In this document: piece by piece, positions 1 through 64,000 of the stretch | Numbering within the stretch: position 1 is the first letter of the stretch | Layout: the number at the start of each line of letters is the position of its first letter | Source of the DNA: Peronospora farinosa | Taxonomy: Eukaryota; Oomycota; Peronosporomycetes; Peronosporales; Peronosporaceae | NCBI GenBank assembly: GCA_947646735.1 | Contig: CANTFK010000666.1 | Location: 558,001-622,000 of the forward strand | Length of the DNA: 64,000 nt | Reading direction: 5' to 3' | Position numbers and translations under genes: made by a program | Notes under the pieces: model-generated | Seen by the model: the letters and a program-made list of their open reading frames with translations, nothing else | The model's database searches: none | What the model was told of the DNA's origin: nothing

Positions 1-83
1 GTGGCCTGTGTGGGGGTCCGTGTAGGACGGTGTATGCGTATTAGACTTTGTACGTCATTGGTGTCTAGAATACTGTAAATTCG

Positions 84-89
84 TTTTTT
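84..89 (+). terminator. T6 run, candidate Pol III terminator, present in every unit
   Basis: Six T residues lie 30 bases before the tRNA of the same unit. No run of four or more T occurs between the 3' end of a tRNA and this T6 in the following unit, about 426 bp downstream. It is therefore the first good RNA polymerase III stop for the preceding tRNA. The same T6 recurs at the equivalent place in all units. Confidence 0.5.
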
Positions 90-119
90 GTGATGTGTGG
101 TGATGATAGTGGCGAGCCT

Positions 120-201
120 GTCAGTTTGCCCGAGTGGTCTAAGGGGTTACGTTCAGGTCGTAATGTTTTCGAACGCGTGGGTTCAAATCCCACAGCTGAC
201 A
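120..201 (+). tRNA. tRNA-Leu(CAG), copy 1
   Basis: Folds as an 82-nt class II tRNA. The acceptor stem pairs GTCAGTT with AGCTGAC (one G-U pair), with discriminator A. The D stem is CCC/GGG with GTGG in the loop. The anticodon stem is TTACG/CGTAA around the loop TTCAGGT, giving anticodon CAG (reads CUG, Leu). The long variable arm is GTT-TTCG-AAC, and the T arm is GTGGG-TTCAAAT-CCCAC. The internal promoter is intact: A box around TTGCCCGAGTGG and B box GGTTCAAATCC. No intron and no encoded CCA. 544 bp to the next copy; C-type spacer. Confidence 0.97.
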
Positions 202-663
202 AATCCTTTGCTGCCACCACAACAAAATCCTGCCACGCCTGCTCACACGCTGTCGTTTCTGCTGCTGTTTGCTGGTCTCATCCTCCAAGACACCATCACG
301 GCTGATGGTCCGTCGTCGTTCATTCCACCAAGCAGCTCAACATTTGCTTGACACCTTGCCGACGACTTTGGTTATGTGTTGCCTCATCATTGAGCTCATA
401 GACGATTGGCAGATAGCCGTAATATTCGGGAGGCAGCAGCAGGCTGAAGCGCATGGTGAATGTGATGGATGACGCAAGAAAGATGTCAAATTGTACGGTG
501 ATGTGAGTCGAAGGCAGGTGTCGGTGCGTACTGCCCGATTGTGTGTGGCCTGTGTGGGGGTCCGTGTAGGACGGTGTATGCGTATTAGACTTTGTACGTC
601 ATTGGTGTCTAGAATACTGTAAATTCGTTTTTTGTGATGTGTGGTGATGATAGTGGCGAGCCT

Positions 664-745
664 GTCAGTTTGCCCGAGTGGTCTAAGGGGTTACGTTCAG
701 GTCGTAATGTTTTCGAACGCGTGGGTTCAAATCCCACAGCTGACA
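664..745 (+). tRNA. tRNA-Leu(CAG), copy 2
   Basis: Same 82-nt sequence as copy 1. 544 bp to the next copy; C-type spacer. Confidence 0.97.
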
Positions 746-1207
746 AATCCTTTGCTGCCACCACAACAAAATCCTGCCACGCCTGCTCACACGCTGTCGT
801 TTCTGCTGCTGTTTGCTGGTCTCATCCTCCAAGACACCATCACGGCTGATGGTCCGTCGTCGTTCATTCCACCAAGCAGCTCAACATTTGCTTGACACCT
901 TGCCGACGACTTTGGTTATGTGTTGCCTCATCATTGAGCTCATAGACGATTGGCAGATAGCCGTAATATTCGGGAGGCAGCAGCAGGCTGAAGCGCATGG
1001 TGAATGTGATGGATGACGCAAGAAAGATGTCAAATTGTACGGTGATGTGAGTCGAAGGCAGGTGTCGGTGCGTACTGCCCGATTGTGTGTGGCCTGTGTG
1101 GGGGTCCGTGTAGGACGGTGTATGCGTATTAGACTTTGTACGTCATTGGTGTCTAGAATACTGTAAATTCGTTTTTTGTGATGTGTGGTGATGATAGTGG
1201 CGAGCCT

Positions 1208-1289
1208 GTCAGTTTGCCCGAGTGGTCTAAGGGGTTACGTTCAGGTCGTAATGTTTTCGAACGCGTGGGTTCAAATCCCACAGCTGACA
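1208..1289 (+). tRNA. tRNA-Leu(CAG), copy 3
   Basis: Same as copy 1. 544 bp to the next copy; C-type spacer. Confidence 0.97.
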
Positions 1290-1751
1290 AATCCTTTGCT
1301 GCCACCACAACAAAATCCTGCCACGCCTGCTCACACGCTGTCGTTTCTGCTGCTGTTTGCTGGTCTCATCCTCCAAGACACCATCACGGCTGATGGTCCG
1401 TCGTCGTTCATTCCACCAAGCAGCTCAACATTTGCTTGACACCTTGCCGACGACTTTGGTTATGTGTTGCCTCATCATTGAGCTCATAGACGATTGGCAG
1501 ATAGCCGTAATATTCGGGAGGCAGCAGCAGGCTGAAGCGCATGGTGAATGTGATGGATGACGCAAGAAAGATGTCAAATTGTACGGTGATGTGAGTCGAA
1601 GGCAGGTGTCGGTGCGTACTGCCCGATTGTGTGTGGCCTGTGTGGGGGTCCGTGTAGGACGGTGTATGCGTATTAGACTTTGTACGTCATTGGTGTCTAG
1701 AATACTGTAAATTCGTTTTTTGTGATGTGTGGTGATGATAGTGGCGAGCCT

Positions 1752-1833
1752 GTCAGTTTGCCCGAGTGGTCTAAGGGGTTACGTTCAGGTCGTAATGTTT
1801 TCGAACGCGTGGGTTCAAATCCCACAGCTGACA
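1752..1833 (+). tRNA. tRNA-Leu(CAG), copy 4
   Basis: Same as copy 1. First unit with the A-type spacer; 544 bp to the next copy. Confidence 0.97.
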
Positions 1834-2295
1834 AATCCTTTGCTGCCACCACAACAAAATCCTGCCACGCCTGCTCACACGCTGTCGTTTCTGCTGCTGT
1901 TTGCTGGTCTCATACTCCAAGACACCATCACGGCTGATGGTCCGTCGTCGTTCATTCCACCAAGCAGCTCAACATTTGCTTGACACCTTGCCGACGACTT
2001 TGGTTATGTGTTGCCTCATCATTGAGCTCATAGACGATTGGCAGATAGCCGTAATATTCGGGAGGCAGCAGCAGGCTGAAGCGCATGGTGAATGTGATGG
2101 ATGACGCAAGAAAGATGTCAAATTGTACGGTGATGTGAGTCGAAGGCAGGTGTCGGTGCGTACTGCCCGATTGTGTGTGGCCTGTGTGGGGGTCCGTGTA
2201 GGACGGTGTATGCGTATTAGACTTTGTACGTCATTGGTGTCTAGAATACTGTAAATTCGTTTTTTGTGATGTGTGGTGATGATAGTGGCGAGCCT

Positions 2296-2377
2296 GTCAG
2301 TTTGCCCGAGTGGTCTAAGGGGTTACGTTCAGGTCGTAATGTTTTCGAACGCGTGGGTTCAAATCCCACAGCTGACA
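2296..2377 (+). tRNA. tRNA-Leu(CAG), copy 5
   Basis: Same as copy 1. C-type spacer; 544 bp to the next copy. Confidence 0.97.
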
Positions 2378-2839
2378 AATCCTTTGCTGCCACCACAACA
2401 AAATCCTGCCACGCCTGCTCACACGCTGTCGTTTCTGCTGCTGTTTGCTGGTCTCATCCTCCAAGACACCATCACGGCTGATGGTCCGTCGTCGTTCATT
2501 CCACCAAGCAGCTCAACATTTGCTTGACACCTTGCCGACGACTTTGGTTATGTGTTGCCTCATCATTGAGCTCATAGACGATTGGCAGATAGCCGTAATA
2601 TTCGGGAGGCAGCAGCAGGCTGAAGCGCATGGTGAATGTGATGGATGACGCAAGAAAGATGTCAAATTGTACGGTGATGTGAGTCGAAGGCAGGTGTCGG
2701 TGCGTACTGCCCGATTGTGTGTGGCCTGTGTGGGGGTCCGTGTAGGACGGTGTATGCGTATTAGACTTTGTACGTCATTGGTGTCTAGAATACTGTAAAT
2801 TCGTTTTTTGTGATGTGTGGTGATGATAGTGGCGAGCCT

Positions 2840-2921
2840 GTCAGTTTGCCCGAGTGGTCTAAGGGGTTACGTTCAGGTCGTAATGTTTTCGAACGCGTGG
2901 GTTCAAATCCCACAGCTGACA
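2840..2921 (+). tRNA. tRNA-Leu(CAG), copy 6
   Basis: Same as copy 1. C-type spacer; 545 bp to the next copy, because one extra G precedes copy 7. Confidence 0.97.
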
Positions 2922-3384
2922 AATCCTTTGCTGCCACCACAACAAAATCCTGCCACGCCTGCTCACACGCTGTCGTTTCTGCTGCTGTTTGCTGGTCTCA
3001 TCCTCCAAGACACCATCACGGCTGATGGTCCGTCGTCGTTCATTCCACCAAGCAGCTCAACATTTGCTTGACACCTTGCCGACGACTTTGGTTATGTGTT
3101 GCCTCATCATTGAGCTCATAGACGATTGGCAGATAGCCGTAATATTCGGGAGGCAGCAGCAGGCTGAAGCGCATGGTGAATGTGATGGATGACGCAAGAA
3201 AGATGTCAAATTGTACGGTGATGTGAGTCGAAGGCAGGTGTCGGTGCGTACTGCCCGATTGTGTGTGGCCTGTGTGGGGGTCCGTGTAGGACGGTGTATG
3301 CGTATTAGACTTTGTACGTCATTGGTGTCTAGAATACTGTAAATTCGTTTTTTGTGATGTGTGGTGATGATAGTGGCGAGGCCT

Positions 3385-3466
3385 GTCAGTTTGCCCGAGT
3401 GGTCTAAGGGGTTACGTTCAGGTCGTAATGTTTTCGAACGCGTGGGTTCAAATCCCACAGCTGACA
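3385..3466 (+). tRNA. tRNA-Leu(CAG), copy 7
   Basis: tRNA same as copy 1, with one extra G a few bases upstream (gcgaggcctg). C-type spacer. Confidence 0.97.
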
Positions 3467-3928
3467 AATCCTTTGCTGCCACCACAACAAAATCCTGCCA
3501 CGCCTGCTCACACGCTGTCGTTTCTGCTGCTGTTTGCTGGTCTCATCCTCCAAGACACCATCACGGCTGATGGTCCGTCGTCGTTCATTCCACCAAGCAG
3601 CTCAACATTTGCTTGACACCTTGCCGACGACTTTGGTTATGTGTTGCCTCATCATTGAGCTCATAGACGATTGGCAGATAGCCGTAATATTCGGGAGGCA
3701 GCAGCAGGCTGAAGCGCATGGTGAATGTGATGGATGACGCAAGAAAGATGTCAAATTGTACGGTGATGTGAGTCGAAGGCAGGTGTCGGTGCGTACTGCC
3801 CGATTGTGTGTGGCCTGTGTGGGGGTCCGTGTAGGACGGTGTATGCGTATTAGACTTTGTACGTCATTGGTGTCTAGAATACTGTAAATTCGTTTTTTGT
3901 GATGTGTGGTGATGATAGTGGCGAGCCT

Positions 3929-4010
3929 GTCAGTTTGCCCGAGTGGTCTAAGGGGTTACGTTCAGGTCGTAATGTTTTCGAACGCGTGGGTTCAAATCCC
4001 ACAGCTGACA
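3929..4010 (+). tRNA. tRNA-Leu(CAG), copy 8
   Basis: Same as copy 1. C-type spacer. Confidence 0.97.
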
Positions 4011-4472
4011 AATCCTTTGCTGCCACCACAACAAAATCCTGCCACGCCTGCTCACACGCTGTCGTTTCTGCTGCTGTTTGCTGGTCTCATCCTCCAAGAC
4101 ACCATCACGGCTGATGGTCCGTCGTCGTTCATTCCACCAAGCAGCTCAACATTTGCTTGACACCTTGCCGACGACTTTGGTTATGTGTTGCCTCATCATT
4201 GAGCTCATAGACGATTGGCAGATAGCCGTAATATTCGGGAGGCAGCAGCAGGCTGAAGCGCATGGTGAATGTGATGGATGACGCAAGAAAGATGTCAAAT
4301 TGTACGGTGATGTGAGTCGAAGGCAGGTGTCGGTGCGTACTGCCCGATTGTGTGTGGCCTGTGTGGGGGTCCGTGTAGGACGGTGTATGCGTATTAGACT
4401 TTGTACGTCATTGGTGTCTAGAATACTGTAAATTCGTTTTTTGTGATGTGTGGTGATGATAGTGGCGAGCCT

Positions 4473-4554
4473 GTCAGTTTGCCCGAGTGGTCTAAGGGGT
4501 TACGTTCAGGTCGTAATGTTTTCGAACGCGTGGGTTCAAATCCCACAGCTGACA
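4473..4554 (+). tRNA. tRNA-Leu(CAG), copy 9
   Basis: Same as copy 1. C-type spacer. Confidence 0.97.
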
Positions 4555-5016
4555 AATCCTTTGCTGCCACCACAACAAAATCCTGCCACGCCTGCTCACA
4601 CGCTGTCGTTTCTGCTGCTGTTTGCTGGTCTCATCCTCCAAGACACCATCACGGCTGATGGTCCGTCGTCGTTCATTCCACCAAGCAGCTCAACATTTGC
4701 TTGACACCTTGCCGACGACTTTGGTTATGTGTTGCCTCATCATTGAGCTCATAGACGATTGGCAGATAGCCGTAATATTCGGGAGGCAGCAGCAGGCTGA
4801 AGCGCATGGTGAATGTGATGGATGACGCAAGAAAGATGTCAAATTGTACGGTGATGTGAGTCGAAGGCAGGTGTCGGTGCGTACTGCCCGATTGTGTGTG
4901 GCCTGTGTGGGGGTCCGTGTAGGACGGTGTATGCGTATTAGACTTTGTACGTCATTGGTGTCTAGAATACTGTAAATTCGTTTTTTGTGATGTGTGGTGA
5001 TGATAGTGGCGAGCCT

Positions 5017-5098
5017 GTCAGTTTGCCCGAGTGGTCTAAGGGGTTACGTTCAGGTCGTAATGTTTTCGAACGCGTGGGTTCAAATCCCACAGCTGACA
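5017..5098 (+). tRNA. tRNA-Leu(CAG), copy 10
   Basis: Same as copy 1. C-type spacer. Confidence 0.97.
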
Positions 5099-5560
5099 AA
5101 TCCTTTGCTGCCACCACAACAAAATCCTGCCACGCCTGCTCACACGCTGTCGTTTCTGCTGCTGTTTGCTGGTCTCATCCTCCAAGACACCATCACGGCT
5201 GATGGTCCGTCGTCGTTCATTCCACCAAGCAGCTCAACATTTGCTTGACACCTTGCCGACGACTTTGGTTATGTGTTGCCTCATCATTGAGCTCATAGAC
5301 GATTGGCAGATAGCCGTAATATTCGGGAGGCAGCAGCAGGCTGAAGCGCATGGTGAATGTGATGGATGACGCAAGAAAGATGTCAAATTGTACGGTGATG
5401 TGAGTCGAAGGCAGGTGTCGGTGCGTACTGCCCGATTGTGTGTGGCCTGTGTGGGGGTCCGTGTAGGACGGTGTATGCGTATTAGACTTTGTACGTCATT
5501 GGTGTCTAGAATACTGTAAATTCGTTTTTTGTGATGTGTGGTGATGATAGTGGCGAGCCT

Positions 5561-5642
5561 GTCAGTTTGCCCGAGTGGTCTAAGGGGTTACGTTCAGGTC
5601 GTAATGTTTTCGAACGCGTGGGTTCAAATCCCACAGCTGACA
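5561..5642 (+). tRNA. tRNA-Leu(CAG), copy 11
   Basis: Same as copy 1. C-type spacer. Confidence 0.97.
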
Positions 5643-6104
5643 AATCCTTTGCTGCCACCACAACAAAATCCTGCCACGCCTGCTCACACGCTGTCGTTTC
5701 TGCTGCTGTTTGCTGGTCTCATCCTCCAAGACACCATCACGGCTGATGGTCCGTCGTCGTTCATTCCACCAAGCAGCTCAACATTTGCTTGACACCTTGC
5801 CGACGACTTTGGTTATGTGTTGCCTCATCATTGAGCTCATAGACGATTGGCAGATAGCCGTAATATTCGGGAGGCAGCAGCAGGCTGAAGCGCATGGTGA
5901 ATGTGATGGATGACGCAAGAAAGATGTCAAATTGTACGGTGATGTGAGTCGAAGGCAGGTGTCGGTGCGTACTGCCCGATTGTGTGTGGCCTGTGTGGGG
6001 GTCCGTGTAGGACGGTGTATGCGTATTAGACTTTGTACGTCATTGGTGTCTAGAATACTGTAAATTCGTTTTTTGTGATGTGTGGTGATGATAGTGGCGA
6101 GCCT

Positions 6105-6186
6105 GTCAGTTTGCCCGAGTGGTCTAAGGGGTTACGTTCAGGTCGTAATGTTTTCGAACGCGTGGGTTCAAATCCCACAGCTGACA
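6105..6186 (+). tRNA. tRNA-Leu(CAG), copy 12
   Basis: Same as copy 1. C-type spacer, the last of eight consecutive C-type units. Confidence 0.97.
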
Positions 6187-6648
6187 AATCCTTTGCTGCC
6201 ACCACAACAAAATCCTGCCACGCCTGCTCACACGCTGTCGTTTCTGCTGCTGTTTGCTGGTCTCATCCTCCAAGACACCATCACGGCTGATGGTCCGTCG
6301 TCGTTCATTCCACCAAGCAGCTCAACATTTGCTTGACACCTTGCCGACGACTTTGGTTATGTGTTGCCTCATCATTGAGCTCATAGACGATTGGCAGATA
6401 GCCGTAATATTCGGGAGGCAGCAGCAGGCTGAAGCGCATGGTGAATGTGATGGATGACGCAAGAAAGATGTCAAATTGTACGGTGATGTGAGTCGAAGGC
6501 AGGTGTCGGTGCGTACTGCCCGATTGTGTGTGGCCTGTGTGGGGGTCCGTGTAGGACGGTGTATGCGTATTAGACTTTGTACGTCATTGGTGTCTAGAAT
6601 ACTGTAAATTCGTTTTTTGTGATGTGTGGTGATGATAGTGGCGAGCCT

Positions 6649-6730
6649 GTCAGTTTGCCCGAGTGGTCTAAGGGGTTACGTTCAGGTCGTAATGTTTTCG
6701 AACGCGTGGGTTCAAATCCCACAGCTGACA
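6649..6730 (+). tRNA. tRNA-Leu(CAG), copy 13
   Basis: Same as copy 1. A-type spacer. Confidence 0.97.
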
Positions 6731-7192
6731 AATCCTTTGCTGCCACCACAACAAAATCCTGCCACGCCTGCTCACACGCTGTCGTTTCTGCTGCTGTTTG
6801 CTGGTCTCATACTCCAAGACACCATCACGGCTGATGGTCCGTCGTCGTTCATTCCACCAAGCAGCTCAACATTTGCTTGACACCTTGCCGACGACTTTGG
6901 TTATGTGTTGCCTCATCATTGAGCTCATAGACGATTGGCAGATAGCCGTAATATTCGGGAGGCAGCAGCAGGCTGAAGCGCATGGTGAATGTGATGGATG
7001 ACGCAAGAAAGATGTCAAATTGTACGGTGATGTGAGTCGAAGGCAGGTGTCGGTGCGTACTGCCCGATTGTGTGTGGCCTGTGTGGGGGTCCGTGTAGGA
7101 CGGTGTATGCGTATTAGACTTTGTACGTCATTGGTGTCTAGAATACTGTAAATTCGTTTTTTGTGATGTGTGGTGATGATAGTGGCGAGCCT

Positions 7193-7274
7193 GTCAGTTT
7201 GCCCGAGTGGTCTAAGGGGTTACGTTCAGGTCGTAATGTTTTCGAACGCGTGGGTTCAAATCCCACAGCTGACA
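7193..7274 (+). tRNA. tRNA-Leu(CAG), copy 14
   Basis: Same as copy 1. C-type spacer. Confidence 0.97.
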
Positions 7275-7736
7275 AATCCTTTGCTGCCACCACAACAAAA
7301 TCCTGCCACGCCTGCTCACACGCTGTCGTTTCTGCTGCTGTTTGCTGGTCTCATCCTCCAAGACACCATCACGGCTGATGGTCCGTCGTCGTTCATTCCA
7401 CCAAGCAGCTCAACATTTGCTTGACACCTTGCCGACGACTTTGGTTATGTGTTGCCTCATCATTGAGCTCATAGACGATTGGCAGATAGCCGTAATATTC
7501 GGGAGGCAGCAGCAGGCTGAAGCGCATGGTGAATGTGATGGATGACGCAAGAAAGATGTCAAATTGTACGGTGATGTGAGTCGAAGGCAGGTGTCGGTGC
7601 GTACTGCCCGATTGTGTGTGGCCTGTGTGGGGGTCCGTGTAGGACGGTGTATGCGTATTAGACTTTGTACGTCATTGGTGTCTAGAATACTGTAAATTCG
7701 TTTTTTGTGATGTGTGGTGATGATAGTGGCGAGCCT

Positions 7737-7818
7737 GTCAGTTTGCCCGAGTGGTCTAAGGGGTTACGTTCAGGTCGTAATGTTTTCGAACGCGTGGGTT
7801 CAAATCCCACAGCTGACA
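7737..7818 (+). tRNA. tRNA-Leu(CAG), copy 15
   Basis: Same as copy 1. A-type spacer. Confidence 0.97.
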
Positions 7819-8280
7819 AATCCTTTGCTGCCACCACAACAAAATCCTGCCACGCCTGCTCACACGCTGTCGTTTCTGCTGCTGTTTGCTGGTCTCATAC
7901 TCCAAGACACCATCACGGCTGATGGTCCGTCGTCGTTCATTCCACCAAGCAGCTCAACATTTGCTTGACACCTTGCCGACGACTTTGGTTATGTGTTGCC
8001 TCATCATTGAGCTCATAGACGATTGGCAGATAGCCGTAATATTCGGGAGGCAGCAGCAGGCTGAAGCGCATGGTGAATGTGATGGATGACGCAAGAAAGA
8101 TGTCAAATTGTACGGTGATGTGAGTCGAAGGCAGGTGTCGGTGCGTACTGCCCGATTGTGTGTGGCCTGTGTGGGGGTCCGTGTAGGACGGTGTATGCGT
8201 ATTAGACTTTGTACGTCATTGGTGTCTAGAATACTGTAAATTCGTTTTTTGTGATGTGTGGTGATGATAGTGGCGAGCCT

Positions 8281-8362
8281 GTCAGTTTGCCCGAGTGGTC
8301 TAAGGGGTTACGTTCAGGTCGTAATGTTTTCGAACGCGTGGGTTCAAATCCCACAGCTGACA
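8281..8362 (+). tRNA. tRNA-Leu(CAG), copy 16
   Basis: Same as copy 1. A-type spacer. Confidence 0.97.
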
Positions 8363-8824
8363 AATCCTTTGCTGCCACCACAACAAAATCCTGCCACGCC
8401 TGCTCACACGCTGTCGTTTCTGCTGCTGTTTGCTGGTCTCATACTCCAAGACACCATCACGGCTGATGGTCCGTCGTCGTTCATTCCACCAAGCAGCTCA
8501 ACATTTGCTTGACACCTTGCCGACGACTTTGGTTATGTGTTGCCTCATCATTGAGCTCATAGACGATTGGCAGATAGCCGTAATATTCGGGAGGCAGCAG
8601 CAGGCTGAAGCGCATGGTGAATGTGATGGATGACGCAAGAAAGATGTCAAATTGTACGGTGATGTGAGTCGAAGGCAGGTGTCGGTGCGTACTGCCCGAT
8701 TGTGTGTGGCCTGTGTGGGGGTCCGTGTAGGACGGTGTATGCGTATTAGACTTTGTACGTCATTGGTGTCTAGAATACTGTAAATTCGTTTTTTGTGATG
8801 TGTGGTGATGATAGTGGCGAGCCT

Positions 8825-8906
8825 GTCAGTTTGCCCGAGTGGTCTAAGGGGTTACGTTCAGGTCGTAATGTTTTCGAACGCGTGGGTTCAAATCCCACAG
8901 CTGACA
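8825..8906 (+). tRNA. tRNA-Leu(CAG), copy 17
   Basis: Same as copy 1. C-type spacer. Confidence 0.97.
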
Positions 8907-9368
8907 AATCCTTTGCTGCCACCACAACAAAATCCTGCCACGCCTGCTCACACGCTGTCGTTTCTGCTGCTGTTTGCTGGTCTCATCCTCCAAGACACCA
9001 TCACGGCTGATGGTCCGTCGTCGTTCATTCCACCAAGCAGCTCAACATTTGCTTGACACCTTGCCGACGACTTTGGTTATGTGTTGCCTCATCATTGAGC
9101 TCATAGACGATTGGCAGATAGCCGTAATATTCGGGAGGCAGCAGCAGGCTGAAGCGCATGGTGAATGTGATGGATGACGCAAGAAAGATGTCAAATTGTA
9201 CGGTGATGTGAGTCGAAGGCAGGTGTCGGTGCGTACTGCCCGATTGTGTGTGGCCTGTGTGGGGGTCCGTGTAGGACGGTGTATGCGTATTAGACTTTGT
9301 ACGTCATTGGTGTCTAGAATACTGTAAATTCGTTTTTTGTGATGTGTGGTGATGATAGTGGCGAGCCT

Positions 9369-9450
9369 GTCAGTTTGCCCGAGTGGTCTAAGGGGTTACG
9401 TTCAGGTCGTAATGTTTTCGAACGCGTGGGTTCAAATCCCACAGCTGACA
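9369..9450 (+). tRNA. tRNA-Leu(CAG), copy 18
   Basis: Same as copy 1. C-type spacer. Confidence 0.97.
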
Positions 9451-9912
9451 AATCCTTTGCTGCCACCACAACAAAATCCTGCCACGCCTGCTCACACGCT
9501 GTCGTTTCTGCTGCTGTTTGCTGGTCTCATCCTCCAAGACACCATCACGGCTGATGGTCCGTCGTCGTTCATTCCACCAAGCAGCTCAACATTTGCTTGA
9601 CACCTTGCCGACGACTTTGGTTATGTGTTGCCTCATCATTGAGCTCATAGACGATTGGCAGATAGCCGTAATATTCGGGAGGCAGCAGCAGGCTGAAGCG
9701 CATGGTGAATGTGATGGATGACGCAAGAAAGATGTCAAATTGTACGGTGATGTGAGTCGAAGGCAGGTGTCGGTGCGTACTGCCCGATTGTGTGTGGCCT
9801 GTGTGGGGGTCCGTGTAGGACGGTGTATGCGTATTAGACTTTGTACGTCATTGGTGTCTAGAATACTGTAAATTCGTTTTTTGTGATGTGTGGTGATGAT
9901 AGTGGCGAGCCT

Positions 9913-9994
9913 GTCAGTTTGCCCGAGTGGTCTAAGGGGTTACGTTCAGGTCGTAATGTTTTCGAACGCGTGGGTTCAAATCCCACAGCTGACA
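9913..9994 (+). tRNA. tRNA-Leu(CAG), copy 19
   Basis: Same as copy 1. C-type spacer. Confidence 0.97.
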
Positions 9995-10456
9995 AATCCT
10001 TTGCTGCCACCACAACAAAATCCTGCCACGCCTGCTCACACGCTGTCGTTTCTGCTGCTGTTTGCTGGTCTCATCCTCCAAGACACCATCACGGCTGATG
10101 GTCCGTCGTCGTTCATTCCACCAAGCAGCTCAACATTTGCTTGACACCTTGCCGACGACTTTGGTTATGTGTTGCCTCATCATTGAGCTCATAGACGATT
10201 GGCAGATAGCCGTAATATTCGGGAGGCAGCAGCAGGCTGAAGCGCATGGTGAATGTGATGGATGACGCAAGAAAGATGTCAAATTGTACGGTGATGTGAG
10301 TCGAAGGCAGGTGTCGGTGCGTACTGCCCGATTGTGTGTGGCCTGTGTGGGGGTCCGTGTAGGACGGTGTATGCGTATTAGACTTTGTACGTCATTGGTG
10401 TCTAGAATACTGTAAATTCGTTTTTTGTGATGTGTGGTGATGATAGTGGCGAGCCT

Positions 10457-10538
10457 GTCAGTTTGCCCGAGTGGTCTAAGGGGTTACGTTCAGGTCGTAA
10501 TGTTTTCGAACGCGTGGGTTCAAATCCCACAGCTGACA
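10457..10538 (+). tRNA. tRNA-Leu(CAG), copy 20
   Basis: Same as copy 1. C-type spacer. Confidence 0.97.
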
Positions 10539-11000
10539 AATCCTTTGCTGCCACCACAACAAAATCCTGCCACGCCTGCTCACACGCTGTCGTTTCTGCT
10601 GCTGTTTGCTGGTCTCATCCTCCAAGACACCATCACGGCTGATGGTCCGTCGTCGTTCATTCCACCAAGCAGCTCAACATTTGCTTGACACCTTGCCGAC
10701 GACTTTGGTTATGTGTTGCCTCATCATTGAGCTCATAGACGATTGGCAGATAGCCGTAATATTCGGGAGGCAGCAGCAGGCTGAAGCGCATGGTGAATGT
10801 GATGGATGACGCAAGAAAGATGTCAAATTGTACGGTGATGTGAGTCGAAGGCAGGTGTCGGTGCGTACTGCCCGATTGTGTGTGGCCTGTGTGGGGGTCC
10901 GTGTAGGACGGTGTATGCGTATTAGACTTTGTACGTCATTGGTGTCTAGAATACTGTAAATTCGTTTTTTGTGATGTGTGGTGATGATAGTGGCGAGCCT

Positions 11001-11082
11001 GTCAGTTTGCCCGAGTGGTCTAAGGGGTTACGTTCAGGTCGTAATGTTTTCGAACGCGTGGGTTCAAATCCCACAGCTGACA
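11001..11082 (+). tRNA. tRNA-Leu(CAG), copy 21
   Basis: Same as copy 1. A-type spacer. Confidence 0.97.
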
Positions 11083-11544
11083 AATCCTTTGCTGCCACCA
11101 CAACAAAATCCTGCCACGCCTGCTCACACGCTGTCGTTTCTGCTGCTGTTTGCTGGTCTCATACTCCAAGACACCATCACGGCTGATGGTCCGTCGTCGT
11201 TCATTCCACCAAGCAGCTCAACATTTGCTTGACACCTTGCCGACGACTTTGGTTATGTGTTGCCTCATCATTGAGCTCATAGACGATTGGCAGATAGCCG
11301 TAATATTCGGGAGGCAGCAGCAGGCTGAAGCGCATGGTGAATGTGATGGATGACGCAAGAAAGATGTCAAATTGTACGGTGATGTGAGTCGAAGGCAGGT
11401 GTCGGTGCGTACTGCCCGATTGTGTGTGGCCTGTGTGGGGGTCCGTGTAGGACGGTGTATGCGTATTAGACTTTGTACGTCATTGGTGTCTAGAATACTG
11501 TAAATTCGTTTTTTGTGATGTGTGGTGATGATAGTGGCGAGCCT

Positions 11545-11626
11545 GTCAGTTTGCCCGAGTGGTCTAAGGGGTTACGTTCAGGTCGTAATGTTTTCGAACG
11601 CGTGGGTTCAAATCCCACAGCTGACA
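11545..11626 (+). tRNA. tRNA-Leu(CAG), copy 22
   Basis: Same as copy 1. A-type spacer. Confidence 0.97.
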
Positions 11627-12088
11627 AATCCTTTGCTGCCACCACAACAAAATCCTGCCACGCCTGCTCACACGCTGTCGTTTCTGCTGCTGTTTGCTGG
11701 TCTCATACTCCAAGACACCATCACGGCTGATGGTCCGTCGTCGTTCATTCCACCAAGCAGCTCAACATTTGCTTGACACCTTGCCGACGACTTTGGTTAT
11801 GTGTTGCCTCATCATTGAGCTCATAGACGATTGGCAGATAGCCGTAATATTCGGGAGGCAGCAGCAGGCTGAAGCGCATGGTGAATGTGATGGATGACGC
11901 AAGAAAGATGTCAAATTGTACGGTGATGTGAGTCGAAGGCAGGTGTCGGTGCGTACTGCCCGATTGTGTGTGGCCTGTGTGGGGGTCCGTGTAGGACGGT
12001 GTATGCGTATTAGACTTTGTACGTCATTGGTGTCTAGAATACTGTAAATTCGTTTTTTGTGATGTGTGGTGATGATAGTGGCGAGCCT

Positions 12089-12170
12089 GTCAGTTTGCCC
12101 GAGTGGTCTAAGGGGTTACGTTCAGGTCGTAATGTTTTCGAACGCGTGGGTTCAAATCCCACAGCTGACA
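12089..12170 (+). tRNA. tRNA-Leu(CAG), copy 23
   Basis: Same as copy 1. C-type spacer with a C-to-T change (gattggTag) shared only with the next unit. Confidence 0.97.
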
Positions 12171-12632
12171 AATCCTTTGCTGCCACCACAACAAAATCCT
12201 GCCACGCCTGCTCACACGCTGTCGTTTCTGCTGCTGTTTGCTGGTCTCATCCTCCAAGACACCATCACGGCTGATGGTCCGTCGTCGTTCATTCCACCAA
12301 GCAGCTCAACATTTGCTTGACACCTTGCCGACGACTTTGGTTATGTGTTGCCTCATCATTGAGCTCATAGACGATTGGTAGATAGCCGTAATATTCGGGA
12401 GGCAGCAGCAGGCTGAAGCGCATGGTGAATGTGATGGATGACGCAAGAAAGATGTCAAATTGTACGGTGATGTGAGTCGAAGGCAGGTGTCGGTGCGTAC
12501 TGCCCGATTGTGTGTGGCCTGTGTGGGGGTCCGTGTAGGACGGTGTATGCGTATTAGACTTTGTACGTCATTGGTGTCTAGAATACTGTAAATTCGTTTT
12601 TTGTGATGTGTGGTGATGATAGTGGCGAGCCT

Positions 12633-12714
12633 GTCAGTTTGCCCGAGTGGTCTAAGGGGTTACGTTCAGGTCGTAATGTTTTCGAACGCGTGGGTTCAAA
12701 TCCCACAGCTGACA
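12633..12714 (+). tRNA. tRNA-Leu(CAG), copy 24
   Basis: Same as copy 1. A-type spacer that also carries the gattggTag change seen in unit 23, so the private mutation crosses the C/A types (a sign of conversion or recombination). Confidence 0.97.
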
Positions 12715-13176
12715 AATCCTTTGCTGCCACCACAACAAAATCCTGCCACGCCTGCTCACACGCTGTCGTTTCTGCTGCTGTTTGCTGGTCTCATACTCCA
12801 AGACACCATCACGGCTGATGGTCCGTCGTCGTTCATTCCACCAAGCAGCTCAACATTTGCTTGACACCTTGCCGACGACTTTGGTTATGTGTTGCCTCAT
12901 CATTGAGCTCATAGACGATTGGTAGATAGCCGTAATATTCGGGAGGCAGCAGCAGGCTGAAGCGCATGGTGAATGTGATGGATGACGCAAGAAAGATGTC
13001 AAATTGTACGGTGATGTGAGTCGAAGGCAGGTGTCGGTGCGTACTGCCCGATTGTGTGTGGCCTGTGTGGGGGTCCGTGTAGGACGGTGTATGCGTATTA
13101 GACTTTGTACGTCATTGGTGTCTAGAATACTGTAAATTCGTTTTTTGTGATGTGTGGTGATGATAGTGGCGAGCCT

Positions 13177-13258
13177 GTCAGTTTGCCCGAGTGGTCTAAG
13201 GGGTTACGTTCAGGTCGTAATGTTTTCGAACGCGTGGGTTCAAATCCCACAGCTGACA
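13177..13258 (+). tRNA. tRNA-Leu(CAG), copy 25
   Basis: Same as copy 1. First short unit, 479 bp to the next copy; its replaced segment reads tagtcaacaccaccaaag. A-type spacer. Confidence 0.97.
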
Positions 13259-13655
13259 AATCCTTTGCTGCCACCACAACAAAATCCTGCCACGCCTGCT
13301 CACACGCTGTCGTTTCTGCTGCTGTTTGCTGGTCTCATACTCCAAGACACCATCACGGCTGATGGTCCGTCGTCGTAGTCAACACCACCAAAGATGATTG
13401 GCAGATAGCCGTAATATTCGGGATGCAGCAGCAGGCTGAAGCGCATGGTGAATGTGATGGATGACGCAAGAAAGATGTCAAATTGTACGGTGATGTGAGT
13501 CGAAGGCAGGTGTCGGTGCGTACTGCCCGATTGTGTGTGGCCTGTGTGGGGGTCCGTGTAGGACGGTGTATGCGTATTAGACTTTGTACGTCATTGGTGT
13601 CTAGAATACTGTAAATTCGTTTTTTGTGATGTGTGGTGATGATAGTGGCGAGCCT

Positions 13656-13737
13656 GTCAGTTTGCCCGAGTGGTCTAAGGGGTTACGTTCAGGTCGTAAT
13701 GTTTTCGAACGCGTGGGTTCAAATCCCACAGCTGACA
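13656..13737 (+). tRNA. tRNA-Leu(CAG), copy 26
   Basis: Same as copy 1. Short unit, 478 bp to the next copy; C-type spacer. Confidence 0.97.
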
Positions 13738-14133
13738 AATCCTTTGCTGCCACCACAACAAAATCCTGCCACGCCTGCTCACACGCTGTCGTTTCTGCTG
13801 CTGTTTGCTGGTCTCATCCTCCAAGACACCATCACGGCTGATGGTCCGTCGTCGGTCAACCCACCAAACAGATGATTGGCAGATAGCCGTAATATTCGGG
13901 ATGCAGCAGCAGGCTGAAGCGCGTGGTGGAGGTGATGGATGACGCAAGAAAGATGTCAAATTGTACGGTGATGTGAGTCGAAGGCAGGTGTCGGTGCGTA
14001 CTGCCCGATTGTGTGTGGCCTGTGTGGGGGTCCGTGTAGGACGGTGTATGCGTATTAGACTTTGTACGTCATTGGTGTCTAGAATACTGTAAATTCGTTT
14101 TTTGTGATGTGTGGTGATGATAGTGGCGAGCCT

Positions 14134-14215
14134 GTCAGTTTGCCCGAGTGGTCTAAGGGGTTACGTTCAGGTCGTAATGTTTTCGAACGCGTGGGTTCAA
14201 ATCCCACAGCTGACA
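14134..14215 (+). tRNA. tRNA-Leu(CAG), copy 27
   Basis: Same as copy 1. Long unit (544 bp); A-type spacer. Confidence 0.97.
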
Positions 14216-14677
14216 AATCCTTTGCTGCCACCACAACAAAATCCTGCCACGCCTGCTCACACGCTGTCGTTTCTGCTGCTGTTTGCTGGTCTCATACTCC
14301 AAGACACCATCACGGCTGATGGTCCGTCGTCGTTCATTCCACCAAGCAGCTCAACATTTGCTTGACACCTTGCCGACGACTTTGGTTATGTGTTGCCTCA
14401 TCATTGAGCTCATAGACGATTGGCAGATAGCCGTAATATTCGGGAGGCAGCAGCAGGCTGAAGCGCATGGTGAATGTGATGGATGACGCAAGAAAGATGT
14501 CAAATTGTACGGTGATGTGAGTCGAAGGCAGGTGTCGGTGCGTACTGCCCGATTGTGTGTGGCCTGTGTGGGGGTCCGTGTAGGACGGTGTATGCGTATT
14601 AGACTTTGTACGTCATTGGTGTCTAGAATACTGTAAATTCGTTTTTTGTGATGTGTGGTGATGATAGTGGCGAGCCT

Positions 14678-14759
14678 GTCAGTTTGCCCGAGTGGTCTAA
14701 GGGGTTACGTTCAGGTCGTAATGTTTTCGAACGCGTGGGTTCAAATCCCACAGCTGACA
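14678..14759 (+). tRNA. tRNA-Leu(CAG), copy 28
   Basis: Same as copy 1. Short unit (476 bp); A-type spacer. Confidence 0.97.
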
Positions 14760-15153
14760 AATCCTTTGCTGCCACCACAACAAAATCCTGCCACGCCTGC
14801 TCACACGCTGTCGTTTCTGCTGCTGTTTGCTGGTCTCATACTCCAAGACACCATCACGGCTGATGGTCCGTCGTCGGTCAACCCACCAAAGATGATTGGC
14901 AGATAGCCGTAATATTCGGGATGCAGCAGCAGGCTGAAGCGCGTGGTGGAGGTGATGGATGACGCAAGAAAGATGTCAAATTGTACGGTGATGTGAGTCG
15001 AAGGCAGGTGTCGGTGCGTACTGCCCGATTGTGTGTGGCCTGTGTGGGGGTCCGTGTAGGACGGTGTATGCGTATTAGACTTTGTACGTCATTGGTGTCT
15101 AGAATACTGTAAATTCGTTTTTTGTGATGTGTGGTGATGATAGAGGCGAGCCT

Positions 15154-15235
15154 GTCAGTTTGCCCGAGTGGTCTAAGGGGTTACGTTCAGGTCGTAATGT
15201 TTTCGAACGCGTGGGTTCAAATCCCACAGCTGACA
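15154..15235 (+). tRNA. tRNA-Leu(CAG), copy 29
   Basis: tRNA same as copy 1; upstream T-to-A change (gatagAgg) shared with copy 37. Unit of 492 bp with its own short insert (aagcaaaccccacccacc); C-type spacer. Confidence 0.97.
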
Positions 15236-15645
15236 AATCCTTTGCTGCCACCACAACAAAATCCTGCCACGCCTGCTCACACGCTGTCGTTTCTGCTGCT
15301 GTTTGCTGGTCTCATCCTCCAAGACACCATCACGGCTGATGGTCCGTCGTCGGTCAACCCACCAAGCAAACCCCACCCACCAGATGATTGGCAGATAGCC
15401 GTAATATTCGGGATGCAGCAGCAGGCTGAAGCGCGTGGTGGAGGTGATGGATGACGCAAGAAAGATGTCAAATTGTACGGTGATGTGAGTCGAAGGCAGG
15501 TGTCGGTGCGTACTGCCCGATTGTGTGTGGCCTGTGTGGGGGTCCGTGTAGGACGGTGTATGCGTATTAGACTTTGTACGTCATTGGTGTCTAGAATACT
15601 GTAAATTCGTTTTTTGTGATGTGTGGTGATGATAGTGGCGAGCCT

Positions 15646-15727
15646 GTCACTTTGCCCGAGTGGTCTAAGGGGTTACGTTCAGGTCGTAATGTTTTCGAAC
15701 GCGTGGGCTCAAATCCCACAGCTGACA
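15646..15727 (+). tRNA. tRNA-Leu(CAG), copy 30, two changes
   Basis: Acceptor position 5 is C instead of G, which breaks a pair. The first T-loop base is C instead of T (B box GGCTCAAATCC). Both are expected to weaken folding or transcription, so this may be a decaying copy. Long unit; A-type spacer. Confidence 0.85.
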
Positions 15728-16189
15728 AATCCTTTGCTGCCACCACAACAAAATCCTGCCACGCCTGCTCACACGCTGTCGTTTCTGCTGCTGTTTGCTG
15801 GTCTCATACTCCAAGACACCATCACGGCTGATGGTCCGTCGTCGTTCATTCCACCAAGCAGCTCAACATTTGCTTGACACCTTGCCGACGACTTTGGTTA
15901 TGTGTTGCCTCATCATTGAGCTCATAGACGATTGGCAGATAGCCGTAATATTCGGGAGGCAGCAGCAGGCTGAAGCGCATGGTGAATGTGATGGATGACG
16001 CAAGAAAGATGTCAAATTGTACGGTGATGTGAGTCGAAGGCAGGTGTCGGTGCGTACTGCCCGATTGTGTGTGGCCTGTGTGGGGGTCCGTGTAGGACGG
16101 TGTATGCGTATTAGACTTTGTACGTCATTGGTGTCTAGAATACTGTAAATTCGTTTTTTGTGATGTGTGGTGATGATAGTGGCGAGCCT

Positions 16190-16271
16190 GTCAGTTTGCC
16201 CGAGTGGTCTAAGGGGTTACGTTCAGGTCGTAATGTTTTCGAACGCGTGGGTTCAAATCCCACAGCTGACA
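16190..16271 (+). tRNA. tRNA-Leu(CAG), copy 31
   Basis: Same as copy 1. Short unit (476 bp); A-type spacer. Confidence 0.97.
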
Positions 16272-16665
16272 AATCCTTTGCTGCCACCACAACAAAATCC
16301 TGCCACGCCTGCTCACACGCTGTCGTTTCTGCTGCTGTTTGCTGGTCTCATACTCCAAGACACCATCACGGCTGATGGTCCGTCGTCGGTCAACCCACCA
16401 AAGATGATTGGCAGATAGCCGTAATATTCGGGATGCAGCAGCAGGCTGAAGCGCATGGTGAATGTGATGGATGACGCAAGAAAGATGTCAAATTGTACGG
16501 TGATGTGAGTCGAAGGCAGGTGTCGGTGCGTACTGCCCGATTGTGTGTGGCCTGTGTGGGGGTCCGTGTAGGACGGTGTATGCGTATTAGACTTTGTACG
16601 TCATTGGTGTCTAGAATACTGTAAATTCGTTTTTTGTGATGTGTGGTGATGATAGTGGCGAGCCT

Positions 16666-16747
16666 GTCAGTTTGCCCGAGTGGTCTAAGGGGTTACGTTC
16701 AGGTCGTAATGTTTTCGAACGCGTGGGCTCAAATCCCACAGCTGACA
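16666..16747 (+). tRNA. tRNA-Leu(CAG), copy 32, T-loop change
   Basis: Carries the same T54-to-C change as copy 30 (GGCTCAAATCC) but a normal acceptor stem. Short unit (476 bp); C-type spacer. Confidence 0.88.
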
Positions 16748-17141
16748 AATCCTTTGCTGCCACCACAACAAAATCCTGCCACGCCTGCTCACACGCTGTC
16801 GTTTCTGCTGCTGTTTGCTGGTCTCATCCTCCAAGACACCATCACGGCTGATGGTCCGTCGTCGGTCAACCCACCAAAGATGATTGGCAGATAGCCGTAA
16901 TATTCGGGATGCAGCAGCAGGCTGAAGCGCGTGGTGGAGGTGATGGATGACGCAAGAAAGATGTCAAATTGTACGGTGATGTGAGTCGAAGGCAGGTGTC
17001 GGTGCGTACTGCCCGATTGTGTGTGGCCTGTGTGGGGGTCCGTGTAGGACGGTGTATGCGTATTAGACTTTGTACGTCATTGGTGTCTAGAATACTGTAA
17101 ATTCGTTTTTTGTGATGTGTGGTGATGATAGTGGCGAGCCT

Positions 17142-17223
17142 GTCAGTTTGCCCGAGTGGTCTAAGGGGTTACGTTCAGGTCGTAATGTTTTCGAACGCGT
17201 GGGTTCAAATCCCACAGCTGACA
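17142..17223 (+). tRNA. tRNA-Leu(CAG), copy 33
   Basis: Same as copy 1. Long unit, A-type, but with the gcgtggtggagg tail typical of short units: a mosaic. Confidence 0.97.
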
Positions 17224-17685
17224 AATCCTTTGCTGCCACCACAACAAAATCCTGCCACGCCTGCTCACACGCTGTCGTTTCTGCTGCTGTTTGCTGGTCT
17301 CATACTCCAAGACACCATCACGGCTGATGGTCCGTCGTCGTTCATTCCACCAAGCAGCTCAACATTTGCTTGACACCTTGCCGACGACTTTGGTTATGTG
17401 TTGCCTCATCATTGAGCTCATAGACGATTGGCAGATAGCCGTAATATTCGGGAGGCAGCAGCAGGCTGAAGCGCGTGGTGGAGGTGATGGATGACGCAAG
17501 AAAGATGTCAAATTGTACGGTGATGTGAGTCGAAGGCAGGTGTCGGTGCGTACTGCCCGATTGTGTGTGGCCTGTGTGGGGGTCCGTGTAGGACGGTGTA
17601 TGCGTATTAGACTTTGTACGTCATTGGTGTCTAGAATACTGTAAATTCGTTTTTTGTGATGTGTGGTGATGATAGTGGCGAGCCT

Positions 17686-17767
17686 GTCAGTTTGCCCGAG
17701 TGGTCTAAGGGGTTACGTTCAGGTCGTAATGTTTTCGAACGCGTGGGTTCAAATCCCACAGCTGACA
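17686..17767 (+). tRNA. tRNA-Leu(CAG), copy 34
   Basis: Same as copy 1. Long unit; A-type spacer. Confidence 0.97.
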
Positions 17768-18229
17768 AATCCTTTGCTGCCACCACAACAAAATCCTGCC
17801 ACGCCTGCTCACACGCTGTCGTTTCTGCTGCTGTTTGCTGGTCTCATACTCCAAGACACCATCACGGCTGATGGTCCGTCGTCGTTCATTCCACCAAGCA
17901 GCTCAACATTTGCTTGACACCTTGCCGACGACTTTGGTTATGTGTTGCCTCATCATTGAGCTCATAGACGATTGGCAGATAGCCGTAATATTCGGGAGGC
18001 AGCAGCAGGCTGAAGCGCATGGTGAATGTGATGGATGACGCAAGAAAGATGTCAAATTGTACGGTGATGTGAGTCGAAGGCAGGTGTCGGTGCGTACTGC
18101 CCGATTGTGTGTGGCCTGTGTGGGGGTCCGTGTAGGACGGTGTATGCGTATTAGACTTTGTACGTCATTGGTGTCTAGAATACTGTAAATTCGTTTTTTG
18201 TGATGTGTGGTGATGATAGTGGCGAGCCT

Positions 18230-18311
18230 GTCAGTTTGCCCGAGTGGTCTAAGGGGTTACGTTCAGGTCGTAATGTTTTCGAACGCGTGGGTTCAAATCC
18301 CACAGCTGACA
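18230..18311 (+). tRNA. tRNA-Leu(CAG), copy 35
   Basis: Same as copy 1. Long unit; A-type spacer with a C-to-T change (cctgTcacg) shared with unit 39. Confidence 0.97.
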
Positions 18312-18773
18312 AATCCTTTGCTGCCACCACAACAAAATCCTGTCACGCCTGCTCACACGCTGTCGTTTCTGCTGCTGTTTGCTGGTCTCATACTCCAAGA
18401 CACCATCACGGCTGATGGTCCGTCGTCGTTCATTCCACCAAGCAGCTCAACATTTGCTTGACACCTTGCCGACGACTTTGGTTATGTGTTGCCTCATCAT
18501 TGAGCTCATAGACGATTGGCAGATAGCCGTAATATTCGGGAGGCAGCAGCAGGCTGAAGCGCATGGTGAATGTGATGGATGACGCAAGAAAGATGTCAAA
18601 TTGTACGGTGATGTGAGTCGAAGGCAGGTGTCGGTGCGTACTGCCCGATTGTGTGTGGCCTGTGTGGGGGTCCGTGTAGGACGGTGTATGCGTATTAGAC
18701 TTTGTACGTCATTGGTGTCTAGAATACTGTAAATTCGTTTTTTGTGATGTGTGGTGATGATAGTGGCGAGCCT

Positions 18774-18855
18774 GTCAGTTTGCCCGAGTGGTCTAAGGGG
18801 TTACGTTCAGGTCGTAATGTTTTCGAACGCGTGGGTTCAAATCCCACAGCTGACA
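18774..18855 (+). tRNA. tRNA-Leu(CAG), copy 36
   Basis: Same as copy 1. Long unit; A-type spacer. Confidence 0.97.
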
Positions 18856-19317
18856 AATCCTTTGCTGCCACCACAACAAAATCCTGCCACGCCTGCTCAC
18901 ACGCTGTCGTTTCTGCTGCTGTTTGCTGGTCTCATACTCCAAGACACCATCACGGCTGATGGTCCGTCGTCGTTCATTCCACCAAGCAGCTCAACATTTG
19001 CTTGACACCTTGCCGACGACTTTGGTTATGTGTTGCCTCATCATTGAGCTCATAGACGATTGGCAGATAGCCGTAATATTCGGGAGGCAGCAGCAGGCTG
19101 AAGCGCATGGTGAATGTGATGGATGACGCAAGAAAGATGTCAAATTGTACGGTGATGTGAGTCGAAGGCAGGTGTCGGTGCGTACTGCCCGATTGTGTGT
19201 GGCCTGTGTGGGGGTCCGTGTAGGACGGTGTATGCGTATTAGACTTTGTACGTCATTGGTGTCTAGAATACTGTAAATTCGTTTTTTGTGATGTGTGGTG
19301 ATGATAGAGGCGAGCCT

Positions 19318-19399
19318 GTCAGTTTGCCCGAGTGGTCTAAGGGGTTACGTTCAGGTCGTAATGTTTTCGAACGCGTGGGTTCAAATCCCACAGCTGACA
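19318..19399 (+). tRNA. tRNA-Leu(CAG), copy 37
   Basis: tRNA same as copy 1, with gatagAgg upstream. Unit of 541 bp with a small spacer change (gattgggaagcc). Confidence 0.97.
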
Positions 19400-19858
19400 A
19401 ATCCTTTGCTGCCACCACAACAAAATCCTGCCACGCCTGCTCACACGCTGTCGTTTCTGCTGCTGTTTGCTGGTCTCATACTCCAAGACACCATCACGGC
19501 TGATGGTCCGTCGTCGTTCATTCCACCAAGCAGCTCAACATTTGCTTGACACCTTGCCGACGACTTTGGTTATGTGTTGCCTCATCATTGAGCTCATAGA
19601 CGATTGGGAAGCCGTAATATTCGGGAGGCAGCAGCAGGCTGAAGCGCATGGTGAATGTGATGGATGACGCAAGAAAGATGTCAAATTGTACGGTGATGTG
19701 AGTCGAAGGCAGGTGTCGGTGCGTACTGCCCGATTGTGTGTGGCCTGTGTGGGGGTCCGTGTAGGACGGTGTATGCGTATTAGACTTTGTACGTCATTGG
19801 TGTCTAGAATACTGTAAATTCGTTTTTTGTGATGTGTGGTGATGATAGTGGCGAGCCT

Positions 19859-19939
19859 GTCAGTTGCCCGAGTGGTCTAAGGGGTTACGTTCAGGTCGTA
19901 ATGTTTTCGAACGCGTTGGTTCAAATCCCACAGCTGACA
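19859..19939 (+). tRNA. tRNA-Leu(CAG), copy 38, probably defective
   Basis: 81 nt. One T is missing after the acceptor strand (position 8 region), and a G-to-T change in the T stem (GTTGG against CCCAC) breaks a pair. An extra A follows the gene. Unit of 484 bp. Likely a decaying copy. Confidence 0.75.
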
Positions 19940-20342
19940 AAATCCTTTGCTGCCACCACAACAAAATCCTGCCACGCCTGCTCACACGCTGTCGTTTCTG
20001 CTGCTGTTTGCTGGTCTCATACTCCAAGACACCATCACGGCTGATGGTCCGTCGTCGGTCAACCCACCAACATACCCCAGATGATTGGCAGATAGCCGTA
20101 ATATTCGGGAGGCAGCAGCAGGCTGAAGCGCATGGTGAATGTGATGGATGACGCAAGAAAGATGTCAAATTGTACGGTGATGTGAGTCGAAGGCAGGTGT
20201 CGGTGCGTACTGCCCGATTGTGTGTGGCCTGTGTGGGGGTCCGTGTAGGACGGTGTATGCGTATTAGACTTTGTACGTCATTGGTGTCTAGAATACTGTA
20301 AATTCGTTTTTTGTGATGTGTGGTGATGATAGTGGCGAGCCT

Positions 20343-20421
20343 GTCAGTTTGCCCGAGTCTAAGGGGTTACGTTCAGGTCGTAATGTTTTCGAACGCGTGG
20401 GTTCAAATCCCACAGCTGACA
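20343..20421 (+). tRNA. tRNA-Leu(CAG), copy 39, probably defective
   Basis: 79 nt. Three bases are deleted in the D loop (GAGTCTAA instead of GAGTGGTCTAA). This removes the conserved GG pair needed for the D-loop/T-loop contact and damages the A box. Unit of 540 bp; A-type spacer. Confidence 0.75.
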
Positions 20422-20882
20422 AATCCTTTGCTGCCACCACAACAAAATCCTGTCACGCCTGCTCACACGCTGTCGTTTCTGCTGCTGTTTGCTGGTCTCA
20501 TACTCCAAGACACCATCACGGCTGATGGTCCGTCGTCGTTCATTCCACCAAGCAGCTCAACATTTGCTTGACACCTTGCCGACGACTTTGGTTATGTGTT
20601 GCCTCATCATTGAGCTCATAGACGATTGGAGATAGCCGTAATATTCGGGAGGCAGCAGCAGGCTGAAGCGCATGGTGGAGGTGATGGATGACGCAAGAAA
20701 GGTGTCAAATTGTACGATGATGTGAGTCGAAGGCAGGTGTCGGTGCGTACTGCCCGATTGTGTGTGGCCTGTGTGGGGGTCCGTGTAGGACGGTGTATGC
20801 GTATTAGACTTTGTACGTCATTGGTGTCTAGAATACTGTAAATTCGTTTTTTGTGATGTGTGGTGATGATAGTGGCGAGCCT

Positions 20883-20964
20883 GTCAGTTTGCCCGAGTGG
20901 TCTAAGGGGTTACGTTCAGGTCGTAATGTTTTCGAACGCGTGGGTTCAAATCCCACAGCTGACA
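20883..20964 (+). tRNA. tRNA-Leu(CAG), copy 40, last complete copy
   Basis: Same as copy 1, although it sits between two damaged neighbours. Short unit (476 bp); C-type spacer. Confidence 0.97.
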
Positions 20965-21358
20965 AATCCTTTGCTGCCACCACAACAAAATCCTGCCACG
21001 CCTGCTCACACGCTGTCGTTTCTGCTGCTGTTTGCTGGTCTCATCCTCCAAGACACCATCACGGCTGATGGTCCGTCGTCGGTCAACCCACCAAAGATGA
21101 TTGGCAGATAGCCGTAATATTCGGGATGCAGCAGCAGGCTGAAGCGCGTGGTGGAGGTGATGGATGACGCAAGAAAGATGTCAAATTGTACGGTGATGTG
21201 AGTCGAAGGCAGGTGTCGGTGCGTACTGCCCGATTGTGTGTGGCCTGTGTGGGGGTCCGTGTAGGACGGTGTATGCGTATTAGACTTTGTACGTCATTGG
21301 TGTCTAGAATACTGTAAATTCGTTTTTTGTGATGTGTGGTGATGATAGTGGCGAGCCT

Positions 21359-21418
21359 GTCAGTTTGCCCGAGTGGTCTAAGGGGTTACGTTCAGGTCGT
21401 AATGTTTTTAAACGCGTT
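21359..21418 (+). pseudogene. Truncated tRNA-Leu, copy 41, at the array/retrotransposon junction
   Basis: Follows the tRNA through the acceptor 5' strand, D arm, anticodon arm and variable arm, with TTTAAAC in place of TTCGAAC. It then breaks off before the T arm and runs directly into antisense retrotransposon sequence. The 3' acceptor strand and the B box are missing, so the gene cannot be functional. Confidence 0.93.
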
Positions 21419-21419
21419 C

Positions 21420-22409
21420 CACTGGACAAGGGTGTGGAGTTCACTAACCGGTGGGCCAACAGCCTTCCAGCAAGGAATCGCGTGTTCCCTTCCGCGTCCA
21501 CCAACACAGGTGGCGCCCGATAGGAGTGACGATTACACCCACCTACTCGCGGCTGCCTACCCTGCTGCTGCTCAGTCGCAGGTTGAGACCGCTGTGCTGA
21601 AGAGGCAGGTGACAGATCTCGAGAGTCAAGTCTCGCGACTGACCTCGTATCTGCGCGATGTGAGGGCGAGGGATCGTCAGGGGTATGACCGCCTGAAGAC
21701 CCGTTTGGACATCTTAGAGCGACTGGTGATGAGAGACCCGCGTCAAGCGCGGAGTCCTCCTCGATCACCGAGTCCTCTATCGCCTCTTTCATACACGGGG
21801 AGCCTCTCGGCTTCCTCGTCGCCTGATCGGTCGCGACGCTCGGCTCACAGTCGACGTCACCATCGGTCTCGTTAGACCGATGTGGATATGTGATCTCTTC
21901 TGGATCAACATACCGTTTCAGACGACCCACGTAAAATACGGGGTGCGTCTTCATATACGGTGGGAGAGTGAGTCTATAATTTAGGTCTCCAACTTCTTCA
22001 ACCACTGTAAAGGGCCCAATGAATCGGGGCAATAGCTTAGTAGTACCACCAGGTAGTACAGGAATTTCATGTTTAGGCAGGGTAGCAGTACGCAATAGCA
22101 CTTTGTCCCCAACACTAAAGTGTTCATTGTTTTTGCGACCATGCTGGTCTGCATTGTTTTTGCTTGTTCTTTGCGCTTGCCATCGCGTAACGGACTATAC
22201 GCGTGATGGCTAATCGCTCATCCACATAGCGCTGAGCTTCGCTCACGCTTTTAGCATCCAGCTCGCCGATGACGCCTCCAAGAGGTCGTTCATGGGTCGA
22301 CGCTGTTTACAACACTACAGTGTTATCGTCAGGGAGCACTGGCATTTATTGCCGTGCCTCCTCTGTGACACCTATAGGTGCCGTTACCACTGATAAACTA
22401 GCAGTGTCA
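21420..22409 (-). pseudogene. Element 1 integrase C-terminal part and start of chromodomain region
   Basis: The open frame at 21304-22101 begins in the conserved module GDKVLLRTATLPKHE and continues to PRFIGPFTVVEEV (the GPF/GPY motif of Gypsy integrases) and THPVFYVGRLKRYVDPEE. A long polar linker then leads to PPVLVDAEGNTRF-x-x-RLLAHR, the lead-in to a chromodomain (compare PPPALFDAQGNLQF in element 3). It diverges after this point, and the last codons of the open frame are antisense tRNA. Between 22101 and 22409 the sequence still resembles the family (AKSVSEAQRYVDERLAI) but holds a stop and at least one frameshift near 22460. Inactive remnant. Confidence 0.85.
21430..21875 (+). pseudogene. 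Antisense ORF of element 1 (5'-truncated), coiled coil plus Ser/Pro/Arg-rich tail
   Basis: Open on the strand opposite to pol, overlapping the integrase C-terminal linker. About residues 60-110 of the open frame form a heptad-rich coiled coil (ETAVLKRQVTDLESQVSRL then RLKTRLDILERLV). A tail rich in SP and RS pairs follows and ends RRHHRSR-stop. The 5' part is missing because the element is cut at the tRNA junction. The coil resembles the C-terminal coil of the antisense frame in element 3 (RMQGQLDMLAQML), and both stop opposite the same pol landmark, the RY-x-DP motif that follows the integrase GPF segment. Function unknown; it could still be a shadow of the pol linker. Confidence 0.5.
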
Positions 22410-23367
22410 CTAGGGCGACCTTGGCCCTTTTTGGCATTTGCACCGAGCGAAGTGAGGGGTCCCCCCAATAAGACTCGGTCTGTGTACAAACGAGACTGGA
22501 GTTCGAGGATGACGCATTCCGTTATTGTAAAACGGTGTGGCACCCGTACTGCCGTGAACACTGTTATTAATAGCGAATTTCACGAATGGCAATTGCTTGC
22601 TCCATTCTTTAGGAGTCGCTATTGTACGCAACACATCCGCCACGACTCGATTGGCCCGTTCTGTTTGGCCATCGGTCTGGGGATGATCAGCGGTTGACAT
22701 GTGGAGCTTGCTACCCAGCAGCTCGAACACATGTCGCCAAAACCCCGACGTAAAACGCGGATCCCGGTCCGATACTATGGACTCGGGCATCCCGTGTAGT
22801 CGATACACGTGATCCAGAAACAAGAAAGCAGCCTCTTTTCCTGAAATGTTGGTGTTACATGGTGCTAAATGCACCATTTTGCTCAGTCTGTCTACAAATA
22901 CGACGATCCCCGTCCTACCTTTATGATCAGGCGGTAAACCAAACATGAAGTCCAAACTGACCAACTTCCAACATTCAGTTGGAATCGGCAGTGGCTTCAG
23001 TAACGCACTGTTCGAAGGTGCAGGCTTTATACGCTGACACTCTTCGCAAGAGCGAATATAGTTGGCCACCCACCGGTATAGGTGGGGCCACCAAAATTCC
23101 TCTGACACTCGTAAGAATGTCTTTTCACGGCCCAGATGGCCACTAGATGGCGCATCATGGCACTCGTGAAGTATCATCAGCTTGAGATCTGTGTCATGAG
23201 GGACATAAACTCTTAAGGGATCGCAGGGTGACAGTTGATGACATAATAGTCCATCGCTGTAACTAATTTAAAAAAGCTTCGCTTTGAGGTGCGACGGAAA
23301 GGTGACCTTTCGTCCACCAAAATGATCCAACAGCAGGCGACAATGTTCGTCCTGACTGTAATAATCC
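22410..23367 (-). pseudogene. Element 1 integrase: zinc-binding and catalytic core
   Basis: Begins immediately at the element 2 insertion with DYYSQDEHCRLLLDHF. It then carries an H-H-C-C zinc module (HECHDAPSSGHLG ... CEECQRIK) and a DDE core: Asp in SLDFMFGLP, Asp in VSDRDPRF, Glu in DGQTERANR. One stop interrupts the lead-in near 23266, and a frameshift near 22460 separates it from the C-terminal part. The DDE triad is still present although the gene is split in two by element 2 (the upstream half is at 35982-37377). Confidence 0.9.
23364..23367. repeat. Target-site duplication atcc, left copy of element 2
   Basis: Matches atcc at 35978-35981 directly after the right LTR. Removing one copy together with element 2 makes the flanking pol codons read on without a gap. 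Confidence 0.9.
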
Positions 23368-24570
23368 TGTGGAGAAGTGCCAGAGAAATGGGGGGCCCTA
23401 CGTAGTTATTATAATAACTAGCGTGAAAGATCTCGGTCACTCTCTTGAATGAGTGACAGGGAGTGGCCAGGGCCCCGAACTGGTCCAAGGTCCCGAGCTC
23501 GGAGAAGGTACTAGGAGGTCCTACACTACAGACCAAAGGACCAGTGCTGCTAGGGCAGCTTAGGTTGACCCCAGGTAACAGGTGGACCCCAGACAACAGG
23601 TGGACCCAGGTGACCAGTGGACCCCAGGCAACAGGTTGACCCAGGTGACAGGTTGACCCCAGGTAACAGGTGGACCCCAGACAACAGGTGGACCCCAGAC
23701 AACAGGTGGACCCAGGTGACCAGTGGACCCCAGGCAACAGGTTGACCCAGGTGACAGGTGGACCCCAGGTAACAGGTGGACCCCAGACAACAGGTCGACC
23801 CAGGCGACCGGTGGACCAGGTGGTCAGTGGACCCCAGATGACAGGGGTACAAGGGCCCAGGTGTACCGGGGTCCAATGACCGAGGGTGCAGAATCGGTAC
23901 ACAGAATATCGAAGATTACAGAAAGTACAGGTACCAAGGAGCCAGTTCTTCCTCCAAGAGTCGACACGTGGCACTATCCAGATCAAAGGGTTAGGGTTAG
24001 GCAAGAAAAGCATACAGAAAATAAGATAAATAAACACACTCGAATTTGCATTACACGTGGCAGCTCTAAGCGCCCCTCCTAAGCTTCTCCGTCGCTTCAT
24101 CTCTTCCGGGCGGGATACCCTTTGGCCCCCGACGTCCAGCAGGTGTTAGACGGCTCAAGCAACGCAAGTTGAACCTCAGGATAGTTGGCCTGAGGTGTCA
24201 AGACAGTACGAACCGCTACAGGAAGCGGTTTCCCTACGGGGAAGAACACAAAGGGGTCCAAGGACCAAGAACAGTCAGCCACCAAAGGGGTACATAGTAC
24301 CAGGTGCATCGCTCTCGACTAAGTCGATTGAGCCCAAGAAACCCGGTCCCAAGTGAAGTATATCCACTCGGGGACCACCAAGTCCAAGTCTTATACAAAG
24401 ACCAAGTCTTTAAGTCTTCTGCGTCTAACGAGGAGCAAGACCAGCCAAGCCGACGGGTACACAAGGTGAGACCCAAGGCCAACACGACACGGTATCGGGG
24501 TACCCCCTCCGTAAGTCGGCAGTCCGTGTTTGTGGATCTCCTACGTTGTTTGAGAATCCACTCCACCACA
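23368..24570 (+). repeat. Element 2 5' LTR
   Basis: 1203 bp, TG...CA ends. Contains a minisatellite of about 18-20 bp monomers at 23574-23850, longer than the one in the 3' LTR, which accounts for most of the 98-bp length difference. Open frames through the minisatellite on either strand (GSTCCLGST-type or QVDPRQQVD-type) are repeat artefacts. A reading frame in its last 270 bp runs on into gag. Confidence 0.93.
23574..23850 (+). repeat. Minisatellite in element 2 5' LTR
   Basis: Tandem monomers of the form (a)caggtgaccagtggacccc with variants (caggtaacaggtggacccc, ccagacaacaggtggaccc). The homologous array in the 3' LTR (35072-35240) is shorter. Confidence 0.9.
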
Positions 24571-27058
24571 ATAGTGCGCGTGCCCGGATCTTCGGTAGAC
24601 GCAGGATTTCACCGTGAGTCCCACGAAGAAGAAAAGACATCGATCAAAATAGACCAGGGAACAACCAAGACACTGGAAACCGGATCGCCAGTGATCAAGA
24701 AGGAAGAAGGATCGGAAGACCTGCAGAACCCGGGGAGGAGCTCTGATATTGAGGTCAAGGTGGAATATGAAGAAAAACCACAAAATCCTCCCCCTTATGT
24801 CTTCGTTGAAGAAGACGACATGGGCCATAATAAATATTATGATCCAGGGGTCCCAAGTTTGACAGCGAAAGCTTAAAAACAAGGAACCCCGAAAAAAGTC
24901 TCCCAACCTACCACTCAAGAGCCAAAGGTGCCCAAGAACAAGCAGCAAAAGAAGCAGAAGCATACCAAGTTGAAGGCACCGAGAGGCGGAGACACGACGG
25001 ACGAGTCGGGAGAGAGCCAAGGCGCGGCCAGTAAGGACTGGACAGAAGAAGATTTGGAAGAAGCCTACCATCGGAATAAATTGAAGAAGTTTCTTCGAAA
25101 GGACCCGGTGATGAAGGCGCTCAAGGTCAAGCTTCTGGATCAGGTCCACGGTCCGATAACGGCTCTTCCCACCACGACCACAGACCTGGAGGTCCTCAAG
25201 GTTGTAATGAATCTGCTACATGAAGCTGGGATGGATGCTGGGAACTTTACCGCTGAGACCCTCTTCGATTTCGGGTTCGAGACCTTGAAGATGACCTTAG
25301 TGACCCTGCATGGTCACCTCAAGACGTTAGTGGGGAAGTTCCCCCCAAAGGAAGTACCCCGTCAAGATGGAGGAGTAGTGGATCCTGGTGTGGGCTCTCC
25401 TGCTGCGTCACTCGGTGAATCGTCACCAAGGTCTCAATACGAATCAGCCACCTCATCTATGATGTCGGCCCTGATGGATACGGTGGACCGAATGCAACTG
25501 GGTCCAGCTGGTGCAGCGTGGTTGGAAGCACGAATTCGTGAAGCTGGCCATATGGACACAGCAACCCCATGGGTCCAGCGCCAAGCTCAAGAGGAGACGG
25601 AAGCCCGGTGCAAAGTGGAGCCAAGGTTGATGGGGACAAAAACGGATCAGGAAACAAAGACTGATTCAGTTTCCCCTAGCGCACCCCAGTCGTACTTTGA
25701 TAAGGCGATGACCAAGTTCCTTGAAGAGCAAGGCTCCACAAAAGTTGAAGTGGACAGGGGACACACCACGAAGGGTCAAGGACCAGTTCACCCCAGGTCC
25801 TCCCAGCGAATTGAGCGCCTAGGACCACTAGGCGATATCCCATGATGTGGACATGGAATCTGTGGGGTCAACCCATGATGAATACGACCCAGATGACTTG
25901 ACGTTCCCGATGACTTCAGCGCGAGCGACTGTGGCTGCGGCTACGGCAGGAGGACCCCCTAATGTTGTTCCACGCATTAGGGTATCGGCCTCGTCGGATC
26001 TGAAGGAATTTAGCGGAAGGGACCACGATGAAGATCGTGCCAGAAGCTGGAGCACTAAGGTAAAGACGGCTTTCCTCCGAGACCAGGCACCAGACAGCGA
26101 GAAGTGTCTCATTTTTGGGTCCCTGCTCACAGGTCCAGCTCAGAATTGGTATCGACAGCTAGGTCGAACAGTGCGTGTTGATTGGGAACTGCTTCTGCGA
26201 GAGTTCCAAGCACAATTTTGCGGCTTGGGGGTGTCGGTGGCCCGACAATATTATCACGCCAGAAAGAGGACCGATGAGTCACCCTTGGAATATCTGTACC
26301 GTTTGAACGTGGCAGGGCTCAGGGCCAAGCTAGATATTAAGGGTGGATACCCCAGTGTAAAGCGTGAACACGTGGACCATTACGTGGAAACCTTGGATGA
26401 TCGAGAATTAACGGACCAGCTTACATTGCTCAGACTTTCTGATGCAGATGACCTGGAGGAAGTCCTGCTGGCTCGTCAGAGTGCGAAGACGCGTCAAGGA
26501 AGGGTCTTGTTCGGGTCCAGCAAGTTTCGCCAGAAGGCCCCAACCACTCCAGACCACACCAAGAGTCAGCTGAGAAGACCCGTTTAAGTCATCCGAGCAA
26601 CTTCTGAAAGTAAAAATAACTAAGAGTTCAGCTCCGGTGGGTCTGAGGGAGAAGGTGACCTCAGAAGAATCTATGCGGCGGCGAGTAAACCTTACACTGG
26701 TAGGGAGAGGAACGCAGATGACCCCCGGGACCATCAGGAACCAGAGCCAGACCGAGGTCGACGCATGGCAGAGGGACCTGGACAAAAGGTGGTTCCAGGG
26801 ACACCCGCGACAAAGTGTACCCATTGTGGATCTAGGAAGCATGTGGATCTGGACTGTTGGAAGCGACTCGCTTGCGAGTGCTGTGGAAAGAAGGGTCACC
26901 CATCTGACCACTGCCTGTTTGTGTGGCGCGGTTACGACAAGGTTTATGACGTCGGCAAGTGCCCGATGGAAGAGTTCTACAACCTAATTCTCCAGTGGTA
27001 CAACCCGACCAAACACGCAGGGCAGCTGCCCGAGGCGGCGGAGAAGATGTTAAATTAG
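24571..27058 (+). pseudogene. Element 2 gag, broken
   Basis: Structural protein that coats the element RNA. Pieces: 24571-24876, 24928-25845 (same frame, one TAA between), 25847-26587 (after a +1 shift), then 26765-27058. The centre matches element 4 gag (YDPDDL, RDHDEDRARSW, LLTGPAQNWYRQL, TPLEYLYRLNVA types of motif). The end has two CX2CX4HX4C zinc knuckles (CTHCGSRKHVDLDC and CECCGKKGHPSDHC) and finishes KMLN-stop. The reading frame is also open upstream into the 5' LTR. The start codon expected from element 4 is ATA here. Confidence 0.87.
24572..24589 (+). other. Element 2 primer-binding site
   Basis: TAGTGCGCGTGCCCGGAT, one base after the LTR. The intact form in element 4 is TGGTGCGCGTGCCCGGAT, complementary to a tRNA 3' end ATCCGGGCACGCGCACCA. 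The second base has mutated (TGG to TAG), which also destroys the ATG that overlaps the site in element 4. Confidence 0.75.
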
Positions 27059-27096
27059 AACGATCGCCAGGTTGGAATCTGGTACGAGCCGAGTGT
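27049..27096 (+). promoter_or_regulatory. Candidate -1 ribosomal frameshift signal, element 2 gag-pro
   Basis: Gag ends ATG-TTA-AAT-TAG, so the heptamer G-TTA-AAT directly precedes the stop. The -1 frame is open and continues through the protease. Downstream, TAGAACGATCG pairs with CGAGTGTTCTG (10 of 11 positions, with two wobbles), and an inner CCAG/CTGG stem closes a GTTGGAAT loop. The same arrangement stands in element 4 with GTTAAAC. The heptamer G-UUA-AAC is a known slippery site in arteriviruses. Confidence 0.6.
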
Positions 27097-27998
27097 TCTG
27101 TTTGTTGCATTTATGCATTTGTGGAGAAACACCCCGTGGAGAAGGTCAATAAGTTGGATGAATTGATTGGAAATACATCGGGCTTTTGCATTAATTATGT
27201 TGCTGCTGTGGCCAATGCGTGTGTACCTCATGTTTATTCCCGAGGAGAGACTCTGATGACATTGGATTTATTGCCGGGAGAGTCAAGAGGATACTGGAAA
27301 CACCATGCCCCAGGAAAGTGGTTTAAGCAAGCCAAGGCCTCTGGGAAAGTTAACAATATTCGTGCGAATCTACTGTTTGATTCTGGTGCCGAGATATCTA
27401 TTTTGGATATCGTCTTTGCTCGTAAGGCAGGCTGCCAGATTAACACAAGCGAAAACAAGAGTGCGTGGGCATTGGAGAAGCAGTTTACACCACGGAAGGG
27501 CGAACGAAGATCAAGATAACGCTGAATGGTGTACTAGTATACTTCTTCAATGAGTGGGTCGGGTCCATGGCCGGCCAGGATGTACTATTAGTGATGGACT
27601 TTATGGTGCCAGCTGGAATTCGTTTGGACATGGCGGACGGAACTATTTGCTTGCCAGACGAAGTTCGAATCCAGCTGACAGGTCGCAAGACCTTGTATAG
27701 TGGCCATATTTCTGAGGTAAAATTGGGCCAGTACGTGAATTTACCTGCGACAAAATATGTCGAGGTTCCGCTGAAGAGGGTTAAGTCGGAACAGCGGAAA
27801 TTTTGGATGACCCGTGGAGACAGATGGGTAACTACGATGATCCAAGGACATGGACATCGCCAATTCTTGAGGGTCACCAATGTGAGTGACAAGGACCTGA
27901 TCCTACACGAGGATACCAAGCTGGGCATTTGGCTGGCTAAGGACCGGGTTCCCCGGGCCCAAAGGATTCGTGTCAGTTGGTTCCAGAAGGTACGCTGA
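27059..27998 (+). pseudogene. Element 2 aspartic protease
   Basis: Read in the -1 frame relative to gag. The N-terminal extension KLERSPGWNLVRAECS corresponds to KLGRSPGWNLVRAERS in element 4. The active-site motif LLFDSGAEISILD lies near 27380, and the later part (GQDVLLVMDFMVPAGIRLD) is the second half of a retropepsin fold. A frameshift near 27470 separates the DSGA segment from the 27465-27998 segment. Pro is needed to cut the polyprotein. Confidence 0.85.
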
Positions 27999-28299
27999 AT
28001 GGAAAAATCTAGCCTACCAAGCAACCACCGACGAGAAGGATGCAGAAACCACTCTAAGAAGAAGTATACCAAGGTCCGATGGTCGAGAAACCTCAGTACG
28101 CGACTCCACATAAGATGTTGCTACGGACGGGGACCCAAGTGCCAGTGGTTAACGTGGTGCACGAGTCTGTTATGAGGGACCCTGAGTCATTACCATCAGA
28201 CCAGGAGTCTGGATGGGAGGCCCTCGATAGAGGTCAAACAGCTAGAGCTAGCGTGGGTAAAGAAGTATCATCGAAGGATAGGACCGATATGGAGAGGGT

Positions 28300-28400
28300 A
28301 CACCTAGAGGGGGGTCCACGGGTCCACCAGAGGGGGGGGGTCCACAGGTCCATCCAGAGGAGGGTCCACCGGTCCACCCAGAAGAGGATCCACCGGTCAT
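28300..28400 (+). repeat. Short tandem repeat in the element 2 protease-RT linker
   Basis: Imperfect repeats of about 26-27 bp around gggtccacaggtccatccag, rich in G and including a run of eight G. The position is equivalent to the repeat linkers of the other three elements. Confidence 0.75.
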
Positions 28401-28409
28401 CAAGGCTGA

Positions 28410-29427
28410 AGTAGATACTTCCGATGACCAAGTCTATGTTCACGAGAGTGGAAACTTATGTGCCGAGGATATCGACAAAAATTGGTCTGTTATTCCTGAG
28501 GTCACCCCATCTACAAACGAAGTTATGTTGGAAGACATCCAGATCCCAGACCCCGGTGATACCCCAAAGGAGGAGGTAGACCGCCTCCGTCAGATTATAT
28601 GGAGAAAACGACATTTGCTGATGGGAAAAGGTAACGCATTACCCCCGGCGGCTCGAGGAGCAGTGTGCGACATTGATGTTGGGAACGCACGGCCAATCGC
28701 CCAACGGGTACGGGAGGTGGCCCCTCAATTTAGGGAGAAGCTGGCAGACCTGATAAAAGGCCTCTTGTCATCCAAGATAATCCAGCATTCCACCTCCCCA
28801 TTGGCCAGTCCAATTGTAATTATTGTCAAGAAGAATGGGGTGGATATAAGGCTGTGCATTGACTACCGGATGGTGAATGACTTAACGCGGCTTATGGTGT
28901 ATCCTATGCCTCTCGTGAATGAGTTTCTGGAAGACCTAGATAAGGCCCTGTGGTACTGCTCACTGGATATGGCTAGCGGCTTTTGGGTGGTCAGTATGAC
29001 TGAACGAGCTCGTTTAATCTCGGCGTTTGTAACCCCGCTCGGATTGTTTGAGTGGAGACGAATGCCGTTTGGACTGAAGAATACACCACAGATCTATCAG
29101 AGACTGTTGGATAACGCTCTATATGGATTCCTAACGATTTCATCGAAGTCCAACACTGAGAAACAGGTTGACCTGTTCGAAATAGGTCAACCTGAAGCGG
29201 ACCACGAGGAGTCCATATTAGGACGCCGGTCTTATATCGATGATATTTTGGTAACCTCTGGATCATGGGATGACCTATGCTTAAAAGTGGAAAGACTATT
29301 GGAGGTTTGTGATAAGTGGAATTTATCGATCAGCGCGGTCAAAAGTTCATGGGGATGTAAAAAAGTTGATTATTTTGGGCATCGAGTGTCTGCGGAGGGG
29401 TTGGAGGCCCATCCTAAGGATCTCTAG
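28410..29427 (+). pseudogene. Element 2 reverse transcriptase
   Basis: Ty3-type RT. LPPAARGAVCDIDVGNARPI and FREKLADLIKGLL lead into the palm. The fingers and palm show VDIRLCIDYRMVND and YCSLDMASGFW (first catalytic Asp), the primer grip region is MPFGLKN, and the catalytic motif is SYIDDILV. Compared with canonical Ty3 elements there is an insert of about 45 residues between LYGFL and the YIDD motif, also present in element 4. The frame stops with TAG at 29425, just before the thumb (SLVDLPLPTTLKAMQSFLGSLNYYSRF), which continues in the sequence after the stop. Confidence 0.9.
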
Positions 29428-30566
29428 TCATTGGTGGACTTACCGCTGCCCACCACCCTAAAAGCCATGCAGTCGTTTCTTGGAAGTCTCAACTACTATA
29501 GCCGGTTTCTAGAAGACTACGCGATTTATGCGTCCATATTGTATGAGCTAAGATAAGTATATTATCACGTGTTACGACGCCGGATGAGTTGGACTGAGGA
29601 CACCCAGAGGAGTGACCAGGAGGAAGACCGATGGACACGGTGCAGGTGGCCTTTGCGATATTGAAGAATAAGATCGCCACCGCCCCAATCCTCCGTCATT
29701 TTGATCCTAGCCGAGAACCGGTCGTCATCGTTTATGCCAGTGAGTGGGCCATCTCGGCATCCCTGGTGCAGGAATATGAGGGGGTGTATATGCCGGTCAC
29801 TTTCACGAGTCGGACTTTGAAGCCAAACGAGATCAACTATGGGCTGGTGGACAAGAAAGTGTTGGCGCTATTGCGGATACTAGACCTTTGTTACACGTCG
29901 CTGGTCACCCGACCTATAAAGGTCTTGACCCGACACTCAACACTGACGTGGTTAGTCCGGTCACCTGGTCTACAAGGTCGCCTTGGAAATTGGGCTGCGC
30001 TCCTGTCCCAATGGACGTTAGAAGTGTTCAAGTGTAAGCGCGGCGAAGATGAAATACTGGGGACATTAGCGGCAAGCATTACGCCTCGCGAAAATGTGGA
30101 CTCTATTCTATCTTCAATCGCCCCCAAGAGACATCCGCGCCAAGCTATCACGGTGGTTCCTCCTACAGTCGAACCCGAGGAAGTCTTGTACGTGGTCAGT
30201 TTCGATGGGTCTGCACGAGCTAAACGTGGGGGCGGAGCCTGCAGTGCTATCATATGGCAACTCCCAGGGTGGACTGTGATTGCAGCAGCATCAAGATATT
30301 TAACGGAGGCAATGGTAAACGAAGCAGAGTATGAAGGCCTATTGTTATGTTTTAGCCTACTGGAGAAATTGGATCGTATACGTCTGGTGTTGTGCGGTGT
30401 ATCCAATCTGGTAATCCGTCAGATGCGAGGGGAAATTGAATGCAAGGCACCAGGTCTCACGGTACGAAGGTTGAAGGCCCTGGACCTGCTTCTTTCCTGG
30501 CCAGCCCATGAGTTTCTACACATGAAGCGTGAATGGAACCAGAGTGCGGACCGTCTCGCTAACTAG
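29428..30566 (+). pseudogene. Element 2 RT thumb, degenerate first RNase H and added second RNase H
   Basis: After the RT thumb (29430-29550) and a disrupted stretch, the frame 29631-30566 holds a first RNase H whose active site is lost: IVYAS instead of a DAS motif, and LTRHS instead of TDH. A second, different RNase H follows (VVSFDGSARAKRGGG, NEAEYEGLLL, GVSNLVIRQM, WNQSADRLAN). In the second domain the third acidic residue is Val (GVSN; GDSN in element 4), so even the added enzyme is dead here. The frame ends at TAG. Confidence 0.87.
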
Positions 30567-32376
30567 GCCCTGCAACAGCAACAAGGTGTCGAAAAAATAC
30601 CTGAGGAAGAGTTGAAAGACCTCGAAGAGATTAATCGTCTGCCTGAACTCTTGGTACCCAAGAATCCCAGACCAGCAATGCGAATTAGAGCTGTCACCAG
30701 GTCTCGGGTCCGGTCCAGGATGCCGACAGAGGTTGTGCAAGAAGAAGTGGTGCAACGGATACGAATTGAGCGAATTTCGGCTGCCCAAGACGAAGAAATG
30801 TGGATACGGGATTTGAAGCTCTACTTACGGGGTGAGTGGAGCAGTTTACCCGCAGAAGTGGCGTTGGCATGCGCAAGATCGAGACGAGTTAGGCTTTGGA
30901 TGATGACGGACTTCTATTGTATTGCCCGGGTCTGGGGACAGCTGAAGAGGATCGCGATGGGTGGATCCGGCTAGTGATACCCGAAAGCCTACAACAAGAT
31001 TTTCTGCACCATTATCACAAGAGTCTAGAAGGGGGACACCATGAATCGGCCACACGTACCAGCGGATACGAAGACATTTCCATTGGAGAGGGCTGTTTTG
31101 AAGTGTACAGCGCTATGTTGGCACTTGCGTATACTGCAAGAGCGGAAAAGGTGGACCCAACTTGCGAGGGAAGACCCCAGGGAATGTTCGGGCAACCTAC
31201 CCATTTCAGGTCATCGCGATGGATCATATCCCATCATTGCCCAAGTCGTTCAAGGGAAACACGAGGCTGTTGATATGGATGGACCTGTTTACTGGTTATG
31301 TAATTGCTAAGGCCAGCTCGTCGAGGTCGGCCCAAACCGTGGAAGAAGGGTACGAAGAATGTGTATTTCGAAGGTTCAGGGCCAGTGAGGCGATCCGACA
31401 CGACAGGGAACCAAGTTTCATGCCAGATTTCTTTCGCGCTTTCAACCGCATGATTGGGCAAAAGCAGCGGTCCACCATGGCCTACCAGCCGCAGGCCAAT
31501 GGAACTGTGGAAATGATGGTACAGACGATCACCCGAGCTATCAAGATGTATGTGTCGGAGGTGGATTAGAAAGATTGGGATGCATATGCGGAACGGCTCA
31601 CATTTGCGCTGAACACGGCGCAGGAACGGGTCCGAAAGGAGACTCCGTTCTACCTTGTGCACGGTTGGGACGCACGAAGCACGTTGGAGGCCACTATACC
31701 GCTGGGTAGTACCAGGCGACGTGACTGTGACCCCCGACGGTGGCGATATGGCGTACAGCGACAGTATCGCCGGGCAAGGGAACAAGTCAACGAGTTATTG
31801 CGATCAGCAATGGAAAGTCGAGCCGAGATCCACAATGAAGAGGTGGCGGATAGCATGATCGAGGCAGAATCTCAGGTGTGGTTGTATCTAGACCGGGTCA
31901 AGGAAGGCTATGCCCGAAAATTGGCCCACCTATGGCATGGTCCATTCCGAGTACGGGAGATGGTGGGGGACCATGCAGCTCGCCTGGATATCAGTGGGAC
32001 AGATTATCGCATATACCTGTTGGTGCACCTTTCGAAGTTGAAGCTAGTCCGGCAATATCCCGACAGACCGAATACGGTGTTGGTGGTGGACGAAACAGAT
32101 CGGGTGGATTTTGACGAAGCCCTGTTACCAGCGGATAGTTGGGATGCAGAGTTGGAAGAAATGGAATATGAAGTGGAGATGATTCTTGACAAGCGCATGG
32201 GAAGGAAAACTCGGTATGGTCGTATTCAATGTGAATACCTGGTGCAGTGGAAAGGATACTCCGATCCGTCGTGGGTAGACGAGATGGACCTCAATTGCGG
32301 TGAACTACTTGAGGACTACGAACGCAGGCAAGTCACTCGGAATCGTTTTGAGGTGATGCAGAGCCATGAGGAGTAG
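30567..32376 (+). pseudogene. Element 2 integrase and chromodomain
   Basis: Pieces in several frames. A lead-in similar to element 4 lies at 30612-30974. The zinc module is around 31000-31160 (broken). The catalytic core at 31162-31569 has IAMDHIPSLP, AIRHDREPSF and QANGTVEMMVQ. The C-terminal part at 31657-32376 has WLYLDRVKEGYARKL, WHGPFRVREM, then a chromodomain (YEVEMILDKR, CEYLVQWKGYSDPSWVD) and the end NRFEVMQSHEE. Chromodomains of this kind target integration to marked chromatin. At least one stop (31567) and two frameshifts. Confidence 0.9.
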
Positions 32377-32635
32377 AGGGGAGAGTTCATCTTGGGAAAG
32401 CCAAGATGATGCAAGAAGGAGGTGGTATTTGTTGTATGCACAGAAATTGGTCAAGTTATGTATTCGAGAAGTGCAGCAGAACAAGAAGAGTGAGGTATTG
32501 CTAGCCTGTAGAGGACACCGAGGGGCTACCTAAGATATGACACCAAAGAGGAAGATCTAGAATGTGCTAGGGATTTCGAGGTGAAATGGCATTATCTCAG
32601 CTTATTAAGGATACACTTAAAGCTAGTGATAACCC

Positions 32636-34653
32636 TCAGGCGGTGTCGGGCGGAGAAAACTTGCCATGGAGACAGGAAACCCCGAAAGCGGGATGCTCGT
32701 GAATGTTCTTGTGGTAAAAGATGCGCCACGGTTCGACATCATCCATCACCTGCAACGCCTCCATCAGCCCCGGCTGAGAACTCTCCTGGTTGACCCTTGG
32801 GGTCCAGTAAGACAGTTGACGCGTGGGGGTAACTGGCTGGAAGAAGGGGTCCAGCAGGATGTCCAAGTCACAGTGACCTGCTACCATCCCCTGCAGGACC
32901 TTCTTCAGCACTCCCATCCAAGCCTGTGTCGCCTTGGCCCGTCGTTTTTTCCTGGCGTTGTAAATTTGGGAGATGTACGCACTGCCGGAACGAAGAGCTA
33001 TGGAGAAATGAAGACGGTGCCGGTCCTCCCACAGACTCTGGCGCGATGCGTCTACGTAGGCATCGTGGAGCTCCACCAGTCCAACAAACCAGCCGTTTAC
33101 GGGGAACGAGAGAGGATACTCAGACATCGTCTGCTTCTCTCATGGGCGCGAGTTCATCAACAGCCGGAGCTGAGATTCCGTTACGAGACTATTAGTCTCG
33201 CCCAGGCGGTCCTTGGATCTTTGTCTAAAGGGGGGCCCGGACCCATCCACGAAGCTGGAAGGGTTATGCGGGACCACAGGTCCTTCACGCTTAATTGCGA
33301 GATCGCAAGGGGGCCCACCATAGAGACGGGCCATGGGGAAACGTCTTCGGTCTTGAACACACTTGGCTGGGCGTATCCCGGAATGGATAGGCCCCAGGCG
33401 TTGGAACCAGCGGGACCTTTGGATGCTGGCACCCCTTGATCATCGAAGTCGAGACTCTCAGTATCGGACTCAGAAGGACCGAAAAGCTGGATGAACAGGT
33501 CGGAATGAGGCGTGGGCGTCTTTTCCGAGCTGGAAGAAGCAGCAGGTGACGTCTGTACTTCGGGAGGAGGCTTGGCCATTGGTTTCCCAGTGGACCCCGC
33601 CGGTTTAGGAAGAGGCTTGGACGTTGGTTTCCTAGTGGACCCCGCTGGTTTCGTTGGTTTCCCAGTGGAACCCGCCGTTGAGAAGAGGCTTGACTTTGAT
33701 TTCCCAGTGGAGCCCGCCGGTGTGGACTCCGTTGATGTTGGGAGAGAACCAGACTTGGGTGTCCCAGTAGATTCCACGGACGTCGAAGAAGGGCCGGATG
33801 TCGTTTTACGAAATAAGTCCACCACCTCTGGAGCGGGTTTCCCCACGTAAGTCACCGGGCTACCACGACGACGAGAGGCACGTGACCGAGCCATCGCCGC
33901 GAGTAGAGACTCATCGCTGCTACTGGACTCGTCTTCAGAGGAACTTGGGGCACGGGTAGTCCGACGCTTCTTCGATGTGGAAGGGGCTGGAACTTCGGCA
34001 GCAGGAGACCGAGATCTTTAAGCCCTTGAAGGTCCTGGGACCTTAGTCTTAGGCGAGGCAGATCTATCCGCGGCGCTCCGAGCTACGGTCAGCTGTTTCT
34101 GGAGTTGGTCCCGTTGGCAGGCGACTTGCTTAACGAGGGCTTTAGAGCGGGCCAGCTCATCTCGAAGTAGTGATATTTGAGATACTGTGGACCGAAGATC
34201 GGCCGTGGTGGTATCCAACTTGGCCTCCAGCTCTTCTATCTGGAGTGTGAAGCTCGTCACACTGGCCTCATACTGGTCCCTCCAGTACCGAATCTTGGAC
34301 CGAGACGCTTCAACCTCAAGGCGATAATCCTTCCGGGTGGCGAGCGCATCTCGGTATTCCGCAATAGTTAGCTGGTCGGTTTCGTGATCGCGGACGAGAT
34401 TCCGAATTCGAGCCTCGATCCGGGGAAGATCAACTTTTTCAAATCGAATGACCTCGTCCACGCGGCTCTGCCATTCTTGGGCCCGGCGATGCTCAGCCTG
34501 ATAGGCCTGCTGGAGGGCCCTATGATTGTTAGCAAGGGTCTCCATAACTTGGGCTCGTTCCATCGCCAGCTGGATCGCTTCCCACGCCCGGGTAACACTC
34601 GCATAATCGGGGGGGGGGGGCTCCCCGACGAGGTCTGCAGTCGGAATAACCAA
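32636..34653 (-). pseudogene. Element 2 antisense gene: coiled coil, Ser/Pro repeats, conserved C-terminal domain
   Basis: Lies on the strand opposite to gag-pol, convergent with it, with about 260 bp between the two stop codons. 34018-34653 is a long coiled coil (for example WRDQYEASVTSFTLQIEELE). One in-frame TAA separates it from 33181-33894, which has a basic and Ser-rich stretch, repeats of the type PAGSTGKP, then DLFIQLFGPSESDTESLD and SIPGY. Two frameshifts near 33130-33190 precede the C-terminal piece 32636-33127, which has FPVNGWF, KVLQGMVAGHCDLDILLDP and DVEPWR. Order and motifs match the intact antisense gene of element 4. Function unknown. Probably not made as a full protein in this copy. 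Confidence 0.8.
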
Positions 34654-34860
34654 GGCAGGGTCAGGTCCAGGCAGTGGAGGGGTAGACCAACGGCCAGGTG
34701 CTGGAGGTTCGTCAGAAAGAACTGGAAGAGGTCACTGGTGAATAAAGGGTGGGTGAGTTGGTGAATACGGAAGATCTTTAAGCACATGGACACCTACTTA
34801 TATGTTGAGGAGACGGGACAAGGATGCACGGGGTCTTGCCGCAGTTCGGTAGACCAGCGC

Positions 34861-34872
34861 GCAGGGGACAGC
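34861..34872 (+). other. Element 2 polypurine stretch before 3' LTR
   Basis: gcaggggacagc directly precedes the LTR. The same core gcaggggac stands before the 3' LTR of element 4, so it is the likely plus-strand primer site. Confidence 0.6.
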
Positions 34873-35977
34873 TGTGGAGAAGTGCCAGAAAAATGGGGGG
34901 CCCTTCGTAGTTATTTAATAACTGGCGTGAAAGATCTCGGTCACTCTCTTGAATGAGTGACAGGGAGTGGCCAGGGCCCCGAACTGGTCCAAGGTCCCGA
35001 GCTCGGAGAAGGTACTAGGAGGTCCTACACTACAGACCAAAGGACCAGTGCTGCTAGGGCAGCTTAGGTTGACCCCAGGTAACAGGTGGACCCCAGACAA
35101 CAGGTGGACCCAGGTGACCAGTGGACCCCAGGCAACAGGTTGACCCAGGTGACAGGTTGACCCCAGGTAACAGGTGGACCCCAGACAACAGGTCAACCCA
35201 GGCGACCGGTGGACCAGGTGGTCAGTGGACCCCAAATGACAGGGGTACAGGGGCCCAGGTGTACCGGGGTCCAATGACCGAGGGTGCAGAATCGGTACAC
35301 AGAATATCGAAGATTACAGAAAGTACAGGTACCAAGGAGCCAGTTCTTCCTCCAAGAGTCGACACGTGGCACTATCCAGATCAAAGGGTTAGGGTTAGTC
35401 AAGAAAAGCATACAGAAAATAAGATAAATAAACACACTCGAATTTGCATTACACGTGGCAGCTTTAAGCGCCCCTCCTAAGCTTCTCCGTCGCTTCACCT
35501 CTTCCGGGCGGGATACCCTTTGGCCCCCGACGTCCAGCAGGTGTTAGACGGCTCAAGCAACGCAAGTTGAACCTCAGGATAGTTGGCCTGAGGTGTCAAG
35601 ACTCTACGAACCGCTACAGGAAGCGGTTTCCCTACGGGGAAGAACACAAAGGGGTCCAAGGACCAAGAACAGTCAGCCACCAAAGGGGTACATAGTACCA
35701 GGTGCATCGCTCTCGACTAAGTCGATGAGCCCAAGAAACCCGGTCCCAAGTGAAGTATATCCACTCGGGGACCACCAAGTCCAAGTCTTATACAAAGACC
35801 AAGTCTTTAAGTCTTCTGCGTCTAACGAGGAGCAAGACCAGCCAAGCCGACGGGTACACAAGGTGAGACCCAAGGCCAACACGACACGGTATCGGGGTAC
35901 CCTCTCCGTAAGTCGGCAGTCCGGCGCTGTGTGTGTTTGTGGATCTCCTACGTTGTTTGAGAATCCACTCCACCACA
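34873..35977 (+). repeat. Element 2 3' LTR
   Basis: 1105 bp, TGTGGAGAAG...CCACCACA. It differs from the 5' LTR by scattered substitutions, a shorter minisatellite (35072-35240) and small indels, so this insertion is older than element 4. Confidence 0.93.
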
Positions 35978-35981
35978 ATCC
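35978..35981. repeat. Target-site duplication atcc, right copy of element 2
   Basis: Matches 23364-23367. Confidence 0.9.
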
Positions 35982-37377
35982 ATTATCTTGAAATCCATTG
36001 ATCTCGTCACATGGTAGGCCTTCATGGCTGCCAGTGTTGACGACTCAACTTGTGCTTTCGCACGAGACACACATTCTTGGTGTCTTGCCTCGAAGTCTGG
36101 TCTGCGCGATAACGCGTCAGCCTAGACATTCGACTTACCCGGCTTATATTCAACTTTGAGATTAAATTCAGAGAAGAATGTTAGCCATATATCCATTCTC
36201 GGCGAGAGGTGGGGTGACTTTATAGCGGTCCGCAGGGATGCGTTAAACCACAAAGATTCGGTGCCCAAGAGGTGCACCCGAAACTTCACAAGGGCATACT
36301 GAATTGAAAGTAGCTCCTTGTCATGCACAGGGTAATTCAGCTCGGCAGCTTTCAAAAGCCGAGACTGATACGAAATGACACGGTCAACGCCGTTGTCATC
36401 CTTCTGCATGAGCGCGCTGCCGATTGCAAAAGTGCTTGCATCGTTGACGACGCTAAAGGGCTTATCCGCGTCTGGCAATGCCAAGAACGGTGCCTCTACA
36501 AGAGATTGCTTCACTGAAGTGAACGCATCTTCTTTCTCCTTTGACCAAGTCCATTCTGTATCCTTTTTCAAAAGTTCTGTATCCTTTTGCATAAGATCAG
36601 AAAATGGCGTAGTCTGCTCCGCATAATTCTTGCTGTACTTATGCAAGTAATCAGCGAGCCCAAGGAATTGGCGCAGATCCTTCACATGACGTAATACTAT
36701 CCATTCCTTTACAGCCTTTACCTTTTCTGGGTCTGCTCGTACACCATGTGTACCTACGATGCATCCCAGCACAGGTATCTCGGGGACCCCTATTACGCAC
36801 TTTTGCAAGCTAACGTATAATTGGGCGTCACCCAGAGTCTGAAGCACAGCGTCTAAATGACGCTTGTGCGCCTCTATTGCTCTCAGACCGTCCTCCGCAC
36901 TACTATGCACGAACACGTCGTCAAAGTAATGGGGCGCTAGGCACGGTGATGACGTATCACGTGAGCCACCACTCGGTTGAATGTTGCTGGAGCATTTTTC
37001 GACCCGTGTGGCATCACAAGCCACTCCCACAGCATACCGCTTGGGGTGCTTACTGTCGTTTTGACTACATCGATATCTCTCATGAGAACTTGATAGTAGC
37101 CATCCTTCAGATCCAACGCGAAAAAGATAGTTGACTTTGCCATGATATTCAACAAGACATCTTTCCGCGGGATCGGCGTTTGAGCCGGAATGGTGGCCGT
37201 GTTCAGCTTATTATAAGCATGAAACACGCGCCATCCAACTGTTGCTTTACGCACACAGAAGGTCGGGCTGCAGTGAGGCGACTTGCTCTCACGTACATGT
37301 CCCGACTTGGCTCGCTTGTCGAAGAACTCATCGATGTAATCGACTTGTTCCTTCGGCAACGGATACTGCCTGGTCAC
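35982..37377 (-). pseudogene. Element 1 reverse transcriptase and RNase H
   Basis: RT in two overlapping frames: 36937-37377 with KSGHVRESKSPHCSPTFCVRK, FFALDLKDGYYQV and NAPATFNRVV, then 36122-37030 with HYFDDVFVHS (catalytic pair as FDD), LGLADYLHKY and the RNase H lead-in FSVVNDASTFAIGSALMQ. The usual TDH motif of RNase H has become FNASL. After 36122 the frame continues through KSNV and a stop, then ADALSRRPDFEARHQECV, up to the element 2 insertion. A frameshift lies between 36937 and 37030. This is the single-RNase H, type A architecture. Confidence 0.9.
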
Positions 37378-37486
37378 ACATTACTTGGTGCCAGGCTCCA
37401 GGTCAATTTCGTGTCTGATGCCCCTATCGGCCGGTAGGCGGCTCGGCACTTCTGCTGGAAACACATCACGGTGTTTCCACAGAACA

Positions 37487-37777
37487 TCATAGAATGGGCT
37501 GTCCTTCAAGGCTTCCCAGCCTTGAGCAAGCTAACCGTTTCTTTTTGTCGGTCTCCAAGACGCTCTCATCCATTGTGGTTGAAGAGCAACAGTCCACCAC
37601 GTTCTCTTCTGGAGCTGGTGCGACTATATCGTAGATCTTTCCTTCCTTAAATTCGAACAGGAAAAGATCCCACGTCATCTCCGAGAGATTTACTATCTCC
37701 TCGGCAGATGCCAAGACAAGTTGAAGCACCTCAACTGAGTATGCCTCCGGCATCTTGTCTTCGACTACCTCGAACAT
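37487..37777 (-). pseudogene. Element 1 pol segment before the reverse transcriptase
   Basis: An acidic stretch (MFEVVEDKMPEAYSVEVL, LFLFEFKEGKIYDIV, DESVLETDKKKRL) that matches the equivalent place in element 3 ([32 protein letters not shown]). It forms the N-terminal lead of RT in type A elements. Its precise role is not recognised. Confidence 0.7.
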
Positions 37778-37954
37778 CTCATTCGTAGGTCCGTCCTCTT
37801 GGACCGAGACTTATCCAAGGGTCAATCGTTTCGACGTGCCCTTGATCGTCTTAATACGTCTGGTGCTCGTTCTTCGAGTCACCACGAGCTTTGACCTGGA
37901 AAAAGGTGTCGTTGCTGTTATGGCCAACGCACTAATTCCAACCGCACCAGGCTC

Positions 37955-38240
37955 ATGGCTCTGTGCCGGCTCTTGTGTCGCCTGACTTCCTGTCATCCTA
38001 CCATTAACTGCTACAGGCTCTAGGCTTTGTGCAGGACCATTGGACGCATGACTACTTTTCATCGTCCCATTCACTACACCAGTATCCTCGAGCTGGGTAG
38101 GAATTTGTGTCACCTGGCTTTCTGCCAGGGCACTTCCAACTACAACAGTCTCCTCGAGCTGGGTAAGAATTTTTTTCACCTAGCTTTCTGCCAGGGCACT
38201 TCCAACTACACCACTCTTTTCAATCTGGTTAGCTCCTGGT
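37955..38240 (-). repeat. 66-bp tandem repeat in the element 1 protease-RT linker
   Basis: Four to five degenerate copies of a 66-bp (22-residue) unit. The clearest pair is tttctgccagggcacttcc at about 38119 and 38185. Encoded units are of the form LAESQVTQIPTQLEDTGVV. Confidence 0.8.
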
Positions 38241-38392
38241 GCCGATTGACATACCGTCATCGCACCCTCAACTATGTTGGACACAGCATCAGCCACATAA
38301 GCCTCTCGTAGTAGAACATCCTTTTCGGTGTCCTGCGTAGAGTTAGATACTGTGCGTGTACGCCAGTCATTCCATGGTTGGTGTCTAGCCAA

Positions 38393-38692
38393 CTAAGGCA
38401 TGCTTAGGATGAGGTCATACGGACTATCCATACCTAGCACTGTGAACTTCTCTTTACAAAAGAAGTCACTAAAGCTGAAGGCGAGTTCAACTTGAACTCC
38501 CTCGGATTTTTCGAGAGCGCCGCTCGCTAAACGATAGATCGCCTCTTCTCGCTTGCCATCCTGGCAAAGAGACTCATAACTCGCCGGACTCTTTTTCAGA
38601 GCCGCGAGTTTCACAAAGTTTTGTGATGCACCCGAATCCACGAGAAGGGCCATCACTTGGTCATAGCCTCGTACTCGAGAGCTATAGACCAA
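38393..38692 (-). pseudogene. Element 1 aspartic protease
   Basis: Retropepsin-like segment with VMALLVDSGASQNFV (active-site DSGA) and the later hydrophobic motif FTVLGMDSPYDLILSMP. It corresponds to element 3 (WSILIDSGASGNYV, CLVLDLDSRYDLILGMAW). One piece of a pol polyprotein; start and stop here reflect decay, not gene ends. Confidence 0.88.
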
Positions 38693-38879
38693 AGGGTTGA
38701 GGTCCGACCTTTCGGTACCTCAGCGAATATGCTACCCATTTGTTCGATAACTCTGAACATAGGGGTATCTTTAGACTTCGCGACAGTAGGGCATCCCGCC
38801 CCTACTGCACTCCCACATTTCCCGACCCGTCTTGGGCAGGTGCTGAGCCCGTGCGTCATGCACGATGGTTTTTCGCACC

Positions 38880-39898
38880 TCCCTTTGGGTAGGAAGCCTT
38901 CTTGATGGCTGCCTTAGCACCAGCTGCAAGCTTGGCATACCAGCGAGCCATCATATGGCCTCGCTTGCCGCACTTGTAGCAGATCACATCTGCTTTGCAT
39001 AACTCCATAGGAGTGGCATCTGACTTCTAGGTCGACGGCCTGTAATAGGCTGTCGCCGAGGCGCTGTTGTAGGATTGCTCCTCAACTAAGGCAATGTCAA
39101 TTGCCTCTTCCATCGTCGCTGGCACCGTTCTAAAAAGGGCCTGACGCGATGGGCCGTGCCGTAGTCCATTCATGAACGTGGCCACATTGATACGTTCCGG
39201 TATCGGTTCCCATTAATGGACGCCGACAGCGAATGCATCTCCTGCACAAATTATTACAGAGAGCGTTTCGCCTGTCGTGCTCCAAAGAAGCGCGCCATAA
39301 GCAACACTTCGTTGTTAGGTGGCTGATACATGGCGCGAATATTTGACTTAAAGATCGCCCATGATGGAAATGCATCAGCATTAGCCATCAGCGCAGAGTA
39401 TGCCCACTCTGACGCTTTGCCACGCAAGTTGGACATGGCATACGACACCATTCTGGTGTCGTCTTCGATGAGCTGCGCCACACCACATTGCTCCACTGCT
39501 AATAGCCAGTGAACAATCGTGTGAGGGGTAGTTCCATCGAACTTCGGAGGGTCCATCCGAATGGGCCTCGGTTGATTAGGCCGGGCAGAGAGCGTCTCAA
39601 CAGTTCTGTTGAGCGCCTCATTACGTGCCTGCTCAACCCTAAGCTCATCCTGAGTCTTATTACTGGACTTAGCCGTAGCTTGGCTGTTTACCTCGGACGC
39701 ATTTCTGCGCTGTCCGAGCACAAACGCCTCAAATTGCTCCAACTGAGCAACATGTTTCTCAGGAGGACAATGCAAGAGGTTGACCAGGGCTTGTTCACCA
39801 AGTCCCTGCGCCATATGCTCTGCCAACTCCCTATGATGTTGGGAGAGATGAGAGAAGTCACTACAGTCCAAATTAAGGACCATCTTAACCACACGCAC
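38880..39898 (-). pseudogene. Element 1 gag with one zinc knuckle
   Basis: The frame at 39254-39898 has the Gag core (PPKFDGTTPHTIVHWLLAVE, MSNLRGKASEWAYSALM, FPSWAIFKSNIRAMYQPPNN), parallel to element 3 gag. It continues in other frames (FMNGLRHGPSRQALFRT near 39130) to a zinc knuckle at about 38960-39000, CYKCGKRGHMMARW, where the last Cys is replaced by Trp. Broken by at least two frameshifts. Confidence 0.85.
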
Positions 39899-39922
39899 GC
39901 TCAGAGAGCCAGGTCGTGAGAA

Positions 39923-39940
39923 GGACTACTAGTGCTACCA
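39923..39940 (-). other. Element 1 primer-binding site
   Basis: The minus strand reads TGGTAGCACTAGTAGTCC two bases after the 5' LTR. Element 3 has TGGTAGCACTTGTAGTCA, so both type A elements use the same kind of tRNA primer with a 3' end AGTGCTACCA. Confidence 0.7.
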
Positions 39941-39942
39941 AG

Positions 39943-40536
39943 TGTATACTTGAAGTGTAGACAGGCACTTCAAATAGCTGCCACGTGTTACGCAAGCATA
40001 CATCTTCGAGCAGCGTGAGGAAGCGATTAATTCGTCTATATTCCACGTGCGGTGGTGGTGGTTTTGGTCGGCGCCGAAGCGCTGTTCCAACCATTACCGG
40101 TCGCCTAAGCGAATTACGCAACGAGCTTCTAAAACAAGTGCTTCACTTACGACACGCAGAAGCTTATTCAGCTTTTCGTGCGCAGTGAGCTAAGCTTCGC
40201 AAATTCAAGACTGACTTATATATAATAGAAATTAACTAAATATAAATCTAATTACTGATTGGATTAATATAAAGATCAGATACGCGTCTCTTTAAAAGCG
40301 TATCCTTACGTGCGAGCTTAAATATATTTAAGCTCGCTGATGACGTCCATCTGTGACGTCATTATGACGCATTGTCCCAAATGGGCGTCATCTCGTTAAT
40401 TGTGGATCCATCCATGGATATCACATTCATGAGAGTGGGTCACATTGATGTGCCTCACCCAAGTGGGAGGCCTAAGGTACCACGTACCTTATTAGCCCTC
40501 CCCGTAAAGTATCATATACTTAACAAAATCGTGTGA
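39943..40536 (-). repeat. Element 1 5' LTR, part interrupted by element 3
   Basis: Starts TGTATACTT on the plus strand; its remaining end is at 62388-62398 (ggctcgttaca) beyond element 3. The total of about 605 bp and the TGTA...TACA ends match the 638-bp LTR of element 3. Contains several perfect palindromes, including a 22-bp one near 40315 (gagcttaaata and its complement), and repeated tgacgtca-like words. No gene. Confidence 0.75.
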
Positions 40537-40541
40537 ATATT
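40537..40541. repeat. Target-site duplication atatt, left copy of element 3
   Basis: Matches 62383-62387. Confidence 0.88.
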
Positions 40542-41180
40542 TGTAGCCGAGCTGCACAGCTCTTTAGCCAGAGGAAGACTTTCTGCCGGAAGCCTCTTAG
40601 TTCTAGAGAACTAACTAGAGTTAAGGCTAAAAGCCACTTAGTTCTAAGGAACTAATTAAACGACTTTAAAGTCACCCTCTTCTAAGGAAGTAGGAGAGAC
40701 TTTTAGTCAGCAAGCAATAAGCTTAAGGTTCAGAGAACCAACGCACAGAGTGCAAGAAGAAGCTAGAAGCTTAGGGGTTCAGAGTACCAACGCACGAAGT
40801 GCACAAGAGAGCAAGTCAGAACGACTTGCGATCTTAAACTCAAAAGGAGAACTGATTTTATTTATGCTTTAAGATTTTATGAATAGTCCTACTCTAAGTA
40901 CACTACACTAGATTAATTACTATAATAGTAATTATTATATGCAGACTTTTCTATTGGACGAGGTATCGTCTAAACATCTGTGTATGATGTACTTAATACA
41001 GCGTTAGTGATTTATCGAATCTCAATCGATAAGATACGGTATTACCGAATACCGTATTATAACGCTCATACTTAATACCTCTCTAAAGAGAAGTATAATA
41101 ATGCATTATATGCAATACAAAGGAGAGTTTAACCGTAAACTCTCGGAAAGACGCTACAACCGTCGTGTAATCCCGTTACA
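40542..41180 (-). repeat. Element 3 3' LTR
   Basis: 639 bp, TGTAGCCGAG...CCCGTTACA on the plus strand. Differs from the 5' LTR at 61745-62382 by few substitutions and one small indel. Composed largely of short inverted repeats (for example tagttctagagaacta, and atacggtatt facing aataccgtat). Confidence 0.95.
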
Positions 41181-41192
41181 CCCTCCCCCACC
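41181..41192 (-). other. Element 3 polypurine tract
   Basis: The minus strand reads GGTGGGGGAGGG directly before the 3' LTR, a typical plus-strand priming site. Confidence 0.8.
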
Positions 41193-41291
41193 AGACTGAC
41201 GTTCCCATAGAATGCCAATCGACATTTTTCCTCGTAGGGGTAGTGCTTTAGCGAACGTTTAAAACCTCACGGTTTGTTCACGGCACATAAC

Positions 41292-42574
41292 ATGACGCCT
41301 CCCGGCAGTGAGTCACAGACTCTTCGGGACCTCATTGAAGACGACCTTGACGAAGCGGTTGATTACGAAAGTGACACCGTCTTTGTGGGACCCGATGAGT
41401 CCCCTTTAGCCACCCTCACGGGTGAAGATGACACTAGTCATGCACCGAATCCGTTCCCTGAACGTGGTGCTGCAGATGCGCTAAGAGCTTGACGTGACCT
41501 CCCTGACGTATCATCAACGGTGACGGTTACCAATCCACTCGAAGAGCAGCAACAGCATACCATCGACCAAGACGAAGGCGCCAAGCGCCGGACGAAGAAT
41601 ATGGCGAGGCTTCAGGAGCACCGACAGTACAGGTTCAAACCACCTACGGTGGAAGAACGCCTAAAGGAAGCATCTGGGCATTCCCTTTCTGGCTGGACCA
41701 TTGGGCCTGAGGCCATTTCACCTGAGGATGTTGCCACGCGCACGGCACTTCGACAACGATATCTGGAACCCCACCTCACTACACAAAGCCAATACTTGGC
41801 ACGCCTTAACAGGCAAGTGCGCGGTGCTCCAGTTCCTCCCATAAAGGGTATTCCCATCCTTCTGTCGCGGGTGAAACCGAGAACGAAGAAGACACGGCTT
41901 TCAGCCACTGGGCGCATTATGCGCGACGTTTAAGCAGCATGTGGGCCCTACGGGCAAGTGCCGATGTGGCAGATGTTCGACTTGAGCGGAAGATGCGTTA
42001 CGATTACGCTAAATTGAAGGCCCGGGGGAAATTGAAATCCCAACGAGCGCATTATGCGCCTGCTACCCAGCAATCCCATGTTTCGGCTACCCCTGTAGCC
42101 GCGAGTTCACGACAGTCCGAGGCCGCTAACCCGCCCACGCCCACCATTACTGGTGAGAAGCGTCAGCGCCAACAGGCGGACCCTGCGCACGACGCTCAAA
42201 AACGTCCACGGCGTACGGACAGTCCTGACGAAGGAGAGTCTCAAACTCCCATGAATTCCACGACTCGGGATAACCCCGCCACTTTACCAGATACTGGTTT
42301 TGACCATGGCGGCGACGCTTCCGCAGTAGACGCTCCACATGGAACTGTAGGTTCCCCTGCGCATCGAACAAAGCCGGAGGAGGCCGGTGTATCGGCACAA
42401 GCTCATGCCGAGCTTGTTCAAGAGGTGCGGTCCCTTCGTGAGGAGAGGCAGACAATGAACTCCCGGCTTGCGTCCCTGGAAGAGAGTCGGACCCGAATGC
42501 AGGGTCAGCTTGACATGTTGGCGCAGATGCTTCGTCCCGCGACAGTGCCAATGGGCTCGGCGCGAGCGCCTTAA
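41292..42574 (+). pseudogene. Antisense ORF of element 3, overlapping the end of pol
   Basis: On the strand opposite to pol, starting 112 bp inside the 3' LTR with MTPPGSESQTLRDLIEDD. One stop (41490) and one frameshift near 41870 interrupt about 425 codons. The first 850 bp lie outside pol, so they are not a shadow of it (MARLQEHRQYRFKPPTVEER, GWTIGPEAISPEDVATR). The last 430 bp overlap the chromodomain and linker and end with a coiled coil (LVQEVRSLREERQTMNSRL, RMQGQLDMLAQML). A basic cluster KRPRR lies between. No family recognised. It corresponds in place and coil to the truncated frame in element 1. Confidence 0.6.
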
Positions 42575-42770
42575 CGTTTACTTGGGACGGATCCCGATAC
42601 CTTTTAAGCATGCCAACATAGAACACAGGATGTGTACGCAATTTGCGCGGCAAGTTAAGCGTATACGCTGCGCCTTTCTTGGCAATGACCTTAAAGGGTC
42701 CAATAAAGCGCGGGCGCAACTTCGTCTTAAAGACAGCGGATACTACATTGGTAGGTAGATTTTTTAGCAT
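42147..42770 (-). pseudogene. Element 3 integrase C-terminus and chromodomain
   Basis: Starts within the module GDQVLLNAKNLPTNVV, then LRPRFIGPFKVIAK (GPF motif) and THPVFYVGMLKRYRDPSQV. A Ser/Ala-rich linker follows, then PPPALFDAQGNLQFHVERLL, and a chromodomain with NQYLVKWRGYPESWNSWE and acidic end FETLL. The upstream integrase is in another frame (shift near 42775). The chromodomain here is complete, whereas in element 1 it is cut off. Confidence 0.92.
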
Positions 42771-44157
42771 TTAATAATACTTGGTCTCCGACCTCATAAT
42801 CATTAATACAACCTCTGCCGCATCTGCATATTCCTTTTGTTTATATTGACTATCAGCCATTGCATCTTGCACATGTCGTAAGACATTTAGTCGCGTTGCG
42901 AGAAACGCATTTACCTGTTTCTTAACAGTATTAGGGCTGACATCAGCAAGCCGATCGGCAACCTCTCCCCCACCAAGCCCTGAAACACTCGGTGGTAGCG
43001 TTAACGGAACGCGTGGGTGTGTGAGACCATTGACATAGAACGGAGTGTAGCCGGTAGAGACGTGCACAGAATTATTGAGTGCAAATTCAACTACAGGGAG
43101 CATAGCGCTCCATCGCTTAGGTGTTTCAGCACCAACGCTGCGGAGGATATGTTCAACAACGCGATTTACGCGTTCGGTTTGACCATCGTCTGCGGATGAT
43201 CCGCTGTGGACATGTCCAAACGGGTGCCCAGCAGGACTTCCAAAATTTACTCGTGAAACAAGGATCACGATCAGAAACAATTGCCACTGGCAAGCCATGT
43301 TGGCGAAACACAAGATCGATAAACAGCTCCGCTGTACCCACACCATCGATCGAATCTGGAACAGCCGCCAAGTGAGCCATCTTGCTTAAGCGGTCAACAA
43401 AGACCACTATACCTGTATTGCCATGCGAATCTTTCGGTAGGCCAAATACAAAGTCCATACTAATGGACTCCCAGCACCCAGTGGGAATAGGCAAACTAGC
43501 CAGCGGCGCTGCCGAATGGGGTGAGGGTTTCACCCGTTGACACGTTTCACACGTACGCACATATGTGCTCACCCATTTATATAATTTGGGCCACCAATAA
43601 CTTTGGCATACTGCCCCATAGGTCTTTTCAAGACCCAAATGACCACCAATGGAGGTGTCATGTACCTCATAGAGGATACGATACTTCAGGTCCTCGTCAT
43701 GAGGGACCACAATACGCGGAGGATCCGCTACATCTGTACGATAGTACAACAGCCTCTCATCGATAAAATATCGATGAAGGCTCGCACGTAATCGTGCCGA
43801 AAATTTAATGTCCGAGTCTTTAAACTCCTCACTGCCAAGAGCATGTAGCAACGCTATACAGTAATCATCTTTAGCATACGCCGTACGAATGAGATCGGTG
43901 ATAGAAGACGACAACGTCGTCACATGAGCAAGCTCATAGTCAGGTCTGCGTGACAACGCATCAGCCAAAGCTTGTTGCTTGCCCGGCTTATATTTCACCT
44001 CGAAATTATATTCGGCAAAGAATGACAGCCATCTGGCCATTCTCTGCGAGAGATGCGGCGACTGAGTCGAAGTGCGTAACGACGCATGATCGGTATAGAT
44101 CACAAAAGGCTTTGAGCCAAGCAGATTAACTCTGAATTTGACCAGGGCATACTTCAT
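42771..44157 (-). pseudogene. Element 3 RNase H end and integrase core
   Basis: 43153-44157: RNase H end (FVIYTDHASLRTSTQS, EVKYKPGKQQALADALSRR), then the zinc module (HDTSIGGHLGLEKTYG ... CETCQRVK) and two core Asp (MDFVFGLPKDS and IVSDRDPCF). The frame then shifts near 43220, and 42771-43346 carries the Glu motif ADHPQTDGQTERVNR and the region VEFALNNSVHVSTGYTPFYV. With the shift repaired this would be an ordinary DDE integrase. Confidence 0.9.
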
Positions 44158-45612
44158 CGCAAGTAGCTCTTTGTCATGAACTGGATAGTTTTTTTCTGCA
44201 GCTTTCAGCTGGCGAGATTCAAAAGCGACTACACGACTACACGCTCACGGCCTTCATCATCTGTTTGTAACAGAGCACTTCCAATGGCAAAATCCGATGC
44301 GTCACAGACGACGCTAAACGGTCGGTCAGGGTCTGGCAAAGCCAAAATAGGAGCATGTAGAAGGCTCGCCTACACCGCTTGAAAAGCATCTTCGTGTTCG
44401 GCATGTCAACACCATTCCACATCCTTTTTAAAGAGTTTGGATAACGGCCGAGCCATATCAGCGTAATTCTCGCTATACTTGTGTAAGTAATTGGCAAGGC
44501 CAAGACATTTATGCAAGTCCTTCTGAGACTGTGGAACAGACCAATCGACTATGGCTTTGACCTTGGCGGTATCAGCTCTTAGGCCCCGTTTCCCAATGAA
44601 GCACCTAGAAAGGGAATCTCTTCGTCCCCGAAGATGCACTTAGATGCATTAGCATATAATTTATTAGTGCGCATGCACTCGAGCACAGCTCGTAAATGAA
44701 CAATATGGTTCTCAATATCTGACCGCCCATGTTCAGCTCGACTATGGACAAAAATGTCATCAAAGTACGTCTGTGCATAAATTCGATGGGGTCGAAACAA
44801 TTGCGTCACCAAACGGTTAAACGTAGCCGGAGCATTAGCTAGCCCCTGGGGCATCACCAACCACTCCCAGAGCATACCGCTCGGAGTACTAACAGCAGTA
44901 AGCGGAATATCACTAGCTCGCATGAGCAATTGTCAATAACCATCGACTAAGTCGAGCGCACTGTACATGGTACAACCGACCACATTGTTCTGAAGAACAT
45001 CCTTTCTAGGTATCGGTGTCTGTGCAGGTGTAGTGGACGCATTGAGCTTATTATAAGCATGAACAATACGCCATTTACCATTTGGTTTCTTGACACAGAA
45101 AGTGGGTGTCGAGTGCGGAGATTTACTTTCACGCACCATGCCCGCCGCGTGCTTTGCACGAAAGAACTCGTCAATGACGTCACACTGTTCTTTGGGTAAA
45201 TGCCACTGCCGTGTTACACAGTATTTTTGGTTCCAGGAACCAAGTCAATTTCATGACGTACACCCCTATCAGGTGGTAGAACCGACGGTGTATCGTGACA
45301 CACCACATCCTGGAATTCCTTTACCAAAGGATAGTAGGGATCTGAAGGGTTCTTCAGAATAGATGCTCCACTACACGCACTTAGTGCCGCCTTTGTACCT
45401 TCGAGGACTGTCTCATCGACAAGCGATGAAGAGTTCAGCTCGAGGTTAGGTCGAATGACCACCATATTGAATAGAGCACCAGCCTTCAAGGCTTGATGAA
45501 ATTCATCCACGGACATTTCGTCTAGCTCTAAGAGAGCATTTAATGATGGGAGGGCCTCAAGGTCAACTTCACCATATATGTCACCTGTCACTCCATCGAC
45601 CAAGGTGTACAA
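44158..45612 (-). pseudogene. Element 3 reverse transcriptase and RNase H start, broken
   Basis: Pieces: 45214-45612 (N-terminal lead, ending in GTKNTV-stop through a small insertion), 44933-45139 (MVRESKSPHSTPTFCVKK, YSALDLVDGY then a stop where YYQ is expected), 44579-44929 (AVSTPSGMLWEWLVMPQGL, NAPATFNRLV, TYFDDIFVHSRAEH), 44406-44639 (KDLHKCLGLANYLHKYSENY), then RNase H at 44237-44350 (fragments of the DAS-containing strand). Single RNase H type. Confidence 0.88.
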
Positions 45613-45799
45613 CTATTCACTGACATCACTACGTGATAAAGCAGACGCTTTACGTCTCGCAGCCGCCATCTGGCGACGCTGCCGTCTCATTGACGAGACC
45701 GTACTTTTCAAAGTACTTGGGATATTATCATCCCCAAGGTCAACAGAACCCTTGTCATTTACCTGCCCTATGCGAGGGCCGATGTCATTACCGACACCC

Positions 45800-46500
45800 A
45801 GTGGGTCCCTAGTACCAGTGACTTCACTAACAAGGTCATCGACCTTCACTTGCTCTATACGAGAGCCGATGTCATTATCGACATCCAGTAAATCGCATTT
45901 ACAGCCAATATCACTAACAAGGTCATCGACCTTAACTTGCTCTATACGAGAGCCGATGTCATTACCGACATCCAGTAAATCGCATTTACAGCCAATATCA
46001 CTAGCAAGGTCATCGACCTTAACATGCTCTATACGAGAGCCGATGTCAATATCGACATCCAGTAAATCGCATTTACAGCCAATATTACTAACAAGGTCAT
46101 CGACCTTCACTTGCTCTATACGAGAGCCGATGTCATTACCGACATCCAGTAAATCGCATTTACAGCCAATATCACTAGCAAGGTCATCGACCTTAACATG
46201 CTCTATACGAGAGCCGATGTCAATATCGACATCCAGTAAATCGCATTTACAGCCAATATTACTAACAAGGTCATCGACCTTCACTTGCTCTATACGAGAG
46301 CCGATGTCATTACCGACATCCAGTAAATCGCATTTACAGCCAATATCACTAACAAGGTCATCGACCTTAACTTGCTCTATACGAGAGCCTATGTCATTAC
46401 CGACATCCAGTAAATCGCATTTACAGCCAATATTTCACTAGCAAGGTCATCGACCTTAACTTGCTCTATACGAGAGCCGATGTCTTTCCGACATCCAGTG
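45800..46500 (-). repeat. 87-bp tandem repeat, about eight copies, in the element 3 protease-RT linker
   Basis: The word gacctt(a/c)ac recurs at 45841, 45928, 46015, 46102, 46189, 46276, 46363 and 46452. The spacing is exactly 87 bp (29 codons), except for the last, which is 89 because of an inserted tt that shifts the frame. Encodes units such as IGSRIEQVKVDDLVSDIG with CKCDLLDV. Adjacent units alternate between two variants (gtcaatatcgac and gtcattaccgac), which suggests duplication of pairs of units. Confidence 0.95.
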
Positions 46501-46648
46501 TCTCAATATTACTTTGAGTATCACTCAACGGGATACGTGCCGTTCCACTAAGTGTCATTGAGCTCTGCTCGACACTATTATTGTTGTCATCGGAGTTTAT
46601 CAACTCAGACACTCCAATGTCCAGCACACTAACTGAATCAGTTAAAGG

Positions 46649-47219
46649 CTAGCGCCAATAGCACTTTTGTTTTCTAGCGAAGGTGGGTTCATGACTCTCC
46701 AAAGATTCGCTAGGAACATTGCGTGTTGCGCCTAAAGTTTTGGATCTCCAATCGATCCACGGCTCATGGCGTTCCAGCCAGGCCATACCGAGAATGAGGT
46801 CATATCTCGAGTCCAAATCTAGGACAAGACATCGTTCAACGCTATTGAAGTCTAAGAACTTCACACCTAAGTTCAACGGAACTTTAGGAACGGTGACACG
46901 TACACCGGTCGCGAGACGCACGGTTATACTGTCACCCTCTTGCGCTTCTAGCGCCTCAGCATACAGCTGACTTCCTTCAAGGGAACGACGTCGGACATAA
47001 TTACCTGACGCCCCTGAGTCAATTAAAATTGACCATGTTTTCTCAAAACCCTTAACGGTTGCCGACACAACCAACAAGCCTGGCTTGTAATCTTGTTCTA
47101 TGGGAGCATCCACAGAACCACCTGGGGCTAAGCCCTGTTTACCTTTACCTCCTAAAGATCCAACAGAACTTAATTCTTTCCCAGAAGGGCGCCCCGCGCC
47201 TATTGGGAGTTGACGTTTT
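46649..47219 (-). pseudogene. Element 3 protease
   Basis: From the element 4 insertion onward: KRQLPIGAGRPSGKELS, then KTWSILIDSGASGNYVRRRS (active-site DSGA) and CLVLDLDSRYDLILGMAWL. Ends at a stop in the linker. Its frame is -1 relative to the gag frame that ends upstream of the element 4 insertion. The gag frame, joined across the insertion, meets TAG five codons later. Confidence 0.85.
47216..47219. repeat. Target-site duplication tttt, left copy of element 4
   Basis: Matches 60698-60701. The T run of the target makes the exact length slightly ambiguous. Confidence 0.7.
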
Positions 47220-48526
47220 TGTGGTGGAGTGGGATTCGCAAGATTGCTGATGCGATCCCAACTCTCCACTGGCGCCCGGACGACCGACTAACGGAGGGGG
47301 TACCCCGATTCCGTGTGTATAGCCTTCCTCACCTTGTGTACCCGTCGGTAGGGCGGGTTGCTCTCTTCTCGGTAGACTTGAGTCGATGTTGAACTTGATT
47401 GTGTTAGGGATAGGTGGGGGGGGGCGATCGCGTGGAATTCCTCACACGATCGCAGTTGTTCTTGGGGTGCTCTATTTGAGTCGCCCTGATCTCCCTTGAG
47501 ATCGCCTTGTCCAAAAATGTAGATACTTGATTCGCTTGCCTTCTGACCACTTGAGCCGTCTCGCGATCTTGTATCTGGACTTCTTAGTCCTCTGCGTCCA
47601 ATCGCAGCTTGAGTTGTTTTGTTGAGAATTCTTGCAATCCCTGGCCAAACAATCCAGGGATATGACTTGCGTAGTAGGTAGACTTCCTTGAGACGTCGGG
47701 AGGCCAAAGAATCCAGCCCGGAAGAGAGGTCGACACGTGTACTTAGAAGCAAATTGAACTCTGTTAATGTTAACCAATCAAATACCAAAACCTATGATCT
47801 TGACTATCTGTAGCTCAGGATCTGTTGCCACGTATCGCCCTTTCGGAAAAAATCAGATCTCGGAATGTGGTCCACTCCAATATAGCCGCGATCTGGATCG
47901 CTACCTCACTCGGATATAATACCATTTTAGTACCAGATCGCGGTACTAAATAATTAGTACCAGATCGCGGTACTAAATAATTAGTACCAGATCGCGGTAC
48001 TAAATAATTAGTACCAGATCGCGGTACTAAATAATTAGTACCAGATCGCGGTATTAAATAATTAATACCAGATCGCGGTACTAAATAATTAATATCGGAT
48101 CGCGATCCGCCGGATCACGACTTGTCTTCTTCACCGTTTCTCAGGTCATGTGAGATAGTTCATCAATGTGACATTTCATATCCACCATTCCAGTCCTCCA
48201 TAGCGACGTGATCCACACCAGACCGTCCTCCACATGCTTGGATGTACCCATCTTCCTCCTTAGCGACCGCGTTCACGCGGATCGCCATCGGAAATACTGG
48301 AGATCGCAATAGCGTAGTTTCTAGGCCATATTTGACCCCACATAGAAGTGCAAACTACTCCATTCACTGTTTTCCATCCTATTTGACATCGTCTTGAAAC
48401 CTTTCTGCGAGATCGCGACTCATCAATATTGGCCACGAGATCGCGACTCATTAATATTGGCCATTTCGGACTTAACCGAAAATATGCGATCACACTTGGC
48501 GAAATTCACTCTTTCACTTCGCCACA
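47220..48526 (-). repeat. Element 4 3' LTR
   Basis: 1307 bp, TGTGGTGGAG...CTTCGCCACA on the plus strand. Six full copies of a 27-bp repeat lie at about 47930-48090. Confidence 0.96.
47928..48092. repeat. 27-bp repeat in element 4 3' LTR
   Basis: Six copies of agtaccagatcgcggtact plus aaataatt. Each unit is an inverted repeat, agtacc and ggtact around agatcgc. The 5' LTR has five copies (about 60126-60262). Confidence 0.95.
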
Positions 48527-48542
48527 ATCGTCCCCTGCACCG
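48527..48542 (-). other. Element 4 polypurine stretch
   Basis: The minus strand reads TCGGTGCAGGGGACGAT next to the 3' LTR. The core GCAGGGGAC is shared with element 2. Confidence 0.55.
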
Positions 48543-48611
48543 ATAGCCCACATACAGTGTTGGCCTAACTGTGCACTGTCTCGCTTCACTCTTCTCGTCA
48601 CTTCGTCCCTT

Positions 48612-51215
48612 ATGGCCAGATCTACACCCGAAAACGATCGCCACCCCCAAACTGGTGTGCTCGTTACGCGCGATCCAACGATAGGTTCCTCTACCGGATC
48701 GCGTATCTTGCTCCCGTCTACCCGGATAATCCTTCCTCCCGTTGCAGATCGTCAGAACGCGATCTCGTTGGTTTCTTCATTGTATGACCGCCTGGAAGCC
48801 CAGGATACCATCGTGGAAAGCTATCACTCCATGGAAAATGCCTTGCAGGAGCAGGAATTTCGTGGAAATCAGCTGGAGACGGAACTCAACTCGTATCACG
48901 AGTTGGTGCCTCGACTGTGCACATTCGTCTTGCGTCGAGATGAAGAGTTGCGTCAACAACTTGATGCCGCTCTCCACATGGCCGAAGGTCTCGACGAAGA
49001 ACTGAACCAGCTAACGGATCAGTCTCAGGAGATCGCCGATCTGAAGAATGCCTTGTTTCGAGCCAATGCAGAGAAACATCGCCTGCAGGATAAATTCCGC
49101 CGTGAGGCGGCCAATCTTCAGCGAACTCTGGAAGGAAAATTCCGGCAGCAGATCGCGTCCCTCCAACAGCAACTGGACTCCATCCTCGCACAGCGTAATA
49201 CAGCAGACAGTGCTTTGGCCGCTGACTTTCGACGCATGAAAAGCAAGGCATCCAAGTACAAGAAAGCTCGTTCTCAGGCCCAGCAAGCCGCGAAACAACT
49301 GCAAGAGACACTGAGCGCGCTCGAGCTTGATCATGATCGCCTCCTGAGTACGAGTATTCGGAACGACGCAGCTTTGGATCGACTTCGTACCGAAGTTGCA
49401 GATCGAGAGGCAGAGCGCGATCTGGCCATCCAGGATCGAGATTTACTTCGTTCGCATCTGGCAGAATTGGCTACGGGCTTACTTCCTTCTCCGACTAGCC
49501 TTCTCGCGCTTTCCAATCCCTCGTCACCCAATCGCAAACGTGCGTCATCTTCACCGACTCTGGACGTCCCCTGTAAACGTCCCCGCAGCGCTTCCGGTAC
49601 TTCTGCTCAATCTGCGACCTCGGAGGGATCTGGCATTCCAGCGCGATCTGGGACTTCGACGCGATCTGAAATTCCGGCGCAATCCGGTACTTCGGCACAG
49701 TCTAATACTTTGGCGCGATCTGGTACTTCGGCGCGATCTGGTACTTCAGCGCGATCTGGCACTTCAGCGCGATCTAGTATTTCCCCGCGATCTGGTACTC
49801 CGCCGCGATCTGGTACTTCAGCGCGATCTGGCACTTCAGCGCGATCTGGTATTTCCGCGCGATCTGGGACTTCGGCGCGATCTGATACTTCAGCGCGATC
49901 TGGTACTCCGCCGCAATCTGGTAATTTAACGCGATCTGGTACTCCGGCGCGATCTGGGACTTCGACGCGATCTGATACCTCAGAACGGTCTGCCAAGTCG
50001 GTGCGATCCGTTATTACAACGCGACCCAATGTTTCGTCGAAAGCTAAAAAGAAACGCAAAACGTGTCCCTCGCCTTCGCCTGACTCTGAGTATGACGGCT
50101 GGTCTTCCGATCCCGAGGACGCTACACTTGCTGCTCTATCCGGATCGCGTTCCACCACGAGGCGTCGCAACACCACGACGAAACTCTCTGGCAACACCGG
50201 ATCGTCTCAGTCCCCTATCATAATTCACAATGGTAGCCCACCCTCCAAAAAATCACCAGTCTCGAGTCCTGCTACGCCCCCTAGCCTTACGACCAAGATT
50301 TCTAAGGTCGACCTTTTTGGCGAACCTTCTAGCGACTCGGACGGGAAGATTAGCGTTTCCAGTGACATCCGTGAAGATATAAACCAGTTGCTCACTCCCG
50401 CTCAATACGCCGACCTGCCTGATCTCCAAAAATCACGTGATGTGTGGATCCCAGGATATCGTGAGCGAAAGCCCCGATCGTCAACTCAGGTCGCTCCATG
50501 GTCCGCCCGACGGGTCAGTCTGACCAGTGTTGCCGAATTGGGAGTGGAGTTCTTCTATCGACACTTGTCCCGACCGAGAGGGTATATCTTCAACCCTCAA
50601 GCCAATCCCAAATCTCTTCTTGATTCTGAGTGGATTCCCCGACTGATCACCCCGGCACAAGTTACTGCGCTTTACGATCAGAAACCGTGGAACGTCACTC
50701 GTCGGCCGATTGCTCCCATCTCTTTCCCGCTGACCGGTTGGTTCAAAGATCTGGCGGACATTTACCTGGAATATGAAGATCGCCATAGGCAAGCCTTGTG
50801 GGAGGCAACCCACTTCCTGTATATCTCCCGCGAACTTCGGAAGGAGTATCCAGAGCTGGCGCAATTTTGTCAGCAACGCAAGCAGCGTCGGTCGAGATCT
50901 GGACCCCGCTGGAAGACTATTCTTCGCGTTATTCTCCAAGGGATGATCGAAGGACACTGTGATCTGGATATTTTGTTAGATCCATACTTCCTCCACTTTC
51001 CAGTGTACGCAGAAGTGCGACCATGGTATCCTGGTTTGGATTGCAAGCAGAAAAACATTCCCAACCTGATTACTGCACTGTCGTTATTGGATTCTGCGGA
51101 GCCTTGGCGGAACCAATATCGGTCCTCAATCGCGGATCACCCCGGTTCATCCCTCGCCCGTTTATCCAGTAAATTCTTTCCCAAACAGCAGTCGGGATCT
51201 GATAACACTTCTTGA
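48612..51215 (+). CDS. Antisense gene of element 4: 867-aa coiled-coil protein with conserved C-terminal domain
   Basis: Unbroken frame on the strand opposite to gag-pol, convergent with pol. It is open from 48429, inside the LTR; the ATG at 48612 (MARSTPEND) is the first one clearly outside the LTR, 86 bp in. Layout from that start: disordered lead, coiled coil about 50-290, Ser/Thr/Arg repeats about 333-473 (units like ARSGTS, 15-18 bp in DNA), basic patch KAKKKRKT near 478 (possible nuclear signal), DLFGEPSSDSD near 567, then a C-terminal domain of about 250 residues with WIPGY, FPLTGWF, ILQGMIEGHCDLDILLDP and SAEPWR. No known family recognised. A diverged homologue lies in the same place in element 2, which argues against a chance frame. 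Confidence 0.8.
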   Translation: MARSTPENDRHPQTGVLVTRDPTIGSSTGSRILLPSTRIILPPVADRQNAISLVSSLYDRLEAQDTIVESYHSMENALQEQEFRGNQLETELNSYHELVPRLCTFVLRRDEELRQQLDAALHMAEGLDEELNQLTDQSQEIADLKNALFRANAEKHRLQDKFRREAANLQRTLEGKFRQQIASLQQQLDSILAQRNTADSALAADFRRMKSKASKYKKARSQAQQAAKQLQETLSALELDHDRLLSTSIRNDAALDRLRTEVADREAERDLAIQDRDLLRSHLAELATGLLPSPTSLLALSNPSSPNRKRASSSPTLDVPCKRPRSASGTSAQSATSEGSGIPARSGTSTRSEIPAQSGTSAQSNTLARSGTSARSGTSARSGTSARSSISPRSGTPPRSGTSARSGTSARSGISARSGTSARSDTSARSGTPPQSGNLTRSGTPARSGTSTRSDTSERSAKSVRSVITTRPNVSSKAKKKRKTCPSPSPDSEYDGWSSDPEDATLAALSGSRSTTRRRNTTTKLSGNTGSSQSPIIIHNGSPPSKKSPVSSPATPPSLTTKISKVDLFGEPSSDSDGKISVSSDIREDINQLLTPAQYADLPDLQKSRDVWIPGYRERKPRSSTQVAPWSARRVSLTSVAELGVEFFYRHLSRPRGYIFNPQANPKSLLDSEWIPRLITPAQVTALYDQKPWNVTRRPIAPISFPLTGWFKDLADIYLEYEDRHRQALWEATHFLYISRELRKEYPELAQFCQQRKQRRSRSGPRWKTILRVILQGMIEGHCDLDILLDPYFLHFPVYAEVRPWYPGLDCKQKNIPNLITALSLLDSAEPWRNQYRSSIADHPGSSLARLSSKFFPKQQSGSDNTS
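49610..50000 (+). repeat. 15-bp-based repeat inside the element 4 antisense gene
   Basis: More than twenty imperfect units of the type gcgatctggtacttc with small spacers. All keep the frame, encoding (A/P)RSGTS-like units. Each unit contains GCGATCTG, the reverse complement of the CAGATCGC word seen throughout the element. Confidence 0.93.
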
Positions 51216-51398
51216 TCGTTCAATACAATTCCATTTTGTTCCTCCTTTTCGTTAAAATTGTCTTCTTTTGTTGGGCTTCTTTAGCCGCGATCTCGTCTTC
51301 CAGACCTTCGATCGCCATACTCATTACACACAAATTTCCTTTCCACCATCCTATGCAACCTTCTTGCATATTATACCATCCCCAACACTCGATCTTCG
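51216..51398. other. Convergent gap between antisense gene and pol of element 4
   Basis: 183 bp between the stop of the antisense gene (plus) and the stop of pol (minus). It presumably holds the 3' ends of both transcripts; I see no clear shared terminator or poly(A) signal. Confidence 0.5.
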
Positions 51399-54300
51399 TT
51401 AGCCACCAGATCCCTCTTCATGTGATTGCATCACTTCAAAACGATTCCGGCTAATCTTGCCACGTTCAAAATCTCGCAATAAGGCACCACAATTTAAGTC
51501 GGCTTCATCCACCCAGGATGGTTTAGCATGACCTTTCCAGTAGACTTTAAACTGTCTATGTACTCGTCCAAAACGTGTCTTTCTATCAGATCGTACATCC
51601 ACAATCTTTTCCACTTCGAATTCATCGTCTCCCAGATTACCTTCAAAACTGTCTTCTGGCAAAAGCGCTTCATCAAAATCGAATCGATATTCTTCTTCGA
51701 TCGTCAGCAAATTTTTTGGACGATCAGGGAACGTCTTCACTTTCTTCAACTTGGATATATGTACGACGGGAAATAATCGATATGGCGTACCAGCAATCTC
51801 CAGTCGGACAGCGTGATCTCCACACATTTCTTTTACTCGAAAAGGTCCATGCCACATATGTGCTAGCTTTCGAGCGTACCCTTCTTTCACACGATCCAAA
51901 TATAACCAGACTTGCGCCCCCGGCTCAATTTCGTGAGGCTTGAGATCTTCATTGTGGCGATCAGCACGTGTTTGGATCGCAGTCCTGAGTCTCTCATTTA
52001 CTGCTTCTCTCGCCCGCTGATAATGCCGCTGCATATGATATCGCCACCTACGTGGATCGCGATCTCGACGCCTAGTACTTCCTAATGGTAACGTAGCTTC
52101 CAACGTAGATCTCGGGTCCCAACCATGAATCAAGAAAAATGGCGTTTCGCCGCGCACCCGATCTTGAGCGGTATTGATTGCGAAAGTTAGACGTTCGGCA
52201 TACTCATCCCAGTCTTGTTGATTAACGTCAGAGACATACATCTTTAATGCACGAGTCAGAGTTTGCACCATACGTTCCGCAGTTCCATTCGCTTGAGGGC
52301 GATATGCCATCGTTGCCCTTTGCTTTTGCCCAATAAGTCGATTGAACGCACGAAAAAAATCCGACATAAACCCGGGCTCTCGATCGTGCCGTATCGCTTC
52401 ACTCGCACCGAATCGTCGAAAGATACACTCCTCGTAATTCTCGGCGATCGTCTGAGCTGTTCTAGATTTGCTCGCCTTGGCAACCACATAGCCCGAAAAG
52501 AGATCGACCCAGATCAATAATTCAGTGTTGCCTTTGAAAGATCTAGGCAGCGACGGAATATGATCCATGGCAATAATCTGGAACGGATAAGTAGCTTGTA
52601 AATTTCCCGGAGACTCTCCATTAATAACCGGACGTCCTTTTCCAGTCTCGCAGTCAGTGCATTCGCTCACATATCGTTGTACACTGCGATACAGGCCTCT
52701 CCAATGAAAACGAGATCGGATCCGTTGATACGTCCTACCGATTCCCTGGTGCCCTCCTTCCAAACTGGCATGGTAGTGGTGTAGAAAATCTTGCTGAAGA
52801 GTTTCTGGCACCACCAAACGAGCAATTCCATCGAGATCGTCCGAATTTTTCACAGCTCCCGGGCAAAAATATAGAATATCGCTTTCATCCACCTCATAAT
52901 CACTTGCAATCTTGGCGCATGACTTCGCTTCTTCCATACTGAGATTCGTTATATCACCAATCAGAAAAATCTTTAGGTTAGCGATCCAACATTCCTCATC
53001 TTGAGCTTGTCGTATACGTTCACTTCGCATTTGCTGCACAAATTCTTCTTGCAAGATCTCGGGTGGTTGACGTCTTCTCCGGGTTGCTCTGGTAATCGCA
53101 GCCACTTTAACCACCGATTCGGTCTGCTTCGACTTCAACAACTCATCCAGTCTATTAAGAGTAATGAGATCTTGGCGATCTCCTTCCGAAGTGATGACCA
53201 CACCTTGTTCCTTCTGTAAAGCAGTACTCGCCAGTCGATCTGCACTTTGGTTCCAGTCGCGTTTCATGTGTAAGAACTCATGGATCGGCCATGATCGAAG
53301 CTTCTCCATTGCTTTCTGTCGCAACAACTGCAGTCCAGGAGCCTTGCAATCGATTTCACCCCGCATCTGTCGAATCACTAGGTTGGAGTCGCCACAAATA
53401 ATAACGCGTCCCCTAGTTTGATTCTCCAACAGATCAAAGCCTAATAGTAAACCCCGATATTCGGCTTCGTTCACTGTTAAGTCCGTTGCATATTCCGATG
53501 CAGCAGCCACAATAGTCCACTCAGGAAGTTTCCATATTATCGCACTGTATGATCCACCCTTTCGCTTGGTTCGTGCCGATCCATCGAAACTGACGACCAA
53601 GAGACTTTCATCTTCTTCCACCGTAGGCGGTGGCATACTTAGAGTTTGCCTTGGCTGTTTCCGGGGAGCGATCGCAATCAACACTTCGTCGACTTCTTCA
53701 CGGGGAGTCACACTTGCAGCCAGGGCACCAAGCATTTCATCTTCGCCCTTTTCACATTTCTTGATCTCCAAAGTCCAAGTCGATAATAATGCGGCCCACC
53801 TACCTAGCCTGCCATTGAGACCGAAGGATTGCACCAACCAGGCCATCGTCGAGAAACGCGTAAGAACTTTAATCTCTCGCGAGACTAGCATGCAATAACA
53901 TATATCCAAAATCCGAAGTAATGCTAGTATCTCCTTCTCGACCATTCCGTAATTGATTTCATTAGGCTTCAGCGTTCGGCTTGTAAAAGTAACTGGCCAA
54001 TATATACCATCATACTCCTGCAATAAAGCTGCTGAAACGGCCCATTTACTCGCATATACGACAATTACCGGAGGCCGATCTGGATCGAAGTGTCTGAGGA
54101 TCGGGGTATTAGCGATCTTGGCTTTCAACATGGTAAATGCGATCATCGCTTTTTCCCATCGAGTCCGTCCTTCTGGATCTGGATCGTCCCCAATATCGAA
54201 CTTTTGATCTGAATCATTCCTGGTTGCGACAGTCGAATCCAATGCATTCATCTTGTCAGAACAGCGGATTTCATGGAAATCTGCTTCCCTTAATTCATAT

Positions 54301-54407
54301 AGCACTGACGCATAAATCGCAAAGTCTTCGACAAATCGACTATAGTAATTCAAGCTTCCCAGAAACGATTGCATCGATCGCAACGTTTTTGGGAACGGAA
54401 TATTCAC
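51399..54407 (-). CDS. Element 4 RT thumb, dual RNase H, integrase and chromodomain (1002 codons)
   Basis: Starts in the RT thumb (LRSMQSFLGSLNYYSRF). The first RNase H, about residues 100-250, lacks the catalytic residues: VVYAS for DAS, LTRFS for TDH. The second RNase H, about 275-395, keeps all four acids: SFDGSAR, NEAEYRG, GDSNLV, NQSADRLA. The integrase has a zinc module (HHYHASLEGGH ... CTDCETGK), core MDHIPSLP, IRHDREPGF and NGTAERMVQ, and the C-terminal motif WHGPFRVKEM. The chromodomain at about 935-985 is FEVEKIVDVR, RQFKVYWKGHAKPSWVD. The end NRFEVMQSHEE is the same as in element 2. The ATG is not a true start: RT is in another frame just upstream (single-base shift near 54410). 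Confidence 0.93.
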   Translation of the reverse strand: MNIPFPKTLRSMQSFLGSLNYYSRFVEDFAIYASVLYELREADFHEIRCSDKMNALDSTVATRNDSDQKFDIGDDPDPEGRTRWEKAMIAFTMLKAKIANTPILRHFDPDRPPVIVVYASKWAVSAALLQEYDGIYWPVTFTSRTLKPNEINYGMVEKEILALLRILDICYCMLVSREIKVLTRFSTMAWLVQSFGLNGRLGRWAALLSTWTLEIKKCEKGEDEMLGALAASVTPREEVDEVLIAIAPRKQPRQTLSMPPPTVEEDESLLVVSFDGSARTKRKGGSYSAIIWKLPEWTIVAAASEYATDLTVNEAEYRGLLLGFDLLENQTRGRVIICGDSNLVIRQMRGEIDCKAPGLQLLRQKAMEKLRSWPIHEFLHMKRDWNQSADRLASTALQKEQGVVITSEGDRQDLITLNRLDELLKSKQTESVVKVAAITRATRRRRQPPEILQEEFVQQMRSERIRQAQDEECWIANLKIFLIGDITNLSMEEAKSCAKIASDYEVDESDILYFCPGAVKNSDDLDGIARLVVPETLQQDFLHHYHASLEGGHQGIGRTYQRIRSRFHWRGLYRSVQRYVSECTDCETGKGRPVINGESPGNLQATYPFQIIAMDHIPSLPRSFKGNTELLIWVDLFSGYVVAKASKSRTAQTIAENYEECIFRRFGASEAIRHDREPGFMSDFFRAFNRLIGQKQRATMAYRPQANGTAERMVQTLTRALKMYVSDVNQQDWDEYAERLTFAINTAQDRVRGETPFFLIHGWDPRSTLEATLPLGSTRRRDRDPRRWRYHMQRHYQRAREAVNERLRTAIQTRADRHNEDLKPHEIEPGAQVWLYLDRVKEGYARKLAHMWHGPFRVKEMCGDHAVRLEIAGTPYRLFPVVHISKLKKVKTFPDRPKNLLTIEEEYRFDFDEALLPEDSFEGNLGDDEFEVEKIVDVRSDRKTRFGRVHRQFKVYWKGHAKPSWVDEADLNCGALLRDFERGKISRNRFEVMQSHEEGSGG

Positions 54408-55474
54408 CAGCGATCCAAATCATCCTTTGGATGAGCTTCTATTCCTGCAAGTGAGACTTGATGACCCAGGTAATCCACTTTACGTCGTCCCCAAAAACTC
54501 TTAGCGAGACTGATCGACAAATTCCATTCACTGCATACTTCTAACAATCGCTTTACCTTATCATATAAGGAGGCCCACGAGGTTGCTGGAATCAATATGT
54601 CATCAATATATGACCTTCGGCCGAGCACAGATGGCTTCTGGCTAGTATCCGGTTTGCCTTCAGTGAATACATCCGCCAGCTTTGGCGATTCCGTTAACGT
54701 ATTAGTGGAGTCGAGTGATCCTGTGGAAATTGCATTTGGATCCGTACCGATCTTGAGGTATCCATACAGTGCATTATCAATTAGACGTTGGTAAATCTGC
54801 GGAGCGTTTTTTAGCCCAAACGGCATTCGTAACCACTCGAACAGGCCTGAAGGCGTGATAAAAGCAGAAATCATCCTTGCTCGCTCGGTCATTTCCACGA
54901 CCCAAAATCCACTGGCCATATCCAGCGAACAATACCACATAGCTCTATCCATATCTTGCAATAATTCGCTAATCAGAGGCATAGGATACACCATCAATCT
55001 CGTGAGTTGATTCACCCGCCGATAGTCAATACATAACCGGATGTCGACACCATTCTTTTTTATGATTGCCACAATCGGCGAAGCCCATGGTGATGTCGAC
55101 GGCTGGATAATCCTGGCTGATAGTAATCCTCTGATTAGGTCAGCTAACTTCTCGCGAAATTTGGGAGCGACCGGTCGTACTCGTTGTGCGATCGGGTGTG
55201 CTCCACCAACATCGATATCACACACTGCTCCTCGAGCTGCAGGAGGAAGCGCGTTTCCTTTGTAAATGAGTAAGTGTCGGTTCGCCCAAATTAATTGCCG
55301 TAGACTTTCTTGGTCCTTGGTTAAAGGAACTCCCGGATCGCCCACTTGGATATCATCAATCGTAACTTCTTCGGTGGATGATACAATCTCAGGCAAGACA
55401 GCCATATGCTGATCCACATCTTCGGCATACAATTCACCACTCTCATGACAATACATCGAGTCTTCAGGCTTCAT
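54404..55474 (-). CDS. Element 4 reverse transcriptase (356 codons)
   Basis: Ty3-type RT. LPPAARGAVCDIDVGGAHPI, FREKLADLIRGLL, VDIRLCIDYRRVNQL, YCSLDMASGFWVVEM (first catalytic Asp), FEWLRMPFGLKNAPQIYQRL and the catalytic SYIDDILI. Like element 2, it has an insert of about 45 Ser/Thr-rich residues between LYGYL and YIDD, unusual for Ty3 RTs. The ATG at 55474 overlaps the TGA of the upstream linker frame (ATGA). It ends by frameshift just before the thumb. Needed to copy element RNA into DNA. Confidence 0.92.
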   Translation of the reverse strand: MKPEDSMYCHESGELYAEDVDQHMAVLPEIVSSTEEVTIDDIQVGDPGVPLTKDQESLRQLIWANRHLLIYKGNALPPAARGAVCDIDVGGAHPIAQRVRPVAPKFREKLADLIRGLLSARIIQPSTSPWASPIVAIIKKNGVDIRLCIDYRRVNQLTRLMVYPMPLISELLQDMDRAMWYCSLDMASGFWVVEMTERARMISAFITPSGLFEWLRMPFGLKNAPQIYQRLIDNALYGYLKIGTDPNAISTGSLDSTNTLTESPKLADVFTEGKPDTSQKPSVLGRRSYIDDILIPATSWASLYDKVKRLLEVCSEWNLSISLAKSFWGRRKVDYLGHQVSLAGIEAHPKDDLDRW

Positions 55475-55539
55475 CTTACACTTCCTCCGGCTAGAATAAA
55501 TTCGTCGTTGATAATCGTCGTATCACTAGCTTGCTCTTG

Positions 55540-55830
55540 TTCTCGCAGATCGCGATCCAGATCGGCCAGATCGCGGTTATTAATTACCATATCGGCCAGA
55601 TCGCGGTCATCGCGATCCAGATCAGCCAGATCGCAGTCCTCAATTGTCGGATCGGGGTTATCGCGATCCAGATTGGCCAGATCGCGGTTATTAATTACCA
55701 TATCGGCCAGATCGCGGTCATCGCGATCCAGATCGGCCAGATGCGGTATTAATTACCAGATCGGCCAGATCGCGGTCATTGATTGCCAGATCAGCCAGAT
55801 CGCAGTCCTCAATTGTCGGATCGCGCTCCA
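55540..55830 (-). repeat. Tandem repeat in the element 4 protease-RT linker
   Basis: Imperfect units of 18-60 bp built from ccagatcgcggtcatcgcga and related words. They encode RDLADL, DRDDRDLADM and VINNRDLADL-type peptides. A two-base deletion in one unit near 55742 (agatgcggta instead of agatcgcggtta) breaks the frame of the protease ORF. Confidence 0.93.
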
Positions 55831-57128
55831 TACATTTCGGTGTATAGTTATTGTGAGTGTAATTATCTTCACCCCACGGCCCTTTCACGTGATCGACATT
55901 TGACATCCCTCTGATCGCATTGATTACCCATGGAGATTGCGCTACTTGCTCGCTTTCATCTTCGATCACCAGATCTTCTACATTGTTGCCACCGATTCCT
56001 CTTATCGCATCGCATTCATCATTGGATCGTGTCGTGGGTTTCACTGTTTCCGTAGTCCTTTCTTCTGCTTCCTTTTTTGAGCGTGTTAAGATCCTCTTCG
56101 GCGTAGGGTACGAAGGATGGTTCACTAGCGGTCCGGTATATTCCTCCAGTAGTTCTTCTTCTCGATCCGTTGTCGCTTCGAACGCTAATGTCTGCCATTC
56201 GTTATACCGACGCGATCCCACCGAGACATATCCTGGGGACCGAGGTATCATATCAGCAACCATCCACCAACCTAATGGCGATCCATGACTTAAAGTCATT
56301 TCTTGATCGCCGATATTAGTCAGCTGTAGATACTTGATCTGACCTGGTCCCGTAGTTACTGTAGGTACCCACTTCGGATCGCGCCTCACCCAGATCTTGG
56401 CTTTAGGAGGACTAACTCCGATCTTCACTTCGGTCGATTTGCCCACGGGAATCACCACATATTGATCTGGAATTGTGATCGCTTGTATGGTCGCCCGGTA
56501 AGGGGGTCTTCGTCCATTCAGAAGTATCCTGACCTCATCAGGCAAACAAAGTGTTCCATCTGCTAAATCCAGGCGTATTCCAGCTGGGACCATAAAATCC
56601 ATTCCAAGGATCGCGTCTTGACCTACTTGATCTCCTACCCAAGCATCAAAATAATAGACTAGCGATCCATTCAGCGTGATCTTGATTCTTGTACGACCGT
56701 CCGTCATGTATATGTTCTCACCAATCCCAACACATTCTTGCCTCTGACTCTCGTCAATGACACATCCTACCTTACGAGCAAAGGTGGTGTCGACGATTGA
56801 GACTTCGGCTCCAGAATCAAACAACATAATCGCCTTTTCATTGTTGATCTTGCCCGTTGCCTTGGCTTGCTTGAACCATTTTCCTGGGGTATGATATTTC
56901 CAATTTCCCCTGGTGCTAAGTCGAGCTCCATTTTCGCAGGCGATCGGGCATATTCATCAACTCTTACGACGCTTGATATTGAACGCAGAAATTTTGAATC
57001 TTCACATGTATTATTCGGGTCGATCTGAGTGTTCACGCCCTGATCTGTCGATCTTCTTTCCACAAATGCATAAATGCAGAGCCTAGAACGCTCGGCTCGT
57101 ACCAGATTCCAACCTGGCGAGCGTCCTA
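55718..57128 (-). CDS. Element 4 protease, read in the -1 frame after gag
   Basis: From the gag stop the -1 frame reads KLGRSPGWNLVRAERS and continues to MELDLAPGEI. A one- or two-base change at 56890-56910 then shifts the frame, after which WKYHTPGKWFKQA and the active site MLFDSGAEVSIVD follow (open frame 55718-56827). GQDAILGMDFMVPAGIRLD completes the fold, and a charged tail leads into the repeat linker. The DSGA active site is intact, but the frame is broken at 56900 unless that position is a sequencing error. Confidence 0.85.
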
Positions 57129-57135
57129 GTTTAAC
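57084..57135 (-). promoter_or_regulatory. Candidate -1 ribosomal frameshift signal, element 4 gag-pro
   Basis: Gag ends ATG-TTA-AAC-TAG: heptamer G-TTA-AAC at 57129-57135 with the stop directly after. An 11-bp stem follows (TAGGACGCTCG with CGAGCGTTCTA, one G-U pair), with an inner CCAG/CTGG stem and an 8-base loop. The -1 frame is open into the protease. The heptamer followed by a stop is the arrangement known from arterivirus ORF1a/1b. The stem is kept in element 2 with changes that mostly preserve pairing. Confidence 0.65.
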
Positions 57136-59417
57136 ATTTCTTCAGCCTTCGGCGGAAGCATTCCAGCATGCTTGGTTGGGACATACCACTTGCGTATCAT
57201 GTTGTAGAATTCTTCCATTCGACATTTTCCATGCTCATGGATATCTCCGCAGGCAGCACAGGTGTAAAAACACTTGTCCGACGGATGTCCCTTACGACCA
57301 CACTTCTGACACGTTAGTCTCTTCCAGCATCCACGATCATCGTGTTTCTTCGACCCACAATGGGTACAAGCCTTCTGATTCACCACGCGATCTGGACCGC
57401 GATCTTGATCCAAATAGTCTGATCCCGCGCGTTGATCACTATATTTCTTCACGCGATCTGGTACTGTGGCCACACATAAGTTGCGTCGATCTATTTCGGC
57501 GTCTGATCCACTAATATCCGAGTCTGACTCACTGCTACTGCCTTCCAGACGAATCGCTCTCACAGCACGAGCTGGTTTCGAGGGTGCCGGAGTGGATGCC
57601 GACGCAGATCGCTGACGAAATTTGCTCGATCCCATTGCACTCGGATACTGTCTTCCCTCCATGCGTTGATATGTTCGCAGAGTTTCTTCCATATCATCGA
57701 CGTCTCCAAGGCGTAACAACGTCAACTGCTTAGCCAGATCGCGATCATCCAGTGTACCAATGAAATGTTCCACATGTTCTCGGCGAATTGAGGGCGATCC
57801 TTCCCGAATGGGGATTTTTGCTCGGATCGCGGCCACATTCAGTCGATACAAATATTCCAATGGAGTTTCATCAGATCGCTTCTTCGCATGGTAGTATTGT
57901 CTCCCGACCGACATACCATATCCACAATACTGGATCATGAAGGTTTCCAGCAACGACTTCCATGAATTCCGGGTGGATCGACTTAACTGGCTATACCAAT
58001 TTCGTGCCGGCCCCGTAAGTAAATCACCAAATACTAGACATTTTTCATCATCCGGGGCTTGGTCGCGTAAGAACGCCGACTTGGCCTTGTTGACCCAACT
58101 TCTCGCTCGATCCTCGTCCTTGTCCCGTCCTGTAAATTCTTTTAGATCTGCGATCGCAGACATTCGAATTCGCTGGGTGACAAGTCCACCATTGGGTACA
58201 GTGCCTGCACTTGCGACTTGTGGCCGTCTTAGATCCTCCAGACCCAAATCGTCTGGATCGTAATTATTGGATCGCGATTGACGCGATCCGGCCGATTCCA
58301 TATCCACATCCGAAATGCAAACTTTTGGGATGTTTGTAGGGATCGCGGATCGACTGGCGATCATGCGAGCTTGATCCTGCTCGTACTTTCTCATGGCAGC
58401 TTTAAAATAAGATTGCAATTGACCTGATCCATTCACGTTCATGTCTTCAGCTGTGAGTGCCGTCGTCGATTGTTCTCTGGCCTTAATCGGTGCCAGTCGC
58501 TCGCAAATATGCGCTGCACCAGCCGGTCCAAGTGACATTCGCTGCATATTAATCGAGTCGTCCGACTCCCCTTCGGATTCCGCTGACATATATTGCGAAG
58601 ATCCCGTATGATATCCTTTTGGTATATCTGCAATCGGCTGGATCGTCTGATCCACCGGATCGCGCTCTCCAGTGAGAGGAACTAGCTTCGAAAACAGAGA
58701 TCGCCCTGCTTGGATCACCCGATCATGATCGCATTCCAACAGCACCTGCGCGTCAAAAGCTCCAGCGGTGAATCCAGCGTTCTGGAGCAACTCCATAAGC
58801 CGACGGATCGCTTCCAACTGGTTCGTTGTCGGAATGGGAGCTGAAATTGGTCCTCGCAGCGATCCAATCAACTTCGGTTTCAAAATCTTTAGAACGGGAT
58901 CGCTTGACAACAGATCTTTAAGTGCCTTCCAATGAAAACACCATTCCAGCTGATCCAGTTGCCATCCTTTCGCCTTGTCTTCCTCATGCGCTGGCTTCAC
59001 GTCGATATCATCATGATCCGACTCAGGCGCCTTCATCTTCACTCGGGATGGCTTCGAATTCTTCTTCTTCTTCGAATTCGGAGTGGTTTTGGATAATTTT
59101 CCCTCTGTTTTAACCGAAGGGTTTTTATCCAGCGGATCGCGTTTTGCAACGCGATCCGCAGGGGTCCTCGAAAGGACCTGGGGAGGGGGTAGAGGTTTTT
59201 CTTCCAGATCAATCTCTTGATCTTCCTCCTTGGTTTTCTTTTCATCTGCGTCCCTCCCAAAACGCTGATGATCCGGGGATCTTTTTTCTTCACACGTCTG
59301 CGGCGATCCCTCTACCGCTGACGCTTCAATCCCAGGTTCAATTTTGATCTTGACATCTTCTCTCAGGAACTCACGGTGAAATCCCGAGTCACCAGAAGAT
59401 CCGGGCACGCGCACCAT
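57126..59417 (-). CDS. Element 4 gag (763 aa from the PBS-overlapping ATG)
   Basis: Structural polyprotein. The ATG at 59417 uses the single base after the LTR plus the first TG of the primer-binding site (MVRVPGSSGDSGFHRE). The frame is also open upstream to 59975 inside the LTR (949 codons in all). The N-terminal third is charged and disordered (KKKKNSKPSRVKMK, many acidic stretches). The middle has the Gag core (FTGRDKDEDRARSWVNKA, CLVFGDLLTGPARNWYSQL, TPLEYLYRLNVAAIRAK). The C-terminus has two CX2CX4HX4C knuckles (CTHCGSKKHDDRGC, CQKCGRKGHPSDKC), a third variant knuckle (CAACGDIHEHGKC), and ends EEMLN. The start within the LTR, if used, would add 186 residues of unknown role. Confidence 0.92.
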   Translation of the reverse strand: MVRVPGSSGDSGFHREFLREDVKIKIEPGIEASAVEGSPQTCEEKRSPDHQRFGRDADEKKTKEEDQEIDLEEKPLPPPQVLSRTPADRVAKRDPLDKNPSVKTEGKLSKTTPNSKKKKNSKPSRVKMKAPESDHDDIDVKPAHEEDKAKGWQLDQLEWCFHWKALKDLLSSDPVLKILKPKLIGSLRGPISAPIPTTNQLEAIRRLMELLQNAGFTAGAFDAQVLLECDHDRVIQAGRSLFSKLVPLTGERDPVDQTIQPIADIPKGYHTGSSQYMSAESEGESDDSINMQRMSLGPAGAAHICERLAPIKAREQSTTALTAEDMNVNGSGQLQSYFKAAMRKYEQDQARMIASRSAIPTNIPKVCISDVDMESAGSRQSRSNNYDPDDLGLEDLRRPQVASAGTVPNGGLVTQRIRMSAIADLKEFTGRDKDEDRARSWVNKAKSAFLRDQAPDDEKCLVFGDLLTGPARNWYSQLSRSTRNSWKSLLETFMIQYCGYGMSVGRQYYHAKKRSDETPLEYLYRLNVAAIRAKIPIREGSPSIRREHVEHFIGTLDDRDLAKQLTLLRLGDVDDMEETLRTYQRMEGRQYPSAMGSSKFRQRSASASTPAPSKPARAVRAIRLEGSSSESDSDISGSDAEIDRRNLCVATVPDRVKKYSDQRAGSDYLDQDRGPDRVVNQKACTHCGSKKHDDRGCWKRLTCQKCGRKGHPSDKCFYTCAACGDIHEHGKCRMEEFYNMIRKWYVPTKHAGMLPPKAEEMLN
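59399..59416 (-). other. Element 4 primer-binding site
   Basis: The minus strand reads TGGTGCGCGTGCCCGGAT one base inside the 5' LTR, complementary to a tRNA 3' end ATCCGGGCACGCGCACCA. Not the tRNA-Leu of the array, whose end would be AGCTGACACCA. Confidence 0.85.
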
Positions 59418-60697
59418 TGTGGTGGAGTGGGGTTCGCAAGATTGCTGATGCGATCCCAACTCTCCACTGGCGCCCGGACGACCGACTAACGGAGGGGGTA
59501 CCCCGATTCTGTGTGTATAGCCTTCCTCACCTTGTGTACCCGTCGGTAGGGCGGGTTGCTCTCTTCTCGGTAGACTTGAGTCGATGTTGAACTTGATTGT
59601 GTTAGGGATAGGTGGGGGGGGCGATCGCGTGGAATTCCTCACACGATCGCAGTTGTTCTTGGGGTGCTCTATTTGAGTCGCCCTGATCTCCCTTGAGATC
59701 GCCTTGTCCAAAAAATGTAGATACTTGATTTGCTTGCCTTCTGACCACTTGAGCCGTCTCGCGATCTTGTATCTGGACTTCTTAGTCCTCTGCGTCCAAT
59801 CGCAGCTTGAGTTGTTTTGTTGAGAATTCTTGCAATCCCTGGCCAAACAATCCAGGGATATGACTTGCGTAGTAGGTAGACTTCCTTGAGACGTCGGGAG
59901 GCCAAAGAATCCAGCCCGGAAGAGAGGTCGACACGTGTACTTAGAAGCAAATTGAACTCTGTTAATGTTAACCAATCAAATACCAAAACCTATGATCTTG
60001 ACTATCTGTAGCTCAGGATCTGTTGCCACGTATCGCCCTTTCGGAAAAAATCAGATCTCGGAATGTGGTCCACTCCAATATAGCCGCGATCTGGATCGCT
60101 ACCTCACTCGGATATAATACCATTTTAGTACCAGATCGCGGTACTAAATAATTAGTACCAGATCGCGGTACTAAATAATTAGTACCAGATCGCGGTACTA
60201 AATAATTAGTACCAGATCGCGGTACTAAATAATTAATACCAGATCGCGGTACTAAATAATTAATATCGGATCGCGATCCGCCGGATCACGACTTGTCTTC
60301 TTCACCGTTTCTCAGGTCATGTGAGATAGTTCATCAATGTGACATTTCATATCTACCATTCCAGTCCTCCATAGCGACGTGATCCACACCAGACCGTCCT
60401 CCACATGCTTGGATGTACCCATCTTCCTCCTTAGCGACCGCGTTCACGCGGATCGCCATCGGAAATACTGGAGATCGCAATAGCGTAGTTTCTAGGCCAT
60501 ATTTGACCCCACATAGAAGTGCAAACTACTCCATTCACTGTTTTCCATCCTATTTGACATCGTCTTGAAACCTTTCTGCGAGATCGCGACTCATCAATAT
60601 TGGCCACGAGATCGCGACTCATTAATATTGGCCATTTCGGACTTAACCGAAAATATGCGATCACACTTGGCGAAATTCACTCTTTCACTTCGCCACA
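59418..60697 (-). repeat. Element 4 5' LTR
   Basis: 1280 bp, nearly identical to the 3' LTR (47220-48526). One 27-bp repeat unit fewer and a shorter G run near 59620. Confidence 0.96.
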
Positions 60698-60701
60698 TTT
60701 T
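60698..60701. repeat. Target-site duplication tttt, right copy of element 4
   Basis: Matches 47216-47219. Confidence 0.7.
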
Positions 60702-61690
60702 CCCCTGCGGTGCTCGCCTTTTGGCTAGGAGCAGGGTTTCGGCTTTGCCAATTTAAACGTTGCTTTCGCAACGGACAGCTAGGGCGGAGATGCCTAGTGC
60801 TTCCGCACATATAACATCTACGGATGTTACCTTGCTGCTCAGCAGCTTGAAACTCAGCTTCTTCAGCTTGACTGAGATCCATGGGTTCCGCCCTATTAGA
60901 GGTATTTGATTGATACCAGGGCAGACCATATCGAGCAGACTTAAAAATTAAATTCAGCGTTAAACGCTATGCTTCCTGCCTCCTCAAAAGTCGAAGGCTG
61001 GACACGGAAAACTTCCGTCCTGACGACCTCAGTGCGAAGTCCTTTCATAAAAATGGTTACTCGGACTTCCTCTGCCAGTGGGTCCTGCTGCATAGCAGCA
61101 ATGAGAGTTCTCAGCTCTTGGACATAGTCCGACAATTCTTTCTTACCCTGTCGGGTAGCTAGGAAGCGTGAGCGCACACGATAAGCCTGATTAGGCGGTG
61201 CAAACACGCAAGTTAATTGCTTTTTAAGCATTTTCCATGTGGGAAATGCAGCATTTACAGAGACATCGCTCGTTAGAGCCCACTCTCTAGCTCTTCCACC
61301 GAGCTTCGAAATGGCCAAGCCAACTCGTTGCTTATCTGATACAAGCATGGCGGCATCCATTGCCATTTCAGCTTCTCGGATCCAGAGGAGAAGATTTTCA
61401 CCCTCCTTCCCCTCGAAGGTCTTTACGTTTAAGACAAGTGGGCGAGCCTTTGGCTCTGCATCGGGCACAGGTTCCGGAATGTACTGTGTAGGCGCAGCTG
61501 ACGCTGCCTGGTCATGGACCTGACCGAGGAGCGTTGCCTCATAACGCATAAAGGCCTCAAGACGAGCATTTAGAACCTCGGGGCCTTGGGCCAAAAGGGC
61601 CTCGATTTGATCGGGCCCGACGAACGCAGATAGTTTATCTAAGGCGAGTCGTTGTGCCTCAGAGAGGTGATTTTGATTCTCCATTCTCAC
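60698..61690 (-). pseudogene. Element 3 gag with zinc knuckle
   Basis: 60941-61690: Gag with a helical N-terminus ([20 protein letters not shown]), then [56 protein letters not shown] and [20 protein letters not shown]. One extra T in a run of five near 60943 shifts the frame. The continuation SARYGLPWYQSN ... MDLSQAEEAEF leads to a zinc knuckle CYMCGSTRHLRPSC (60685-60882). The frame is then cut by element 4. Confidence 0.9.
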
Positions 61691-61724
61691 AGAGGGTCAG
61701 TCTTTAAAGACTCAGGTGTAGGAT

Positions 61725-61742
61725 TGACTACAAGTGCTACCA
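61725..61742 (-). other. Element 3 primer-binding site
   Basis: The minus strand reads TGGTAGCACTTGTAGTCA two bases inside the 5' LTR; near-identical in element 1. Confidence 0.75.
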
Positions 61743-61744
61743 AG

Positions 61745-62382
61745 TGTAGCCGAGCTGCACAGCTCTTTAGCCAGAGGAAGACTTTCGGCTGGAAGCCTCT
61801 TAGTTCTAGAGAACTAACTAGGGTTAAGGCTAAAAGCCACTTAGTTTTAAGGAACTAAGTATTCGACGTTAAAGTCACCCTCTTCTAAGGAAGTAGGAGA
61901 GACTTTTAGTCAGCAAGCAATAAGCTTAAGGTTCAGAGAACCAACGCACAGAGTGCAAGAGAAGCTAGAAGCTTAGGGGTTCAGAGAACCAACGCACGAA
62001 GTGCACAAGAGAGCAAGTCAGAACGACTTGCGATCTTAAACTCAAAAGGAGAACTGATTTTATTTATGCTTTAAGCTTTTATGAATAGTCCTACTCTAAG
62101 TACACTACACTAGATTAATTACTATAATAGTAATTATTATATGCAGACTTTTCTATTGGACGAGGTATCGTCTAAACATCTGTGTATGATGTACTTAATA
62201 CAGCGTTAGTGATTTATCGAATCTCAATCGATAAGATACGGTATTACCGAATACCGTATTATAACGCTCATACTTAATACCTCTCTAAAGAGAAGTATAA
62301 TAATGCATTAAATGCAATACAAAGAAGAGTTTAACCGTAAACTCTCGGAAAGACACTACAACCGTCGTGTAATCCCGTTACA
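61745..62382 (-). repeat. Element 3 5' LTR
   Basis: 638 bp, TGTAGCCGAG...CCCGTTACA on the plus strand; pairs with 40542-41180. Confidence 0.95.
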
Positions 62383-62387
62383 ATATT
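62383..62387. repeat. Target-site duplication atatt, right copy of element 3
   Basis: Matches 40537-40541. Confidence 0.88.
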
Positions 62388-62398
62388 GGCTCGTTACA
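62388..62398 (-). repeat. Outer end of element 1 5' LTR
   Basis: ggctcgttaca, the end of the LTR whose main part is at 39943-40536. The cgttaca end matches that of element 3's LTR. Confidence 0.6.
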
Positions 62399-63065
62399 AG
62401 CCTTCATACCGGTATAGACGTGGCTGGGGCGCTCCTTCGGATAGGAACTTCCCTAAAAGGATCGTGCACCTTGTCTCCTAATGGCTGGCCCCAATCGGGC
62501 GTCGTCGCCTTCCTGCAATGGTGGCATTTTGGCTACCATCGCACGGGTTCAGCGGTTTAATTTGCCTTCCTGGTGGCTCGCACTGAACGAATCCTGTCGA
62601 GCCTCGCATAACGCTCATCAAAGAGGTGGGGTTGCGCAACTTAGTTTTGGAGAAAGTGAGCGAGACGCGTGTACGCGGAATTATTTTATCCTGCCAGCTA
62701 GTACTTGGCTGTCAGGGCTTCGCTGCTAAATTTGGAAGTGGACTCGCTGCAGACACGTAGATTTGAGATCGATGGGCGTATATTAATCGTCAATACTGCG
62801 TTTGGAGTAATAAATGGGTTCAGCTAATGAAGTTACCCTACAGTCATTTTTAGACGTGCAAATAAAGCCGCAACATGCAAAATTATACCACTAAATAGTA
62901 GTAGATTCTGCCCGTCTTGCAAGCAAGGCAAGCTTTTAATTGGTTACACGTAACTAAAAACAAAAACGTAACATCATCTGTTAGAAACGTTTCTAATTGA
63001 CTTTTGAATCGCCCCCATCGAGGCATCTGCCAACCAAGTCGACGTCGTTGGGGTCACGGAACACT
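62399..63065. other. Intergenic stretch without recognisable gene
   Basis: 667 bp between the outermost retrotransposon end and the EST1-like gene. Only short open frames without recognisable motifs. The AT-rich part from 62780 to 63000 is the likely promoter region of the downstream gene; an inverted CCAAT (attgg) lies near 62940. No clear oomycete initiator motif seen. Confidence 0.5.
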
Positions 63066-64000
63066 ATGGACCCGCATCACGCCTACATGTACGTTCTTCT
63101 CGCCCTCTTCTATCTACTACCTACTAATTCTGTCCTACATATCTATATTAACAGGGAAATGGTGGCACTGGACAAGCAGCTGCGGGATTTATTACGTGCT
63201 AATCCATTAAACGTCCAAGACGCCAACGTACTACGTCGTCAGCTCATGGATGCTGTCATACAAATGATTGACACTCATATAGAATTCGCAGTATCGAAAG
63301 AAGTTGAACTGGCACTTTGGAAACCCTGTTTCTATCGACGTATCGAAGATTTTCGTCGTCGTATCCGTAAATACGCGGCGACAGCGCAGACGGACCGCAA
63401 TGTGCGTGAGCATTTTGCGCGTGTGTCTAGCGAGTTCCAGCAGTTTTTAACTGAGGCGTCGGCCTTTTACACGTATTTGAGCAATGTATTTGCCTCGTGG
63501 CTGCAGCAAAATCAGCCGGGAGCTGCTATTGCAGAGGGTAGCGACGTCGCCATCAACGTCGTACGCTGTCGTCAAAGTTTGCACCGCTGCTATGTCTTCT
63601 TAGGAGACTTGGCGCGATACCGTGAGCTGCACAGTCAAAAGATCAAAAAGAACTTTGCAGCGGCTGAGGCACTGTACCATCGTGCATTGGCGGTACTACC
63701 CGAGAATGGCAATCCGCACAACCAGTTGGCGGTGCTGGCGACTTATGTGGAAGCAGAGACGGTAGCGGTGTATCACTATTGCAGGAGTTTGCTGACATCG
63801 CAGCCTTTCACGACGGCGGAGGAGAATCTTGCACTGCTCTTTGAGCGCACTCGTCAGCGTCCATTGGCTGCACCGATTACATTGAAGACATCGTCTCCGT
63901 TGTCAAGGGAAAAATCGGCGCTTTTGAAGAGCTACTTGCATCGGCTCACACGAATGCATGGCATCTTGTTCGCTCTCTCGTCGCCTCATGGATCTCTTAC
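63066..64000 (+). CDS. EST1/SMG5-7-like protein, 5' part, spliced, runs off the window
   Basis: Exon 1 (63066-63088) encodes MDPHHAY plus two bases of a split ATG codon. After a 66-nt intron, exon 2 (63155 onward) continues without a stop to the window end, about 289 codons. The N-terminal part is helical (ALDKQLRDLLRANPLNVQ, RIEDFRRRIRKYAATAQ). The segment SLHRCYVFLGDLARYRELH followed by FAAAEALYHRALAVLPENG, NPHNQLAVLATYVEAETVAV and YHYCRSLLTSQPFTTAEENL is the hallmark 14-3-3-like/TPR block of EST1, SMG5, SMG6 and SMG7. Family members act in nonsense-mediated mRNA decay or at telomeres; which one this is needs the missing C-terminus (a PIN domain would point to SMG5/6). The only evident host protein gene in the window. 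Confidence 0.88.
   Translation, partial: MDPHHAYMYVLLALFYLLPTNSVLHIYINREMVALDKQLRDLLRANPLNVQDANVLRRQLMDAVIQMIDTHIEFAVSKEVELALWKPCFYRRIEDFRRRIRKYAATAQTDRNVREHFARVSSEFQQFLTEASAFYTYLSNVFASWLQQNQPGAAIAEGSDVAINVVRCRQSLHRCYVFLGDLARYRELHSQKIKKNFAAAEALYHRALAVLPENGNPHNQLAVLATYVEAETVAVYHYCRSLLTSQPFTTAEENLALLFERTRQRPLAAPITLKTSSPLSREKSALLKSYLHRLTRMHGILFALSSPHGSL
63089..63154 (+). other. Intron 1 of the EST1-like gene
   Basis: 66 nt, GTACGT...TTAACAG, with a possible branch site ctactaattc at about 63121-63130 and a pyrimidine-rich centre. Splicing joins AT|G so that MDPHHAYM reads on into EMVALDKQL. Confidence 0.85.

Follow-up and report, generated by a model that had tools for sequence, protein, structure and literature searches.

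A conserved antisense gene between pol and the 3′ LTR of chromodomain-bearing Gypsy elements in Peronospora farinosa

Antisense genes in LTR elements and at the Peronospora locus

Antisense open reading frames (ORFs) between pol and the 3′ LTR are known from several LTR elements. In plants they are termed aORF-3R and occur in Grande (gene23), RIRE2 and Retand, according to the available text of PMC7264820 and PMC11963269. The same partial sources describe the Grande gene23 product as nuclear, and Retand as having a long 3′ internal region with frequent tandem repeats and some Smc-domain matches, its ORFs mostly carrying a Transposase_28 domain (PF04195) reportedly found in flowering plants only. 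An antisense ORF in this interval is also described for a non-plant element, Boty of Botrytis cinerea (PMC7264820), and the mussel element SLE-1 has a 3′ LTR that drives antisense RNA, and protein is reported to be obtainable from its antisense ORF in cultured cells (PMC10974842). HBZ of HTLV-1 and APH-2 of HTLV-2 are antisense-encoded nuclear proteins (PMC11963269), and the HTLV antisense promoter sits in the 3′ LTR (PMC7264820). No oomycete precedent was found in the literature searched, whose coverage is incomplete, subscription journals lying mostly outside it.

The window, a 64,000-nucleotide stretch of the P. farinosa genome, contains a minus-strand element (element 4) with a 3′ LTR at 47220–48526, where TG...CA ends were read, and a 5′ LTR at 59418–60697. 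The two LTRs differ at 4 of 1,279 aligned bases, with a further 29 gap columns; so few differences indicate a recent insertion and suggest that the system was active lately. Also on the minus strand are a gag-bearing frame (57126–59975), whose Retrotrans_gag match is weak and falls short of the cut-off (E 0.0013), and Pfam matches to reverse transcriptase (RT; 54404–55474) and to RNaseH, integrase (IN) and a chromodomain (51399–54407). The RT-RNaseH-IN order and C-terminal chromodomain identify the host element as a chromodomain-bearing Gypsy, the Chromo match lying 3 bits below its cut-off in element 4 (E 1.6e-4) and above it in element 2 of the window (E 1.6e-9). These elements differ from Retand, placed in a non-chromovirus lineage by the available text of PMC11963269, both in the chromodomain and in their oomycete host.

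The sequence-only reading had placed an intact gene opposite gag-pol, between pol and the 3′ LTR, and frame coordinates, shuffles and domain positions (RT to chromodomain, 51399–55474, minus strand) all bear this out. The gene (48612–51215, plus strand, 867 aa) has 867 codons from its ATG at 48612 to its stop at 51215, or 928 from a TTG at 48429, within a stop-free stretch of 942 codons. Across all frames of 500 dinucleotide shuffles, stop-free runs reached at most 325 codons, and the other frames of 48612–51215 stay open for 199 codons at most. At least 24 near-full-length members of this element's family (family A) occur in the genome, with the gene fully open in 15 of the 24, a fraction among gene-bearing copies, as the searches could find no others. 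The gene resembles plant aORF-3R in orientation and placement, Boty by layout, SLE-1 by description, and HBZ and APH-2 in being antisense-encoded.

Between the LTR edge and the ATG (48527–48611, plus strand) lie the complement of the polypurine-tract region and the antisense 5′ leader. Positions 48522–48575 are 89% identical between families A and B, and 48516–48575 are 78% identical between A and D. Under the oomycete INR/FPR definitions in the available text of PMC3599244, family A has four INR-like YCAYTYY matches, at −106 and −98 (both inside the LTR), −26 and −14 of the ATG, against about 0.5 expected in 150 nt. Families B and D have one match each (0.3 and 0.4 expected) and F has one, upstream of one of three candidate starts; the enrichment is clear in family A only. 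The antisense transcript probably starts near the inner edge of the 3′ LTR.

In element 4 the gene and pol are convergent, with about 184 nt between them. This layout is one reason to consider that the protein suppresses RNA silencing: any antisense mRNA would pair with the 3′ portion of the genomic RNA, and the element, producing double-stranded RNA itself, would have to counter small-RNA defence by the host. In keeping with this, the host has four Piwi-domain matches, and in the available text of PMC3522703 the majority of Phytophthora infestans small RNAs map to transposable elements, chiefly LTR retrotransposons. Against it, the Pfam matches of the protein include no suppressor or double-stranded-RNA-binding domain, and we consider this explanation quite improbable.

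Homologues and selection on the C-terminal domain

The gene also occurs in five or more additional element families of the genome, in the same place as judged from their frames, with 33–72% identity in the C-terminal domain. As with aORF-3R genes, it is open in most of the copies found and conserved about as well as other proteins of the element; between families, the amino-acid divergence of the antisense protein exceeds that of integrase. The broken homologue proposed for element 2 (32636–34653, minus strand; LTRs at about 23367–24572 and 34872–35979) is real: it shows 37% identity over 180 residues and matches the element 4 gene in relative position and in orientation. One of the additional families includes element 2, whose relatives elsewhere are 93–98% identical, with frames of up to 798 codons.

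Families A, D, F, E2 and G have full-length proteins in which the motifs noted in the two elements recur in the same order. There are substitutions: G has LPGY, F has WPWL, and both have MFG. Family B is represented by broken copies only, which carry DLFGEPSSDSEG and the C-terminal domain. Among four full-length homologues, three (P0002–P0004) have all motifs and P0005 lacks the DLF motif. P0006, in which RT/RNaseH and part of the C-terminal domain share a single frame, is a possible chimera and was excluded from the alignments.

Trees of integrase and of the C-terminal domain both give {A,B,D} | {F,E2,G} and {E2,G}, with support of at least 100/98 for each. Because the main splits agree, the gene is old and co-inherited: it and pol have been passed on together from a time before the known families diverged. 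A convergent integrase-tail frame adjoins the gene in 13 of the 16 copies read (L039–L048, L051–L056), and pol is broken in L041 and L053. That a single element recently captured a host gene, or that the gene is a nested foreign element, would suit a protein for which no relative of known function was found. Yet the gene occurs in six or more families, its tree resembles the integrase tree and an integrase tail adjoins it, and we rate this the least probable of the explanations we weighed.

Selection was assessed across 28 copies (L037 and L038 excluded). C-terminal variants found in at least two copies comprise 41 nonsynonymous and 67 synonymous changes versus 76.2 and 31.8 expected (ω 0.26), the lowest value of the six frames and in the antisense frame; integrase gave 0.25 in the same shared-variant analysis. 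C-terminal singletons gave 0.82 (shared versus singleton, Fisher p 4.9e-7). The C-terminal part aligns at 87.6% or more in all 28 copies; alignment is poor (48–51% identity) for the pol part in L031 and L032 and for the middle part in L034, so that too many variants are counted there. For the region upstream of the C-terminal piece, the shared-variant value was 0.77, not below the opposite-strand frame (0.74), and the 16 intact A copies alone hold only 7 shared C-terminal variants (ω 0.64).

Comparisons between and within families gave ω of 0.14 (A/B), 0.19 (E2/G) and 0.16 (F, pooled), the F value resting on comparisons with L039 because three close F pairs have only 1–2 synonymous changes (and 3–7 nonsynonymous). 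Three young G pairs gave 1.2–2.5 on 9–17 changes. Values of dN/dS near 1, which across many copies would speak against protein-level selection, are therefore seen or exceeded between some very young copies, while shared C-terminal substitutions and comparisons between families lie well below 1. Among pairs of eight young copies, ω was 0.21 for residues 1–307, 0.33 for the linker and 1.30 for the Ser-rich repeats, protein lengths ranging from 855 to 879 aa in steps of 6. The C-terminal domain is thus under purifying selection similar in strength to that on integrase.

Since the lowest ω falls in the antisense frame, a pol-strand feature does not account for the C-terminal conservation. The same frame-specific selection weighs against the suggestion that the antisense RNA itself regulates the sense RNA, the frame being incidental. 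The available text of PMC7264820 treats antisense RNAs with regulatory roles in LTR elements, but indels keep the frame here and protein motifs are conserved across families, so a transcript with no protein role is disfavoured and, in our judgement, highly unlikely. The locus is almost certainly a true protein-coding gene, and its homologues and the selection on it support the reading as an accessory protein gene of the element.

Protein architecture and a candidate nuclear role

Four parts can be distinguished along the plus strand. A likely coiled-coil region (48801–49463) is indicated by heptad windows and a weak SMC-like match (P0001 residues 125–345, E 1.1e-4, far below the curated cut-off). 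It precedes unconstrained Ser-rich 6-residue repeats (49533–50045) that change in copy number by whole units, and a linker (50046–50435) with a KKKRK basic patch, LAALSGSRSTTRRR, a SIM-like SPIIIHN and VDLFGEPSSDSD. The conserved C-terminal domain (50436–51212) contains IPGY, FP--GWF, RKQRRSR, LQGM--GHCDLDILLDP and EPWR. The protein has a net charge of +28 and no membrane-spanning stretch (best 19-residue hydropathy 1.11); this and its antisense orientation set it apart from Env-like accessory proteins.

Pfam and NCBIfam scans returned nothing beyond weak matches of coiled-coil type, all under the cut-off. Unlike in Retand, PF04195 had no match up to E 1 in the window protein, nor up to E 10 in four homologues, an F-type protein and the C-terminal piece, HMMER filters dropping most matches above E 0.1 in both searches. 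HBZ is a bZIP protein; no bZIP family is among the Pfam matches of the Peronospora protein. The C-terminal domain was modelled as helical (pLDDT 80.2, pTM 0.79). A profile search against solved structures returned nothing up to E 10, and no match worth naming came from Foldseek searches of PDB and BFVD with a 300-residue model of the C-terminal part, or from VIA re-alignment of 300- and 191-residue models. The modelled domain therefore has no relative found in Pfam, PDB or BFVD, and may still prove to have a known fold. In these searches no recognised fold or domain came up that would back a biochemical role.

The conserved short motifs are LAA-SRxxRR, a SUMO-interaction-like motif and an LFG-acidic motif. 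In a scan of nine proteins, with short patterns derived from those related proteins themselves, LAA-SR was found in all nine, FG-acidic in eight and SIM-like in seven. The host has 15 matches to the SUMO-like family and 6 to the TFIIS-N-like family. Frames at the host locus of Leo1, a PAF1-complex subunit, hold EDLFGSDYDSEEEE and EDLFGDETGD, and a brief look at frames longer than 110 aa at four TFIIS-N loci showed no [LMI]FG motif. IWS1 is reported to carry TND-interacting motifs.

On balance we lean towards an accessory gene of a chromodomain Gypsy clade whose antisense mRNA encodes a putative nuclear adaptor protein; the adaptor role taken by itself, which is read from sequence, we would put at even odds. 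The mRNA would begin at the U3 edge of the 3′ LTR, or slightly further in, and yield a nuclear protein, dimerised by its coiled coil. Short motifs in a disordered linker, one SUMO-interaction-like and one LFG-acidic and resembling that at the host Leo1 locus, would tether the protein to nuclear machinery of the host. The C-terminal domain, basic and helical, would bind either nucleic acid or the machinery with which the element itself is integrated or transcribed. The protein would thereby tune element transcription, or place integration, in chromatin.

The exact docking targets are speculative. In a more specific version, which we think distinctly unlikely, the adaptor would copy the LFG-acidic docking motif of host elongation machinery and bind SUMO, coupling element transcription or integration to active host chromatin; if true, this would be a self-supplied retroelement counterpart of lentiviral LEDGF use.

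The protein might instead serve the element's own particle or integration complex, as a partner of Gag or integrase and not as a transcription regulator. Its tree agrees with that of the chromodomain integrase, it is basic, and a coiled coil permits assembly. The conserved nuclear-type motifs argue the other way, as does expression from a separate antisense mRNA, which would place the protein outside the Gag-Pol polyprotein; we regard such a cofactor as a possible but unlikely alternative to the nuclear adaptor.

Place among antisense accessory genes

The kind of gene is already known, from Grande and Retand in plants, Boty in Botrytis and SLE-1 in a mussel, whereas the protein family and the host group look new. 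To antisense accessory genes so far described in plants, a fungus and a mussel, Peronospora adds a distant eukaryotic group. Six diverged families in one genome and integrase-like selection on the C-terminal domain argue for a real and recurrent need, and with the conserved short motifs as a handle, simple binding assays could test what it is.

An antisense gene carried by element 4 and its relatives

Element 4 is a minus-strand Gypsy retrotransposon with LTRs at 47220-48526 and 59418-60697, delimited from the repeat pair and a reading of its ends, and its pol contains Pfam-detected RT, RNaseH, integrase and chromodomain regions. The LTRs differ at 4 of 1,279 aligned bases, with 29 gap columns, so the insertion is recent. 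The LTR holds 27-bp repeat units at 47927-48104, and one of the pair is 27 bases longer than the other. The antisense gene runs from an ATG at 48612 to a stop at 51215, on the strand opposite pol and between pol and the 3' LTR. It is convergent with pol, from whose end it is separated by ~184 nt. Its 867 codons compare with a longest open run, in any frame of 500 dinucleotide shuffles, of 325 codons.

Element 4 is itself inserted in an outer Gypsy element (40542-62382; 639-bp LTRs at 40542-41180 and 61745-62382) that encodes an integrase and a chromodomain. A tblastn search with the window protein found no homologue of the antisense protein in this outer element; thus, not all Gypsy elements carry the gene. 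The outer element also holds an ~87-bp tandem repeat (45758-46499). Elsewhere in the window, positions 1-21400 are occupied by a tandem array of 41 copies of a 544-bp unit (28 of 30 listed copies match the reference exactly over 300 nt), and 62997-63998 contains the start of an Est1-like gene, with EST1 and EST1_DNA_bind domains, that extends beyond the window.

We searched the genome (46.85 Mb, 274 contigs) for further copies. A DNA search, with 40 of 400 candidates scored, returned at least 24 near-full-length copies at 90-100% identity as well as shorter pieces, together at least 52 matches. The gene is open in 15 of the 24, in frames of 905-973 codons, and its length in the best eight ranges from 855 to 879, differing solely in multiples of six codons. 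Protein searches gave 131 and 151 matches, which are overlapping sets and lower bounds. These matches form at least six families, namely A (element 4), B, D, F, E2 (element 2, with a broken homologue at 32636-34653) and G. Over the C-terminal domain (50436-51212 in element 4), any two of the families are 32-72% identical. Among 16 copies read closely (L039-L048 and L051-L056), a convergent frame resembling the element 4 integrase tail adjoins the gene in 13; pol is broken in L041 and L053, and no such frame was among those listed beside the gene in L054. The C-terminal 261 residues of one F protein are 99% identical to an annotated Peronospora effusa protein, P0007. The remaining relatives with an organism name are all from Peronospora, the P. 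belbahrii match being weak. These matches point to a Peronospora downy mildew as the host, probably P. effusa or a near relative. One ENA protein, P0006, has a piece of the C-terminal domain in the same frame as RT and RNaseH domains and could be either a chimera or a rearranged element.

Selection on the C-terminal domain

We divided variants among 28 copies (L009-L036) into singletons, taken as mostly post-insertion decay, and shared variants, with expected counts derived from the observed mutation spectrum. Shared variants in the C-terminal piece (50250-51212) comprised 41 nonsynonymous and 67 synonymous changes, against 76.2 and 31.8 expected. The resulting omega (dN/dS) of 0.26 in the antisense frame was the lowest of the six frames; next came the frame on the opposite strand with the same third positions, at 0.43. 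For singletons omega was 0.82. The neighbouring integrase, in its own frame, gave 0.25 for shared and 1.23 for singleton variants. The shared-singleton contrast has a Fisher p of 4.9e-7, which is a guide only because variants depend on the ancestry of the copies. The 1,500 bases upstream yield no evidence by the shared-variant test, as their omega of 0.77 is no lower than the 0.74 of the opposite-strand frame. The 16 intact A copies alone held only 7 shared C-terminal variants (omega 0.64).

In pairwise comparisons, pooled A pairs gave 0.21 for the coil, 0.33 for the linker, 0.39 for the C-terminal domain and 1.30 for the Ser-rich part. In F, pooling put the C-terminal domain at 0.16 and the remainder at 0.62. 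The former value depends on one copy, L039, because synonymous changes number 1-2 and nonsynonymous ones 3-7 in the three close F pairs. C-terminal omega was 0.13-0.37 among E2 copies, 0.19 between E2 and G, and 1.2-2.5 in three G pairs, on 9-17 changes. Values near 1 among young copies fit either neutral post-insertion decay or relaxed constraint. A versus B gave 0.14, in a comparison that includes a recombinant tract; for most of the more distant pairs synonymous sites are saturated, yet third positions still differ most.

Probable shared history with pol

The integrase tree resolves the six families with every inner branch supported. It shares with the C-terminal tree the splits {A,B,D} versus {F,E2,G} and {E2,G}; the C-terminal tree leaves open the order among A, B, D and four full-length unnamed homologues (P0002-P0005). 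Across the 15 family pairs, which lack independence, integrase and C-terminal distances have a Spearman correlation of 0.65. Given the common splits and this correlation, the gene was most likely present in the common ancestor of the families and has travelled with pol since. Between the two groups, identity is 32-40% in the C-terminal domain and 71-75% in the integrase, indicating an antisense protein that evolves faster than the integrase. In 150-bp blocks, A and B share 37-72% identity (mostly 49-65%) over 48401-50950. From 51101 to 52150 identity rises to 95-99%, and by 52600 it has dropped to 78%; given this jump, the mosaic likely arose by template-switching recombination.

Protein layout, start and class of the gene

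The protein comprises, in order, a coil, a basic patch, an [acidic]-LAA/AM-xx-SRx-RR motif, a hydrophobic patch resembling a SUMO-interaction motif (SIM-like), LFG followed by acidic/Ser residues, and the C-terminal domain. In F the LAA motif comes after the SIM-like patch, and in G the LFG motif is followed by repeat-rich sequence. We scanned nine proteins (families A, D, F, E2 and G with one protein each, alongside P0002-P0005; B, seen in broken copies, was left out) and found LAA-SR in nine, LFG-acidic in eight and, with a strict pattern, SIM-like in seven; shuffles control solely for composition here, because the patterns were drawn from these same related proteins. At the host's locus for Leo1, frames on the same strand as Leo1, some or all of which may belong to its gene model, encode EMEDLFGSDYDSEEEE and NEDLFGDETGD. 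A SUMO search also surfaced L063 (G000:C248:543247-544143), one open frame with four tandem ubiquitin-like repeats that is probably polyubiquitin. The C-terminal domain is predicted to be helical (pLDDT 80.2, pTM 0.79, 44 sequences; 81.6 and 0.74 for a 191-residue core), and neither sequence-profile nor fold searches found a relative of it.

In the A family the ATG lies 86 nt inside the LTR edge. The B and D start codons, like one F candidate, fall within ~100 nt when measured from the same CCACA, the putative LTR edge in those families; the length of P0007 corresponds to a later F start. With the ATG so near the edge, the promoter would have to lie in the LTR edge or a short leader. The families share a conserved 54-bp stretch that spans the LTR edge together with the polypurine-tract region, a conservation that reverse transcription alone could explain. 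Motifs resembling INR, the oomycete initiator (YCAYTYY), are clearly enriched in A only.

Searches matched the antisense protein to no known protein and no described family. Its gene has the same position as known antisense accessory ORFs but lacks a Transposase_28 domain, and by position it can be placed in that class. For a mussel element, PMC10974842 describes antisense RNA arising from the 3' LTR. What mechanism the gene here would serve is something we infer; the gene itself is a real, old and selected accessory gene of these retrotransposons.
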